Shown piece after piece: positions 1-64,000 of a stretch of DNA of 64,000 nt. Made by a program: the position numbers and the translations under genes. Position 1 is the stretch's first letter; every line of letters begins with the position of its first letter. Origin of the DNA: Bacteroidota bacterium (GTDB lineage: Bacteria > Bacteroidota > Ignavibacteria > Ignavibacteriales > Ignavibacteriaceae). Location of the stretch: NCBI GenBank assembly GCA_021824565.1, contig JAKAKL010000121.1, forward strand, positions 62,001 to 126,000, in the 5' to 3' direction. The notes below the pieces were generated by a model. That model worked only from the letters and a program-made list of their open reading frames with translations. It did not search any database and had not been told where the DNA came from.

Positions 1-537
1 ATGATCATTCACCATTCCCACAGCCTGCATGAAAGCATAACAGATTGTGGAGCCAACAAATTTGAATCCGCGTTTGATCAAATCTTTACTCATCGCATCC
101 GACTCGGGAGTTTTCGCCGGTATATCTTTCAGATTCTTACGTGAATTTTTTTTAGTTTTTCCCGCGACAAACTGCCAGATGTATTTATCAAAACTGCCAA
201 ACTCTTTCTGAACCCGTAGAAAAGCTTTCGCATTTTGAACAGCAGCGTTTATCTTCAATCTGTTTCTGATAATTCCTGCATCTGATAATAGCTTCTCAAT
301 TTTCTTATCATCATAAACTGCAATTTTCTTTGCATCAAAATTGTTGAATGCTTTGCGATAGTTTTCTCTCTTTTTTAGAATCGTTATCCAGCTTAAGCCT
401 GCTTGCGCTCCCTCGAGAATTAAGAATTCAAAAAGCAGCCGGTCGTCATGCACAGGCACGCCCCATTCTTCATCATGATACTTTATATAAAGCGGATCGT
501 TTGTAGCCCAGCCGCAGCGAACAATTTGTTTACTCAT
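1..537 (-). CDS. tag: DNA-3-methyladenine glycosylase I (C-terminus truncated by window edge)
   Basis: Reverse-strand reading from ATG at 537: MSKQIVRCGWATNDPLYIKYHDEEWGVPVHDDRLLFEFLILEGAQAGLSWITILKKRENYRKAF...GFKFVGSTICYAFMQAVGMVNDH, typical of Tag. Missing from ORF track because the stop lies outside the window. Confidence 0.93.
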   Translation of the reverse strand, partial: MSKQIVRCGWATNDPLYIKYHDEEWGVPVHDDRLLFEFLILEGAQAGLSWITILKKRENYRKAFNNFDAKKIAVYDDKKIEKLLSDAGIIRNRLKINAAVQNAKAFLRVQKEFGSFDKYIWQFVAGKTKKNSRKNLKDIPAKTPESDAMSKDLIKRGFKFVGSTICYAFMQAVGMVNDH

Positions 538-755
538 ATTAGACCTGAAATTCTCATTCGTAAAATTAGTAATTCCTGCAACATTAAGAAATTTTTTTGT
601 TGATTTATAACATGGCGATCCATATTATTGCCTGCAGAAATATTTACCAGCATCGCGGATACAAATATTATTATCAGACTTTAATTTTCTTGTGCGGAAA
701 GAAAACGCTTTACTATATTTAATTCTATTTTCATTCAACAATAACCGAGGTACAA

Positions 756-1739
756 ATGAAAAAATTTTTCAAAATTGCGGGTTATGTGGCAGCAGCAATT
801 ATTGTCCTTATTCTAATAGCAATCGCTTATTTCGATTCGACATATCCCAAAGTTGATCCGGCGCCAAACATAAAAGTAGCAGTTACGCCTGCAAGAATTG
901 CCAGAGGTGAATACCTTGCGAATCATGTTGCGGGATGCCTTGACTGCCATTCCCTAAGAGACTGGACAAAATATGCCGGACCAAGACTTCCAGGGACTTT
1001 AGGAAAAGGTGGAGAAGTTTTTAATGAACAAAACGCAGGAGTTCCCGGCACTGTGTATTCATACAATCTCACTCCTTACAATATCGGAAACTGGACCGAC
1101 GGAGAGCTGATAAGAGCTATTACTTGCGGCGTTAATAAGGATGGTCAGGCGCTTTTCCCATTAATGCCTTACATGAATTTCAATAATTTGTCGCAGGAAG
1201 ATCTCTATTCTATCGTTGCTTATGTTAGATCTCTCAAACCGATCCAAAACAATATTCCTAAAAGACATTTAGACTTCCCTATGAATTTTATTGTTAGAAC
1301 TATTCCTCCTAAATCATATACTCCGCAGCCGCAGCCCGATACTTCCAACATACTTGAGTATGGAAAATATTTAGTTACGATTGCTTCATGCGGTAACTGT
1401 CATACTCAAATGGTAAAAGGCGAACCTGTTAAAGGAATGGAATTCGCCGGCGGCTTTATTTTTCAAATGCCTGGCGGCGTTGTAAGATCGGCAAATATTA
1501 CTCCCGATTCTGCAACAGGAATCGGCATGTGGACTAAAGATCAGTTCGTTCAATTCTTTAAATCATTCGATTCAGACAGCATGAGAAATTTACCCGTTCA
1601 ACCGAAACAATTTAATACACCGATGCCTATTCTTTTTTACGCAGGAATGACTGAGCACGACCTTGGAGCAATCTATGCTTATTTAAGAAGCGTTAAACCA
1701 GTACATAATGCAGTTGTAAGATTCACTCCGAATGGTTGA
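756..1739 (+). CDS. Diheme c-type cytochrome, membrane-anchored (alcohol dehydrogenase cytochrome subunit-like)
   Basis: N-terminal TM segment; two CxxCH haem motifs (CLDCH, CGNCH). Confidence 0.85.
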   Translation: MKKFFKIAGYVAAAIIVLILIAIAYFDSTYPKVDPAPNIKVAVTPARIARGEYLANHVAGCLDCHSLRDWTKYAGPRLPGTLGKGGEVFNEQNAGVPGTVYSYNLTPYNIGNWTDGELIRAITCGVNKDGQALFPLMPYMNFNNLSQEDLYSIVAYVRSLKPIQNNIPKRHLDFPMNFIVRTIPPKSYTPQPQPDTSNILEYGKYLVTIASCGNCHTQMVKGEPVKGMEFAGGFIFQMPGGVVRSANITPDSATGIGMWTKDQFVQFFKSFDSDSMRNLPVQPKQFNTPMPILFYAGMTEHDLGAIYAYLRSVKPVHNAVVRFTPNG

Positions 1740-1762
1740 GCAGTAAAAATAATTTTCCTTCG

Positions 1763-1801
1763 ACCCCTTTGTTTGAAAAGACAAAGGGGTTTATTTTTGT
1801 T
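1763..1801 (+). terminator. Rho-independent terminator after cytochrome gene
   Basis: ACCCCTTTGT-N8-ACAAAGGGGT followed by TTATTTTTGTT. Confidence 0.8.
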
Positions 1802-1856
1802 AAGAATTTAATTTCTTCATCGATAATTTTTTGTCATCAATCAATAAAGATGTTTT

Positions 1857-2717
1857 ATGAAAATATCAGACTTCAAAGCACAGCCGAATTCCAAAATTGA
1901 TCTATCAAAGATAAGCACTTCATATTCAGGGAAAATCAAATCTAAAGACGAAGCAAAGAAGCTTCTTAAGAAAAATGTCAAGGAGATGATCAATCTTCAG
2001 GATAAGCTTTACGCCGAAGACAAATATTCGCTGCTGCTGATCTTTCAAGCTATGGATGCCGCCGGCAAGGACGGAACAATCAAGCATGTAATGAGCGGAC
2101 TTAATCCGCAAGGCACGCAGGTTACCAGTTTCAAGCAGCCTTCTGCGGAAGAGCTGAATCATCATTATCTCTGGCGCGTTAATAAAGCTCTGCCGGAGCG
2201 CGGTCGCATTGGAATTTTTAATAGATCATATTACGAAGAAGTGCTTGTGGTCCGGGTTCATAATCTTCTTTCAACTGAAAAAATTCCTTCTAAGCTGATA
2301 GATGAAAATATCTGGCAAACACGCTTCAAAGAAATAAATGACTTTGAAAAAAATCTTTACCAGAACGGCACTGTTATCTTAAAATTCTTTCTTCATTTAT
2401 CGAAGGATGAACAGAAGCGGCGCTTCATTGAAAGGATTGATACTCCGTCTAAGAATTGGAAGTTCTCTGAAGCTGATCTGAAGGAAAGAGAATTCTGGAA
2501 TGATTATCAGAAATGTTTTGCCGAAGCAATCTCCGCAACCAGCAAGAAACATGCACCGTGGTTCATTATTCCCGCCGATGTGAAATGGTTCGCAAGACTT
2601 GCCGTCTCTTCAATAATTATCGATACAATGCAAAAGCTTGATCTTCAATATCCGAAGCTGAATAAGCAGCAGCTTGATAATCTTAAACTATATAAAGAAA
2701 AATTAGAAAAAGAATAA
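1857..2717 (+). CDS. Polyphosphate kinase 2 family (polyphosphate:nucleotide phosphotransferase)
   Basis: MDAAGKDGTIKHVMSGLNPQG...RGRIGIFNRSYYEEVLVVRVH, PPK2 Walker-like motifs. Confidence 0.93.
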   Translation: MKISDFKAQPNSKIDLSKISTSYSGKIKSKDEAKKLLKKNVKEMINLQDKLYAEDKYSLLLIFQAMDAAGKDGTIKHVMSGLNPQGTQVTSFKQPSAEELNHHYLWRVNKALPERGRIGIFNRSYYEEVLVVRVHNLLSTEKIPSKLIDENIWQTRFKEINDFEKNLYQNGTVILKFFLHLSKDEQKRRFIERIDTPSKNWKFSEADLKEREFWNDYQKCFAEAISATSKKHAPWFIIPADVKWFARLAVSSIIIDTMQKLDLQYPKLNKQQLDNLKLYKEKLEKE

Positions 2718-2757
2718 TATTATTCTCTATACAACATATTAATGCTGAAGAAGATTT

Positions 2758-4236
2758 TTATTCTTCCGCTTTCTTTCCGAGCTTGCTCCAGATAAAATAT
2801 ACCGGAATTCCCAGAAGCACTATTAACATTCCCGGCCATGTGTACATCGGCTTGAATATCAGCAGATCAATCGAGATTGCGGCGGCGGCTAAAATATACA
2901 GCGCGGGAACAACCGGGTATCCCCAGGCTTTGTACGGACGCTCCGCATCGGGGCGTTTCTTCCTTAAAAGAAATATTCCCGCTATTGTAAGAATGTAAAA
3001 TATAAGAACCGCAAAGATTACGTAATCAAGAAGATCGCTGTACGTTCCCGATAAACAAAGCAGCGACGCCCACACTGCCTGCACTATCAGCGCCGTTCCG
3101 GGCACGGAATTTTTATTTATCGTTCCGGTCTTCTTAAAAAATAATTTATCCTTCGCCATCGCGTAGTAAACTCTCGCACCGGCAAGTATCAAACCGTTGT
3201 TGCATCCGAATGTCGAGACCATTATTAGTACCGCCATAATAATTACTGCCGGCGCGCCGAATATCATCGAAGACGCCGCTGTTGCTACTCTATCGCTTAA
3301 AGCAAATTGGATTCCTCGGTCGACTGCCGTGGCTCCTGCAATGCTGCCCTTTAAAGGAAGCACTGTAATGTACGCTATGTTCGCGCTGATATATAGAATT
3401 GTAACTATCGCTGTCCCGAGGAATAAGCTTAATGGAATATTCCTCTTTGGATTTTTTACTTCCGCCGCTGTGAATGTAATATTGTTCCAGGCGTCGCTAG
3501 AAAATAGAGAGCCGACCATTGCAACGCCGATTGCCGCCAACAGCATCGAGCCGGACAAAGATTCAATAGAAGTTATTTTACCGTTTGATATATGCGTCCA
3601 GCTTGCGCTCCAGAAGTTTGAAAAGTTAGCGCTTATCGCCGCAGCATTCTTACCGATAAATATTGCGAGAAGTATTAGTCCGGCTAATGCGACTACTTTT
3701 GAAAACGTAAATATATTCTGAACTATCTTGCCTGTGCGTACTCCGTTAATGTTTGAATATGTAAGAATAACTACGCTAAGAATCGCAAGCATCTGCGCGG
3801 CGGAAATATTTAACCCGAATATCGAGAATAAAATATTCTTCTCGCTGAACCATGGGATCAACACGGCGGTATATTTTGCAAACGCAACAGCAACAGCGGC
3901 AATCGTTCCCGTTTGAATTACGAGGAACAACGTCCAGCCGTATAAAAATCCAACCAGCGGATTATATGCCTCGCGAAGATAAACATATTGACCGCCTGCG
4001 TGAGGAAGCATTCCCGCAAGCTCGCCGTAGCTTAACGCGGCAGTAATCGTAATGGCTCCGGTAATCAGCCATACAAGCAGAAGCACGCCCGGCGAGCCAA
4101 CAGTCCTTGCAATATCCGAACTGACTATAAAAATTCCCGATCCGATCATCGAGCCGATAACGATCATTGTTGAATCGATTAAACCAAGCTCACGCTTAAA
4201 TTCTCTCGGCTGAATTCCTTCCGCCTGTCTGTTCAT
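2758..4236 (-). CDS. APC superfamily amino acid permease
   Basis: IGSMIGSGIFIVSSDIARTVGSPG...; 12 hydrophobic segments. Confidence 0.9.
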   Translation of the reverse strand: MNRQAEGIQPREFKRELGLIDSTMIVIGSMIGSGIFIVSSDIARTVGSPGVLLLVWLITGAITITAALSYGELAGMLPHAGGQYVYLREAYNPLVGFLYGWTLFLVIQTGTIAAVAVAFAKYTAVLIPWFSEKNILFSIFGLNISAAQMLAILSVVILTYSNINGVRTGKIVQNIFTFSKVVALAGLILLAIFIGKNAAAISANFSNFWSASWTHISNGKITSIESLSGSMLLAAIGVAMVGSLFSSDAWNNITFTAAEVKNPKRNIPLSLFLGTAIVTILYISANIAYITVLPLKGSIAGATAVDRGIQFALSDRVATAASSMIFGAPAVIIMAVLIMVSTFGCNNGLILAGARVYYAMAKDKLFFKKTGTINKNSVPGTALIVQAVWASLLCLSGTYSDLLDYVIFAVLIFYILTIAGIFLLRKKRPDAERPYKAWGYPVVPALYILAAAAISIDLLIFKPMYTWPGMLIVLLGIPVYFIWSKLGKKAEE

Positions 4237-4285
4237 GCTTTCCTCACTGATAATTTTTATAATTGATTAATTATATATTATGCTG

Positions 4286-4957
4286 TTAAAGAAGGCTCGC
4301 AATGATATTTATTACCAGTGCAAGTATAACCGTGTTAAATCCAAATGAAATTATTCCGTGCAGCAGAACCAATCTTCTCATTCTCTTTGATGTTATCTGC
4401 ACGTCGGAGACCTGGAACGTCATCCCGATAACAAAAGAGAAATACGCAAAGTCCATGTAGTCCGGCTTTTTCTCGCCCGGGAAATCCAGCCCGCCGTGAT
4501 AGTCTTTCTCGGCTGGTTTATTTTTATCGCCGTAAAAAACGTGAGCATATCTAAGAGAGTATAACGTATGAATTAATATCCATGAGCAAATTACCGACAG
4601 CGCAGCTAATATAATGTGCGAAGATAGAATTCCAATCGCGGCGCCTTTCGCCGTATTTAATACAAACCCTACGGCAAGAAGACTAATACATGAAGCGATT
4701 ATAATTAACGTAAAGATGGTTGTCCGGCTGGGATCCTGTTTCGTTGCGGTAATTCTTATCTGGCTTATTTCTGTGTTGGTTAAAGTTATCCAGCTTAGGA
4801 TCAAAGTGCTTAAAGCGAATACGTCCCAGAGAATCAACAGCAGATACGCTGCATTCAAGCGGCTGTTAAGGAAGATAAAAAATAGAAATGAAATTAAAAT
4901 AGAAACTAAAGAGCGGTGGTGCGCATCGAGTTTGCTTATTTTATTAAGTAACTTCAT
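4286..4957 (-). CDS. DUF1345 family membrane protein
   Basis: Multiple TM segments; YMDFAYFSFVIGMTFQVSDVQITSKRMRRLVLLHGIISFGFNTVILALVINI is characteristic of DUF1345. Confidence 0.85.
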   Translation of the reverse strand: MKLLNKISKLDAHHRSLVSILISFLFFIFLNSRLNAAYLLLILWDVFALSTLILSWITLTNTEISQIRITATKQDPSRTTIFTLIIIASCISLLAVGFVLNTAKGAAIGILSSHIILAALSVICSWILIHTLYSLRYAHVFYGDKNKPAEKDYHGGLDFPGEKKPDYMDFAYFSFVIGMTFQVSDVQITSKRMRRLVLLHGIISFGFNTVILALVINIIASLL

Positions 4958-5034
4958 TTACATGCGAATGCTTGTGAAAATAAATTAGTCAAAACAATGA
5001 TAATAAAATAAGAAAATTATTTTGGAAATGGATA

Positions 5035-5067
5035 TAAAAAAACAAAACCCCCGGAATAATCCGGGGA
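5035..5067 (-). terminator. Rho-independent terminator of the RRM gene
   Basis: CCCCGG-AATAAT-CCGGGG stem; on the minus strand followed by GGTTTTGTTTTTTTA. Confidence 0.75.
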
Positions 5068-5084
5068 TTAGTAAATTTAGATAA

Positions 5085-5402
5085 TCAGCGTCTTCCGCCT
5101 CTGCCGCCGCCTCTATTATCGCCGCCGCGGCGATTTCCACCGCCGTGTCTCTCGCCTCCGGTGCGCGGTCTTGCTTCGTTGACGGTAATCTTTCTTCCCT
5201 TCAGTTCTTTTGTATTAAGCTCGTTCATTGCCTTTTGAGCCTCTGTAAGTCCCGGCATTTCTACAAAGCCGAAACCCTTTGACTCCTGGCTGAACATGTC
5301 TTTTATAACTTTTGCACTTTTAACTTGACCGTAATTTGCAAAAAGTTCTCGCAAGTCATCATCGGTAACATCCCGTGATAGATTTCCCACAAATATATTC
5401 AT
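5085..5402 (-). CDS. RRM-domain RNA-binding protein with Gly/Arg-rich tail
   Basis: IFVGNLSRDVTDDDLRELFANYGQV (RNP2) and KGFGFVEM (RNP1); tail RRGGDNRGGGRGGRR. Confidence 0.93.
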   Translation of the reverse strand: MNIFVGNLSRDVTDDDLRELFANYGQVKSAKVIKDMFSQESKGFGFVEMPGLTEAQKAMNELNTKELKGRKITVNEARPRTGGERHGGGNRRGGDNRGGGRGGRR

Positions 5403-5655
5403 TGATACTCCTATAAAGTTGTTTTATAATTTTCTAAAGAATTAGCAAGTATACTTAAAAAGAAGAAACAAAGCTTACCGAACAGGCACAATAACAGAAG
5501 GGATGTTTGAGAACTTTTTATATTTTATTCTAATTCTTTGTAGTGAATTTAAGTTTATTTTTCCAATCTTACAAATTTTATTTGAACAATGCCTAATTCC
5601 TGTGCGCTTCGTGAGTAAGAAATACTTCACGCAAAATATACATTGTTATAAATAT

Positions 5656-5690
5656 ACCCGAAGTGTTGTCATTATTAAGTCGTTCTATTC
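5656..5690. repeat. Degenerate REP-like copy on the 3' side of the RAYT gene
   Basis: acccgaagtgttgtcattattaagtcgttctatt resembles aacccgaagggttgacattattatagaacg at 6375 and 6650. Confidence 0.6.
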
Positions 5691-6146
5691 CACCCAATCA
5701 AATAAATATTGTTCGCTGTATTGAACCTCGAACCTTTTTAGCAATTCTAAATATTCTTCTTTGAAAGTTCTTTTTTTATGATGATTTTCTTGCCTCAGTA
5801 AGTAATTATAAACAGCCTCTACGTGCGAATGTGAGTATGAAAAGGCGCCGTAACCATTCTGCCATGAAAATCTACCTTTAGTCCAATTATGATCATTAAT
5901 AAAATTGGATGAGTTATTTTTTATATCTCTCACCAAATCAGATATTGCAACAGACGGACTCAAACCAATAAAGGCGTGGATATGATCAGGCATTCCGTTG
6001 ACGATGATAGGTTTTTGCCCCTTGCCTTTGATGATACCGGCGATATATTTATTCAAATCTTCCTTCCAATCCTTGGCGATAAGGTTGTCTCTGCCTTTAA
6101 CGGCAAAAACTACATGAATGTAAATTTGAGAGAATGTATCAGGCAT
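5685..6146 (-). CDS. REP-associated / IS200-like Y1 (HUH) transposase (RAYT)
   Basis: SQIYIHVVFAVKGR start, HIH motif in GMPDHIHAFIGL, YLLRQENHHKKRTFKEEY catalytic Tyr region. The track ORF starts at a GTG at 6155; ATG at 6146 (MPDTFSQ) is more likely. Confidence 0.88.
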   Translation of the reverse strand: MPDTFSQIYIHVVFAVKGRDNLIAKDWKEDLNKYIAGIIKGKGQKPIIVNGMPDHIHAFIGLSPSVAISDLVRDIKNNSSNFINDHNWTKGRFSWQNGYGAFSYSHSHVEAVYNYLLRQENHHKKRTFKEEYLELLKRFEVQYSEQYLFDWVE

Positions 6147-6188
6147 ATGTATCACTCTTTCAGAGTTTTAATTTTAATATTTGATTTC

Positions 6189-6720
6189 CTTGCTACAATA
6201 ATATCATCCCTTCGGGATTTCGTTACATCGCTTTTTTTATCTTGCTATAATATTTTCATCCCTTCGGGATTTGTTTTCATCGCTGACTTAATCTATTGCT
6301 AATCATCTATTCGTGATCTTGTTTCTTCAGATGATCAATATAATTATATCTCCATGATATTCCTTGCATCACCAAACCCGAAGGGTTGACATTATTATAG
6401 AACGACAATCTAATAATAATAACCAACCTCTTCAGAGGTGACATTATCATTTGCATATGTATTTCCTTCAGCAATAATTTCATCCCTTCGGGATTATATC
6501 CTCTCGCTGGTTTATCTCGCTACAATAATTTCATCCCTTCGGGATTTGGTTCCATCGCAGTTTTAATATGTTATGAAAAATTTAATCGTGATTTTCTCTA
6601 TTCGCATGATCGATATAATTATATCTCTCTGCTATTCCTTACATCGCCAAACCCGAAGGGTTGAAATTATTATAGAATGATAATCTATTAGAAATAACCA
6701 ACCCCTTCAGGGGTGATATT
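6189..6720. repeat. REP/BIME-like palindromic repeat cluster, two ~270-bp imperfect tandem blocks
   Basis: ATCCCTTCGGGAT at 6206-6218, 6258-6270, 6482-6494, 6533-6545; AACCCGAAGGGTT at 6375-6387, 6650-6662; ACCYC-TTCA-GRGGT at 6426-6439, 6701-6714; same order in both blocks. Confidence 0.88.
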
Positions 6721-6743
6721 ATCTTCTTATAAACATTACCTCC

Positions 6744-7469
6744 TTACGCCTGCGCGCCTCCTTCCGGCGGTTTATCGGCAGGCGACTTTCTCTTCAGTAT
6801 CGATTCATCAAAATATACCGCCGCTTTCTCCGGCTCCTCTGAATAGATCAACAATAATGTTAACAGATTCCTGTATAACTGCATCGCAAGCGCACGCCTC
6901 TTATCATTGCTCGTTATACTCTCATCCTTCACCTTGCTTATTGACTGAAGTTGCGTCTTCCTTGAGTGCAGGTATATATTATATTTATCATTTACCTCGC
7001 TGAGCATTGATTCATCAAAATCTGCCTTGTGTGTATTAAGCGCAGTGATAAACCTTGGAAACAAAATATCCGCATTCTTTTTCGTTGCACTTGAATATTC
7101 ATTTAACCCATGCGGAAAGAACTCCTCAAAGAATGCCGAACCGCGATGGTACTTATCCGCAATTACTCCCTCTTTAGATGAAATTACATCCTTCACATCC
7201 TTAATTGCGGCATTTACACTTATAGTTTTGCCTTCCTTCTGTGATTTCTGCGTTTCGTTAAGATCAACCGAGGACTTCCAGTCAGTATAAAGAGCCAGGG
7301 TCCCGGTTTTCATGGTATCGAAAATGGTTGTTACCGGAACGCCATACAGTGTAGTATCTGTAACCGGCGTGTTAGCTGTTAATCTTTCAATATGAGTTGA
7401 AGAAAGCTTACCAAAATTTTCATTGCTTAATCTTGATAGAAACGGGTTGCTTAGATAATAGTAAATCAT
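6744..7469 (-). CDS. Hypothetical protein
   Basis: 241-aa intact ORF; no family recognised. Confidence 0.6.
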   Translation of the reverse strand: MIYYYLSNPFLSRLSNENFGKLSSTHIERLTANTPVTDTTLYGVPVTTIFDTMKTGTLALYTDWKSSVDLNETQKSQKEGKTISVNAAIKDVKDVISSKEGVIADKYHRGSAFFEEFFPHGLNEYSSATKKNADILFPRFITALNTHKADFDESMLSEVNDKYNIYLHSRKTQLQSISKVKDESITSNDKRRALAMQLYRNLLTLLLIYSEEPEKAAVYFDESILKRKSPADKPPEGGAQA

Positions 7470-7516
7470 TATGTATTCCTTTATTTAATTGTTATAAAAT
7501 TCGTTTATATTCATAC

Positions 7517-7852
7517 ACAAAACTTTGTATGCCGGCAAATATTAGTCTTTGTTGTACTACAAAACCTTGCATGCCAGCAAATATTAGTCTTTGTTGTACT
7601 ACAAGACCTTGCATGCCAGCAAATATTAGCCTTTGTTGTACTACAAAACCTTGCATGCTAGCAAATATTAGCCTTTGTTGTACTACAAAACCTTGCATGC
7701 TAGCAAATATTAGCCTTTGTTGTACTACAAAACCTTGCATGCCAGCAAATATTAGTCTTTGTTATACTGCAAGACCTTGTATGTCAACAAATATTGATCT
7801 TTGCTATACAGCAGGCTCTTGCATACATATTATAATTAGTTTTTGTCAGTTT
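7517..7852. repeat. Minisatellite: about 8 tandem copies of a 42-bp unit
   Basis: Unit acaaaaccttgcatgccagcaaatattagtctttgttgtact begins at 7517, 7559, 7601, 7643, 7685, 7727, 7769, 7811; last two copies degenerate. Confidence 0.95.
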
Positions 7853-7950
7853 GCATTGATTTGCTGTGACATCTAAATTGATTTAACCAATACTGCTCGA
7901 ATCAGCAGTCATTGTTTGCTTTGAAATTTGACCTTTGCGCTTTTTCCTTG

Positions 7951-7971
7951 AGCCTCTTTCAGGCTTTTTTT
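7951..7971 (+). terminator. Possible plus-strand intrinsic terminator
   Basis: AGCCT-CTTTC-AGGCT followed by TTTTTTT. Confidence 0.5.
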
Positions 7972-8354
7972 CAATTCAGAAATACTTCGTGGTTGGTCTT
8001 GTCGATTTGTTTGGAGTGAGAGAACTCTTGCAGATTAGAATTTTTATAATTGCTTGTTAATAGATTTGCATGAACATTAATCGGCTTGCCGTTTCTTCCG
8101 TGCTTTCCGCTTCTTACTCCTGCTCTGCTGCCAAGTATTGATATTCTTCGGCTGTGTTTTGCAATTTCAGAATAACTATGATGAATAATATTAACCGGAA
8201 CAATGCCGCACTTATTTTGACGATTATTAAAATTTGTTTTGGAATTATTATTTGAGGGAATAGGATTAGAGTTAAGTAAGAGGAGGAAGAAAGACGCAAT
8301 CCCTAAGAATAAGAAGTAATATTTATAATACCTTTTAAACATACACCTTATTGA
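7969..8354 (-). repeat. Copy A of duplicated 386-bp cassette, containing a 123-aa ORF (7971-8342)
   Basis: Aligns without gaps to 13003-13388; about 18 differences by eye. ORF has N-terminal hydrophobic anchor. Confidence 0.9.
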
Positions 8355-8417
8355 GAAATAATGACGAATAAAAAATATAAAATAACAATGTTAAAACAAA
8401 ATAAACTTTTTTTCATT

Positions 8418-8539
8418 ATGATAAATGTAGAGACGGGGCGGTGCCCCGTCTCAATGCCGCTAAATTGCAGTAAAATAAAAGAGACATGAATATTGCAGCG
8501 TTGTAGACGACCCGCCGGGTCGTCTCTACACTTAATCAT
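8418..8539. repeat. MITE-like / paired-REP element with terminal inverted repeats
   Basis: ATGATAAATGTAGAGACG...CGTCTCTACACTTAATCAT ends; inner hairpins GAGACGGGGC-GGT-GCCCCGTCTC (8430-8452) and AGACGACCC-GCC-GGGTCGTCT (8505-8525). Confidence 0.75.
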
Positions 8540-8547
8540 CTATAAAT

Positions 8548-11500
8548 TTATTTCAGCAGAACCATTTTCTTGATTGAAGTATAATCACCAGCCTTTAGTT
8601 GATAGAAATAAACGCCGCTTGAAAGATCGCTTGCATTGAAATTAATATCATATCTGCCTCTGCTTTGAAATTGATTAACAAGAGTTTTTACTTCTCTGCC
8701 TAATCCATCAAATACTTTTAGTACAACAATGCCGTTGTTTGGTATCTCATAATGTATAAGTGTACTTGGATTAAACGGATTGGGGTAATTTTGGGAAACA
8801 GCATAACTTGTCGGCGCTGGAATTCCCACGTCTTGTTGATCTGCATTTTCTTTATTCAAATCTTTCATACCTACATAGGACACTTCTTCATATCCCCAAA
8901 CGCTGTCAACATCATTACCCGGCAATGTAAAACGGACGACATCTCCGTTTTGTATGCCCGGAATATTTCCAGCAGAAAGATTATTCCAGAATGATGAGCC
9001 GAATGATTTTACTACCTTACCTTCACGTTCGAGATCAAAGGCAATTGATGATTCAAGAGAATCAGCCTGACTTACAAAGCTCCCCGCTTTTGGAACACGT
9101 GAAAATCTAACCGCACATAATGTGTTACCTTCCTCTTGATCTTTTAAAATATCTACATTTAGAGTATCGAAGTTGAAAATTACTTTATGCCAGCTTCCTT
9201 TTTTGTCTAACCATAGCCTCACAGATTTTGTTGAAGTAATTATCTGTGAAGTTATTTGATCCGTTGCCAATTGCTTTTGTAAACCGCCTCCTGTGGCGGG
9301 ATAACGTACAATACCAGCCGGAGTAGAGGATGTCTTTACCAGGGTTATAACACTATCTGTACCGGTGCTGGCTTTCTCGCGCAAAAACGTACCTGCAACG
9401 TTACCGCCGACAGATGTAGAATAGGCTGTGCCGTTTAATTGGTATCTATATTGCATCAGATAACTACCCACAGGTGCAAGATTCATTACAACATCCACCG
9501 GAGTATAGCTTGCACTTGAGTGGCTTAGGTCTACCGACATTACTGATGGTTGATTTAAACTGTTGTATTTTGTCCTCAATACCGGCGGTGCATAGCCATA
9601 CATTGGAACTCCGGAGTAGAAGTAATCAACTGTTTGTCCTCCATAAGCACCAACACTATAATTAGTAACATCTGCAACAAGAGCACGGGTATCCATTATT
9701 TTGTTTGAAGCTACTTGAATCGAGTTTATAATAGCGTCACCGCTTGCAAGAGTCAGGTTATTTACCGCTGAAGTTGCATAATTAAATTCCGACAGCTTAA
9801 GGGTAGAGTAGCTGCCGGTAGTATAATAAATGAAAACATGCGAGGCATCCAAAGTTGCAAGTGCAGGAAGCTTGGCTGACATATCTATACTTACGGTCTT
9901 CTCAGCCACTGACAAGGCGGAATTTAAATCTTGAGTAGATGCTGTTGTTTGAAACTGACCGGCTACAATACCTTTACCGCTTGCACTGGTTTCATAAGCA
10001 TAAGTCATAAGCAACCCGCCATTGCCGTTAGGCAGCAGAGACAGAACCGGACGTGCTGTTGGAGTAGGATTATCTTGTATTCCCCAATAACCATAAGGAT
10101 TTGTTCCAAGGTTACCGTTTAGTACTGCATAGCTTGATATTCGATTAGGATCATTACCTGCCCATCCCCAAACATCGCTTATACTTCCTCCTTGAAAATT
10201 AACGCTCTGTATATGCAGTTCAATGTTCCCGTTGTTGTTTTCCAACCAGCCAATAACAGCACGGTCATAATCTGATGAGCCAAAATTGACAGTATTACTA
10301 ATTGTAGGATTAGAGGCTGCTCCTTGTTTTGTATTTAATCTTGTCTCCGGGACTAAAACATAACCGCTTTCATCATACATAGTCATCCAAACGTCGCCCA
10401 TGCTTTCGTAAACAGATAGCCAACATTTAATGCCACTATGGTCTTGTCCCCAAATTATACGTCTTTGGTTTTTTGTATTTGCAAGTGAAGGATTGCCGGT
10501 ACCAAGATGAGCTTTATAATTTGCAGTAACAGTTGCGCCTGCGCTGTCAAACACCACGGGTACTTGCCAATAATTAACACCGTTATTATCGGTATAAATA
10601 CTTACTGTCCCTAACACTGCTTTAGACATAGACCAATTTTGGAAATAAGAAGTGAACCCATTTATGGTTTTGGTTATTGGTACACGAATGGAATAATAAG
10701 GGACATTAGGATTATTAGGATCCGGATTTTGATTTAAGAATACGCCTCCAGTAGCTTGACCATAAGCTCCAGTTGGGTGAAAAGGAACGGCAAACGTGTC
10801 AAACTGTTTCGGCTGAGTTCCGTTAGCTTCAACATACCATGGGTCTTGAAATTGAATACTATCTACATTGTTACCATTATCTTTAAGAATAGATTGAACT
10901 GTCACCGAAGTGACGGGTGCAAAATTAGCATTTTGCACATTGTTGATAGACTGAATTATTTTGTCTCTTGTACGTAAATAATCTGTATTATCATTATTCC
11001 AGTTATTATGCTTATACGTAATACCTGAATTTTGATAATTTGTGAAGCGCTCAATATCAGTTCCAATATCATTATGAATACCGTATGCTGCCAATGCTGT
11101 ATCACCTGAGTCATATGAATGGGTATTAATATGTAAAGTACCTCCTGCATTTGAGCTATTTATAATATTTTTTAGAAAAACTGGCGGGAGAAAATCAATA
11201 GTGTCTGGCGGGACGGTTTCATGATATGCTTCCCAAATTTTATAGGAACGACCATTAGAGACAACTACATCGCTGCCTGAAGGAGGATCTAAATAAGCAT
11301 ATCCGCTTGAATCGTTGAAATGTAAATATATATCCGCACCATTAGCATACTGTGTTGACCAAAATTCATCCCGGAAGTCTATAGTAAAAGAAATTCTTGA
11401 ACTAGAACTGCTTAATGTAAACTGCATTTGTCCCCATGGCATTACTCCATTTTTTGCTACATCAATATTCTTGGGAGAGTCAAAAGCAAAACTTAAATCG

Positions 11501-11694
11501 TTAAAAGTTTTATCATACGCTGGCGATAGAATGACTTCTTGAGTAGTTGCATTCCATACCCAGGCATTTCCAATGCTTTGTACATGAAGTGTATGCTGCG
11601 TATTTGCTGTTGGCGTAATAAAAAACTCTCCACCTGTTGCAAAACATAAATTGGCTATCATGATAGATAATGCAAATATTAATATCTTTTTCAT
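8548..11694 (-). CDS. Large secreted protein with T9SS type A C-terminal sorting domain
   Basis: Signal peptide; C-terminus NYPNPFNPSTLIHYEIPNNGIVVLKVFDGLGREVKTLVNQ...SSGVYFYQLKAGDYTSIKKMVLLK. Confidence 0.9.
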   Translation of the reverse strand: MKKILIFALSIMIANLCFATGGEFFITPTANTQHTLHVQSIGNAWVWNATTQEVILSPAYDKTFNDLSFAFDSPKNIDVAKNGVMPWGQMQFTLSSSSSRISFTIDFRDEFWSTQYANGADIYLHFNDSSGYAYLDPPSGSDVVVSNGRSYKIWEAYHETVPPDTIDFLPPVFLKNIINSSNAGGTLHINTHSYDSGDTALAAYGIHNDIGTDIERFTNYQNSGITYKHNNWNNDNTDYLRTRDKIIQSINNVQNANFAPVTSVTVQSILKDNGNNVDSIQFQDPWYVEANGTQPKQFDTFAVPFHPTGAYGQATGGVFLNQNPDPNNPNVPYYSIRVPITKTINGFTSYFQNWSMSKAVLGTVSIYTDNNGVNYWQVPVVFDSAGATVTANYKAHLGTGNPSLANTKNQRRIIWGQDHSGIKCWLSVYESMGDVWMTMYDESGYVLVPETRLNTKQGAASNPTISNTVNFGSSDYDRAVIGWLENNNGNIELHIQSVNFQGGSISDVWGWAGNDPNRISSYAVLNGNLGTNPYGYWGIQDNPTPTARPVLSLLPNGNGGLLMTYAYETSASGKGIVAGQFQTTASTQDLNSALSVAEKTVSIDMSAKLPALATLDASHVFIYYTTGSYSTLKLSEFNYATSAVNNLTLASGDAIINSIQVASNKIMDTRALVADVTNYSVGAYGGQTVDYFYSGVPMYGYAPPVLRTKYNSLNQPSVMSVDLSHSSASYTPVDVVMNLAPVGSYLMQYRYQLNGTAYSTSVGGNVAGTFLREKASTGTDSVITLVKTSSTPAGIVRYPATGGGLQKQLATDQITSQIITSTKSVRLWLDKKGSWHKVIFNFDTLNVDILKDQEEGNTLCAVRFSRVPKAGSFVSQADSLESSIAFDLEREGKVVKSFGSSFWNNLSAGNIPGIQNGDVVRFTLPGNDVDSVWGYEEVSYVGMKDLNKENADQQDVGIPAPTSYAVSQNYPNPFNPSTLIHYEIPNNGIVVLKVFDGLGREVKTLVNQFQSRGRYDINFNASDLSSGVYFYQLKAGDYTSIKKMVLLK

Positions 11695-11739
11695 GTTTTT
11701 ACCTTCCTTTTAGCTTATTTATAATTTTTAGTTCTTAGA

Positions 11740-12819
11740 TTAATTCCTTATTCCGAAATATATCAGCGCTTTATTGGGGAATGCAGTATAATCTGAGCCT
11801 ACTGCTATAATCAAATTTGTTGAAACTGCAACTGAGTAGAGAGGCTGATCTTGTGTGGATTGATTTATCAATTTCCAGGTTGAGCCGTTATAATGATATA
11901 CCATAGCACCATCCCCCACAAAAGCAATATTGTTTTCTGCGCTTCCTTTAATACGGTATGGAAAATTTGCAAGTGAAAACAAATGTGTTACACTATCCTT
12001 GCCCTCTATATCCTGTTTATATACTCCATCCGTTCCTACCAGATACAAATTCTTCTCTCCCCATAGACTTGTAATCAGTCCTCCGTAGGGCAGTGCGAAA
12101 GGATGAGACTGCCAGATTGTCTGCCACGATGTACCGGTATACTTTAGTAAAATACTTTGGCCATTGTCGTTAGAATATCCACAAGCCCACATTGTTTTTC
12201 CATCGCTGCTTCCCCATACATCACGCAAGTCTATTGTTGTTCCGCTCGTAATTTTCTGCCAAACCCCATTGCGATATAAACCTGTTTGACCGATTGCTCC
12301 AACTGTAAAAACTGAATTACTATTTACTAAATACATACTAGTTACTGATACTGGTAGACATGTGATCCCTGTTTGTTTTATGTTATTCCATGTTGCAATT
12401 TCTGAATTATTTGAAGCAATCCAAATCTCCGTATCGCTCAAGGCTAAAACCGTATTTGCTTGATAAGCGCCTGTACTCTTCTGACCACAAAAAGTATAAA
12501 ATTGTATTTGAAGCAAAGCCCACTGATGACCGTTCCAATGGACAGCGTTATATATAGAATCATTTGAATATATTTGTCCAACAGCCCAGATATTACTGTC
12601 ATTAACAATTACAACATCCTTAAAGTAACTTGAACCACTTAACCCGCCAAATGTATATTGGACAAATGTGTAGTTATGACTTGTTGTATCCGGCGGGTTG
12701 TTTTGCTTTGGCGCTGTGGGGCTTTTGCAGCTTTGTGTTATGAAAAATATTAATAAGGATAGCATCAGCGACAATACAAATTGCCTTTGCACTGGATAAG
12801 TTTTAAAAAGTTTTTTCAA
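11740..12819 (-). CDS. Lipoprotein with propeller-like WG repeats, paralogue 1
   Basis: Lipobox FFITQSC-KSPTAP; repeated VGxxGxxxxNGxW / DVWG motifs. Confidence 0.75.
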   Translation of the reverse strand: MKKLFKTYPVQRQFVLSLMLSLLIFFITQSCKSPTAPKQNNPPDTTSHNYTFVQYTFGGLSGSSYFKDVVIVNDSNIWAVGQIYSNDSIYNAVHWNGHQWALLQIQFYTFCGQKSTGAYQANTVLALSDTEIWIASNNSEIATWNNIKQTGITCLPVSVTSMYLVNSNSVFTVGAIGQTGLYRNGVWQKITSGTTIDLRDVWGSSDGKTMWACGYSNDNGQSILLKYTGTSWQTIWQSHPFALPYGGLITSLWGEKNLYLVGTDGVYKQDIEGKDSVTHLFSLANFPYRIKGSAENNIAFVGDGAMVYHYNGSTWKLINQSTQDQPLYSVAVSTNLIIAVGSDYTAFPNKALIYFGIRN

Positions 12820-13002
12820 TCAAGAACCCTTTCAAATATTTTTTCTAAAACTAACGAAAAGAATTTATAATAAATTTTCATAAATAAACATCAGTGATTT
12901 TACGTATTTTTATTTGCGCAAATTACGTAGAAGGATATACGGAAATTCCGTATGAAAGCTGCGCAATAGCAAATAATTTTTTTTGCTATAATTAATAATT
13001 TA

Positions 13003-13388
13003 TTTCAATTCAGAAATACTTCGTGGTTGGTCTTGTCGATTTGTTTTGAGTGAGAGAACTCTCGTAGATTAGAATTTTTATAATTGCTTGTTAATAGATT
13101 TGCATGAACAATATCCGGCTTGCCGTTTCTTCCATGCTTTCCGCTTCTTACACTTGCTCGGCTGCCAAGTATTGATACCCTTCGGCTGTGTTTTGCAATT
13201 TCAGAATAACTATGATGAATAATATTAACCGGGATAATGCCGCACTTATTTTGACGATTATTAAAATTTGTTTTGGAAATATTATTTGAGGGAAGGGGAT
13301 TGGAGTTAAGTAAGAGGAGGAAGAAAGACGCAATCCCTAAGAATAAGAAGTAATATTTATAATACCTTTTAAACATACACCTTATTGA
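13003..13388 (-). repeat. Copy B of duplicated 386-bp cassette, containing a 123-aa ORF (13005-13376)
   Basis: Near-identical to 7969-8354; ends form ATTTCAAT...ATTGAAAT at 13002-13009 / 13384-13391. Confidence 0.9.
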
Positions 13389-13457
13389 AATTCGACGAGA
13401 TAAAATTTGTTAATTATATGGTTAAAGTCAAGTAAATAAATAAAAAATATTTTAGAC

Positions 13458-13481
13458 AGGAATTTGATTAATCAAATTCCT
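13458..13481. repeat. 24-bp perfect palindrome AGGAATTTGATTAATCAAATTCCT
   Basis: Read directly; related imperfect copy at 16222-16241. Confidence 0.85.
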
Positions 13482-13484
13482 ACA

Positions 13485-14801
13485 TTAATTTCTTTTACCT
13501 ACTGTAATTACTGCTGAACCGTTGCTGCTCCCCACCAAAACTACCATATCTCCCTTTACCGCCATACCCCAATAGTTACCATTTGGCAGCGATACTTCGT
13601 TATACGTTGTCCATCGAAGCCCATTATAATGGGCGCAAAGCCCATAGCCGCCGCATGCGTATATATCATTTAATCCATTTCCCCTTACCCTAAATACAAA
13701 CAATGACGGCAGCCCATCTTCTTCCTTCCAGCTTCCACCCGCATTATTGTATAATCCTTCGCCCCCGGCGTATATTTTATTTGTTGTACTGAACCACACT
13801 GTATATAGTTCTTTGTTAAGCCATGGAATATTGCTTACTGAGCCATTTTCTATCTTAAGTAATTCTTTATCTCCGCCTGAGGATAGATTATATGCGGGGC
13901 ATAGTACAATATTGTTTCCGCTGTTATCTGTTATCCCCCATATGTCATTTATATTATTTGTTGTCCCGCTTTCTAGCTTCTGCCAGGTTGTTACATTGTA
14001 ATGGACGATAGTTCCGGCATTCCCTACACCGTAAAGTGATGAGCTGGATGTTGCCCAGAGCTTCTCTACTGTTGCATTTGGATTTGAGATATTGAGTCGT
14101 GAAAAACTCAACTGTGCTTGAGGGCTTATTCCATCCCAATGAAAAACACTTCCTGCTGCCAACCATATATCATTTAACTCTACCACAAGAATTCCTCTTA
14201 CAGAAGGGATGATAAGTCCAGAGTTATAAAACAGTTTTTTTAATTCCCATTCTTTCCCATTCCATTTTGCTATACTATATGGCTGCTGATCGACTTGTCC
14301 TGTAGAATCGTTCAAATAGACTTCTCCAACAGCATAAGCAAGTGTATCATTTATTATTGCAACATCATTTAAATTGCAGCTTCCTGCATTACCTCCAAAG
14401 GTAAATGTCTGCCATGTAAAATTGCTGCTTGTGGTATCCATTGTTTTGGCAGTGACTGTTTCACTTCTTTCAGTTGGGAAACCCTTGCCATACTCTGCCT
14501 GGTAAGAATAAGATTGGTTAGGAGAAAGAGTACTGTCGTAAAGAGTAGTATCGTTACTCGTAAGGTTAAAGCTAAATAAATTATTTCCATTTCGCTTAAT
14601 AACAATATTAGTAGGCAAAGGGGCATTGTTAATAGTAAGTTTAATCCACGTTTCGGTGCAGCTAACATCAGATACGCTTAAGCTAAGCCTGTGGGTGATA
14701 AATGCGGTTGGACTTTTACAACTAAATGAGACTATCAATAAAAACAATAATGTGCCAAGTGTTAAAATATATTTCACAATTTTCTTCTTTCTCATCATCA
14801 T
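13485..14801 (-). CDS. Lipoprotein with fnIII-like and propeller-like repeats, paralogue 2
   Basis: Lipobox SFSC-KSPTA; mid-region near identical to paralogue 3; start overlaps upstream stop (TAATG). Confidence 0.75.
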   Translation of the reverse strand: MMMRKKKIVKYILTLGTLLFLLIVSFSCKSPTAFITHRLSLSVSDVSCTETWIKLTINNAPLPTNIVIKRNGNNLFSFNLTSNDTTLYDSTLSPNQSYSYQAEYGKGFPTERSETVTAKTMDTTSSNFTWQTFTFGGNAGSCNLNDVAIINDTLAYAVGEVYLNDSTGQVDQQPYSIAKWNGKEWELKKLFYNSGLIIPSVRGILVVELNDIWLAAGSVFHWDGISPQAQLSFSRLNISNPNATVEKLWATSSSSLYGVGNAGTIVHYNVTTWQKLESGTTNNINDIWGITDNSGNNIVLCPAYNLSSGGDKELLKIENGSVSNIPWLNKELYTVWFSTTNKIYAGGEGLYNNAGGSWKEEDGLPSLFVFRVRGNGLNDIYACGGYGLCAHYNGLRWTTYNEVSLPNGNYWGMAVKGDMVVLVGSSNGSAVITVGKRN

Positions 14802-16126
14802 TAATTTCTTTTACCTATTGTAATAATAGCACTGCCATTTAGGTAACCAACTGCAACTAATAAATTTCCTTTTACAGACACCGAGGTGTATACTTCGCCA
14901 GGTAACCTATATACAGTCCATGTCTTACCGTTAAAATGTCCCATCAATCCATAAGTGCCGAATACTATTATGTCGTTTAACCCGCTGCCTCTTACGCATG
15001 TCAAAGATTGCATTGAGAATTCCACTTCTTCTTTCCATTTTCCGTAGGCATTTATAAACAAACCGGTTCCTGCTACATATACTATATTCTTGTTATCAGC
15101 CCAAACTGATTGAGCTTCAAAAAGGTTTTGAGGAGTTGATATTATTTCAGTTTTATTTTCAGTAAGTTTTAACAAAGCACTGCCAGTTAAACTATTTTCA
15201 TTATTATACAGAGGCATATATATAGTAGAAGAATTATCGATAGTATTTTGTACGCCATATATATCTGTGATATTAAATGTTACTCCGCTTTCTATCTTTT
15301 GCCAGGTACCGTTAGAATAATAAGCTATTGTACCTGAATTGCCAATAATGTACAAATCTGAGCTTGATGTTCCCCAGATTTTATTGATCCATCCATTCCA
15401 GATTGCGCTACTTAGATTATATTCTTCCCATGTAAAACCGTTCCAATGCATAGGCTGGTTACTGCCAACCCAAATATCATCAATTGCAAAAGCAAAGATA
15501 GAATATAACGGGGCAAGATAATTTTGTCCTTGATACGAGTAATAAATTCTTTCAATAGTCCATGTCTTTCCATCCCATTTAGCGAAATTATATAATTGTG
15601 GGTCTGGCTTGCCTGTCGAATCATCCAAATAAATTTCTCCAACTGCATAAGCAAGTGTATCGTTTATTATTGCCACATCATTTAAGTTGCAGCTGCCTGC
15701 ATTACCTCCAAAGGTAAATGTCTGCCATGTAAAATTATTACTTGTTGTATCCATTGTCTGGACTGTTAACTGGTTTGTTGTCTGTTGTTTATTGTTAGCA
15801 GTGTAGTAACCTGCAACAAAGTAGCTTTTGTTCGGTTGAAGGGAATCAAAATAAATAAGAGAATCGCCGCTAAGACTTGCATTATATAAAACCTGGCTGC
15901 CTGATTTTATTGTTAATGTAAGCGGGAAACTAACGCCTTGTGTTTTAACATTAAGCCAGGCTTCAGTGCAAGAGACATCATCTAAAGAAAGTATTACATT
16001 ACCATTAACGCTTTTAGGCGCAGTAGGGCTTTTGCAGCTTTGCGTTATGAAAAATATTAATAAGGATAGCATTAGAGACAATACAAAATGTCTTCGTGTT
16101 AGGTAAGGCTTAAAATATCTTTTCAA
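14801..16126 (-). CDS. Lipoprotein with fnIII-like and propeller-like repeats, paralogue 3
   Basis: N-terminus RRHFVLSLMLSLLIFFITQSCKSPTAPK shared with paralogue 1; mid-region shared with paralogue 2. Confidence 0.75.
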   Translation of the reverse strand: MKRYFKPYLTRRHFVLSLMLSLLIFFITQSCKSPTAPKSVNGNVILSLDDVSCTEAWLNVKTQGVSFPLTLTIKSGSQVLYNASLSGDSLIYFDSLQPNKSYFVAGYYTANNKQQTTNQLTVQTMDTTSNNFTWQTFTFGGNAGSCNLNDVAIINDTLAYAVGEIYLDDSTGKPDPQLYNFAKWDGKTWTIERIYYSYQGQNYLAPLYSIFAFAIDDIWVGSNQPMHWNGFTWEEYNLSSAIWNGWINKIWGTSSSDLYIIGNSGTIAYYSNGTWQKIESGVTFNITDIYGVQNTIDNSSTIYMPLYNNENSLTGSALLKLTENKTEIISTPQNLFEAQSVWADNKNIVYVAGTGLFINAYGKWKEEVEFSMQSLTCVRGSGLNDIIVFGTYGLMGHFNGKTWTVYRLPGEVYTSVSVKGNLLVAVGYLNGSAIITIGKRN

Positions 16127-16221
16127 TCAATATCCCTTTCAATATTTATCTTGAAAATGACTGAAAGAATATATAATAATTCCCAAACAAAAACATCAGT
16201 AAGTTTACTGATTTTTAGTAG

Positions 16222-16241
16222 GAATTTGATTTATCAAATTC
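16222..16241. repeat. Second copy of GAATTTGAT-TT-ATCAAATTC palindrome family
   Basis: GAATTTGATTTATCAAATTC. Confidence 0.7.
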
Positions 16242-16340
16242 TTTTTTGATTACCCTGTCCGGCTTCGAGGGATCAAATTCCCACACAATTAAATTATCTC
16301 TTTGTTGTCATTGCGTTTTCCCCGCGCCCTCCGCGAGAAA

Positions 16341-16388
16341 GAAATGCTTCACGCAGAGACCGCAGAGATTACGCGGAGTACGCAGAGG
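16341..16388. repeat. ACGCAGAG-type intergenic repeat
   Basis: gaaatgcttcacgcagagaccgcagagattacgcggagtacgcagagg: repeated (A)CGCAGAG motif. Confidence 0.65.
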
Positions 16389-16393
16389 TAAAT

Positions 16394-18640
16394 TTATTTT
16401 AACAAAAATTCCTGCGATAAGTTCCCGACCATTACTTTAAACTTTCCTGGCTCGGTAATTCTTTTATCGTCTCTTCCGATAAACGATAATTGTTCAGGCT
16501 TTATTGTAAAGCTTACAACCTTGGATTCGCCCGGCTTAAGATCTATTTTATCAAATCCTTCTAATTGTCTTACCGGTCTCGACACCGACCCGACCATTTG
16601 ACGCAGATATAGAAGCACTGACTCCTTCCCCTCGACAGCACCGGTGTTCGTAACCTTAACCGTCGCTTTAATATCATCGCCTAACTTTACCGTGCTGTTA
16701 TCTAATTTCAGATCGCTGTAGCTGAACGTCGTGTAGCTTAGTCCATATCCGAAGCCCCACTGCGGGTCGTAGCTGTTCCCTTCCTCGCCTTCAAGCGGCT
16801 TATAATCGTAATGATAAAGAGCGTTGGGATATTTCGGATAGGTTACCGGCAGCCTTGCGCTCGGATTTGCGTCGCCGAAAATAATATTCGCAAGCGCTCT
16901 TCCGCCTTCCATACCGGGAAGGAATCCGATTAAAACTGAGTTTGCTCCGTTTACGATCTTATTTATCAAGCGCGGTCTGCCTTCGAGCATTACGAGCACT
17001 ACAGGCTTTCCCGCGGACATTACAGCCTTCGCAAGCTCAAGCTGCGCATCATCGAGTGTAAGATCATTAATGTTGCCGGGAGTCTCGCAGTATGCTTTTT
17101 CGCCAAGACAAAGTACAACCGCATCAGCTTTCTTTGCCGCCTCAACCGCCGCGTTAACATCGAGCAGCGAATCAAAAGTTGATCCCGGAACATAAGTAAC
17201 ATTATCAGCGCCGATCTTATCTTTAACAGCTTCAAGCACAGTCGGTTTATCTTTTGGATAAAGAGATTCTTCGTCGCCCTGCCATGTAATTGTCCAGCCT
17301 CCGTTCATAGAAGATAGTTTATCTGCGGTTGGTCCGGTTACAAGCACTTTAATATTTTTTGACAGCGGAAGTGTCTTTGCATCGTTCTTAACAAGAGTGA
17401 TAGATTCTTCAGACGCTTCAAGGTTTGTCGCAGCAGACGATGAAGACGCGAACTTATTTTTCAGATTATCATCCGGGAAAGGATTATTGAAAAGACCAAG
17501 CTCAAATTTTACTTTCAATATTCTGCCGACTGCATCGTCAATCCTCGACATAGGAACTTCTTTATCTTTTACAAGCTTTAAGAGAATATCATAAAAGCTG
17601 AAGTCATACGGAACCATGCTCATATCAACGCCAGCCATAACAGCCATCTTAACGGCTTCCTCCGGCGATGATGCAACCTTATCGCGCGTATAAAGTCTTT
17701 CGATATCCTGCCAGTCCGAATCGACGAAGCCTTTGAACTTCATTTCTTTCTTCAGCACTTCGGTAAGCAAATGATAATTTGAATGACCGGGAATTCCGTT
17801 AACGTCTGTTGAGTTCACCATAACTGTCGGGGCGCCTGCGTCAACGCCTGCCTGGAACGGCGGAAGGAAATATTCCTTCATCATTCTTTCCGGTATCCAC
17901 GACGGCGTTCTATCTTTGCCGTCTAAAGGAAAACTGTATCCTACAAAATGCTTCAAGCATGTTCCTACTTTATCCGGAGCGCTTATATCATTTCCCTGCG
18001 CGCCTTCGATATAATTCGTTCCCATTTGAGAAGCTAAGTAAACATCTTCGCCGTATGTTTCCCAGAGCCTTGGCCACAGCGGCTGTCTGCCCAAATCCAT
18101 TACGGGATAATATATCCAGTGAATACCTGAAGCGCGTACTTCAAGAGCCGTAATCTCTCCTTCCTTCTTCGCTAAGTTTCTATTAAATGTTGCCGCCATA
18201 TTAATAGCCTGCGGGAATAGAGTTGATCCGCTTGTATATGTCGCGCCGTGGATCGCGTCTATACCATAAAGAACAGGTATTTTCAATCGGGTATCTTTCA
18301 CGGCAATATCTTGAATCGCCGTTATCAGTTTGGTCCATTCATCAACTGTTAGCGCAACATCATAAACATTTAATATCGAGCCGACGTGGTATTTCTCTAT
18401 CGCTTCTTTTAATTTATTTTCGTCCACCTCGAACTTTTGAGTTGCGGTTCCGTGAGTCTTAGCTACAGCTTGAATGGTTATCTGGGTCATCTGCCCGACC
18501 TTTTCTTCGAGCGTCATCTTTGATAGAAGCGCTTTAACTTTTTTATCAATTGTTCTTTTTTCTTTTGTTCCTCCGAACGAAAGAGAAGTGAAAAGTAACA
18601 TAAAAAAGAATGCAGATAATAATATGATGTAACGTTTCAT
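16394..18640 (-). CDS. Glycoside hydrolase family 3 beta-glucosidase (BglX-like), secreted
   Basis: Signal peptide; LLSKMTLEEKVGQMTQ, VMVNSTDVNGIPGHSN, GFVDSDWQDIERL; fnIII-like C-terminus. Confidence 0.95.
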   Translation of the reverse strand: MKRYIILLSAFFFMLLFTSLSFGGTKEKRTIDKKVKALLSKMTLEEKVGQMTQITIQAVAKTHGTATQKFEVDENKLKEAIEKYHVGSILNVYDVALTVDEWTKLITAIQDIAVKDTRLKIPVLYGIDAIHGATYTSGSTLFPQAINMAATFNRNLAKKEGEITALEVRASGIHWIYYPVMDLGRQPLWPRLWETYGEDVYLASQMGTNYIEGAQGNDISAPDKVGTCLKHFVGYSFPLDGKDRTPSWIPERMMKEYFLPPFQAGVDAGAPTVMVNSTDVNGIPGHSNYHLLTEVLKKEMKFKGFVDSDWQDIERLYTRDKVASSPEEAVKMAVMAGVDMSMVPYDFSFYDILLKLVKDKEVPMSRIDDAVGRILKVKFELGLFNNPFPDDNLKNKFASSSSAATNLEASEESITLVKNDAKTLPLSKNIKVLVTGPTADKLSSMNGGWTITWQGDEESLYPKDKPTVLEAVKDKIGADNVTYVPGSTFDSLLDVNAAVEAAKKADAVVLCLGEKAYCETPGNINDLTLDDAQLELAKAVMSAGKPVVLVMLEGRPRLINKIVNGANSVLIGFLPGMEGGRALANIIFGDANPSARLPVTYPKYPNALYHYDYKPLEGEEGNSYDPQWGFGYGLSYTTFSYSDLKLDNSTVKLGDDIKATVKVTNTGAVEGKESVLLYLRQMVGSVSRPVRQLEGFDKIDLKPGESKVVSFTIKPEQLSFIGRDDKRITEPGKFKVMVGNLSQEFLLK

Positions 18641-18773
18641 CTTTTTATCCTTGGTATAAACTGTAATAAATCCATTTAAATTGAAAAATGATTTGAGAGA
18701 TTAGAAGTGAGATATTACTTTGTTTCCCGTTTGTATTCATTGAAGTATTGCTTAATTGTTGCATAAATAAACG

Positions 18774-18802
18774 AACCAGGTCAAGCTTTGCTCAACCTGG
18801 TT
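18774..18802 (-). terminator. Probable terminator downstream of PorV-like gene
   Basis: AACCAGGT...ACCTGGTT hairpin followed on minus strand by CGTTTATTTATG; second hairpin TAACGGC...GCCGTTA at 18833-18858. Confidence 0.6.
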
Positions 18803-18873
18803 ATCAATGTAGTTTCTAATTCTTACCAAATCTAACGGCGTCAAAGTTTGAGCCGTTAAAGCTTCCATTCGCA

Positions 18874-19908
18874 TTAGAAGGCAATACCGAGAGAAAACTT
18901 CTGTATGTTGGTTAAGCGTCCGAAATTCTGGTACGCATAATCCAATCTTACAGCAACGTTGCCCAACAATATTTGTTTCAAGCCGAAGCCGAGAGAAAAA
19001 GATTCTTCCGAGTCGGTTAAGAACAAAGATTTATATCCGCCTCGGATAGCGATAATATCGTCAAAGACATATTCGCCTCCTACGTTAACGCTTTCGTAGT
19101 TGTCGCTCGGATGAATAGCATCGACTGCGAAAGTTAATTTATGCTTCTCTGTTGAAATAGGGCTGTATGCAAGTCCCACTCTGAAAGTCAGCGGCAGAGA
19201 CCAGTAGTCGGTGCTTAAGTTAGCCGGTATTCTGTTATTGATTCCGGTTGTAGACGGATCTTGAGAATACAATACCAAAGTAGAATTCCCCTGCATCTGC
19301 ATCTTGGTTCCGAAGTTGGAAATCGACATTCCAAGCATGATGCCGTCAAACGGAGTTCTGTATTGAACGCCAAGGTCTGTCGCAAAGCCTATTGCGCTTG
19401 CCTGCCAGATAGATTGATAAATTATTTTAGGATTAAATCCTATAGCAAAATTATCCGTAAGATTTATCGCATAACCGAGACTGAACGCAATGTCTGATGC
19501 GTTGAACACCTGACCGGTGCCGTCGGGCTGATCAACTGTAGTAACTTTCATATCGCCGTATGACGATGATGTAAAGCTGAAGCCAACCGTTCCCATACCT
19601 CCGAGACTGTATGAAGCGGCGAGGTAATTATAAGCGATACCAGCGATCCAATCTGTATGATCGAACATTATTCCCACTCCGTCAATCTTCGCAAGACCGG
19701 CTGGGTTCCAGAAGAACGCGCTTTGATCATCCGATACAGCAACGAAGGCGCTGCCCATTGCAGTAGCCTTAGCGCCCTGGCTGATTGAAAGGAAGTCGGC
19801 TGCCGTAGTACCTCTTTTAGAAACGTTAGCGACAAAATCACTTTGGCAAAATGTCATGGAAGAAAACAAGACCAATGCCGATAAAATATTTATAATTTTC
19901 ATTTTCAT
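18874..19908 (-). CDS. PorV/PorQ family outer-membrane protein
   Basis: GTTAADFLSISQGAKATAMGSAFVAVSDDQSAFFWNPAGLAKIDG, typical PorV/PorQ N-terminus. Confidence 0.88.
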   Translation of the reverse strand: MKMKIINILSALVLFSSMTFCQSDFVANVSKRGTTAADFLSISQGAKATAMGSAFVAVSDDQSAFFWNPAGLAKIDGVGIMFDHTDWIAGIAYNYLAASYSLGGMGTVGFSFTSSSYGDMKVTTVDQPDGTGQVFNASDIAFSLGYAINLTDNFAIGFNPKIIYQSIWQASAIGFATDLGVQYRTPFDGIMLGMSISNFGTKMQMQGNSTLVLYSQDPSTTGINNRIPANLSTDYWSLPLTFRVGLAYSPISTEKHKLTFAVDAIHPSDNYESVNVGGEYVFDDIIAIRGGYKSLFLTDSEESFSLGFGLKQILLGNVAVRLDYAYQNFGRLTNIQKFSLGIAF

Positions 19909-19921
19909 CTTTTTCTCTCCA

Positions 19922-22900
19922 CTACTTAATTACTGCAAATTTGCCAATGTACTCGCCTATGCCCGGTGCGTCAACGTGAAAGATGTAAATGCCGTAGGCG
20001 ATATCCATACCATCCTCGGTAACAAGGTTCCAGGGCAGCGCGCCGCCGCTGTTGAGATTAGTATCATCTTTATATAAAGTTTTTACAAGAGCGCCGGCAA
20101 CAGTATAAATTCTTACTGTACATTTTGCAGGAAGATTTATAAAGTTGATCATGCGTGTACCGCGTCCCGATGCGTATAATGTTCTCGGCTCCCATGAAGC
20201 GGCACATATATAAGGATTCGGCACAACGGAAATCTGCGACAGGCTTTTGTTTGCCGTATTATTATTTACACCTGCCGCCTTAGTTGAATAAGTGAAATAA
20301 TCTCCATTAGCAAAAGGTTTTTTAGTATATATTCTGAATTTGTCGCCTGCTTGAGGATACACTGGAGTCTCGCCAGGATTTAACGGTCCGTCGTAATTGA
20401 TTCTCCATGTGTAATATGTTTGGTTTGAAATCGGAACAGTAAAAATTATTTTATCACCGATCGTAAGAGTTTTTGTATGATCATTATCAATAACTTCTAC
20501 GCCTACCGAATCTCCGGTAGTCAAATTAGTCACCGTAAAGTCAATTGGAATTTTTGTCTGTTTGGTTGTTGCAACTGTATGATCAAAGAAATCCATCTCG
20601 TAATCTGCGGGCCACAATAAATCTCTTGATGCAGATGAATTATCAGGCTGTACGCTTAGGTTCAGATTGCTCTTACCAACATACCAGCCGGTTAATGTAT
20701 CATTGACTGAGATTGTAGTATCATTGTTAAAAGTAAATACCATACCATCGTACGGCGGGCTTGATACTGTTGGTCCAAACACTGTTGCGTCGCCGCCGCT
20801 GACAAGAGTAGTGTCAACGCCGTTCAACGATCTAATAACATCATAAGTTGAAGTTTTGTAATTCGGAACAGTCCCAGTTGCATTAAACTTAATCGAATAT
20901 TTAGCGCCGTCTACAATTGCGCCGGGATTCAAAACCTCCGCGCTCATTGAGCCGGTACCGAGCCCGGTAGTAACCCTGCTTAAATCGCCGGATATTTGAG
21001 GCGGCACATAACCGGCTACAGGAGCGTTCGGAGTAACGACAGCGCAGTTAATATCAACAAAAGTAATATTACCTGCGTAATCCTGACGAATAACTTTTGA
21101 ACATTCAGTCGGCTGCAATCCGGTGGTTCCTCGGTTAGGATCACCTTTCGAATATGAACATACGGCATAATAATATGTCTTTCCGTTCTCTACTGTTGTA
21201 TCAACAAAAGAATGCTGAAGTCCTGTGTTGCTTCCTCTCCAGAAATGAGCGCCGTTAATACCAACAGGATCAGGACCTGAGATCGAGTCAACTAAATCGA
21301 ACTGCGCAATCGGCTTCCAGTATTTTGGTTCGCCCTGCGAGTCTGTTATTAGTTTAACATCATTGAACTGCGGCTCGAGGCTTCTATAAATTGTATAACC
21401 TTCAAAGGATTTCTTATAGCCTTGTTTAGGATCGTTGTTTTCAAAGCCTAAGTAGCGATCCCTTGATAATTCGGCTTTGCTGTCCCAGTAGAGAAATACT
21501 CTCTTATTTCCAGCAACCGCATGAACAGTCGGCGTATAAGGCGGTTTAGAGAAATTATAATTGGCGTTATAAATTGCCTGTACGGTTTGTTTATTGAACA
21601 GCAGGTTATTTAAATCATTTCCCATAACCAGCGCTAAAGAGAATCTTTCTCTTAAACCTTTCTTAAGCGGGAAAGGACCGGATGCAAAGACCATGCTTAT
21701 ATTAACATTCTGAACCAATGTATCTTTGAAGCCGTTATTCATTTTTTGCCACATTACATTATCATTCTTTGGCCAGCCTGCCGTAGGACCTTTGTCTGAT
21801 AATATATAAATCGAAACTGCCGTTAGACCGATTTGATCCGATTCATCTTTATCGGTTTCATCAAAATCAGGTTCTCCATGTGTTGGTAAACCATCGCCTT
21901 CGCCTTCATCTGGACCGGTATAACCAGGATCGGCAGGTCCTAAGCCGTCTCTGCCGACATCGTCATTTAACGGTTCACCGGGATCCCATTTGCCGTTTCC
22001 ATTTAGGTCATCAAAAGAAATCCAGTTATGATTATTATCTATATTATCGTCACGTCTTTCATCTATCATTCCATCCTGATCGTTATCAATACCGTCAAAA
22101 GGATTGCCGGGGCTTTCAAGATAAGCATAGCCTAAATATCCCGTTGCCCAGTTTCCCGGATTTCCAACGCCGCCGGGCGCCCAGGAATATGCGATATCTA
22201 ATGAAGTATTAAAATAAGCGCTGTTGCCAGGCTCAGTAGCATTTGCTCCTCCGATACCAGGATCAGCATAAAAGCCAAATGCCGTGGTATCATAAGTGAA
22301 GTCAGAAATATTTACAATATCATAATGCCAGAAAATTATATCTTCTGCTAAAACATGCGACCATTGAAATCCTCTGATCTCAACTCTTAAACCCAAGCCA
22401 GCGCGGTTTGAATCGCTTTTTATCGGGTAATAATAATAAGGGGCTTTTGTAAATTTTTTATCCTGTGAATCATCTAATACCATAAATGTCTCAAAGTCTG
22501 CGTTCATAACGCCTTTACCAAAGTACCCGTACCACTTTCCGTTCCACGATGGATCTAAACCTAATGCAGCAGGCCAAACTTCCGGATAAGATGTAGGATC
22601 AATATTGATGGCGGGGCTTGTATTCTTCGCATTAAAATATCCTGGGACTGGTTCTAATCCCCAGGGAGTGCCGGTAATTGGATCAGCGCTGTATTGTTCT
22701 CTGTAAGCAGATATAATAGGATTTATTTTTTGACCGCTTGGAGTAGTAGCGCGTGCGCCAATAAGAATTGCCTGCCCATCAAGATAATTATGTCCCGATC
22801 CAGCCGGCCATTCGACGGTTGGGAAAATTTCCCATTTACCAACTTCTCCATCATTATAAAACAAAGTATTGATTCTATTGCCAACCATAACACCCTGCCT

Positions 22901-23038
22901 GCGATACGTAAAATTACCAAGAGGATCCTGTCTGTAAAGTTGTATTCGCGGATCAGGAGCGCCTTCGTCAATTTGCGCAAAAGTGTAGCCGGCAGCAATT
23001 ATCAATGTAAAAATTATTGTTAAAATCTTGTATTTCAT
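19922..23038 (-). CDS. Large secreted protein with Ca-binding-like Asp-rich loops and FlgD-Ig-like C-terminus
   Basis: Signal peptide; GIDNDQDGMIDERRDDNIDNNHNWISFDDLNGNGKWDPGEP; C-terminus VRIYTVAGALVKTLYKDD...GIYIFHVDAPGIGEYIGKFAVIK. Confidence 0.75.
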   Translation of the reverse strand: MKYKILTIIFTLIIAAGYTFAQIDEGAPDPRIQLYRQDPLGNFTYRRQGVMVGNRINTLFYNDGEVGKWEIFPTVEWPAGSGHNYLDGQAILIGARATTPSGQKINPIISAYREQYSADPITGTPWGLEPVPGYFNAKNTSPAINIDPTSYPEVWPAALGLDPSWNGKWYGYFGKGVMNADFETFMVLDDSQDKKFTKAPYYYYPIKSDSNRAGLGLRVEIRGFQWSHVLAEDIIFWHYDIVNISDFTYDTTAFGFYADPGIGGANATEPGNSAYFNTSLDIAYSWAPGGVGNPGNWATGYLGYAYLESPGNPFDGIDNDQDGMIDERRDDNIDNNHNWISFDDLNGNGKWDPGEPLNDDVGRDGLGPADPGYTGPDEGEGDGLPTHGEPDFDETDKDESDQIGLTAVSIYILSDKGPTAGWPKNDNVMWQKMNNGFKDTLVQNVNISMVFASGPFPLKKGLRERFSLALVMGNDLNNLLFNKQTVQAIYNANYNFSKPPYTPTVHAVAGNKRVFLYWDSKAELSRDRYLGFENNDPKQGYKKSFEGYTIYRSLEPQFNDVKLITDSQGEPKYWKPIAQFDLVDSISGPDPVGINGAHFWRGSNTGLQHSFVDTTVENGKTYYYAVCSYSKGDPNRGTTGLQPTECSKVIRQDYAGNITFVDINCAVVTPNAPVAGYVPPQISGDLSRVTTGLGTGSMSAEVLNPGAIVDGAKYSIKFNATGTVPNYKTSTYDVIRSLNGVDTTLVSGGDATVFGPTVSSPPYDGMVFTFNNDTTISVNDTLTGWYVGKSNLNLSVQPDNSSASRDLLWPADYEMDFFDHTVATTKQTKIPIDFTVTNLTTGDSVGVEVIDNDHTKTLTIGDKIIFTVPISNQTYYTWRINYDGPLNPGETPVYPQAGDKFRIYTKKPFANGDYFTYSTKAAGVNNNTANKSLSQISVVPNPYICAASWEPRTLYASGRGTRMINFINLPAKCTVRIYTVAGALVKTLYKDDTNLNSGGALPWNLVTEDGMDIAYGIYIFHVDAPGIGEYIGKFAVIK

Positions 23039-23062
23039 TCTATATTCTCCTAATCGTTAAAT

Positions 23063-25777
23063 CTAAAATCCTACCTGCAAACCGATTCTAACCTGCCGAG
23101 GTGCAGAGAAACTTGTAGGATCATTTAGGTATTGCTGAATTGTGTTTAGTCCGTAAAGAGTTCCGGCTAAATAAGTATATAAATCTATATTAGCTCTTCC
23201 GCTGGATGAATTAACATTTACTTCATTCTTAATATCTAACAGATTATAAACGAGTAGAAAAGCATTTATATCGAGCCCGTTAAACTTGAAATATTTTTCG
23301 GCTCTCATATCAACATTATAAGTAGGAGGCTTAAGACCTCCGTTTTCAAAACGCAGTCCTTGAGATAATCTGGTATCTTCAGTATATGGGAAGCCTGAGC
23401 CGTAATTAAATATTAGTCCTACGTTCCAATCATTTGCTTGACCAAAGTTGAACGCAATGTTTAATGTAGAGCGCTGATCCCAATTTAGCGGAACAACGGT
23501 CTTGTTGGTTTCAATAGGCGGATTAGATTGATTATTATAAAATACAGTCATTGGATCAGAAGCGTCTCCTTCAGCTATCTGATAAGTATAATCTAATTTT
23601 GCGCTGAAGAAGTCGGAGAATCTTTTATCAAGAGTTACAACAAATCCTCTAACATTTCCGTAATCTCTGTTAACGTAACGAGCATAGTTAACTCCTTGAT
23701 ATGTATTAATAATTTCCATACCAAGCAAATTTCTGATGTCGCTGTAATAAACCGTAAAGTCTAAAGAGAGATCGGAGGCAAGAGCCTGCTGTAATCCAAG
23801 TTCATACTTTACAGTTTTCTGTGCTTTCAAATCCGGGTTACCAACTATTGTAGATAATGATGCGCTGAATGGAACTATGTAATTTGAATTAACAAACAAA
23901 TTGGAGAAACTCGGTATTTGGAAAAAATGTCCGTAAGAAAAATGTATAATTCCTTTATCAGTAATCGGGAACGAAATTCCTAAACGCGGACTAATCTGCA
24001 TCTTTGCGGTAGCCTCTGTCATTTGACCGGCATTAACGAAGTTAGTATCTCTTAGAGGGTTTCGAGGATCAGTTAAGTATTGAGAATTTGCTTTGAAGTA
24101 ATCGAATCTTACTCCAAAGTTAAGTATCATAATATCATATTCAGCTTTGTCCTGAACGTATGCTGAAAATGCAACAGGATATTTTGTATAAATTGTATTT
24201 GACAGCGTTGTACCTAACTGGCTGTAAAAAGGAGTGTAGACAGAATCAGTAGTTGACAAAGTATCATTGGTTATCAAACTATATTCGTGATCATATAGTT
24301 TATATAAGTCTAATTCTGCTCCGACACCCAATTTATGAACCTTGGAGAGCTGTGCATTAAGCTGCCACTGAAGAATGCTTTCCAAAGTTTCTCTTTCATA
24401 TCTGCCGGACTGCTGCCCGCCCGATTGAAATGTATAGTTTGAAATCGGAGCGCCCTGGCTTGGATCGACATATCTTTTATCAAAAGGATCGGCATAGACA
24501 TATCCTCTATAGTCATACCGGTTAACAGAAAACTTTAAAGTCTGATAAACACTTTGAGATGGGATATGAGAAATTTGGAATGTGTGAACAAAATTATTCA
24601 TATAGTTATTCATAATTCCGTCTGGCGTCCAAGCCCACGCCTGGCTAAAATATTTATTCCAATCTTTATTCCAGAATAAGCTGTAACTAAATTTAAAAGT
24701 AGGAAGGTTGTAAGTTAGTTTTCCGTTAAAGGAATATCGCTCGGTTGGATTCATAGGAACCCACGAACCGTCTCCCGAATGAGTTATAATATAAATTGGA
24801 TTGCCATTTTGATCAAGTATTGGATTTCCGGCAGGATCTTTTAGTTCCTGCGGGGATTTATCATTTACAGTATAAACTCTTTTACCGTATAAATAACCAT
24901 CATCATGATAATACCTGCCTGTGGTAAAGAAAGTTAGGTTGCTTAAAATTTTAGTCGGACCACTTAAGCTGAATTCATAATTCTTTGTCCTAAATGATGT
25001 AAGCTTTCCAATATTAGGAAATACATTCGTATGACTAGTAACATAGTCTCCGGCATATGCCGAAAGCGAGCCGTGGAATGTCTGTGAACCATCCTGCGTT
25101 ACAATATTTACAACACCGGACATTGCTTGTCCGTATTCAGCATTAAAAGTTCCGCTTATAACTTCCATTTCTCTTATAGATGAATTCTCAACTGATAGAG
25201 GTAAACCGCCGTCATAAGGATCGGTCACCGGCAAGCCGTCAACAAGGTATGAAACTTCATCAGAACGACCGCCTCTAAAGTGTCCGCCGACTACGCCAGC
25301 CTGTAAATTTATAATTTGCCCAACGCTTTCAACAGGCATCATATTTATTTCATTTGAAGAAATTGTTACAGAGGATGAAGTAAGGTCTTTTTGAACTAAA
25401 GGTCTTTGCGCAGTAATTACTATCTCTTTTGCATTTACCGATTTTGTATTCATTTTTACATCAAGAGTAAATGTCAAATCAATTTTAATTGGTACCTTTT
25501 TTATAACAGTTTTTTCATAACCGATTGCGCTGACAATTACAGTATAGTCACCCGGAGGAATATTGTTAATGTAATAATAGCCGTTTAAATCGGCTGCGGC
25601 GCCTAAATAAGTTCCTTCAATTATTACATTAGCACCTACCACAGGCTCGCCGGTAGCAGCATCTAATACTTTGCCTGCAAGCTTACCGGTTGTACCAGCT
25701 TTTGTAAGACTGGAAAAGACTATAACTATGAAGAGCACAGCCATCAATTCTTTTGTCTTCACCAGAAATCGCTTCAT
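23063..25777 (-). CDS. TonB-dependent receptor with carboxypeptidase-regulatory-like N-domain
   Basis: GKVLDAATGEPVVGANVIIEGTYLGAAADLNGYYYINNIPPGDY; VSYLVDGLPVTDPYDGGLPLSVENSSIREMEVISGTFNAEYGQAMSGVVNIVT plug. Start moved from 25849 to 25777 (MKRFLVKTKELMAVLF). Confidence 0.93.
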   Translation of the reverse strand: MKRFLVKTKELMAVLFIVIVFSSLTKAGTTGKLAGKVLDAATGEPVVGANVIIEGTYLGAAADLNGYYYINNIPPGDYTVIVSAIGYEKTVIKKVPIKIDLTFTLDVKMNTKSVNAKEIVITAQRPLVQKDLTSSSVTISSNEINMMPVESVGQIINLQAGVVGGHFRGGRSDEVSYLVDGLPVTDPYDGGLPLSVENSSIREMEVISGTFNAEYGQAMSGVVNIVTQDGSQTFHGSLSAYAGDYVTSHTNVFPNIGKLTSFRTKNYEFSLSGPTKILSNLTFFTTGRYYHDDGYLYGKRVYTVNDKSPQELKDPAGNPILDQNGNPIYIITHSGDGSWVPMNPTERYSFNGKLTYNLPTFKFSYSLFWNKDWNKYFSQAWAWTPDGIMNNYMNNFVHTFQISHIPSQSVYQTLKFSVNRYDYRGYVYADPFDKRYVDPSQGAPISNYTFQSGGQQSGRYERETLESILQWQLNAQLSKVHKLGVGAELDLYKLYDHEYSLITNDTLSTTDSVYTPFYSQLGTTLSNTIYTKYPVAFSAYVQDKAEYDIMILNFGVRFDYFKANSQYLTDPRNPLRDTNFVNAGQMTEATAKMQISPRLGISFPITDKGIIHFSYGHFFQIPSFSNLFVNSNYIVPFSASLSTIVGNPDLKAQKTVKYELGLQQALASDLSLDFTVYYSDIRNLLGMEIINTYQGVNYARYVNRDYGNVRGFVVTLDKRFSDFFSAKLDYTYQIAEGDASDPMTVFYNNQSNPPIETNKTVVPLNWDQRSTLNIAFNFGQANDWNVGLIFNYGSGFPYTEDTRLSQGLRFENGGLKPPTYNVDMRAEKYFKFNGLDINAFLLVYNLLDIKNEVNVNSSSGRANIDLYTYLAGTLYGLNTIQQYLNDPTSFSAPRQVRIGLQVGF

Positions 25778-25867
25778 ATTATATATGTACGGATTATCGT
25801 AATTACACATGATCTTTTTTTCCCAGATAGTAAAATGAAAATTTATCAAACCGACCTTTTATAAAAG

Positions 25868-25897
25868 AAGTGCAGTCCCATAAGAGGGACTGCACTT
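25868..25897 (-). terminator. 12-bp hairpin between secreted-protein gene and TonB receptor gene; terminator or attenuator
   Basis: AAGTGCAGTCCC-N6-GGGACTGCACTT; on minus strand followed by CTTTTAT. Confidence 0.6.
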
Positions 25898-25904
25898 AAG
25901 GATT

Positions 25905-28493
25905 TTACTTAAGCAACATCATCTTTTTAACACTTTGGAATGAACCTGATTCTAGCTTATAGAAATAAACACCGCTTGAAAGGCTCGAAGCGTTAAATTG
26001 AATTGTATATTTCCCTTGATTCTGGAATTGATTAACCAAAGTTGCTACAACGCGACCTAAGATATCATATATCTTTAATGAAACCATTCCGGGTTTCATT
26101 AACGAATACTGTATCTGGGTCGATGGGTTAAACGGATTAGGATAATTTTGAGATAGCTGATAGCTGTTAACAACATTATTTGATTTATCCTTTATGCCGG
26201 TAACAGACCATTTGTTTCCAATCCATGTATACGACCAAAGAGAAACATTAGACCAAGAATTACCATTAGCAATTGGGGAATAATCGAGCTGTCCGTCTCT
26301 AGATGTTTTGCCCGGGCTTACGCTATTGATTTCAAAGTCAATAGGTATTCTCATACCTTCCTGAGGAACAAATACATTATCATTTCTCACAGCACCGTTG
26401 TCACCCTTATGAGCCAAATCTGTCCAAGGAATTCTTGCTTCAACATTATAGCCTGCAAGAGGATCAGGGAATCTAGCATTGTTCCATTGATAATTTGAGC
26501 CGTAAAGTTCAAGACTATCGACGCCCATATTATCTATTCTAATATGGTTTTGACAGAATCTAATATGATAATCCGGTTCAGAACCAGACTGGAGGCTAGT
26601 ATGAGGAGCGCCATGCCAATCGTATGCGCCAAAGAATAGATCAGGACAAGAATTTTCATAAGATAATCCTGTCGCATCCAGATTAGGATCATAATAAACG
26701 TTGCTTGCATTAACATGGAAAGCAACATATAAATAATTAGCGTCTACGGCTAAATAAGCATCCGCAGAGCATACAGTATCATTAGGAATAAAGGTATTTT
26801 GAACAACTGTACCGCTATGATCGCTTACATACATTCTGAAAGGAGTAATTCCTGACCATTCACTAAGATCCGCATCCGCAGCAAACCCTGTCGGAGCGCC
26901 CCAATGAATTGTAGTAACACCTAATGCCATATTGGTTGTAGGTGATCCTGTAGCTCCAGGTGTGCCAAGAATTCCAGCATCGCTTCTGCAAACAACTGCA
27001 TAATAATAGGAAACATTCTGATCTGTTCCCGGGGCTTTCAATAAATGCGTATAGGTTTGAGTTCCTTTCGGAATACCTGAAGTAGCAAGTTCGACGCCTT
27101 TAGCAGTAATATCAGTAATAGGATTAAATGAATAATAAATATTGTAAGTACCATTTGGCTGATCAGCAACATCATTCCAAACGATTGTATTTGAGTTATC
27201 TCCATTTGCAATAACAGTAACACCGGTAGGAGCAACTGGAGGAATTACATTGATGGTCGGATTACCTGTCCAAATATTGGTTAGATAAGCAACTTTGCCG
27301 TCGATCCTGCTTGGAGAAGCACTGTCGTGCTGGGTCATTATACCAAATGTGTTAACATTAGAAGGATCAAATCCGGTTGTATTATCCTGAGGAACGAAAT
27401 CGCGCAGAGCAAAAGAATACTGATGCCAGTTTGTATCTGCCGCAGCGTTGAATACGAAACCAACTTTACCAACACCGTTTTCAAATTGCGCTCTAAGAGA
27501 ATCTCCAACAGCATTTGTCTTCATCAAGAATTTTAAACTGTCAACAGGCCATCCGCCGGAAAGATTAAACGGAGTAGATAAAGAGAATCCGAAACCGCAC
27601 CAGCCGTTCAAATATTGGTCGCCCATTGTCCACATTAAAGCATTTGAATTTGGAACCGGACCGGCATTATTTGCCACTGCAATGCTTGCATTGCCCCATG
27701 ACCACGGCGTTCCTAATTGACCCGGTATAGAAATACCATTAAAGATTACGAAAGGAATAGGCTTGTTACCTGTTCTATCGAATCCATCAATTTTGAACTC
27801 TAATGAATCTAAAGGAACATTAGCGAAACCGGCAGGCGGATTTGGACTTGAGGAAGTGGTTGTTGTAACACAAACTATATTCCAGCCCGTCAATTTATCT
27901 ACGTTTAGCTTATCATCATTGTAAGTGAATCCTCCCCAGTTTCCAGGAGCTTCAACGAAGCCGCTGTCGCCAGGAGTAACAGTACGACCGTTTGAATTAA
28001 TTTCATGAAGCGGAATTTTTAGCTGATACCAATCTTTTACCGAATCAAGAACCAAGTCATTTTGATAGATATAGGTTTCAGGCTGAGCGGTACCGTCAGG
28101 ACCGCGATCAACCAGTTGAATTCTAAACGACATATATTGAGGATATATAGGAGCTCTTACGATTTTTATCCATAACCTCAAAGTGTCGCTGGAACTCCAG
28201 TCCATAAATTGACCGGTAGGCATACTGTATATCAACTGAGAGTAACTGCCCCAAGGATGCAAGGAGTCGATCGCAGTTTTAATATCAAGGGAAGCTACGC
28301 CTGCACTTGCTACATAATCAGTAGAGTCTTGCTTCCAATGAAAATAGCTGTGACCGCCTTCGACATTGTGGGTCCAGACAAAGTTAGTGTCTGCTGCTAT
28401 GTTGTCAAAATTCTGTATCATAACTTCCTGTGCAACTGCAACATAAGTCCATGATAGGAGAATAAAGAAAACAGGTAAAATAACTTTTTTCAT
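25905..28493 (-). CDS. Secreted carbohydrate-binding-like protein (CBM9-like domain, fnIII, T9SS sorting domain)
   Basis: FAADADLSEWSGITPFRMY...AYLAVDANYLYVAFHV (CBM9-like); C-terminus NYPNPFNPSTQIQYSLMKPGMVSLKIYDILGRVVATLVNQ. Confidence 0.8.
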   Translation of the reverse strand: MKKVILPVFFILLSWTYVAVAQEVMIQNFDNIAADTNFVWTHNVEGGHSYFHWKQDSTDYVASAGVASLDIKTAIDSLHPWGSYSQLIYSMPTGQFMDWSSSDTLRLWIKIVRAPIYPQYMSFRIQLVDRGPDGTAQPETYIYQNDLVLDSVKDWYQLKIPLHEINSNGRTVTPGDSGFVEAPGNWGGFTYNDDKLNVDKLTGWNIVCVTTTTSSSPNPPAGFANVPLDSLEFKIDGFDRTGNKPIPFVIFNGISIPGQLGTPWSWGNASIAVANNAGPVPNSNALMWTMGDQYLNGWCGFGFSLSTPFNLSGGWPVDSLKFLMKTNAVGDSLRAQFENGVGKVGFVFNAAADTNWHQYSFALRDFVPQDNTTGFDPSNVNTFGIMTQHDSASPSRIDGKVAYLTNIWTGNPTINVIPPVAPTGVTVIANGDNSNTIVWNDVADQPNGTYNIYYSFNPITDITAKGVELATSGIPKGTQTYTHLLKAPGTDQNVSYYYAVVCRSDAGILGTPGATGSPTTNMALGVTTIHWGAPTGFAADADLSEWSGITPFRMYVSDHSGTVVQNTFIPNDTVCSADAYLAVDANYLYVAFHVNASNVYYDPNLDATGLSYENSCPDLFFGAYDWHGAPHTSLQSGSEPDYHIRFCQNHIRIDNMGVDSLELYGSNYQWNNARFPDPLAGYNVEARIPWTDLAHKGDNGAVRNDNVFVPQEGMRIPIDFEINSVSPGKTSRDGQLDYSPIANGNSWSNVSLWSYTWIGNKWSVTGIKDKSNNVVNSYQLSQNYPNPFNPSTQIQYSLMKPGMVSLKIYDILGRVVATLVNQFQNQGKYTIQFNASSLSSGVYFYKLESGSFQSVKKMMLLK

Positions 28494-28567
28494 TTGTTAT
28501 CTTCCTTTCGTTAGTTAGTGAATTAAACAGTTAATTAAATTAGAACATAAGTTGATTAAGAAACTCA

Positions 28568-30196
28568 TCAGTACCACATACTCCATAAGCCTAAAATTAT
28601 TAATAGAATAAAGAGCGACATGAAGAGACTTGTTCTATATCCTCTAATAGTTTCAACGTTTTTTATTCCAAAGCTTATATCATGTATAGTATCAGGAAAT
28701 AAATATTGAACTTTCAAAATTTTCGGTTCTCTATCAGCCTGAGTTTTAAGGCTGACTGTTACCATCAGCGCTACGCTTAATACAAACAGCGATATTGAGA
28801 AATACAAAAAGTTTATGTGAACTATTGCAAGAAGAACAGGGTTAGTTACCATGTTGGCGTTTACCAGCATTTCAAGTATCAATCTCAAAAAGCCGATACC
28901 TTCGCCGATAATTAAGGTCCATATTGCACCTTTTGCATTCGCTTTTTTCATCAATAAACCTATAATGAACAAGGCGGCAATCGGCGGGCTGATAAAGGAC
29001 TGAACTCCTTGAAGAAATAAATAAACTTGATTACTTATAAGTTTTACAAGCGGCACGCAAAGTATCGCTAAGACAACGATAACAGTTGTCGAAAGCCGCC
29101 CAACAAGAACTAATTCTCTTTCAGAAGCCTCCGGATGTTTGGTTTTGTAGAAGTCATAAGTAAATAATGTCGAAGTTGTGTTGAATATACTGGAAAGAGA
29201 AGACATTATTGCTGCAAGAACACCGGCTACTACAATTCCTTTAATTCCTATCGGAAGAATATCACTAGCAAGCAAAACGGGATAAGCTTCATTTCCATTT
29301 ATTTCAGGAAATAATGCTATGGCAATTAAGCCGGGTAAAACTAGAATAAACAGAGGAAGGATTTTTAGTAAAGCGGCTAATAATGATCCGCGCCGGGCGT
29401 GATCAATACTTTTAGCGCTTAATATTTTTTGAATAAAATATTGATCGGTGCACCAATACCAAAATGCAATTATCGGAGCGCCGAAGATAATTCCAGCCCA
29501 GGGAAAATCAGGATCGGACAGCGGCTTGAACATATTAAAAAATTCAGGAGGCAATTTTTCTCTTAAACCTGAAAATCCGCCGACAGCATTAAGACTGAAT
29601 GCTGTTAATAAAACTGCTCCCGCTATTAATATTATAGCCTGGAAAATATGAGTCTTCATTACTGCCGTAGCGCCGCCGATTACGCTATATATACCGGTTA
29701 TTAAAACCATTATTATTGTGGAAGTATAAAGATTAATCCCAAATATTTTGTAGAAGATAATACCGCCGGCAAACAGAGTAACAGACACTTTAGTAAAAAG
29801 ATAAATTACAATAGAGAACGCGGAGAAAAATTTTCTTGTAGATCTGTCAAAACGTTTTTCTAAAAATTCCGGAACTGTTGCGATGCCCGATTTAATATAT
29901 ATTGGAGCTAAAAACCATCCAAGAAAGATTAATATAAAAATAGCCATCAATTCAAACTGACCAACAGCTAAACCTCTCAAAGCGCCGGAACCTGCCAAGC
30001 CGATAAAATGTTCACTTGAAATATTAGTGGCAAAGATGGAAAGCCCAACGGTTATCCATCCCATATTCCTGCCTGCGAAAAAGTAATCGTCGGAGTTCTT
30101 ATCTTTCTTGCTGGAATAATAAAAGCCTATACTTAACGTAATGATTAAGTAGACTAATAAAATTAAACTATCAAGCAAAGTAAAATTTGAAACCAA
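28568..30196 (-). CDS. Sodium:solute symporter family (SGLT-like)
   Basis: SDDYFFAGRNMGWITVGLSIFATNISSEHFIGLAGSG; FGAPIIAFWYWCTDQYFIQKILSAKS. Confidence 0.93.
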   Translation of the reverse strand: MVSNFTLLDSLILLVYLIITLSIGFYYSSKKDKNSDDYFFAGRNMGWITVGLSIFATNISSEHFIGLAGSGALRGLAVGQFELMAIFILIFLGWFLAPIYIKSGIATVPEFLEKRFDRSTRKFFSAFSIVIYLFTKVSVTLFAGGIIFYKIFGINLYTSTIIMVLITGIYSVIGGATAVMKTHIFQAIILIAGAVLLTAFSLNAVGGFSGLREKLPPEFFNMFKPLSDPDFPWAGIIFGAPIIAFWYWCTDQYFIQKILSAKSIDHARRGSLLAALLKILPLFILVLPGLIAIALFPEINGNEAYPVLLASDILPIGIKGIVVAGVLAAIMSSLSSIFNTTSTLFTYDFYKTKHPEASERELVLVGRLSTTVIVVLAILCVPLVKLISNQVYLFLQGVQSFISPPIAALFIIGLLMKKANAKGAIWTLIIGEGIGFLRLILEMLVNANMVTNPVLLAIVHINFLYFSISLFVLSVALMVTVSLKTQADREPKILKVQYLFPDTIHDISFGIKNVETIRGYRTSLFMSLFILLIILGLWSMWY

Positions 30197-30225
30197 ATAT
30201 CATCCAATTTTTCCTTTTGATAACT

Positions 30226-30240
30226 CACAAAAAGTGCCAA
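30226..30240 (-). promoter_or_regulatory. Candidate -24/-12-like element upstream of the SSS operon
   Basis: Minus strand TTGGCAC-TTTTT-GTGA; -24 matches, -12 is degenerate (GTGA vs TTGC). Confidence 0.35.
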
Positions 30241-30311
30241 GATAATTGTTCGGTTATTTTTTTGTTATTCTTATTTTTTTATTGAAGGAAAACTTTCGGA
30301 CAAAAAATTTT

Positions 30312-30348
30312 TTATTAAATTGATAAGCGCTGCTTATCAATCTAATAA
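30312..30348. promoter_or_regulatory. Paired operator: TTATTA-AAT-TGATAA and inverted TTATCA-ATC-TAATAA, 22-bp register
   Basis: Embedded in a 41-bp inverted repeat 30310-30350, 18/19 paired positions, 3-nt spacer. Confidence 0.65.
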
Positions 30349-30400
30349 AATTCAAATGTTTAACCTCTTCTTCAATTTTAATCAAGTGCCAAAATATTTT

Positions 30401-30437
30401 TTATTAGTTTAATAAGTTTGAATTATTATTATGATAA
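30401..30437. promoter_or_regulatory. Second paired operator: TTATTA-GTT-TAATAA (30401) and TTATTA-TTA-TGATAA (30423), 22-bp register
   Basis: Same 15-mer motif and same 22-bp offset as 30312/30334. Confidence 0.6.
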
Positions 30438-30507
30438 AAAAAACAACCGGCGCAACTATGAGTTTTATGTTTCAACTTTCTATTTCATTATTTCAATTTT
30501 AATTTAA

Positions 30508-30522
30508 TGGCATAATTTCTGA
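30508..30522 (+). promoter_or_regulatory. Candidate -24/-12-like element upstream of GH2
   Basis: TGGCAT-AATTT-CTGA; degenerate -12. Confidence 0.25.
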
Positions 30523-30691
30523 ATCTTATTTTAATTAGCGCGATCTAACCGGAAAAAATCTTACTTATCGCTTGTACAGATAATTATCTAGTAAAAGAAT
30601 CTTTTTATAAAAACAGAGTTAAGCTTTATAAGATTTTTACTTTTTGCTGCTGCGGATCAAAAAAATTGGATTATTGGATTGGAGTCATAAA

Positions 30692-33016
30692 ATGAAAAAC
30701 TTTTCTACGGTGAAGAGCATTTCACTGCTTGTTATTTTGTTTGCTGTTCGATTTATGTCTGCTCAAACAGCATCTCTTCCGGCAACCTTATCTTTATATA
30801 ATGAGAACGGAATAAGCATTCCATTTCAAAACGGAATGCCTGTGCCGACTTTTGAAAGACAGGATAGACAAATTATTAATCTCGACGGAACTTGGAAGAA
30901 GCTTAGATTTTCCGCCAATCATGATATTACTTTAGCGGCGCGCGATTCGGCAGGATATGCAAACCTCGTTGCTGAATCTCAAAATTATTTCTTACCAAGT
31001 TTTAATGACAGCAGCTGGCAGGCGAAAGATATTCCATCGGTCGAAAACACAATGAATCCGTCTCCAAGCGCTCCTGAGTATTATCAAGACGGCGTTTGGT
31101 ACCGTAGAACTTTTTTTGTTCCAGACAGTCTTCAAGGAAAATTTTTCAAGCTGATGTTTTACTCTGTTAATTATGTAGCGGACGTTTGGATCAACGGGCA
31201 TTATATCGGTTATCACGAAGGAGGCTATACGTCTTTTGCTTTTGATGTTTCCAAATATCTTAATTTTAATTCTGAAAACCTGATCGCGGTAAGAGTCGAT
31301 AATCCGGGATGGGGAACAAGAAATGATATTGTTCCATATTATAACTGCGACTGGTTTAATTATGAGGGAATAATTCATGACGTATATATTGAAGTGAGCA
31401 GTCCTCTATCTGTAATTAGAACAGACATAGTTCCGCTGGATACCGCAGGAAATATTCAAACTACTGTTGTTGTGTTAAATAAAAGCGGAGTTTCAACGAG
31501 TGCGAATATTCATATCGATATTTATCGCGCAAATATTGATTCAACAAATATTCAGTCCGAAACTGCTTCCGCATTAGCTGGAACTTCTGCACTGGCAACT
31601 GGAAACTTAGACAACTCATTAACGGTTGCAAGTGATTCTTTGGACGTTTGGAGAACAATACTAAAGGTCGATAACCCAATGCTATGGTCTCCAAAATTTC
31701 CGAACTTATATATTATGAAAGTAACAGTTTCGGACAGCGGCAAAGTTGTCGATCAATATTATACCCAGTTTGGAATTAGAACAATCGTTACTCAAGGTAC
31801 AAAAGTTTTACTTAACGGCAAGCCGGTATTTTTCACTGGAGTTGCACGACATGAAGATCATCCAATATATGGAAGAGCAATTCCTGACAGTGTAATTTAT
31901 ACAGATCTAAAAGTCATAAAAGGTTTAAATGCGAATATGATTAGGACTGCTCATTATCCAAATGCACCGTTCACATATACTTTGGCAGATAGAATGGGAT
32001 TTGCAATCATGGAAGAAATTCCAGTCTGGTGGTTTGATGATCCAGCTGCATGGGCAATTCAAAACAATACAAGACACATTCATCAGCAGATGTTTAGAGA
32101 AATGGTTTTCCGCGATTACAATCGCCCATCGATAATATTCTGGAGCACGTGCAATGAATGTTTGGATGTTCCGGACAGGGCAGCATATATTCAGACAATC
32201 CAATCGGATATAAAAAATAATTATAACGACGGAAGATTAATTACACAATCTGCTGCTGCAAACAGACCGGGACCGCAAGATGTCTCTCAAGACAATTGCG
32301 ACGTTGCAGGCTGGACTATGTACTTTGGAATTTTTTACGGAAGTAATTACAACTCCGATACGCAAAGTTTCCTGGACACTGCTAATATTGATCATCCTAA
32401 TAAACCAATTATGGATACTGAATTCGGCTATTGGTCAACTCAATCTGGCTCTACAGAACTACAGCAGGCTCAAGTATTTTTATTAACCTTTAAAGTTTTT
32501 CAACAAAACGCCGCTGTAAATGCTAACGGGACTTATAATCCAAACGGCTATGTTGTAGGATCAATGTGGTGGTGTGCTTTTGACTGGTATACAGCACAAA
32601 CCGGTCTGCAAACTATGGGAATATATCATATGGATAGAACAACGATTAAAAAAGTTGGACCAATTCTCCAAAGCACTTACAAGCCCTATTATCAATATGG
32701 TGGAACTATTACTGCGGTAAAAGACAAAGCTTCAAACGTGCTGGAGCCTATGGATTATCGGCTTAATCAAAATTATCCAAATCCTTTTAACCCTAGTACG
32801 ACTATTTCTTTTTCTCTTAAGAAAAGCTCGAATGTTACTTTAAAAATCTACGACATCCTCGGTAATGAAGTTTTAACGGTGATAAATAATAAACTTTACT
32901 CGCAAGGAGCGCATGAAATAAGTGCAAACATGAACAGATTTTCTTCAGGAGTTTATTTTTATCAATTAGTCAGTGATAATTTTACTTCTGTAAGAAAAAT
33001 GATATTGTTGAAATAA
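30692..33016 (+). CDS. Glycoside hydrolase family 2 (beta-galactosidase/glucuronidase-like), secreted, T9SS sorting domain
   Basis: GVWYRRTFFVPDSLQGKFFKLMFYSVNYVADVWINGHYIGYHEGGYTSFAFDVS; RDYNRPSIIFWSTCNE; C-terminus NYPNPFNPSTTISFSLKKSSNVTLKIYDILGNEV. ATG 30692 preceded by GGAG. Confidence 0.93.
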   Translation: MKNFSTVKSISLLVILFAVRFMSAQTASLPATLSLYNENGISIPFQNGMPVPTFERQDRQIINLDGTWKKLRFSANHDITLAARDSAGYANLVAESQNYFLPSFNDSSWQAKDIPSVENTMNPSPSAPEYYQDGVWYRRTFFVPDSLQGKFFKLMFYSVNYVADVWINGHYIGYHEGGYTSFAFDVSKYLNFNSENLIAVRVDNPGWGTRNDIVPYYNCDWFNYEGIIHDVYIEVSSPLSVIRTDIVPLDTAGNIQTTVVVLNKSGVSTSANIHIDIYRANIDSTNIQSETASALAGTSALATGNLDNSLTVASDSLDVWRTILKVDNPMLWSPKFPNLYIMKVTVSDSGKVVDQYYTQFGIRTIVTQGTKVLLNGKPVFFTGVARHEDHPIYGRAIPDSVIYTDLKVIKGLNANMIRTAHYPNAPFTYTLADRMGFAIMEEIPVWWFDDPAAWAIQNNTRHIHQQMFREMVFRDYNRPSIIFWSTCNECLDVPDRAAYIQTIQSDIKNNYNDGRLITQSAAANRPGPQDVSQDNCDVAGWTMYFGIFYGSNYNSDTQSFLDTANIDHPNKPIMDTEFGYWSTQSGSTELQQAQVFLLTFKVFQQNAAVNANGTYNPNGYVVGSMWWCAFDWYTAQTGLQTMGIYHMDRTTIKKVGPILQSTYKPYYQYGGTITAVKDKASNVLEPMDYRLNQNYPNPFNPSTTISFSLKKSSNVTLKIYDILGNEVLTVINNKLYSQGAHEISANMNRFSSGVYFYQLVSDNFTSVRKMILLK

Positions 33017-33030
33017 AATTCAATCAGCCG

Positions 33031-34488
33031 TTATTTAAGTCCAAGTTCTTTAGCCATCCTATAATAATTGGAAGGAGCGAGACCGAGTTTTCGTGCGGCA
33101 TCGGTATCCGATTCAGAATGATGACGAACGTAAGTTAGGTATTTTTCTCTGATCATTCTTTCCATTTGAGATAATGGCAGAATATTATTTTCAAAAATTG
33201 CTTCAATACCGGAGAGCGAGCTGTTGTTATTATTTTTATAATACGAGCCCAGCGAATCTTTTGCCTGCTCAACATTAATTTCCCTTTCATCGCCGAAGAG
33301 CAATCTTTGAATAACATTTTTAAGTTCTCTGACATTTCCCGGCCAAGGGTAATTAACTAATACCTCCATAGCAGCCGGATGGATTGATGGTTTTTCTCTT
33401 CCCATTTTATTGCTGAACTGAATCATAAAATGATCAAGTAAAATTGGAATATCGCTCTTTCTAAGTTTTAAGTCAGGCACTTCTATATATATTACATTAA
33501 GCCTATAATAAAGGTCTTCTCGGAATCTTTTTGCTTTTACTTCCTCTTCAATATTTCTATTCGTCGCGGCGATTATTCTAATATTAACTTTTATTTTTTC
33601 GGTACGTCCGATTTTTTCTAGTTCCCCTTCCTGAATTACTCTCAGCAATTTTACCTGAGCTGTAAGAGGGAGTTCCGTTATTTCATCGAGGAATACTGTA
33701 CCGTTATGTGCGATCTCAAATAGACCGGACTTTTTTTTATCCGCGCCGGTAAAGGCGCCTTTTTCGTATCCGAATAATTCACTTTCAATAAGTTCGTGCG
33801 GAAGGCTGCCGCAATTAATCGGTATAAAGTTTTCGAACTTTCTTTCACTATTATAATGAATATTATATGCTACCAATTCTTTACCGGTACCGGAGGAACC
33901 GCTAATCAAAATGTTAACGTCGCTCTGTGCATATTTTTTAATTTCATCTTTTAATTTTTTCATCGTAGGAGATTCGCCAATAATCTGCTTTTGACAAAGC
34001 AGGTCTTCAATATTCTTAATTAATTTCTGATTCGATTTCAGTCTTTCTTTTTCAAGCTTGCTTTTTTCATAAGCGTTAAAGATGCTTAACACAAAATCAG
34101 TAGGCTGATAAATATAATCTTCGATGTCTCCTGGATATTTTGTGCAGTACCAGAAGGCGCCGGCGCGCATAAGTTTATTGGCAAAATCAAAGTCAGTAAT
34201 ATTAATCGTCATCTTTGTAATAACGATAATTTGAATTGACGAATCGACTTCTTTTATTTTCTGAATTAATTCTTCGCCCATTACGCCGCCGGCAAGGTGG
34301 AAATCCATCACCACAACATCAAATTCATTTTTATTTTTCTTAATAAGATCAAGTGCCGCATTGCCGTCGGAGACGATATTCGAAATATTAATTTTATCAC
34401 GGAATGGTTTTAAAGTGTTCATCACCCGAATTACATCATATTCCTCGTCTTCGATAAGCAGGACCTGAATAGTACTATTTATGAACAT
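33031..34488 (-). CDS. Sigma54-dependent response regulator (REC-AAA+-HTH)
   Basis: LLIEDEEYDVIRVM...VVVMDFHLAGG; SGSSGTGKELVAYNIHYNS; ELFGYEKGAFTGADKKKSGLFEIAHNGTVFLDE (GAFTGA); C-terminal HTH DTDAARKLGLAPSNYYRMAKELG. Confidence 0.95.
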   Translation of the reverse strand: MFINSTIQVLLIEDEEYDVIRVMNTLKPFRDKINISNIVSDGNAALDLIKKNKNEFDVVVMDFHLAGGVMGEELIQKIKEVDSSIQIIVITKMTINITDFDFANKLMRAGAFWYCTKYPGDIEDYIYQPTDFVLSIFNAYEKSKLEKERLKSNQKLIKNIEDLLCQKQIIGESPTMKKLKDEIKKYAQSDVNILISGSSGTGKELVAYNIHYNSERKFENFIPINCGSLPHELIESELFGYEKGAFTGADKKKSGLFEIAHNGTVFLDEITELPLTAQVKLLRVIQEGELEKIGRTEKIKVNIRIIAATNRNIEEEVKAKRFREDLYYRLNVIYIEVPDLKLRKSDIPILLDHFMIQFSNKMGREKPSIHPAAMEVLVNYPWPGNVRELKNVIQRLLFGDEREINVEQAKDSLGSYYKNNNNSSLSGIEAIFENNILPLSQMERMIREKYLTYVRHHSESDTDAARKLGLAPSNYYRMAKELGLK

Positions 34489-34506
34489 AAGTTACCCAAA
34501 AATTAT

Positions 34507-35985
34507 TTAGCAGTTTATTGTAATTATAAATTCGCAGCCAGCCGCCGGAAGATTATGCACGTCGATTTGCCAGCCGCACCTTTTTGTAATTTCGTATGCA
34601 ATATAACAACCGTAACCTGTATTTTGAATTGTTGATTGCTTAGTTGAAACATTTTCTTCAAATATTTTTTTAATCCCCTGTTCATTCAGTTCGAGAAGAA
34701 ACGGATGTATGCCTTTGCCGTTGTCTGAAATTCTAACTGTTGCTTTCCGGTTTTCACGGTCATATTCTGTTTTCACATTTATCAAAATATCCTGGACACC
34801 GGCATGGTCTATACTGTTTTGAATCAGCGGCTCCACAACTTCCCAGATAACAAATTCATTAACGCCGATCTTAGGAATATTTTTATCAAGCTCAAGGTTG
34901 ACATCATAAATAGTCGACTTCCTTGAAGTTCGCAGGAAAATATGTTCAACAATAAAATTAATAACTTCATTTAAGTCGGTTCTAAATATTGCATTTCTAA
35001 TTGTCTGAATCGGAGGATCGAACCATTTCATGTCGTAAATTATTCTAGAAATAAAATTGGCATATTTTGTTACTCTGAATTTTATTTCGTTAATATTTTC
35101 CGGCGCCAGCAATTTTAGATCGCCTTTTATAAAGCCCATAACCTTTTCAGCTTTATGATGCGTATGATAAATTCTTTTTGTAAAGACTAATTCTTTTTCG
35201 TAGGTAATTTGTTTTTTAATGTTCTGCTCATGCTCATCAAAAAGAAGTTTCTGAGCTTCATCTCTTTCCCGCAATGTATAAGAAGAAATAAAATACATAG
35301 CAAGCAGACCTAAAGAAATAAATGAAAGATATATTAAAGAAGTCTCGTCGTAGTTAGAAATTATCTGGCTTGTCATAAAAGAAAAATCGGGCGTATTTTT
35401 AATATAAACTGCTCCGACATATTCGCCTTTCAGAACAAATGGCACAAAAGTATTGAAAGTCTGCTTATCCGTAACTATGCTTTTAATTTGTTCCTTTGCT
35501 CTCAGTTCATCACGTACACTGATGTAAAGGTCTCTTGCCTTTTCATGAACTTTACTGTTTACAGAGCCGTTAGAATTTATTCCGGATACATAATTAAAAA
35601 GATTTCTTCCGTCGTCGATAGCCAGCACATCTTTTCCATTATCTACCATAATGCAAATATCTTCAATGTTATGCTGAAGGATAGGCTGAACTAAAATTAT
35701 ATTCAACGACTGAATAATTCTCTGGCTGTCGCCTTCCTTAAGAACCTGCTGTTGATTAAACGATTCAAGCAAAAGTTCAAGCGATGTGGTTGTAAGATTA
35801 GCAAGCTTCTCCGCTGAATCTTTTTGATACCATTCCTGCGTGCTCATAAAAAAATTTCTGATTGAAGATTTGTTAACAAATGAAACCAGAAACTGGAATG
35901 AAAAGAGCACAACAAAAATCACGGTGATATGTTTAAACTCAAAGTGATATTCCTTGAATTTATCAAGCATCTTTCTATTAGACAT
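34507..35985 (-). CDS. Membrane sensor histidine kinase
   Basis: Two TM segments flanking a periplasmic domain; N-box EVVEPLIQNSIDHAG, G1 ISDNGKGI, G2 TGYGCYIAYEI. Confidence 0.88.
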   Translation of the reverse strand: MSNRKMLDKFKEYHFEFKHITVIFVVLFSFQFLVSFVNKSSIRNFFMSTQEWYQKDSAEKLANLTTTSLELLLESFNQQQVLKEGDSQRIIQSLNIILVQPILQHNIEDICIMVDNGKDVLAIDDGRNLFNYVSGINSNGSVNSKVHEKARDLYISVRDELRAKEQIKSIVTDKQTFNTFVPFVLKGEYVGAVYIKNTPDFSFMTSQIISNYDETSLIYLSFISLGLLAMYFISSYTLRERDEAQKLLFDEHEQNIKKQITYEKELVFTKRIYHTHHKAEKVMGFIKGDLKLLAPENINEIKFRVTKYANFISRIIYDMKWFDPPIQTIRNAIFRTDLNEVINFIVEHIFLRTSRKSTIYDVNLELDKNIPKIGVNEFVIWEVVEPLIQNSIDHAGVQDILINVKTEYDRENRKATVRISDNGKGIHPFLLELNEQGIKKIFEENVSTKQSTIQNTGYGCYIAYEITKRCGWQIDVHNLPAAGCEFIITINC

Positions 35986-36002
35986 GACTTAAAAATCCTT
36001 AA

Positions 36003-37319
36003 TTATTTTAGCAGAAAATTCCCGGCGTTAATTTTTTCAGTCGCACTGTTAAGGGCATCGGAAACGGAAATTTTTTTCTCTATTGCTTCGTGTAAATAGT
36101 ATGAAATAATATCTGAAATGCCGGTATAACTCTGAAGAAAAGGTCTGTGCACACCTTGTTTTAAAAGCTTTTTAAAAAAATAAATTGATTTATGTTCGCG
36201 TAAAAAAGAAGAATCCTCGTACACTTGATCATTGATGGGAAGAAGTCCTCCTTCTTCGTATAAAACTTTTTGCGCTTCCTCGCTTGTAATAAAATTAATA
36301 AATTTTACAGCCTCGGGAATTTTATTCGAGAATCTTGAGATCATTAAGTTCCAGCCGCCGAAAACTGAAGTTGCTTTTCCGCCTGCAAAATGGGGAGTTG
36401 GCGCTCTTTCAATTTTATTAAATATATTTTTGTACGACGGATTCCTTTCGTAGCCGGCGTAAAATCCAGGCCAGCCGCGGAGAAAGATTCCGTTATTCTT
36501 TAAATAATAAACATAGCTTGGGTCTTCTTTAAATCTGGAGACAGCAAGCGGCGAGACATTATACTTATTTACGAGGTCTACGAGAAGCTGTAAAGCCTTT
36601 TTTGCTTCAGGTGTATTAAGCTGAATTTTCCCTTCGTCCACAAAAGATTTGCCTTCGCTTTCAAGCAGCTCATCAAATATACAAATAAGCCCTTCGTAAT
36701 CATCTGCTTGATAAATAAAAAAAGGATTCTGCTTGTCTTTTAATCTCTTGCTGAGAGACAGAAAGTTTTCCCAGGTTATCGAATTGTTAAGCTCGTTTGC
36801 TATATTTTTATAGTCCGGTAAATCCTGCAATAAATCTTTTCTGTAATACATCAATGCCACATCAATATACAAAGGCATTGCAACGAGCCTATCGTTATAA
36901 TAGCAGGTTTCAATTGCATTTTTTAAAATATTATTTTTCTGCTGATCAGTTATAAAACTATCTATCGGAACACTCCACTTAGCAAATCTTGGAACCCAGA
37001 TTTGATCAACAGCAAAAATATCAATTCTGTCACTCTTACTCCTTAAATATCTTGCTAATAATTCTTTTCTTTCGTTCGTGCTAAACTTGTCAAAAGGTAG
37101 ATTGATAGTTTCAACTTCAATCTGTCCTTTATATCTCTCATTAAACATATTAACGACTTTCTGAAGAGCGGGAGGAATAGCGTCTGCGTAGTAAATTTTC
37201 TTTACCCCTCCGGGCGCGTCTGAAGATGAATCATAAGGCGGGAAAATATAACTAACCAATACAAATGTTATTACTAAAAAAGCACTGATAACTACATAAA
37301 AAATTTTTCCGAATTTCAA
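36003..37319 (-). CDS. Membrane-anchored extracellular solute-binding protein (family 1, sugar type)
   Basis: Uncleaved-looking N-terminal TM without lipobox Cys; VVNMFNERYKGQIEVETINLPFDKF; FAGGKATSVFGGWNLMISRFSNKIPEAVKFINFITSEEAQKVLYEEGGLLPI. Confidence 0.9.
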   Translation of the reverse strand: MKFGKIFYVVISAFLVITFVLVSYIFPPYDSSSDAPGGVKKIYYADAIPPALQKVVNMFNERYKGQIEVETINLPFDKFSTNERKELLARYLRSKSDRIDIFAVDQIWVPRFAKWSVPIDSFITDQQKNNILKNAIETCYYNDRLVAMPLYIDVALMYYRKDLLQDLPDYKNIANELNNSITWENFLSLSKRLKDKQNPFFIYQADDYEGLICIFDELLESEGKSFVDEGKIQLNTPEAKKALQLLVDLVNKYNVSPLAVSRFKEDPSYVYYLKNNGIFLRGWPGFYAGYERNPSYKNIFNKIERAPTPHFAGGKATSVFGGWNLMISRFSNKIPEAVKFINFITSEEAQKVLYEEGGLLPINDQVYEDSSFLREHKSIYFFKKLLKQGVHRPFLQSYTGISDIISYYLHEAIEKKISVSDALNSATEKINAGNFLLK

Positions 37320-37574
37320 CTTATTTTTCCGGGCTTGAATTATTAAAATTAGCGTTGATTATAATTATTAAACCTACTTTCAAATTAGAAGAAAAAACTT
37401 CACGAAAAGTTAAGGAAATTAATTGAAATTTATTCATAGTAAAACAAGCCGCTTGCATGCAAAGGATATTATCTGCTGTATTAAGCAGAAAATTTCATTC
37501 CGCTAAATAGCAGCGGAAAATGATTCGTTTTTTTACATAAAGAAATTTTTATCAAACAAGCTTTAAATATTTTA

Positions 37575-37611
37575 TTATTATTTTAATAATAAAATTTTAT
37601 TAAAATAATAA
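37575..37611. promoter_or_regulatory. Third paired operator: TTATTA-TTT-TAATAA (37575) and TTATTA-AAA-TAATAA (37597), 22-bp register
   Basis: Same motif and 22-bp offset as the two pairs at 30.3-30.4 kb; extended palindromes 37570-37594 and 37595-37613. Confidence 0.6.
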
Positions 37612-37837
37612 AACCAAGCTCTATCAATAATAGTTATTAAATATATACAGCCTTAAAACTAGCTGTATGAATAATAAATTTGTCGCCGTTAACAAAATTC
37701 AGCGGGCATAGTATTTGTTTTTATAAACAAGACAAAAATGTCTTCCTGTTCGCAGGGAATTGAGAAAAAGATTTACAAAATTAAGTTGAAATAAATGGTT
37801 AAAAAATATAGAAATATAGAATCTGATATTCTTGCCT

Positions 37838-37858
37838 CGTTAACGTTAACGCAGCGTT
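37838..37858. promoter_or_regulatory. Overlapping perfect palindromes, candidate operator upstream of the FucP-like operon
   Basis: CGTTAACGTTAACG (37838-37851) overlapping AACGC-A-GCGTT (37848-37858). Confidence 0.6.
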
Positions 37859-37988
37859 CTGCAGAGTTTTTGATGTTAGTGAATATTATTAATTTTTCAC
37901 TAACTTTAGCAGCAAAGATCAAAACATTAATTGTGAATAGAAAATATTAAAAAGATAATCGACATATCATATTCATAAAGGAGCTACA

Positions 37989-39320
37989 ATGGCTGTTTCA
38001 AGTCCAACGCCTATATCGGCGCAACCTCTAAACCAATCCAACAAAAATTACACAACTGAGCTAACTATACTAACTTCCCTTTTTTTCATGTGGGGATTTT
38101 TAACATGCTTGAATGATATACTAATTCCCCATCTCAAAGCCGTTTTTTCGCTCAACTATGCTCAGGCTATGCTGATCCAATTTTGTTTCTTCGGCGCTTA
38201 CGCTTTGATTTCGCTTCCTTCAGGAATTTTAGTTGAAAAAATCGGATACAAAAGAGGAATTATTATCGGATTGGTAACAGCAGGAATTGGCTGCCTAGCA
38301 TTTTACCCTGCTGCCGGAACAAGATCTTATCCTCTTTTTCTTCTTGCACTTTTTATCTTAGCTGCCGGTATAACATTGCTGCAGGTTGCTGCAAATCCTT
38401 ACGTAGCTATTTTAGGAAAACCGGAAACAGCTTCGAGCAGGCTAAATCTTACCCAAGCTTTTAACTCATTAGGCACTACCATTGCTCCATATTTTGGTTC
38501 GTTATTGATTCTTTCAGTTGCAGTCAAGAGCGTTGAAGAAACTCAGAAAATGAACCCTGCTCAATTAACAGCTTATCAATTAACAGAAGCAAGCGCCGTG
38601 CAGGTACCTTATCTTGGACTGGCGGCTGCGTTACTAATTATTGCAGGAATTTTTGCCGTTGTAAAACTTCCTGAAATTGAAGCAAGCAGCATAGGCTCAA
38701 GCGGCGGTGACGGCAACAGCTACGACTCGCACCATGAGAGTGCATGGAAATATAGACATCTAATGCTCGGAGCAATCGGGATTTTCGTTTATGTCGGCGC
38801 TGAAGTTTCAATAGGAAGTTTTTTAGTAAATTATTTTGGAAGTTCTTCAGTCTTAGGAATGAAGGCTGCTGATGCCGGCAAATTTGTTTCATTTTATTGG
38901 GGCGGCGCAATGGTTGGCAGATTTATCGGTTCCTACATACAAAGAAAAATTAAACCCGGCATCGTACTTGCTTTTAATGCTGTTGTTGCAAGTATTTTAG
39001 TCGTCACCTCAATGCTCTCTTTCGGTTATTTAGCAATGTGGTCCATTCTACTTGTAGGATTATTTAACTCAATCATGTTCCCGACAATTTTCACTTTAGC
39101 AATTGACGGATTAGGAAAGCATACCGGACAAGGTTCGGGAATTCTTTGCATGGCGATTGTGGGCGGCGCTATTATTCCCGTACTACAAGGTTTAATTGCC
39201 GACAGCATTGGAATTCATCATGCGTTTATTCTTCCGGTAATTTGTTATTTGTTCATAATATTTTACGGATTGAAAGGACATATTCCTCATCTTCCAAAAT
39301 TAAAGGCTCAAAATGCCTAA
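37989..39320 (+). CDS. Sugar MFS transporter, FucP (L-fucose/glucose-galactose permease) family
   Basis: [86 protein letters not shown]. Confidence 0.95.
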
Positions 39321-40296
39321 CACGGATGTAACCCTTGGTATAGATATCGGCGGCACAAATACAGTTTTTGGATTTGTTGATAAATCCGGTAATTGTATAA
39401 TTGAATCCGCAGTTCTTACAAAATCCAATGAGCCCGCGGAAAAATTATTTGCCCGTCTTCAATTAGAGATTAATAATTTGTATAAAAAAATTTCAAGCGA
39501 CTATGATTTTATTGGAATTGGAATTGGCGCGCCAAACGCAAATTACTATAACGGAACAGTTGAGTATCCTCCAAATCTGAGCTGGGGTTATGTAAAAGTC
39601 TTGGAAATCGTTCGGCAATATTTTGACATTCCTTCTGCAATTACAAATGATGCTAACGCTGCAGCAATCGGAGAAATGAAATTCGGCGCAGCAAAAGGCA
39701 TGAAAGATTTTATTGTAATTACACTGGGTACCGGACTTGGAAGCGGCATTGTAGCAAATGGAGAATTAATATATGGAGCCGATGGATTCGCCGGCGAAAT
39801 TGGTCATACAATTTATGATCCAGATGGTAGAAAATGCGGCTGCGGGAGGAAGGGCTGCCTTGAAACTTATGCTTCGGCAAGCGGCATTAAACGGACAATT
39901 TTTGAACTTCTGTGCAACTCAACCGAAGAAAGCGAATTTAGAGATATCAGCTTTAACAAGATAAACGCAAAAATGATTTCCGACGCTGCTATGCGCGGCG
40001 ATAAGATTGCGCTTGAGGCTTTCGACTATACAGGAAAAGTTTTGGGAATAAAATTAGCTGATTCGGTGGCGCATTTCAGTCCCGAAGCTATTATTCTCTT
40101 CGGTGGTTTAGCTGCAGCGGGAGATTTGATTTTTAAGCCCACCCAAAAATATCTGGAAGAAAATTTACTGAATATTTTTAAAGGCAAAGTAAAACTCATT
40201 CCGTCTGCATTGACAAAAGGCAACACTGCTGTGCTCGGAGCAAGCGCCTTAATCTGGAATGAACTTGACAAACTTAAGAAAGATGAAATCCAATAA
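39313..40296 (+). CDS. ROK family sugar kinase
   Basis: [41 protein letters not shown]; no N-terminal HTH. Overlaps the upstream gene by 8 nt. Confidence 0.93.
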
Positions 40297-40360
40297 AATA
40301 ATCAATTTGTTACATGATGCAGCTTTTATTCTGATCTAAGAAATAGATTGTGAAAGTCAA

Positions 40361-42235
40361 ATGAAAAAAAAACACGCTGCAAAATCCTATTTTAATTTTT
40401 TTCTAATCTTCTTTATAATATTAAGTTTTAGCGAGATCATTCCCCAAAATTCAAATAGACAATGGAAAGGATATTCAATACTTGGCAATGGAAAGTTATG
40501 CGTTGTTTATTCGGATGACCCGCGTATTACCAAACTCACCGGCTGCAATGGAATTCAGCATTTTTATTTTGACAATTATTCCGCTGATTATATCGCATCT
40601 TCTTCTTTTGCTCTTGTTGAAAAAAATATTTTAACACAAACAACCGGGATGAAAAATTTTTTCACTGCCGAAACTTATATAAAATATAAAGACGGTTTAA
40701 TACAAAAAGTGGAATGCTTCATACATCCCAAAGATGCTGCAGTCTTATCTTTAAAATTTAACGAAGAGAAGAAAGATGTAAAGCCTCTTTTTAATTTGGT
40801 CTTAAGAAAAAATATTTTAACCGATCATACCACAAAACTAACTTCTCTCGAAGTTGTAAATAATATTGTTATCGCCGAATGGTCCAACGGATTTGTACTT
40901 GGTCTTGCTTCAAATTCTGCTTCAAATAAAATTGAAGCCGTTGATTCTATTATTACTGCTGCCGATGCAAAAAATATTATCATTGCAGCAGCAAGTTCTA
41001 AAGAGAGTGTCGAATCTAAATTAAATTATTTGCTCAAGCAAAAAGACTTGCAGTCCCAGGCCTCTATTTACTGGAATAACTGGATGAACAGCGGAAAGCT
41101 TCCCCGATTTAAAAATGGATTTAGCGAAGCGAAAAAATATTTGAATTATTTTAAGGGAACTTTATATGCTGTGAAATCAGCTTGCATAGATGGACAGGTT
41201 CCCGCCGACATTACCGGACAATTTGTTACAAACAATATGCCCCAGCTTTATCCGCGCGATGCTATGATGTGCGCCAGAGTTTTCTTGTTGACCGGACATT
41301 ATCAAGAAGCAAAATCAATAATCTCTTTCTGGACGCGGAAAAATATTCCTGAAAAAAGCGACGGAGAATTTTATGCTCGGTATGATGCAAATGCAAAAGC
41401 CGTTGACGGTGGAAGCGGCGCTAGGTTTAACGAGCCGGAGTGGGATGCAAATGGATATTTAATACAACTGCTAAATGACTTTCACAAAGCAAAAAAAATT
41501 TGGCTTGCCCATAAATCTTTTATATATAAACTTGCTGATTTTCTTGTTAGTAAAATTGATCCTTCCGGCTTACTATATGAAGGCGGCATTGTTGAATGGA
41601 CAGGCTATTTGCCATCGACTAATATGACTTGCGCAGCTGCTTTACAAACCGCTTCGGTTATTGCCGCAGAGTTTGGCGACAAATTTCTTTCAAAAAAATA
41701 TTTGAATGCATCCGATAAAATTTCAAATTCATTGCATAAACTTTTTGATAAAAAAAGAAAAGCTCTTTGCGCTCTTAGATTTCACGGTGTAAAGGCGGAA
41801 GGTAATTACAGCATTACAACTCCGGCTAAAGATACACTTTATCTTTGGGACACGTCTTTAAATTTTGGCGTGCTGTGGGGATTCCCAAACAATTCTTTAG
41901 TTGTACAAACGAATAAATTTATTGAAGACAGTACATGTAAACACGGCGGCGGAGTTGAATATTTTGAAGCATTAGATAACGCATGGCTTTCAAATTACGG
42001 CGGCGACCTTTTCTTCTTTACTACGGCTGCCGAATCGCAATATCAATGTTTGCAAGGAAATTATTCTGAAGCAAAAAAACACATCGACTGGATGATATAC
42101 AATTCTAATTCATACGGCTTAATGCCGGAAAGAATTTATTTAAACCAATCCGACTGCAGCGAAGCTTCACCGCTTTCTTGGTGTAATGCGGAATTCGCCG
42201 CTTCGGTTTTTGTTTTCAGTCAAAGATATAAATAA
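40361..42235 (+). CDS. Secreted (alpha/alpha)6 glucoamylase/GH15-like hydrolase
   Basis: QLYPRDAMMCARVFLLTGHYQEAKSIISFW; EWDANGYLIQLL; GLLYEGGIVEWTGYLPSTNMTCAAALQTAS. Confidence 0.65.
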   Translation: MKKKHAAKSYFNFFLIFFIILSFSEIIPQNSNRQWKGYSILGNGKLCVVYSDDPRITKLTGCNGIQHFYFDNYSADYIASSSFALVEKNILTQTTGMKNFFTAETYIKYKDGLIQKVECFIHPKDAAVLSLKFNEEKKDVKPLFNLVLRKNILTDHTTKLTSLEVVNNIVIAEWSNGFVLGLASNSASNKIEAVDSIITAADAKNIIIAAASSKESVESKLNYLLKQKDLQSQASIYWNNWMNSGKLPRFKNGFSEAKKYLNYFKGTLYAVKSACIDGQVPADITGQFVTNNMPQLYPRDAMMCARVFLLTGHYQEAKSIISFWTRKNIPEKSDGEFYARYDANAKAVDGGSGARFNEPEWDANGYLIQLLNDFHKAKKIWLAHKSFIYKLADFLVSKIDPSGLLYEGGIVEWTGYLPSTNMTCAAALQTASVIAAEFGDKFLSKKYLNASDKISNSLHKLFDKKRKALCALRFHGVKAEGNYSITTPAKDTLYLWDTSLNFGVLWGFPNNSLVVQTNKFIEDSTCKHGGGVEYFEALDNAWLSNYGGDLFFFTTAAESQYQCLQGNYSEAKKHIDWMIYNSNSYGLMPERIYLNQSDCSEASPLSWCNAEFAASVFVFSQRYK

Positions 42236-42271
42236 TTATTTCTTTAAAATCCAAAAAAGGGATTTCTAATT

Positions 42272-43519
42272 ATGATTAGACTTACAAATAGATATAAATA
42301 TTTTTATTTCTTGCTTGCGGTAATTTTTTGCTTGTTATTAAATAATAAAACCGCTGCTCAAGGAAAGTACTTTGTTACTACCAACGCTAAGAATATAACT
42401 TACGATGGCGAGCCGATTATGCTGGAAGGAATTAATCTCGGCAACTGGCTTGTACCTGAAGGATATATGTTCAAATTTAAGAGCACTAATTCTTATAGAT
42501 TAATTAACGATTTAATTAATGAGTTAGTCGGACCTTCTGAAGCAGCGGAGTTCTGGAAGACTTACCGGAAGCGTTACATAACTGAAAAAGACATTCAGTT
42601 TATTAAAAGCACAGGGTTAAATTCAGTACGTATTCCTTTCAATTACAAATTATTTGTAAGCGAAGAGCATCCAGGCGTGTGGTATGACGAAGGTTTCCAG
42701 CTTCTTGATAAAGTAATCGGCTGGTGCAGGGAAAATAAATTATGGGTGATACTTGATATGCATTGCGCGCCCGGCGGTCAAACAGGCGATAATATTGACG
42801 ACGGATGGGGTTATCCGTTTTTATTTACAAGCGCCGAAAGTCAGAATTTAACCGCGCAGCTTTGGAAAAAAATTGCCGACAGATATAAAGGTGAAAAAAT
42901 TGTTATAGGCTACGACATTTTAAATGAGCCTATAGCGCCGTTTTTTAATACTGATGAACTTAATAAAAATTTAGAGCCGGTCTATAAAAAAATTGTTGCG
43001 GCAATTAGAGAAGTAGATACGAACCATGTGATCATTCTTGGCGGCGCGCAGTGGGATTCAAACTTTAAAGTTTTTGGCAAACCTTTCGATTCAAAATCCA
43101 TTTACACGTTTCACAAATACTGGAGTGATACTACCAGAACTGTAATTCAAGAATATCTGGACTTCAGAGATAAATATAAAGTACCGATATGGCTCGGGGA
43201 ATCCGGCGAGAACTCAGATAAATGGATTAGCTCCTTCCGGAATCTTTTAGAGAAAAATAATATCGGCTGGTGTTTTTGGCCTTATAAAAAAATGGACGCA
43301 CCGACATGCATGGTTTCCGTGTCAATGCCAGCCAATTATGAAGCTATAATTAAATATGCCGAATCTCCAAGGAAAACTTTTGAAGAGATTAGAAAAGACA
43401 GACCATCACAAGAATTAGTTGACAAAACTTTAAAAGACTATCTCGATAATATTGAATTCAAAAACTGCAAGATAAATGAAGAATACTTAAAAGCACTGGG
43501 ACTTAAGAATATAAATTAA
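42272..43519 (+). CDS. Glycoside hydrolase family 5 (exo-beta-glucanase-like), secreted
   Basis: LEGINLGNWLVPEGYMF; NSVRIPFNYKLF; LWVILDMHCAPGGQTGDN; GYDILNEP; PIWLGESGEN. Confidence 0.93.
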   Translation: MIRLTNRYKYFYFLLAVIFCLLLNNKTAAQGKYFVTTNAKNITYDGEPIMLEGINLGNWLVPEGYMFKFKSTNSYRLINDLINELVGPSEAAEFWKTYRKRYITEKDIQFIKSTGLNSVRIPFNYKLFVSEEHPGVWYDEGFQLLDKVIGWCRENKLWVILDMHCAPGGQTGDNIDDGWGYPFLFTSAESQNLTAQLWKKIADRYKGEKIVIGYDILNEPIAPFFNTDELNKNLEPVYKKIVAAIREVDTNHVIILGGAQWDSNFKVFGKPFDSKSIYTFHKYWSDTTRTVIQEYLDFRDKYKVPIWLGESGENSDKWISSFRNLLEKNNIGWCFWPYKKMDAPTCMVSVSMPANYEAIIKYAESPRKTFEEIRKDRPSQELVDKTLKDYLDNIEFKNCKINEEYLKALGLKNIN

Positions 43520-43623
43520 ATTATAAAACTAAATCTATATCCTTTAGAATTAAAAAAAATATTCTGTGTATGATATAAGGGATCAAACAAAAATTTATAA
43601 ATATAAATTTCAGGAGATTTAAG

Positions 43624-46131
43624 ATGAAAAAATACAATACAGTCTTTGTAATAATTTTAGGAATAATTATGAGTATAAATATTTCAGCTCAGAACAACAT
43701 TGAGCCTTATAAGAATTCCGCCCTTCCGGTAATACAACGCATTAATGATCTGCTCGGAAGACTGACGCTTAAAGAAAAAATTTCTCTCTTGGGTGGAACA
43801 GGCTTTGCTACTAAACCAATTGAACGTCTCGGAATTCCTGAATTAAAAATGAGCGATGGACCTTTGGGAGTTCGTTGGGGCAGTTCTTCTGCGTTCCCGT
43901 CAGGAATATGCATGGCGGCAACATGGGATACTTCTTTAATTAATAAAATAGGAAAATCTATCGGCGAAGAATTAAAAGGAAAAGGCAGAGATGTAATTTT
44001 AGGTCCATGCGTCAATATTGCGCGAATACCTCAAGGCGGAAGAAATTTTGAAAGCTTCGGTGAAGACCCCTATCTGACCTCAAGAATGGCAGTAAGTTAT
44101 ATAGAAGGAGTTCAAAGCGAAGGAGTTGCCGCTACTGTAAAACATTTTGCAGCTAATAATCAAGAATACGAAAGGACGTTTGTAAATGTAAAAATTGACA
44201 AGCGTGCGCTTAATGAAATATACTTGAGGGCTTTCAAAGCTGCGGTTAAGGAAGCTAAAGTTAAATGTGTTATGTCGGCTTACAATAAAGTAAACGGTGA
44301 ATACTGCAGCGAGAACGATTATCTGTTAAAAACAAAATTGAAGGATGATTGGAAGTTTTCTGGGCTTGTAATGTCTGACTGGGGCGCTGTACACAGCAGT
44401 ATTCCAACAGCCAACGGGGGCTTGAATCTCGAAATGCCGGAAGGTACTTATTTAAATGATTCCACTTTATTTGATGCTGTTAAAAACGGCATCGTTAAAG
44501 AATCAACTATAGATGACAAGATAAAGCGAATATTAAAAGTGATGTTTGAGTTAGGCTTATTTGATAAAAAAGATGTACCGCAGCCTGATTTAATCAACAC
44601 TAAAGAACACCAGCAAGTTGCTTTACAAACTGCGACCGAAGGAATCGTACTTTTAAAAAATGAAAATGATATCCTGCCATTAAAAATAAAAAAAATAAAA
44701 ACGATTGCGGTTATTGGATCCGGAGCAGTTAATGCGAGAGTAGGTGGCGGCGGTAGTTCAATGGTTAATCCGATATTTGACGTTAGTCCCCTAACTGCTC
44801 TTAAAGAAAGAATTGGAGACAAAGTAAATATCAGCTATGCAGAAGGCGTGCAGCTTAACGGCGACGGCAGTTACATTGATTCATCATTTTTCTATCTTCC
44901 CGGAAAGCCAGAAGAGCACGGAATAGAAACCGAGTTCTTCAATAATCAAAATCTTGAAGGAGTACCAATCTTAAGAAGAATAGATAAAGAAATTAATTTT
45001 AATTGGGGAAACGAAGCTCCGTTTGAAGGATTTAGAAGTGAAAACTACTCAATTAGGTGGACTGCACTGTTGAAACCAGCTAAAACTGGAAATTATATTC
45101 TTGATGTTACTTCTGACGACGGATCAAGGCTTTTTCTTGATGGAAAATTAGTGATTGATGATTGGAGCGATCACGCTGCTGAAGTTCATTCTTGCAAAGT
45201 TAAACTAGTAGCCGGAAAATCTTATTTGATTAAATATGAATTTTACCAAAACGGCGGCGACGCAATTGCAAAGTTTGGCTGGAGACCGCCGAATGAAGAT
45301 TTAATTAAAGAGGCTGTATCTCTTGCAAAGAAATCGGACATCGTTATTATCTTTGCAGGTACCTCAAAATTTTTTGAATCGGAAGGATTCGACAGGAGTA
45401 ATTTGGATTTGCCGAACGATCAAGTTAAACTTATTAAAGCTTTGACAAAAGTAAATAAAAATGTTGTTGTTGTATTAAATTCCGGCTCACCTGTATTAAT
45501 GAATAATTGGCTTAATAATATTGACGGACTTTTAGAAGCCTGGTTTGGAGGTGAAGAAATTGGAAATGCCATTGCTGATGTTTTAGTCGGGAATTACAAT
45601 CCTTCAGGGAAACTTCCGGTTACATTTCCACAGCGATGGAAAGATTGTTCGGCATATAAATCCTATAAAGCTCAAGACAGCGTTTCAGAATATTCCGATG
45701 GAATTTTTGTTGGATACCGTCACTTTGATAGATACAATACCGCGCCGTTGTTCCCGTTCGGGTTCGGCTTGTCTTATACAAAATTTTCTTACAAAGATTT
45801 GAAAATCGCTCCGGAATCAGGCGGCAAAAAATTTAAAATATATTTTACGATAACGAACACCGGCAAACTTGACGGTACGGAAGTACCACAGTTATATCTT
45901 GGAATGTTAAAATCGAAAGTTGAACGCCCGGTGAAAGAACTAAAAGCTTTCGGAAGATTTACTTTGAAACCAGGCGAAAGCAGGCATGTAGAATTTGTTA
46001 TAAATAAAAATGTTCTTGATTATTTTGACGACCAGAAAAACGACTGGCAATTTGAGCCGGGGAAAGTTAAGGTTATGATAGGAAGCTCTTCAAGAGATAT
46101 AAAACTCAATGGCGAATTAACTCTTGAATAG
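43624..46131 (+). CDS. Glycoside hydrolase family 3 with PA14 insert
   Basis: RLTLKEKISLLGG; KMSDGPLGVRWG; GLVMSDWGAVHS; PA14-like SIRWTALLKPAKTGNYILDVTSDDGSRLFLDGKLVIDDW. Confidence 0.95.
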   Translation: MKKYNTVFVIILGIIMSINISAQNNIEPYKNSALPVIQRINDLLGRLTLKEKISLLGGTGFATKPIERLGIPELKMSDGPLGVRWGSSSAFPSGICMAATWDTSLINKIGKSIGEELKGKGRDVILGPCVNIARIPQGGRNFESFGEDPYLTSRMAVSYIEGVQSEGVAATVKHFAANNQEYERTFVNVKIDKRALNEIYLRAFKAAVKEAKVKCVMSAYNKVNGEYCSENDYLLKTKLKDDWKFSGLVMSDWGAVHSSIPTANGGLNLEMPEGTYLNDSTLFDAVKNGIVKESTIDDKIKRILKVMFELGLFDKKDVPQPDLINTKEHQQVALQTATEGIVLLKNENDILPLKIKKIKTIAVIGSGAVNARVGGGGSSMVNPIFDVSPLTALKERIGDKVNISYAEGVQLNGDGSYIDSSFFYLPGKPEEHGIETEFFNNQNLEGVPILRRIDKEINFNWGNEAPFEGFRSENYSIRWTALLKPAKTGNYILDVTSDDGSRLFLDGKLVIDDWSDHAAEVHSCKVKLVAGKSYLIKYEFYQNGGDAIAKFGWRPPNEDLIKEAVSLAKKSDIVIIFAGTSKFFESEGFDRSNLDLPNDQVKLIKALTKVNKNVVVVLNSGSPVLMNNWLNNIDGLLEAWFGGEEIGNAIADVLVGNYNPSGKLPVTFPQRWKDCSAYKSYKAQDSVSEYSDGIFVGYRHFDRYNTAPLFPFGFGLSYTKFSYKDLKIAPESGGKKFKIYFTITNTGKLDGTEVPQLYLGMLKSKVERPVKELKAFGRFTLKPGESRHVEFVINKNVLDYFDDQKNDWQFEPGKVKVMIGSSSRDIKLNGELTLE

Positions 46132-46235
46132 CCTTTCGTCAACTTTACAATTTTAATTAAGTTTGCATCTGCGCCGGAAAAAACTCCGCACAGTTGTATT
46201 TATTCAGTAATATTTGAAGGAAAAATTTTTTAACG

Positions 46236-48098
46236 ATGAATAAGCTAAAGATTTTGGTTTTTATAATAATATTTATCTCCGCATCAACATATTTAAATTT
46301 TGCCCAGCAAAAGAATTCCACCGTTGCAACAATAGGCAAGGATAAAATTACTTCTGAAGAATTTACTAAACGTTATGAGCTTACTCCGCATCTTGACAGC
46401 GATGAGTTTAATTCCGACTCTACACGATATGATCTGCTTTATTCACTAATAGCTGAAGATCTTTGGGCACAAAAAGCAAAAGACTTAGGATATGACACAA
46501 CTGATTATTATAAAAATCTCGTTCATCCTATGGAAAATCTTTATGTAAGAGATGCGTTATTTAAAAAAGAAATCGACAGCAAAATTAAATATTCAAAAGA
46601 AGATATTCATACTGCAATTGAGAGAAGCGAGTGGACTTTAAGAGTAAATATAATTAGTGCCGCGGATTCGGAAACAATTTTTAATATTTATTCGGAGCTT
46701 AAACACGGAGCTTCATTCGATTCACTTTTAATGCTGAGCAATGATTCCGTGGGACAGAAAAGTCCGCTGGCTATTAATTACGGCGACATGAGGGATGACG
46801 TTGTTGAAGACACGTTGTACAGCATGAAAGTAGGAAATTTTTCATACCCGCTTAAAACTTATTCGGGCTGGTTTATTTTTAAGCTCAGAGACAAAGTTGA
46901 ATCGCCCAGAGGCGCATATACTGACGAAGGCAGCGTTAGAGAAGAAGTAATGCGAAGCCTTAAGGAAAAAAAAGCAAGAGATATTGGCGAAGTTTATATA
47001 AAAAATTTAATGGCGAAACAAAAAATAATGACTGACATTCATTTATTCAGAAGTCTAGTTTATAAAATCATTGACGTCGTAGATAAGAGAATTGCCAGTG
47101 ACTCTTTTTACAAGAACCATTGGCTTACTTTGCACGAAGATGAAATTAAAGAGATCATGAATGAATTTGGACCCGACAGTTTAAAAATGCCATTCATAAA
47201 GTTTGAAAAAAATCCTTCTTCATTGAAAGAGTTCTTAAATAATTTGCAGGTTGATTTATTCACTATAGTTACTCCGGTCGTTGACTTCGACCATATCGCA
47301 AATATTTTGCTCGCGCATGTAAATTATTTTATCCGCCAGGAATCGCTTGCAAGAGAAGGTTACCGGCAGGGGCTTCAAAATGAACCTGGCGTAAAAGCCG
47401 ATTTGAAAATCTGGGAGAAAAGTTATCTGTCAAAAATCTTCAGAAATACTTTTTATGATTCTTTAAAAGTTACTGACGATGAGATACAAGATTTTTTCAA
47501 TTCTACATATAAATCTCAAAACTCAATTGAAGAAGTAAACATTCAGGAAATATTAAATAGTAAGCTTGATGTCATGGAAACTGTGCTGGAAGAATTGAAG
47601 AAAGGAAAAGACTTCGGCGAACTGGCGAAAATGTACACCGAACGAAAATGGACAAAAAATAAAAACGGCGAGTTTGGATTTTTCCCTGTAACGATGTACG
47701 GACCTATCGGGAAAGCTGCCGCCAAAATGAAAATTGGCGAAATATACGGACCAATTGCGACAGATGAAGGTTATTCAATTTTCAAACTTATCGGGAAAAA
47801 AGAAAAACCCGAGAATGGAAATCTGGCTTTATCCGACTCAATTAAATCTTTAATTAAAGATGAAATTTTGAAAGAGAAGTGGGATAAAAAAATTAACTCT
47901 TATACAGTAAGCCTCGCAAAACAATACGGCTTCAAGATTTTTGATAACACGCTAAAGGATTTAAAGCTTAGCAATATTAATATGTTCACATATCGCTACA
48001 TGGGATTTGGCGGAAGGATTACCGCGGTTCCATATCTTGTGCCGTGGTATGATTGGTACAAGTTATGGAATAATCAAAATAAAAATATTGTCCCTTGA
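46236..48098 (+). CDS. Periplasmic peptidyl-prolyl isomerase (SurA/PpiC type)
   Basis: Signal peptide; EEVNIQEILNSKLDVMETVLEELKKGKDFGELAKMYTERKWTKNKNGEFGFFPVTMYGPIGKAAAKMKIGEIYGPI. Confidence 0.88.
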   Translation: MNKLKILVFIIIFISASTYLNFAQQKNSTVATIGKDKITSEEFTKRYELTPHLDSDEFNSDSTRYDLLYSLIAEDLWAQKAKDLGYDTTDYYKNLVHPMENLYVRDALFKKEIDSKIKYSKEDIHTAIERSEWTLRVNIISAADSETIFNIYSELKHGASFDSLLMLSNDSVGQKSPLAINYGDMRDDVVEDTLYSMKVGNFSYPLKTYSGWFIFKLRDKVESPRGAYTDEGSVREEVMRSLKEKKARDIGEVYIKNLMAKQKIMTDIHLFRSLVYKIIDVVDKRIASDSFYKNHWLTLHEDEIKEIMNEFGPDSLKMPFIKFEKNPSSLKEFLNNLQVDLFTIVTPVVDFDHIANILLAHVNYFIRQESLAREGYRQGLQNEPGVKADLKIWEKSYLSKIFRNTFYDSLKVTDDEIQDFFNSTYKSQNSIEEVNIQEILNSKLDVMETVLEELKKGKDFGELAKMYTERKWTKNKNGEFGFFPVTMYGPIGKAAAKMKIGEIYGPIATDEGYSIFKLIGKKEKPENGNLALSDSIKSLIKDEILKEKWDKKINSYTVSLAKQYGFKIFDNTLKDLKLSNINMFTYRYMGFGGRITAVPYLVPWYDWYKLWNNQNKNIVP

Positions 48099-48703
48099 TG
48101 ATTATGAAACCAAACATCATCTTAAAAATATTTATTCTTATTTTGTTTTCTCTTTTATTTTTGGAGTGCGGCGGAGAAAATGTTCCTGGATTATATAAGT
48201 CATACAGCTCACGTGATTATTTATACTGGTCGCAATCGAGAAAATTAAACTGGGATGATTTCAAAGGATACCCGTTAGACCTAAACGGAAAAACCATTAG
48301 CGATATTCACGTGTATAATCCGTCGATGATTGTAAAAGATAATGTGTATAGCAAGCCAAAGCTTATTTCAATTTGTGTGTTTGACAAAAGACATTCCTGG
48401 GTAAATACAAGAATCGCTACAAAAGCTGCTCTGCAATACGACCAATTAATTTTTGACGTTTACGAATTGTACTTGCGAAAACTGCGTGAAGAGTTTTCGC
48501 ATACTGATTTCAGCGGCGATGATTATAAGTCATTATTTCAAAAGATGGCTGCTCAAAACAACAATGCTTTAATAAAAACTGTTAATGAAATAAGAAAAGA
48601 CACCTCACTTGGACAAATGGAAGAAGCGACAAAATTATGGCAGTATAAAATTGACGAAGGTCTGCAAAGCCTTGAAAAATACAGCGTTGATTATAATAAA
48701 TGA
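48095..48703 (+). CDS. Lipoprotein, possibly a degenerate DUF922-like protein
   Basis: Lipobox LFLEC; RKLNWDDFKGYP and SWVNTRIATKAALQYDQLIFDVYELYLRKLREEF resemble DUF922 motifs. Confidence 0.55.
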   Translation: MMIMKPNIILKIFILILFSLLFLECGGENVPGLYKSYSSRDYLYWSQSRKLNWDDFKGYPLDLNGKTISDIHVYNPSMIVKDNVYSKPKLISICVFDKRHSWVNTRIATKAALQYDQLIFDVYELYLRKLREEFSHTDFSGDDYKSLFQKMAAQNNNALIKTVNEIRKDTSLGQMEEATKLWQYKIDEGLQSLEKYSVDYNK

Positions 48704-48852
48704 GCTGCTTTCAATTAGCGTATCAATGCTCCCTCTCGTTGTAAATAACACTTTTAAAAATTGTTTCAATCATATTTTTTAATGAACTTTGTTCTAAAAT
48801 TTTTTCAGCTTATTCACAAGATAAGAATTATAAAACAAAACATTAAAGAACC

Positions 48853-50226
48853 ATGAAAACAATAATTGAACCATTCAAAATAAAATCCGTCGAGCCGATT
48901 CGCTTTACAACTAGAGAAGAAAGAATCGAGATTTTAAAACGCGCCGGCTACAATCCTTTTTTAATTCACGCAGACGATGTGCTAATTGATCTATTAACAG
49001 ACAGCGGCACATCGGCAATGAGTTCTAAACAATGGGCTGGGATCATGGATGGCGATGAGTCTTACGCCGGTTCAAAAAGTTTTTATAGGTTTGAAGAAGC
49101 GGTAAGAAAAATTACAGGAATGAAGTTCATAATTCCGACGCACCAGGGACGGGCTGCCGAAAAAATTTTATTTTCAGTGGTCGGCGGCAAAGGAAAATAT
49201 TTTCCTAATAATACTCACTTCGATACGACACGCGCAAATGTGGAATTCACCGGAGCCGAAGCTGTTGACCTGCTCAATGAAGTAGGAAAGCATCCCGAAA
49301 TCCGCGCCGACTTCAAAGGCAACATGGACATCGAGCAGTTAGAAAATTTTATAAAAATAACCGGCAAGGGAAATATCCCTCTTTGCATGATAACAGTTAC
49401 CAATAATTCCGGAGGCGGACAGCCGGTATCAATGCAGAATATCAGAGAAACAAAATCTGTTTGCAACAAATATGGAATTCCTCTATTTCTCGACGCATGC
49501 AGGTTTGCCGAAAATGCTTACTTCATTAAAAAGCGCGAAGCTGGTTATTCAAATAGATCTGTATTAGAAATCGCTCAGGAAATGTTTTCATACGCCGACG
49601 GAGTCACGATGAGCGCAAAGAAGGATGCGCTTGTAAATATCGGCGGCTTCCTTGCGGTAAATGACGAGAGCCTTGCGATGCAGTGCAGAAATCTTTTAAT
49701 AGTTACCGAAGGTTTTTCAACATACGGCGGATTAGCAGGACGCGACCTTGAAGCAGTAGCGCAAGGTCTGGAAGAAATTGTCGACGAACATTATCTTCAA
49801 TACAGGATTAGAAGCATAGAATATCTTGGAGAAAAATTAGTCGCGGCAGGGGTTCCGATAATTGAGCCGCCGGGAGGTCATGCAATTTACCTCGACGCAA
49901 AAAGATTCGTTCCTCAAATTCCTCAGGAACAATTTCCAGGACAATCAATCGTCGGGGCACTTTATATAGAAGGCGGAATAAGGTCTGTCGAAATCGGCAG
50001 CGTTATGTTCGGCAAATATGATAAAGCAGGAAAATTAATTCCGCCGCCGATGGAACTCGTGCGTCTTGCAGTTCCGAGAAGAGTTTATACCCAAAGTCAT
50101 ATAGATTATGTTTTGGAAATTATAATTGAAGTTTTTAAGAAAAGGGAGTCGCTAAAAGGTTATAAAATTATTTATGAAGCGCCGATGCTGCGTCATTTTA
50201 CAGCTCGTTTTGAAGAAGTGGTATAA
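48853..50226 (+). CDS. Tryptophanase / tyrosine phenol-lyase family beta-eliminating lyase
   Basis: LTDSGTSAMSSKQWAGIMDGDESYAGSKSFYRFEEAV; IPTHQGRAAEKILF; VTMSAKKDALVNIGGFL (PLP Lys). Confidence 0.93.
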   Translation: MKTIIEPFKIKSVEPIRFTTREERIEILKRAGYNPFLIHADDVLIDLLTDSGTSAMSSKQWAGIMDGDESYAGSKSFYRFEEAVRKITGMKFIIPTHQGRAAEKILFSVVGGKGKYFPNNTHFDTTRANVEFTGAEAVDLLNEVGKHPEIRADFKGNMDIEQLENFIKITGKGNIPLCMITVTNNSGGGQPVSMQNIRETKSVCNKYGIPLFLDACRFAENAYFIKKREAGYSNRSVLEIAQEMFSYADGVTMSAKKDALVNIGGFLAVNDESLAMQCRNLLIVTEGFSTYGGLAGRDLEAVAQGLEEIVDEHYLQYRIRSIEYLGEKLVAAGVPIIEPPGGHAIYLDAKRFVPQIPQEQFPGQSIVGALYIEGGIRSVEIGSVMFGKYDKAGKLIPPPMELVRLAVPRRVYTQSHIDYVLEIIIEVFKKRESLKGYKIIYEAPMLRHFTARFEEVV

Positions 50227-50235
50227 AATTTATTT

Positions 50236-51063
50236 ATGAAGATTCAAAAAGAATATTCCTTTTTTAATGGGAGGCAAATTTGGAGATTAATCCCGACTGA
50301 ATCTGCAAAAATAATTATTGAAGAAAGGAACGTTGAAACCAAAGAAGTTTTTTTTAACTGTCTGGACATTAACACCGGCGAAAATATTTTATCCAATCTC
50401 CAATTGGAGGAAAAATTCTGGATCGGCATAGAGACGGTTTATAAAGACATAATTTATTTTCATAAATACATTAAGCCGGATATGCCGCGCCACAAGGGAA
50501 TAACGGCTTACGATATGATAACAAAAAAAGTTCTGTGGAATAATGAAGACTATACTTTTCTCTTTGTCAGTCAAAATAAATTATACACTTATCAGGAGCT
50601 TTTTGAAGGAAGACAATTTTATTCTATCGACTACCGCAACGGAAATGTCGTAGAAGATCTAAAAGAAGATGCCGCAAAGATAAACGAACTGCGCGAAGAA
50701 ACGATTCAACAGCAGAATTATGAAGGATATTATTTTACAGAATATTTCGACCGGAACCTCGAAGCTGATGCTGATGTTTTAAACTTGGTTGAAGAAATCA
50801 AAAGCCACTATGTTATAACTGGAAAGATAGAATTTATAAAAATAAATAACCTGCTCCTTCTCAGTTTTTATGAGATATCAGACGGCGGCTATTTTGATAA
50901 TATCTTTTTAGCTATTGATATTTCTAATAAAAAGATTATTTTAGAAGAAAAACTTAACACTCACGTAAAAGCTTTTATTCCCGACTCATTCTTCGTAAAA
51001 GACAATTTGATTTTTTTGCTGAAAGAAAAAGAAAAGCTTGACGTTTGTTCTATAAGATTTTAG
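50236..51063 (+). CDS. DUF4905-like hypothetical protein
   Basis: Repeat-like ITAYDMITKKVLWNN / YSIDYRNGNVV, Bacteroidota-type family. Confidence 0.55.
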   Translation: MKIQKEYSFFNGRQIWRLIPTESAKIIIEERNVETKEVFFNCLDINTGENILSNLQLEEKFWIGIETVYKDIIYFHKYIKPDMPRHKGITAYDMITKKVLWNNEDYTFLFVSQNKLYTYQELFEGRQFYSIDYRNGNVVEDLKEDAAKINELREETIQQQNYEGYYFTEYFDRNLEADADVLNLVEEIKSHYVITGKIEFIKINNLLLLSFYEISDGGYFDNIFLAIDISNKKIILEEKLNTHVKAFIPDSFFVKDNLIFLLKEKEKLDVCSIRF

Positions 51064-51079
51064 CATTAAAAGTTAAAAG

Positions 51080-51661
51080 ATGGAACTGACAGAAAAAGAA
51101 AAAGGTGTTTTAATTTTAGCGGCGCGGGATTCTATTGAATCAACATTCGGCGAAGAAAAACCGCCGATAATCGATTACAATTATTTTCCAAGCTTAGCAC
51201 AAACAGGCCCGGGAGCCTTCGTTACTTTAACAATACACGAAAGGCTGCGAGGCTGTATAGGTTATATCTCTTCAGATAAAAATATTTTTGAAACTGTTTG
51301 CGACGCTGCTGTGCAGGCTGCTATGAACGATCCTCGCTTCCCTTCATTAACCGAAGAAGAATTCGTCCACACGAATATAGAAATTTCAATTTTGTCTGTA
51401 CTAGAACCAATATCAACATATGAAGATATAACCGTCGGCTTACACGGAATGGTTTTAGATTACGGCTATAATAGAGCGCTGCTGCTGCCTCAGGTGGCAA
51501 CGGAAAATAATTATAACCGTGAACAATTTTTAACAGCACTTTGTGAAAAAGCAGGAATATATCCTTACACCTGGCAGGAAAAAATATTGGATATAAAAAC
51601 TTTTACCGCAACCGTTTTTTCTGAGACCGGCAATCGGAAAAAAACTTATGAACAAAATTAG
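51080..51661 (+). CDS. AMMECR1 domain protein (AmmeMemoRadiSam system protein A)
   Basis: GAFVTLTIHERLRGCIGYISSDKNIFETVCDAAVQAAMNDPRFPSLTEEE. Confidence 0.95.
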   Translation: MELTEKEKGVLILAARDSIESTFGEEKPPIIDYNYFPSLAQTGPGAFVTLTIHERLRGCIGYISSDKNIFETVCDAAVQAAMNDPRFPSLTEEEFVHTNIEISILSVLEPISTYEDITVGLHGMVLDYGYNRALLLPQVATENNYNREQFLTALCEKAGIYPYTWQEKILDIKTFTATVFSETGNRKKTYEQN

Positions 51662-52469
51662 AAAACCGGCGGTTGCCGGATTATTTTACCCGGCTGATTA
51701 TCATGAACTCGATAACGAACTTGACATTTTATTAAATCTCGCAGAGTCAAAAGAAAACCCTTCGTCAATCACCGGAATTATTTCTCCGCATGCCGGCTAT
51801 ATTTATTCAGGAAGAACTGCTGCTTTTGGATTTAAGATTCTAAAAAATAAAAACATCAAAAACGTAATTATAATTTCCCCCAGCCATCATGAATATTTTA
51901 GAGGATGCTCGATTTATAACGGCGATGCTTTTGAAACCCCGCTAGGCGCAGTAGAAATTAATAAAGAAGTTTCTACACGGATTGTTGAAGGAAGCGAAAA
52001 TATTTTCTTTGGCATAAATGGACACAGAGAAGAACATGCAGTTGAGGTTCAAATTCCATTCTTGCAAAAAGTTCTAAACGACTTTAATATTATTCCAATC
52101 GTTATGGGTGATCAAAGCGGAGCTTATATTTCCGAACTTGCTGAGCAACTTTCCAAAGTGATTGGTAACGATACGGTAATCGTTGCCAGCTCGGATCTTT
52201 CGCATTATTATTCAAAGGATAAAGCGCGGAGACTTGATTCCATAGTTGAAGAAAAAATTTCGCATTTTGATTTTGAGGGACTTCAGACTGATCTTAAAAA
52301 CAGAGTATGCGAAGCATGCGGCGGCGGACCCATAGTTTCAATGATGAAGGCTGCTTTCTTAACCGGAAAAAACAAATCCGTTATTCTTAACCGGAGCGAT
52401 TCCGGCGATACATCGCACGACAACAGCCGGGTGGTGGGCTACATTTCTGCCGCTATTTACGGTGATTGA
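51648..52469 (+). CDS. MEMO1 family protein (AmmeMemoRadiSam system protein B)
   Basis: RKPAVAGLFYPADYHELD; GIISPHAGYIYSGRTAAFGF; REEHAVEVQIPFLQ; VIVASSDLSHYYS. Confidence 0.95.
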   Translation: MNKIRKPAVAGLFYPADYHELDNELDILLNLAESKENPSSITGIISPHAGYIYSGRTAAFGFKILKNKNIKNVIIISPSHHEYFRGCSIYNGDAFETPLGAVEINKEVSTRIVEGSENIFFGINGHREEHAVEVQIPFLQKVLNDFNIIPIVMGDQSGAYISELAEQLSKVIGNDTVIVASSDLSHYYSKDKARRLDSIVEEKISHFDFEGLQTDLKNRVCEACGGGPIVSMMKAAFLTGKNKSVILNRSDSGDTSHDNSRVVGYISAAIYGD

Positions 52470-53384
52470 TTGACTACAAAAAACTTTAACATCTCAATTA
52501 TCGGCGCCGGTAAACTTGCGCACTCGTTAAGCAGCGCTTTGGTTCGATCCGGTTTTAATATTACATGCGTCATCAGCAAAAATATCTCATCAGCAAAAAA
52601 ACTGGCAAAGTTATTTCAAATAAAAAATTATTCTACCAAACTGAAAGACATTCCTTATAGAACCAACACTTTTTTTATTTGCGTTCCTGATGATCAAATT
52701 AAAATTTTGGATTTTCGATTTTCAAAATTAGAATTGAACTTCCGTCAATCCTTGTTTGTACATTTCTCCGGCGCGGAGAACAGTGCTCTTCTCAAACATC
52801 TCAAAACGAAAAAAGCGCAAACGGCATCATTTCATATAATGCAGACATTTCCTTCAAAAGATATTTTATCTATTAAAAATAATTTTGCGGCAATCGAAAC
52901 GGGAAATAGTACTGCTGCAAAGAAACTTTCTTTTGTCGCGGATAAACTTAACTTGCTGTCATTTAAGGTCGACGGTGATAAAAAAGCATTATACCATCTT
53001 GCCGGAGTTTTTTCCTCCAATTTTTTCGTAGGAAATATTTTTTCTGCTCATGAACTTTTTAAGAAAAGCGAAATCATAAAAATTAATTTTAATAACTTAA
53101 TTCTGCCGATCATTAACTCAACTCTGCACAATATAAAAAAGGCAGGCGCAGAAAATTCTTTATCTGGTCCGGTGGAGCGAGGCGATTTAAAGACAATACA
53201 AAATCATGCTGCGACTTTAAAGAAACACTTTAAGCGAAGTGAAGATAAAACATTTATACTAAATTATTTTGTGCAGTCATTGTCTCTTATCAATCTTATC
53301 AAAAAAAGCTGCTGGAAATTAAACAATAGGCAAAGGAAAGTAGAAAAATTTCTTCTTCAAGAATTAAGAAGTTATTTAAAATAA
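52470..53384 (+). CDS. Rossmann-like / DUF2520 domain protein
   Basis: ISIIGAGKLAHSLSSALVRSGFNITCVISKN; FHIMQTFPS; TTG start directly after preceding stop. Confidence 0.88.
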   Translation: MTTKNFNISIIGAGKLAHSLSSALVRSGFNITCVISKNISSAKKLAKLFQIKNYSTKLKDIPYRTNTFFICVPDDQIKILDFRFSKLELNFRQSLFVHFSGAENSALLKHLKTKKAQTASFHIMQTFPSKDILSIKNNFAAIETGNSTAAKKLSFVADKLNLLSFKVDGDKKALYHLAGVFSSNFFVGNIFSAHELFKKSEIIKINFNNLILPIINSTLHNIKKAGAENSLSGPVERGDLKTIQNHAATLKKHFKRSEDKTFILNYFVQSLSLINLIKKSCWKLNNRQRKVEKFLLQELRSYLK

Positions 53385-53478
53385 TCCGGCGGACTAATCG
53401 CGCCCCAGTCAAAAAATAAATAATTCAATTTTGTTATATTTGTACTCATTTTAAAAAGAATACCTGGAGGATTTTAAA

Positions 53479-54981
53479 ATCGAAAAGCAAAAAAATAATC
53501 AGACTGATGTTGATAAAATTGTTTCTCTTGCAAAGAGAAGAGGCTTTGTTTTTCAATCAAGCGAAATATACGGCGGCTTAAATGGCTGCTGGGATTATGG
53601 TCCGCTTGGCGTTGAGCTTCTGAAAAATGTTAAGGAAGAATGGTGGAAGTTCATGACTTACCGCGAAAATGTTGAAGGACTTGACGCTTCTATTTTAATG
53701 CATCCTCGCGTGTGGGAGGCTTCAGGGCATGTGGAAAATTTTACTGATCCAATGATCGACTGTAAGCAGTGTAAATCGCGTTACCGGCTCGATACGCTTT
53801 CTGATTTAATCGCCGAAAAGAAAAAACGAAAAATCATCGAAGCATTTTTGGAAAATATTTCCAAGAATAATCTTCCCTATGATTTATCTAACTCAGATAT
53901 AAAGAATTTTTCGGAACATGAGCTGAACGAAAAATTTAACAGTATTCTAGAAAACAATGAATTTGGTAAAATTCTTCTTGCAGAAATTAATTGCCCGCAG
54001 TGCGGCAACAAAGGAACTTTTACAGAAGCGAGAAAATTCAACTTAATGTTTAAAACTTTTGTCGGACCGGTTGAAGACAACGGCTCAGTGGTTTATTTGA
54101 GACCCGAAACAGCACAGGGAATTTTTGTAAATTTTTTAAATGTGCAGAGTTCCGCAAGACAAAAAATTCCGTTTGGCATTGCTCAAATTGGCAAAGCTTT
54201 TAGAAATGAAATTAATACAAAAAATTTTCTGTTTAGAACTCGGGAGTTTGAGCAGATGGAAATGCAGTTTTTCGTAAAGCCCGCCGAAGATAAAAAATGG
54301 TACGACTACTGGAAGCACGAACGCCTCGAATGGTTTTATTCTTTAGGAATGACAAAAGACAAGCTCCGTTATCATGATCATCCTAAAGAAAAGCTTGCAC
54401 ACTATGCTAAGGAAGCAACCGATATCGAATATTTGTTTCCATTCGGCTGGGGTGAGATTGAAGGAATTCATAATCGTACTAACTTTGACTTAAGCCGACA
54501 CGAAGAATACTCCGGCAAGTCATTAAAATATTTTGATGAAGAATCTAAAGAAAAATTTATTCCATACATAATTGAAACTTCAGCGGGCGCAAGCAGATCG
54601 TTTATGGCGTTTCTGGTCGACGCTTATTACGAAGAAGAAGTAAACGGCGAGCAAAGATCCGTTCTAAAATTTCACCCGAAGCTTGCACCGATAAAAGCGG
54701 CGGTATTTCCGCTGGTAAACAAAGACGGCATGCCTGAAATTTCGCAAAAGATTGAAAAAGATTTAAGAAAAAATCTCAAAGTATTTTATGATGATAAAGG
54801 AGCGGTAGGCAGAAGATACCGCCGTCAGGACGAAGCCGGAACGCCTTTCTGCATTACAATAGATACTCAAACTTTAAGCGATCAAACTGTGACTATCCGT
54901 GAACGGGATTCTATGGAACAAATTCGCCTCAGCTCGGACAAGATTTTATCTTATTTGCTCGATAAATTGTCTCAAAGCTGA
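53479..54981 (+). CDS. glyS: Glycine--tRNA ligase (class II, alpha2), apparent AUC start
   Basis: Reading frame open upstream of track start: (I/M)EKQKNNQTDVDKIVSLAKRRGFVFQSSEIYGGLNGCWDYGPLGVELLKNVKEEWWKFM. GGAGG at 53466-53470, 8 nt before ATC 53479; no ATG/GTG/TTG in frame between stop at 53452 and 53653. Confidence 0.9.
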   Translation: MEKQKNNQTDVDKIVSLAKRRGFVFQSSEIYGGLNGCWDYGPLGVELLKNVKEEWWKFMTYRENVEGLDASILMHPRVWEASGHVENFTDPMIDCKQCKSRYRLDTLSDLIAEKKKRKIIEAFLENISKNNLPYDLSNSDIKNFSEHELNEKFNSILENNEFGKILLAEINCPQCGNKGTFTEARKFNLMFKTFVGPVEDNGSVVYLRPETAQGIFVNFLNVQSSARQKIPFGIAQIGKAFRNEINTKNFLFRTREFEQMEMQFFVKPAEDKKWYDYWKHERLEWFYSLGMTKDKLRYHDHPKEKLAHYAKEATDIEYLFPFGWGEIEGIHNRTNFDLSRHEEYSGKSLKYFDEESKEKFIPYIIETSAGASRSFMAFLVDAYYEEEVNGEQRSVLKFHPKLAPIKAAVFPLVNKDGMPEISQKIEKDLRKNLKVFYDDKGAVGRRYRRQDEAGTPFCITIDTQTLSDQTVTIRERDSMEQIRLSSDKILSYLLDKLSQS

Positions 54982-55002
54982 AAATTCTTGCTTTGACTTT
55001 TA

Positions 55003-56157
55003 GTGATTGGTGTAATTTTGAAAAAACTTATTTTTATTTTTTTTATTGTTGCTTCTTCAAGTGCACTGCCTCAATCACAGAATTTTGATTCTACAGTAGC
55101 CGCCGGCATAAAACAAATCTATGATATAAAATTTCCCGAAGCGGAAAAAACCTTCCGCGCTTTGATCGCCGATTTTCCCGGCAAACCGCAGGGAAGATTT
55201 TTTCTTGCAATGGTTGACTGGTGGAAAATCCTATTAAATCCTGACAATGACTCTTATGACGATGTTTTCTACCAAAAACTTGAAGACGTAATTTATCAAT
55301 GCGATCAAATATTAAAACAAAATCCCGACGATGTAAACGCTTTGTTCTTCAAAGGCGGAGCAATCGGCTTTAGAGGAAGGCTGAGGGCATACCGTGAAAG
55401 CTGGCTTAAAGCTGCTGATGACGGACGAACCGCTCTTCCTATTGTTGAGCACGCGGCAAAGCTCGATCCGAAAAATGTTGATGTTCAGCTTGGCTTCGGA
55501 ATTTATGACTATTATGCCGCCGTTATCCCCGAAGAATTTCCGCTTATGAAACCGCTGATGATTTTTTTCCCGCCCGGCAATAAACAAAAAGGAATTTCGG
55601 AACTAAACGATGTCGCAATGAACGGTAAGTATGCAAAATACGAAGCACGGTATTTTTTAATGACGCTTTATTTTGATTATGAAAATAATCCTATCATAGC
55701 TGATGAATATGCTAAAATGCTTACAACTGATTTCCCCGACAACCCGGTTTTTGAAAGATGGCACGGAAGAATTGCGGCAAAGAAAGGAGATTTCCTAAGC
55801 GCTTCTAAAATTTTTTCCGATGTAATTGCAAAGGCTGATAGAAATTATCCGGGTTATAACACTACAAGCGCGCGTCGCGAAGCCGTTTATTACGTAGCTT
55901 ATGAATATAAAAGCATGAAACAAATTGACTCTTCAATAATTTATTTTAAAGAGTGCGCAAATCTTTCAAAACAAATTGATGTAAAAGAGACCTCTGGGTT
56001 CTTAATTAATTCTTACTTATATCTTGGGATGTTATATGATTTGCAGGGAAAGAGAGAAAGAGCAGTTGAATATTACAAAAAGACTTTAGACCTTAAAGAT
56101 TACAACAACTCCCGTTTCTATGCTCAAGAATATTTGAAAACTCCGTATAAAAATTAA
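55003..56157 (+). CDS. Secreted TPR-repeat protein
   Basis: Signal peptide; DPKNVDVQLGFGIYDYYAAV; GMLYDLQGKRERAVEYYKKTLDL. True start may be TTG at 55018. Confidence 0.8.
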   Translation: MIGVILKKLIFIFFIVASSSALPQSQNFDSTVAAGIKQIYDIKFPEAEKTFRALIADFPGKPQGRFFLAMVDWWKILLNPDNDSYDDVFYQKLEDVIYQCDQILKQNPDDVNALFFKGGAIGFRGRLRAYRESWLKAADDGRTALPIVEHAAKLDPKNVDVQLGFGIYDYYAAVIPEEFPLMKPLMIFFPPGNKQKGISELNDVAMNGKYAKYEARYFLMTLYFDYENNPIIADEYAKMLTTDFPDNPVFERWHGRIAAKKGDFLSASKIFSDVIAKADRNYPGYNTTSARREAVYYVAYEYKSMKQIDSSIIYFKECANLSKQIDVKETSGFLINSYLYLGMLYDLQGKRERAVEYYKKTLDLKDYNNSRFYAQEYLKTPYKN

Positions 56158-56203
56158 TTTCTTCGAGTTCTTTTTTCTCTAAAAAATTTTTATCAATAAA
56201 ATT

Positions 56204-57136
56204 TTAAAGCGATGTTGAAACCGTTATTCTATTTATCGACCCGACTAAACCGAGAGACGAATATCCGTAATCAAAATTATAATTAGATATAACAAGCCCG
56301 AGACCGATGTCAAAGCCTGCTAAGCCCGCGAAATTTCCGATTGTCAGATCATTTCTATTCGCATTATCGTAGCCGATTCTTAAGCGCAGCACGCGGCTTA
56401 ACACAAGCTCACCTCCGAAAGTAAAGCTCTTAAGTTTGTCGCTAAAGCTGTTATTATCATTTAAATTATGAAATTCCAGCAGCAGTGTTAAAGGTAAATG
56501 CTCCATTTTTTTTGAAACACCGAAAACAACGTCGAGCGGTAAATTCTCTTTCGTGGAATAATATTCGGAAAGCTGCGAGCCTATATTAGTAACGGCAAAA
56601 CCAAAATTCATCAACTGCGGCGCCAGTGAATAGTGCAGCCCGACATCAATAGCCAGCGCGCTCGACGATCTATCCGCAATTTTAGAATAAATTACTTTTA
56701 AGTTCGCTCCGTAATAAAAATTTTCACCAAGATAATTGGAATACCCCGCCGTAGCCGCCAGTTCGCCCGCTCCGAACGTACCGTACTTATTTCCATTATC
56801 ATCTATATACGAAAATGTTCCATAATTTATATATTGAATTGCAGCTCCAATCCTCCCAATATTTTTTAGATCGGTTGAATAAGCAAGACTTGCAAGATTA
56901 ATATCAAGAACATGCTTTACAAAGGAGAACGAGACAGGCGTTCCGTGAAGCAATCCAATCCCCGCGGGATTATAAAAAATAACATTTGGATCATCGTCGT
57001 TTGTAACATAGCTGCCGGCAAGTGAAGCAGCTCTCGCACTCATATCTAATTTTAAAAAATCATAAGTGCTTTGAGCGAATGAATTACTTAGAAGCAATAA
57101 AAAAATTAAAAAAACTAATAGGTTTGTTTTATTCAT
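56204..57136 (-). CDS. PorQ-like type IX secretion-associated outer-membrane protein
   Basis: YDFLKLDMSARAASLAGSYVTNDDDPNVIFYNPAGIGLLHGTPVSFSFVKHVLDINLASLAY. Confidence 0.85.
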   Translation of the reverse strand: MNKTNLLVFLIFLLLLSNSFAQSTYDFLKLDMSARAASLAGSYVTNDDDPNVIFYNPAGIGLLHGTPVSFSFVKHVLDINLASLAYSTDLKNIGRIGAAIQYINYGTFSYIDDNGNKYGTFGAGELAATAGYSNYLGENFYYGANLKVIYSKIADRSSSALAIDVGLHYSLAPQLMNFGFAVTNIGSQLSEYYSTKENLPLDVVFGVSKKMEHLPLTLLLEFHNLNDNNSFSDKLKSFTFGGELVLSRVLRLRIGYDNANRNDLTIGNFAGLAGFDIGLGLVISNYNFDYGYSSLGLVGSINRITVSTSL

Positions 57137-57312
57137 ATATTTCCAAAAATTTCCGCTACTTATTTAATTATAATATAAAATAAAGGCAAGGGGAAAGAAA
57201 AGGAAAAATTAAAAAAATTATGCTTAACAACAGATGACAAATTGAATACTCATAATAAACACTATATTTGCGATGCATTTTTTTAATTCCTTAATCAAAA
57301 TTTTATTCTGAT

Positions 57313-59196
57313 ATGCCTAATAACATTAGCCCGGTGATTTTAACAGCTATGGAATTAGAAGTTCACTTCGGTGAACAAGTAATTCTTGACAAAGCCTCTC
57401 TCAGCGTTCACGAGGGCGATCGCATCGGATTAGTCGGAAGGAACGGCGCCGGCAAATCAACTTTTCTTAAAATTATTACCGGATTGATTCAGCCTGATTC
57501 GGGTGAAGTAGCAAAGAGAAAAGACTTGGTAATCGGATTTCTCTCTCAGGAATTTATTCTTGATGAAACTAAAAACGTAATTCAAAATATTAAGGAAGGC
57601 GCTCTAAACATTTTAAATTTAATTGATGAATATTCCAGAACGCCTTTTGATTCAAAAAATAAAATTCTTCTTGAAGAAAAAATTCTCCATGTTGACGGCT
57701 GGAATATCGACAAAAGAATTGAACTTTTAATCGCTTCTTTAAATGCACCGGAACCAGACAGAAGCATAAAAGAATTATCCGGCGGTGAAAAAAGACGGGT
57801 CGCTTTATGCCGCGCTTTAATTGCCCAGCCCGACCTCTTGATACTTGACGAACCTACAAACCATCTTGATACCAGCTCAATCGAATGGATTGAAAATTTT
57901 CTTGCTTCATATAAAGGCTCATGCATTTTTGTTACCCACGACAGGTATTTCCTCGACCGGATCGCTAATCGAATAGTTGAACTTTCGTCGGGAGCATTTT
58001 TTTCTCACCAGGGAAATTATACAGACTACCTGATCAACAAGACAGAGCGTCAGACAATCGAAGAAGTAGAAGAAAAAAAGCGGCAAAATTTTCTGCGCTG
58101 CGAACTTGAATGGGTCAGGCGCGGACCGCGTGCACGGCGGACTAAAGCAAAGAGCCGTCTTGATAATTATTATGAAGTTGCATCGCAGGAAACTAAAGAA
58201 AAAGAAATTGATGTTGAATTAATAATTCCGGAACCTGAACGGCTTGGTAAAAAAGTAGCTGAGTTCACAAACATAGGCATCCGGCTTGGCGGCAAACTTA
58301 TTTTTAAAGATTTTAATTTTTCTTTCGAGCCAGGAAAAAAGCTTGGAATTATTGGAAAGAACGGCGCCGGCAAAACTACTTTGCTAAAAATAATTCTCGG
58401 CGAACTACCTCCGACAACAGGTAAAATTGAAATCGGTGAAAAAACAGAATTTAATTACATCGATCAACACCGTTTGCTTTTAGATAATAACGACACTGTT
58501 TTCAAAGCAATCGGAGAGGGTAATGAAGTTATAAAATTCGGTAAAGAAAAAATCAGCGTCTGGACTTACTTAAGAAAATTTCTTTTTACCGACGACAGAA
58601 TCAATACAAAAGTCGAAAGACTTTCAGGCGGCGAAAAAAGCAGGCTTACACTTGCAGCTATTCTTAAAAATGGAGGAAATTTTCTTTTGCTTGACGAACC
58701 TACAAACGACCTTGATCTTCCAACTCTTAGGATTCTTGAAGAAGCTTTAATCGCGTTTGAAGGCTGCATTGCAATTGTAAGCCATGATAGATTTTTTCTT
58801 AACCGCGTCTGCAACGGAATACTTGCCTTTGAGGATAGCAATGAAATTTATTTCAGCGAAGGTAATTATGATTATTATATTGAAAAAAGATCGGCAAGGT
58901 TGAAAGAAGAAAAATCTTTTGAAACTAAAATTAAAAAGGAAGATTCGCGTGTAAAGCCGAAAGTCAGAAAACTTACATGGAAAGAAGCGAAAGAACTCGA
59001 AACCATAGAAGATGAAATTATGAAATCAGAATCTGAAATAGAAAGAATAGAATCAATTTTTTCTTCTCCGGATTATTACGAAAAATATGCTGCGCAAACT
59101 AATGAGCTTAATGAAAAACTTGAGGCTGAAAAAAACCGTGTAAAGTTTTTATTCAATAGATGGGAAGAGCTTGAAAAAATCAAACATGGTGAATGA
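57313..59196 (+). CDS. ABC-F family ATPase (Uup-like)
   Basis: Two Walker A (GRNGAGKST, GKNGAGKTT), two LSGGEK, DEPTNHLD/DEPTNDLD; coiled C-terminus. Confidence 0.95.
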   Translation: MPNNISPVILTAMELEVHFGEQVILDKASLSVHEGDRIGLVGRNGAGKSTFLKIITGLIQPDSGEVAKRKDLVIGFLSQEFILDETKNVIQNIKEGALNILNLIDEYSRTPFDSKNKILLEEKILHVDGWNIDKRIELLIASLNAPEPDRSIKELSGGEKRRVALCRALIAQPDLLILDEPTNHLDTSSIEWIENFLASYKGSCIFVTHDRYFLDRIANRIVELSSGAFFSHQGNYTDYLINKTERQTIEEVEEKKRQNFLRCELEWVRRGPRARRTKAKSRLDNYYEVASQETKEKEIDVELIIPEPERLGKKVAEFTNIGIRLGGKLIFKDFNFSFEPGKKLGIIGKNGAGKTTLLKIILGELPPTTGKIEIGEKTEFNYIDQHRLLLDNNDTVFKAIGEGNEVIKFGKEKISVWTYLRKFLFTDDRINTKVERLSGGEKSRLTLAAILKNGGNFLLLDEPTNDLDLPTLRILEEALIAFEGCIAIVSHDRFFLNRVCNGILAFEDSNEIYFSEGNYDYYIEKRSARLKEEKSFETKIKKEDSRVKPKVRKLTWKEAKELETIEDEIMKSESEIERIESIFSSPDYYEKYAAQTNELNEKLEAEKNRVKFLFNRWEELEKIKHGE

Positions 59197-59307
59197 AACT
59201 TTTTACTTTAGGTAAATGTCTTATCAGGTAAAACATTATGCCAACTTCTACATTGTTTAGGCTTTATCCTTTATTTAATTTTAAAACAAGAATTTTTTGG
59301 AGAAAAA

Positions 59308-60159
59308 ATGAATACGCTTAAAACAGTTTTTTTGATGACGATAATGATGTTATTATTTCTATTTGTCGGATATCTAATCGGCGGAAGAGGAGGAATGACA
59401 ATTGCATTTTTCTTTTCGCTTGCAATGAATTTCGGTTCTTACTGGTTTTCCGACAAAGTCGTATTGTCGATGTACCGCGCTAAACAAGTTGATTACAATA
59501 CAGCTCCCGAGTTATATTCTGTGGTTCAAGAACTAGCTCACAGCGCCGGTTTGCCAATGCCCAAAATATATTTAATCGAAGATGAAACACCCAATGCTTT
59601 TGCCACGGGCAGAAATCCCGAACATGCTGCGGTAGCTGCTACAACGGGAATAATTAATACTTTATCGCGTGAAGAACTTGCTGGAGTTTTAGGACACGAG
59701 CTTGCGCATGTGAAACACCGGGATATTTTAATAGGAACAATTGCCGCAACTATAGTCGGAACCATTACATATATTGCGCAAATGGCTGGCTGGGCTATGA
59801 TGTTCGGAGGAAGAGGCGGCAGTAATGACGACGATAACGGGCTTGCTTCTTTATTCTTAATAATTCTGGCACCAATTGCGGCAACTCTTCTTCAACTTGC
59901 TGTATCACGCTCAAGAGAATTTTCTGCTGATGCCGACGGCGCGAGAATTTCTCATAATCCTTTAGCGCTGGCTTCTGCATTAAAAAAAATATCTGCGGTT
60001 AATCAATTAAAGCCTGTTAATAATGCCGGACCCGCTACTGCTCACATGTTTATCGTAAATCCTTTGAAAGGCTCGGGAATAAAAAAATTATTTTCAACTC
60101 ACCCGCCAATCGAAGAAAGGATTAAACGTCTTGAGACAATGGCTTATTCAAGAAATTAA
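59308..60159 (+). CDS. htpX: Zinc metalloprotease HtpX
   Basis: LSREELAGVLGHELAHVKHRDILIGT; SREFSADADGARIS. Confidence 0.95.
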   Translation: MNTLKTVFLMTIMMLLFLFVGYLIGGRGGMTIAFFFSLAMNFGSYWFSDKVVLSMYRAKQVDYNTAPELYSVVQELAHSAGLPMPKIYLIEDETPNAFATGRNPEHAAVAATTGIINTLSREELAGVLGHELAHVKHRDILIGTIAATIVGTITYIAQMAGWAMMFGGRGGSNDDDNGLASLFLIILAPIAATLLQLAVSRSREFSADADGARISHNPLALASALKKISAVNQLKPVNNAGPATAHMFIVNPLKGSGIKKLFSTHPPIEERIKRLETMAYSRN

Positions 60160-60278
60160 TATTCATGCTTCTTGCGTCAACTAATTAAAAATAATCCTTT
60201 CATTTCTGTTGAATTGATCCGGGTATTTTATTTAGATTTGGCGCAATTATTATTAAAAATTTTTAAGGACACACCTTT

Positions 60279-61568
60279 ATGAATTCTTTCGCAAGTCATT
60301 ACAAAGAACCTGCACCTATTTTAGATAAAGAAAATCCTTTCGAATCTATGATGGAAAGATTCGAGATTGCGGCCAAGATTATAGGGCTTGATCAGGGATT
60401 ATATAATTATCTTAAAGCCCCAACAAAACAGGTAATTACCTCTATACCAATTACTATGGACAACGGCACTCTCGAAATATTCGAAGGCTACAGAGTAATT
60501 CATAATAATGTACTCGGACCATCCAAAGGCGGAATTCGTTTTGCACCCGATATTAGTCTTGATGAAATGAAAGCGCTTGCGGCATGGATGACCTGGAAAT
60601 GTGCGATTGTCAATATTCCATTTGGAGGCGCCAAAGGAGGCATTAAATGTGATCCTTCATTATTAAGCCAGGCTGAATTGGAAAGACTGACAAGAAGATT
60701 CACATCAAATCTCCTGGATGTGTTTGGTCCGGACCGCGATATTCCCGCACCGGATATGAACACAAACGAACAGACTATGGCCTGGATTATGGATACTTAC
60801 AGTATGCATTCAAAGCGAACTGAAACTGCTGTTGTTACCGGCAAGCCTTCACTTATCGGAGGTTCGCTTGGCAGAAGAGAAGCTACAGGAAGAGGAGTTA
60901 CCAGCGTTGTATTAGGCGCACTTCATAAGTTAGGAATTAAACCAAATGATTCAATTGCTGTTATTCAAGGTTTCGGAAATGTCGGTTCTGTTACCGCACA
61001 AGCGCTTTATGAACAGGGAGTAAAAATTGTCGGACTAAGCGACGTTAATGGAGCTATCTATAATTCAAAAGGTTTTAATATTAACGAAATGATCGACCAT
61101 GTAGAACGGCATAAAACTTTGATTGATTATCAGAATGCAGAATCAATTACTAATGAAGAACTTCTAGAGTTGCAGTGCGATGTTCTGATCCCGGCAGCAA
61201 AGGAAGATCAGATAACTTCAAAAAACGCAAAAAAAGTTAAATGTAAAATTATTGCCGAAGGAGCAAACGGACCCACAACAGCAAAGGCAGATCCGATTTT
61301 ACAATCGAATGGGATTCTTGTAATACCGGATATCCTTGCTAATGCCGGTGGTGTTACTGTTTCGTACTTTGAGTGGGTGCAGGACAGAATGGGTTATTTC
61401 TGGACTCTTGATAGAGTAAACAGAAGATTGGACAGAATGATGCATGAAGCGTTTACAAACGTATACAAGTCGGCCGAAAAACATAATGTGTCTTTAAGAA
61501 TTGGTGCGTATATTATAGCCATCGAAAAAGTAGCACAAACGTTAAAGCTTCGCGGCATTTATGCATAA
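60279..61568 (+). CDS. Glutamate dehydrogenase (Glu/Leu/Phe/Val family)
   Basis: GYRVIHNNVLGPSKGGIRFAPDISLDEMKALAAWMTWKCAIVNIPFGGAKGGI; VIQGFGNVGS. Confidence 0.95.
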   Translation: MNSFASHYKEPAPILDKENPFESMMERFEIAAKIIGLDQGLYNYLKAPTKQVITSIPITMDNGTLEIFEGYRVIHNNVLGPSKGGIRFAPDISLDEMKALAAWMTWKCAIVNIPFGGAKGGIKCDPSLLSQAELERLTRRFTSNLLDVFGPDRDIPAPDMNTNEQTMAWIMDTYSMHSKRTETAVVTGKPSLIGGSLGRREATGRGVTSVVLGALHKLGIKPNDSIAVIQGFGNVGSVTAQALYEQGVKIVGLSDVNGAIYNSKGFNINEMIDHVERHKTLIDYQNAESITNEELLELQCDVLIPAAKEDQITSKNAKKVKCKIIAEGANGPTTAKADPILQSNGILVIPDILANAGGVTVSYFEWVQDRMGYFWTLDRVNRRLDRMMHEAFTNVYKSAEKHNVSLRIGAYIIAIEKVAQTLKLRGIYA

Positions 61569-62202
61569 TAATTTTTATTTTTTTTTAGGGAAGAAAAATA
61601 ATTTTTCTTCCCTGTTTTTCTTTACAATATTTTTTCTAGAATTTTCTTCCGCATGTCTTTCGCAGACTAAAAATAATATAGAAGTCTTTTTCAATCTTGC
61701 GGATTCTGCAGCGAATAGCATTATAGAAAACATGCCTTCAAAACTAAAACCTGTTAAAGTTCATTTTGACCTGAGCAATGATTATTCTGTTTTTAACAAT
61801 AGGATTTTAGCGGACCTAAAATCGAACGGAGTTAATGTCGTTCCCGTTAATTTGAAAGATACATCGTATAGCCAGATAAATTTTACAATTAGCGATGCGC
61901 AGGTAAACTATAAAAACATGTTCAGGGAAAGTTTTTTGGGAAAATTTTATCTGGAGAGAAATATAATGCTAATAGGAAATTATTCCATCTCCGACAGTTT
62001 ACTATTTATAAAAAAATTTAGCTATGTTTCTAACGATACCGTCAGCTACAACAGCATAGGCAATATTCAAAGTTCTTCATACCCGTTTGCTAAAGGAGAG
62101 ATCCCCGCGGAACCGTTTATTTCAAGTTTTTGGGAACCTTTAGTAGCAATTGGAGCCACAGCTACGGCAGTACTTTTGTTTTTTACAATCCGCAGTAAGT
62201 AG
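61561..62202 (+). CDS. Hypothetical exported protein
   Basis: N-terminal hydrophobic stretch FSSLFFFTIFFLEFSSACLSQ and C-terminal TM; no family recognised. Confidence 0.6.
   Translation: MHNNFYFFLGKKNNFSSLFFFTIFFLEFSSACLSQTKNNIEVFFNLADSAANSIIENMPSKLKPVKVHFDLSNDYSVFNNRILADLKSNGVNVVPVNLKDTSYSQINFTISDAQVNYKNMFRESFLGKFYLERNIMLIGNYSISDSLLFIKKFSYVSNDTVSYNSIGNIQSSSYPFAKGEIPAEPFISSFWEPLVAIGATATAVLLFFTIRSK
61587..61620 (+). terminator. Strong rho-independent terminator after glutamate dehydrogenase, overlapping next ORF
   Basis: AGGGAAGAAAAA-TAA-TTTTTCTTCCCT followed by GTTTTTC. Confidence 0.75.
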
Positions 62203-62276
62203 GTAAAATTACCTTTGAAGCCTCTGAGAAATTATTTATTATTGTACTTTATTTTTTGGAAACAAGTTAGGTAATA

Positions 62277-63035
62277 ATGAAATATTCCCTTTTAGCTTTT
62301 GCATTCGCTTTAATACTATGGGGCTGCGCGGCTTCAGTAAATACTTCAAACATGGGTCCGGGAGAAAGACTTGGCTATGCAATGAAATTGTACGATAAAC
62401 ATGACTATGAAGAAGCAGTAAAAGAATTTCAAGCAATTGTTCTTCAGTACCCCGGAAATGCCGTTGTAGACAGTGCGCAATTTTATTTGGGGCAGGCTCA
62501 TTTTCAAAGAGGTGAATATATTTTAGCAGCGTTTGAATTCAGCAAGCTGATTAAGAATATGCCGTCCAGCCGCTTTGTACCTGCTGCTCAGTACCAGCTT
62601 GCAGATAGCTACTATAAGCTTTCTCCTAATTACACACTCGATCAAAAATATACGAAGAAAGCCATTGAAGAATTTCAGGCTTTTATAGATTTCTTCCCTA
62701 CTAATGAAAAAGTTTCAGAGGCAGAAAAGAAAATCGCTTTGCTTAACGATAAGCTTGCCGAAAAAGAATATCACACGGCTTATATTTATGAAAAGCTCGA
62801 GTATTATAAAGCTGCATTGCAATATTATGATTACGTTCTTGATTCTTACCACGATACAAAATATGCTCCGATGGCGATGTATGCTAAAATTAAGCTGCTG
62901 ATTCTGACTAAGAAAAATACGGATGCTTTAGCTGAAATAGCTAAGTTCATTGACAGATATCCAAACGACCAGAACTTAAAAGAGGTTGAAGAATTAAAAA
63001 CAAAATTAGAAAATAATTTAACTGTCGCTAAATGA
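62277..63035 (+). CDS. bamD: Outer membrane assembly lipoprotein BamD
   Basis: Lipobox LILWGC; AMKLYDKHDYEEAVKEFQAIVLQYPGNAVVDSAQFYLGQAHFQRGEYILAAFEFSKLIKNMPSS. Confidence 0.9.
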   Translation: MKYSLLAFAFALILWGCAASVNTSNMGPGERLGYAMKLYDKHDYEEAVKEFQAIVLQYPGNAVVDSAQFYLGQAHFQRGEYILAAFEFSKLIKNMPSSRFVPAAQYQLADSYYKLSPNYTLDQKYTKKAIEEFQAFIDFFPTNEKVSEAEKKIALLNDKLAEKEYHTAYIYEKLEYYKAALQYYDYVLDSYHDTKYAPMAMYAKIKLLILTKKNTDALAEIAKFIDRYPNDQNLKEVEELKTKLENNLTVAK

Positions 63036-63505
63036 ACGACCAGCAAAAAAAAATCAGCGAGTCGGTTATTACAATGACCGAGCTTGTTCTCCCCAACAAT
63101 ACCAACCAGCTTGGAAAACTTTTAGGAGGACAGTTAATGCACTGGATAGATATTTGCGCAGCATTATGTTCGGCAAAACATTCTCAGCGGGTTTGTGTTA
63201 CAGCTTCAGTTGATAGAATAGATTTTCATCACTCTATAAATGTTGGAGACGCTGTAACTTTGGTTGCATCTATAAATAGAGTTTTTAATACTTCAATGGA
63301 AGTTGGAGTAAAAGTTTTTTCCGAATCTTTTCGGGTGGGGAAAAAAATTCATACTAACACAGCATATTTAACTTTTGTAAGTTTAGACGATGAGGGCAAA
63401 CCGGTTAAAGCAGCTCAGGCTGTGCCGGAATCCGAAGATGAAAAAAGACGTTATGAAGAAGCTTTGCAGAGAAGAGAAGCAAGACTTAAAAATAGGAATA
63501 AATAA
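63032..63505 (+). CDS. Acyl-CoA thioesterase (hotdog, YciA-like)
   Basis: LVLPNNTNQLGKLLGGQLMHWIDICAALCSAKHSQRVCVTASVDRIDFHHSINVGD. Confidence 0.93.
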   Translation: MNDQQKKISESVITMTELVLPNNTNQLGKLLGGQLMHWIDICAALCSAKHSQRVCVTASVDRIDFHHSINVGDAVTLVASINRVFNTSMEVGVKVFSESFRVGKKIHTNTAYLTFVSLDDEGKPVKAAQAVPESEDEKRRYEEALQRREARLKNRNK

Positions 63506-64000
63506 ATTCTGCTTTTTTGCAATTGCATTTTTTTTATCGTCGCAAATTTTCCCGCAAGTTCCAATAAATGGTTTTTGTAAGTACGGAAGTGATGATGTTC
63601 CAGCCGATTTTAATTCCCTTTTCGCTTTAAATTATAATAATGACTCTTATACTGATTTAATTCTTTTCAGTCCTAATCAAAAAAAAATTGTTTCACTTAA
63701 CGGCGAAAGCAATGGAAATTTCGGAAAGCCGGTTACTTCCAGAATACCTCTTGAAATTACCAACATTCAAAATATAAACGATATAAACAGCCCGGTAAAA
63801 AGATATGCTTTCACAAGCAGACAAAATAGAAAGGTCGGCATATATTCTTTTGCATCATCGGGGCGGGCAGTATTAACAGGGCAAATAAAATTTGATTCCT
63901 ATCCGGAAAACATCAGCGCCGTTGATATTAACGGTAACGGCAAAGACGAGCTGCTAATTTCAGGCCCGGCTTTTAACGGTTTGTCAATTCTGTATCTAAC
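63453..64000 (+). CDS. Secreted FG-GAP/VCBS-repeat-like protein, truncated by window end
   Basis: Frame open from ATG 63453: MKKLCREEKQDLKIGINKFCFFAIAFFLSSQIFPQVPINGF...NNDSYTDLILFSPNQ...AVDINGNGKDELLISG. Absent from ORF track because the stop is outside the window. Confidence 0.7.
   Translation, partial: MKKLCREEKQDLKIGINKFCFFAIAFFLSSQIFPQVPINGFCKYGSDDVPADFNSLFALNYNNDSYTDLILFSPNQKKIVSLNGESNGNFGKPVTSRIPLEITNIQNINDINSPVKRYAFTSRQNRKVGIYSFASSGRAVLTGQIKFDSYPENISAVDINGNGKDELLISGPAFNGLSILYL

Follow-up and report, generated by a model that had tools for sequence, protein, structure and literature searches.

The window, by which we mean the whole 64-kb stretch of DNA analysed (G000:C20:62001-126000), carries glycan-use genes next to a small cluster encoding a carbohydrate solute-binding protein (SBP), a histidine kinase (HK) and an NtrC-type response regulator. 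The features on which our reading depends are the following.

16394-28493, minus strand: T9SS protein, TonB-dependent receptor, 1038-aa protein, PorV-like protein and GH3, the remainder of the left gene series and a putative operon
28568-30196, minus strand: SSS sodium/solute symporter, leading the left target operon
30240-30225, minus strand: left sigma54-like promoter TTGGCACTTTTTGTGA, for the SSS/T9SS/TonB operon
30312-30348: operator pair 1 (sites 30312-30326 and 30334-30348), exact match, predicted to serve the leftward SSS operon
30401-30437: operator pair 2 (sites 30401-30415 and 30423-30437), exact match, predicted to serve the rightward GH2 gene
30508-30522, plus strand: right sigma54-like promoter TGGCATAATTTCTGA, for GH2
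30692-33016, plus strand: secreted GH2 enzyme with a T9SS tail, the right target (open frame from 30644, likely ATG at 30692)
33031-34488, minus strand: NtrC-type response regulator with receiver, AAA+ domain with GAFTGA and putative Fis-like HTH, the proposed binder of the pairs
34507-35985, minus strand: sensor histidine kinase, membrane-anchored, HATPase_c detected
36003-37319, minus strand: SBP, the proposed sensor partner of the kinase
37575-37611: operator pair 3 (sites 37575-37589 and 37597-37611), a 22-bp pair of the same regulon
37704-37718, plus strand: sigma54-like promoter GGGCATAGTATTTGT, facing the MFS-ROK-GH operon, 93 bp from pair 3
37989-46131, plus strand: MFS glucose/galactose-type permease, ROK glucokinase, glucoamylase-like 624-aa protein, GH5 and GH3, the third target

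A sequence-only reading of the divergent region 30226-30522 had described four copies of TTATTA-N3-TRATAA, at 30312, 30334 (minus orientation), 30401 and 30423. All four are exact, both pairs have the 22-bp register, and the two outward-facing -24/-12-like elements were found where that reading had placed them. Between the edge of pair 1 and the GG of the left element the distance is 73 bp, and for pair 2 and the right element it is 71 bp; in both elements GG and G-13 are spaced 12 bp apart, as in sigma54 promoters. Counting 25 nt from the first G of each element predicts transcript starts at about 30213 (left) and 30534 (right), near the 30215 and 30535 proposed earlier. With up to one mismatch allowed, the motif occurs 25 times in the window, against 4.6 +/- 3.1 in shuffled sequences (maximum 13). 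Pair 3 was absent from the earlier reading. It was returned together with pairs 1 and 2, and nothing else, by an operator-free search, covering both strands of the window, for two similar palindromes 21-23 bp apart with a downstream GG[CT][AC]-N7-TG. Elsewhere in the same genome, allowing up to three mismatches, one further pair, C20:197403, precedes a T9SS protein gene (element at 92 bp) and another, C141:18510, precedes a GH3 gene (element at 71 bp); there is also a weak pair at C8:2872 (element at 52 bp). Control of the SBP-HK-regulator operon itself through pair 3 was considered and is mostly unsupported, as an element was present on just 3 of 26 SBP sides. A separate palindrome, CGTTAACGTTAACG at 37838-37853, falls within the MFS leader, between the sigma54-like start and the coding region; it resembles a LacI-type operator and could add a layer of repression.

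The regulator gene at 33031-34488, on the minus strand, does encode the GAFTGA-containing sigma54 activator that had been read from the sequence. Its C-terminus reads as a Fis-like HTH that is conserved in the family, with no HTH_8 match at 1e-3, and a Pfam scan of the kinase gave no HisKA match. The genes for the SBP, HK and regulator are adjacent, keep their order among loci and sit next to the targets. The SBP has sugar-binding relatives and its cluster is without an ABC permease, which together suggest a sensor role for the SBP like that of CuaD (PMC10384115). By this analogy, the SBP would act as the sensor of a three-component system, and both ligand binding and contact with the kinase are predicted. 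By eye, the SBP starts with a hydrophobic segment in which neither a clear cleavage site nor a lipobox is apparent, and the protein may therefore be held in the membrane next to the kinase. A second SBP-HK-regulator cluster is present in the same genome (L181, G000:C5:8000-27000), with a regulator (C5:16306-17748) that is 60% identical and just one degenerate pair, 62 bp from the sigma54-like CTGGTCTAATTTTTGA; a sister regulon or cross-talk is possible there.

Whole-genome scans found exact pairs, at a register of 21-23 bp, in 34 of 80 family genomes, and the reversed-pattern control in 1 of 80, so that the paired motif picked out by the sequence-only reading is not randomly scattered. The named relatives are Ignavibacteriota, including Melioribacteraceae. 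A clear homologue of the regulator is encoded in 36 of the 80 genomes, at an analyst-chosen cut of 490 bits that still takes in distant paralogues. Pairs are present in 32 of these 36 genomes as against 2 of the 44 without the regulator (Fisher p=1.3e-15); nearly all of the genomes are metagenome bins, and relatedness inflates simple counts of this kind, for which the thinned phasing set described below corrects in part. The two exceptions carry little weight. One genome with pairs and no regulator, G015, is 79% complete and has the SBP and the full target layout. Another with pairs and no clear regulator, G012, carries on C48 a regulator fragment that is 57% identical and contains stops, and its system is possibly decaying. 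In the same genome, at L193 (C172, 102-137), an exact pair stands with no detectable element. When one mismatch is allowed, a pair is also seen in G054, which has the SBP and an HK gene running off the contig end, and this truncation is probably why the regulator is missing there.

Linkage adds to this association. The regulator or a close homologue is encoded no more than 10 kb away from 44 of the 75 exact pairs, where about 0.6 would be expected. The regulator tree has pairs spread over the regulator group and none in a well-supported paralogue clade. The loci of that pair-less clade (L123, L125, L131, L132, L140-L142, L147, L149, L184, L186 and L188) have the same cluster layout, and an operator-free scan for a motif of their own found none. 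Because of this co-occurrence and linkage, the neighbouring regulator is the best candidate to bind the pairs. The pairs and sigma54 promoters could be real and yet answer to another bacterial enhancer-binding protein (bEBP), such as the paralogue at C5:16306 or a more distant one. The genome contains a single rpoN and 19 scored bEBP-like matches. Several paralogues, the one at C5:16306 included, have a nearly identical recognition helix, by virtue of which some of the sites could be bound also, or instead, by another member of the family, and the degenerate pair at L181 does lie close to a sigma54-like element. We nevertheless consider a different activator unlikely, since the pairs track the neighbouring regulator across genomes and cluster near its group, the paralogue clade is without them, and three genomes with distant paralogues only (G002, G016 and G026) had no exact pairs in the genome scans.

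The promoter side of the arrangement was examined around 97 distinct pairs, whose register is 22 bp in 67, 23 bp in 19 and 21 bp in 11; since the loci were taken around the regulator, this set is biased to its neighbourhood, whereas the genome scans are unbiased. The pattern GG[CT][AC]-N7-TG occurs at 50-105 bp in 83 of 193 full outward flanks, compared with 1 on the opposite strand and an average of 4.2 in Markov controls. The pattern was fixed after the window had been seen, and the relatives' genomes are independent of the window. An element lies 45-110 bp outward of 80 of 96 pairs, on exactly one side in 77 and on both sides in 3, and the remaining 16 have none under this simple pattern. 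The spacing GGCAY-N6-TG is clearly favoured, with 71 occurrences against at most 24 at any other spacing, and an excess at N4 probably comes from TTTTTGTG runs. GG at -25/-24 and G-13 are exactly 12 bp apart, in the orientation of transcription. A GC at -13/-12 is not a feature of these elements: among 86 of them, in a search that required T-14 and G-13 and left the -12 base unconstrained, that base is A in 33, T in 24, C in 21 and G in 8. As the -12 C is not conserved, we term the elements sigma54-like rather than proven sigma54 promoters. The degenerate -12 half had been called the weakest part of the original argument; the degeneracy proves to be common to the regulon, and the variable -12 base may be a trait of the phylum or a feature of this regulon.

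Distances from pair to GG cluster at 60-64, 70-75, 80-84 and 92-95 bp, which are helical-turn steps. Once similar linkers had been removed, leaving a thinned set with a mean linker identity of 32%, the distances were concentrated in phase at a period of 10.5 bp with R=0.66; the maximum in 20,000 jittered sets was 0.37. The SSS promoters alone are also phased, at 51, 60-63, 70-75 and 94 bp. Tandem palindromes therefore stand upstream of the promoters in helical phase with them, and such distances would be required by an activator that must be turned towards the polymerase over a short DNA loop. A second alternative is that the pairs are operators for a repressor or ordinary activator on sigma70 promoters of the Bacteroidota type (-33/-7), with the GG...TG elements incidental. 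AT-rich palindromes are common operators, and some of the elements (TAATATTTG) do resemble a -7 box. We reject this explanation as very improbable on the orientation, spacing and phasing of the elements: the GG-to-TG spacing is fixed, the outward bias is 83 to 1, and the elements stand several helical turns away in phase, whereas a repressor would be expected to overlap its promoter. Moreover, the conserved cluster encodes a sigma54 activator.

The intergenic DNA of related genomes was also compared. Pair 1 forms an invariant island in an alignment of four species, and the TCACAAAAAGTGCCAAGA of the left promoter is identical in all four. Aligned with G015, pair 3 likewise stands out as a block of identical sequence; the GGCATAGTATTTG of the third promoter is also identical there, and the surrounding DNA has diverged. 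In L151 and L195, counterparts of the right element are found at a distance of 71-72 bp from a pair. The first of these loci, in G020, retains the divergent two-pair layout at distances of 74 and 72 bp. The second, in the sibling species G015 (C217, 407-443), has a single pair placed 74 bp from the SSS element and 71 bp from the GH2 element; the interval holding the second pair is missing, yet the pair-to-element distance has been kept. The pairs are thus conserved at orthologous loci, as footprint-like islands in otherwise diverged DNA. Together with their non-random occurrence and the helix-phased elements, this supports the layout that the sequence-only reading had recognized, that of an enhancer-binding protein with upstream activating sites. 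The idea that the motifs arose by chance, or are AT-rich DNA of a structural kind on which no regulator acts, has next to no probability despite the very AT-rich intergenic DNA, being rejected by the shuffles, the reversed-pattern controls, the genome scans and these islands.

Across loci, the first genes behind the elements encode SSS (36), MFS (17) and GH2 (15) proteins, GH3 types (4) and T9SS proteins (2); one further first gene, in L092, was read as GH16-like from its sequence alone. From the enzyme content we would guess that the substrate is probably a beta-glucan or a related plant or algal glycan.

We suggest that the region 30226-30522 is very probably a two-way gene switch, in which paired sites are helix-phased to the promoters of two sets of genes for glycan uptake and cutting. 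In the model that we propose, the SBP would detect an extracytoplasmic sugar or oligosaccharide and signal through the kinase to the NtrC-type regulator. Two dimers of the activated regulator would then sit on each TTATYA-N3-TRATAA pair, two helical turns apart, and this paired binding would promote assembly of the AAA+ ring. The ring would touch sigma54-RNA polymerase at a -24/-12 element 70-75 bp off, on the correct helix face, and open the promoter using ATP. One pair would serve the SSS operon, another GH2, and the third, at 37575, the MFS-glucokinase-GH operon. We infer regulator binding, phosphorylation, the ligand, the transcript starts and activation rather than repression, and put the probability of the whole bidirectional sigma54 enhancer/promoter model, driven by the SBP, kinase and regulator, at roughly 0.87. 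Judged from sequence comparison, a conserved three-component glycan sensor of SBP, HK and sigma54 activator most likely switches on glycan-use operons of Ignavibacteriota.

In the open-access literature that we searched, no account of such a regulon in Ignavibacteria turned up. The regulon is new, although its kind is known, and its layout recurs in many Ignavibacteriota genomes. It offers an experimentally tractable regulatory code for glycan breakdown (operator, promoter, spacing rule and proposed cognate regulator) in a phylum with few cultured members, and would widen the reach of sigma54 control beyond the PTS systems of Firmicutes to loci for secreted glycan degradation. The natural variation in distance, in steps of about 11 bp over some 75 little-related promoters, is in addition a resource for studying how bacterial enhancers are phased on the helix.

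The polysaccharide utilization loci (PULs) of Bacteroidota are regulated by hybrid two-component systems, SusR and ECF sigma/anti-sigma pairs. The present system resembles them in that TonB receptors and glycoside hydrolases are controlled from their own locus, and differs in the class of regulator and type of promoter. SusCD is scarce in the gene clusters of Ignavibacteriales (PMC10576277). We think it reasonably likely that Ignavibacteriota run their SusCD-poor glycan loci by a lineage-wide SBP-kinase-sigma54 sensor, with an enhancer strictly built of pairs and a loosely specified -12 element, and not by hybrid two-component, SusR or ECF regulators. Among NtrC-family (group I) bEBPs with upstream activator sites, which have been reviewed (PMC7057263) and whose regulons have been reconstructed in Clostridiales (PMC6615313), the same combination is found of receiver, AAA+ GAFTGA and Fis-like HTH (putative here), multiple upstream inverted repeats, -24/-12 promoters and a regulator gene clustered with its targets. 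In contrast to the TGT-N10-12-ACA type common there, the operators here are AT-rich 15-bp TTATYA-N3-TRATAA sites, set in pairs with a fixed two-turn register; the -12 C is not conserved, and the distance from pair to promoter is mostly 60-95 bp rather than the 100-250 bp reported for Clostridiales (PMC6615313). CuaDSR of Ruminiclostridium cellulolyticum is a three-component system in which a sugar-binding SBP is the sensor for glycan-use genes (PMC10384115). Here too a dedicated sugar-binding SBP gene adjoins a kinase/regulator pair, with its sensory role predicted, whereas the regulator is a sigma54 activator, the cluster has no ABC importer, and the targets are SSS, MFS and TonB uptake together with secreted GHs. 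Finally, sigma54 control of carbohydrate uptake is shared with the LevR/CelR-type activators of Firmicutes sugar PTS operons, but those are controlled through the PTS (PMC3162934), whereas the regulator described here has a receiver domain and takes its predicted input from a kinase and SBP.
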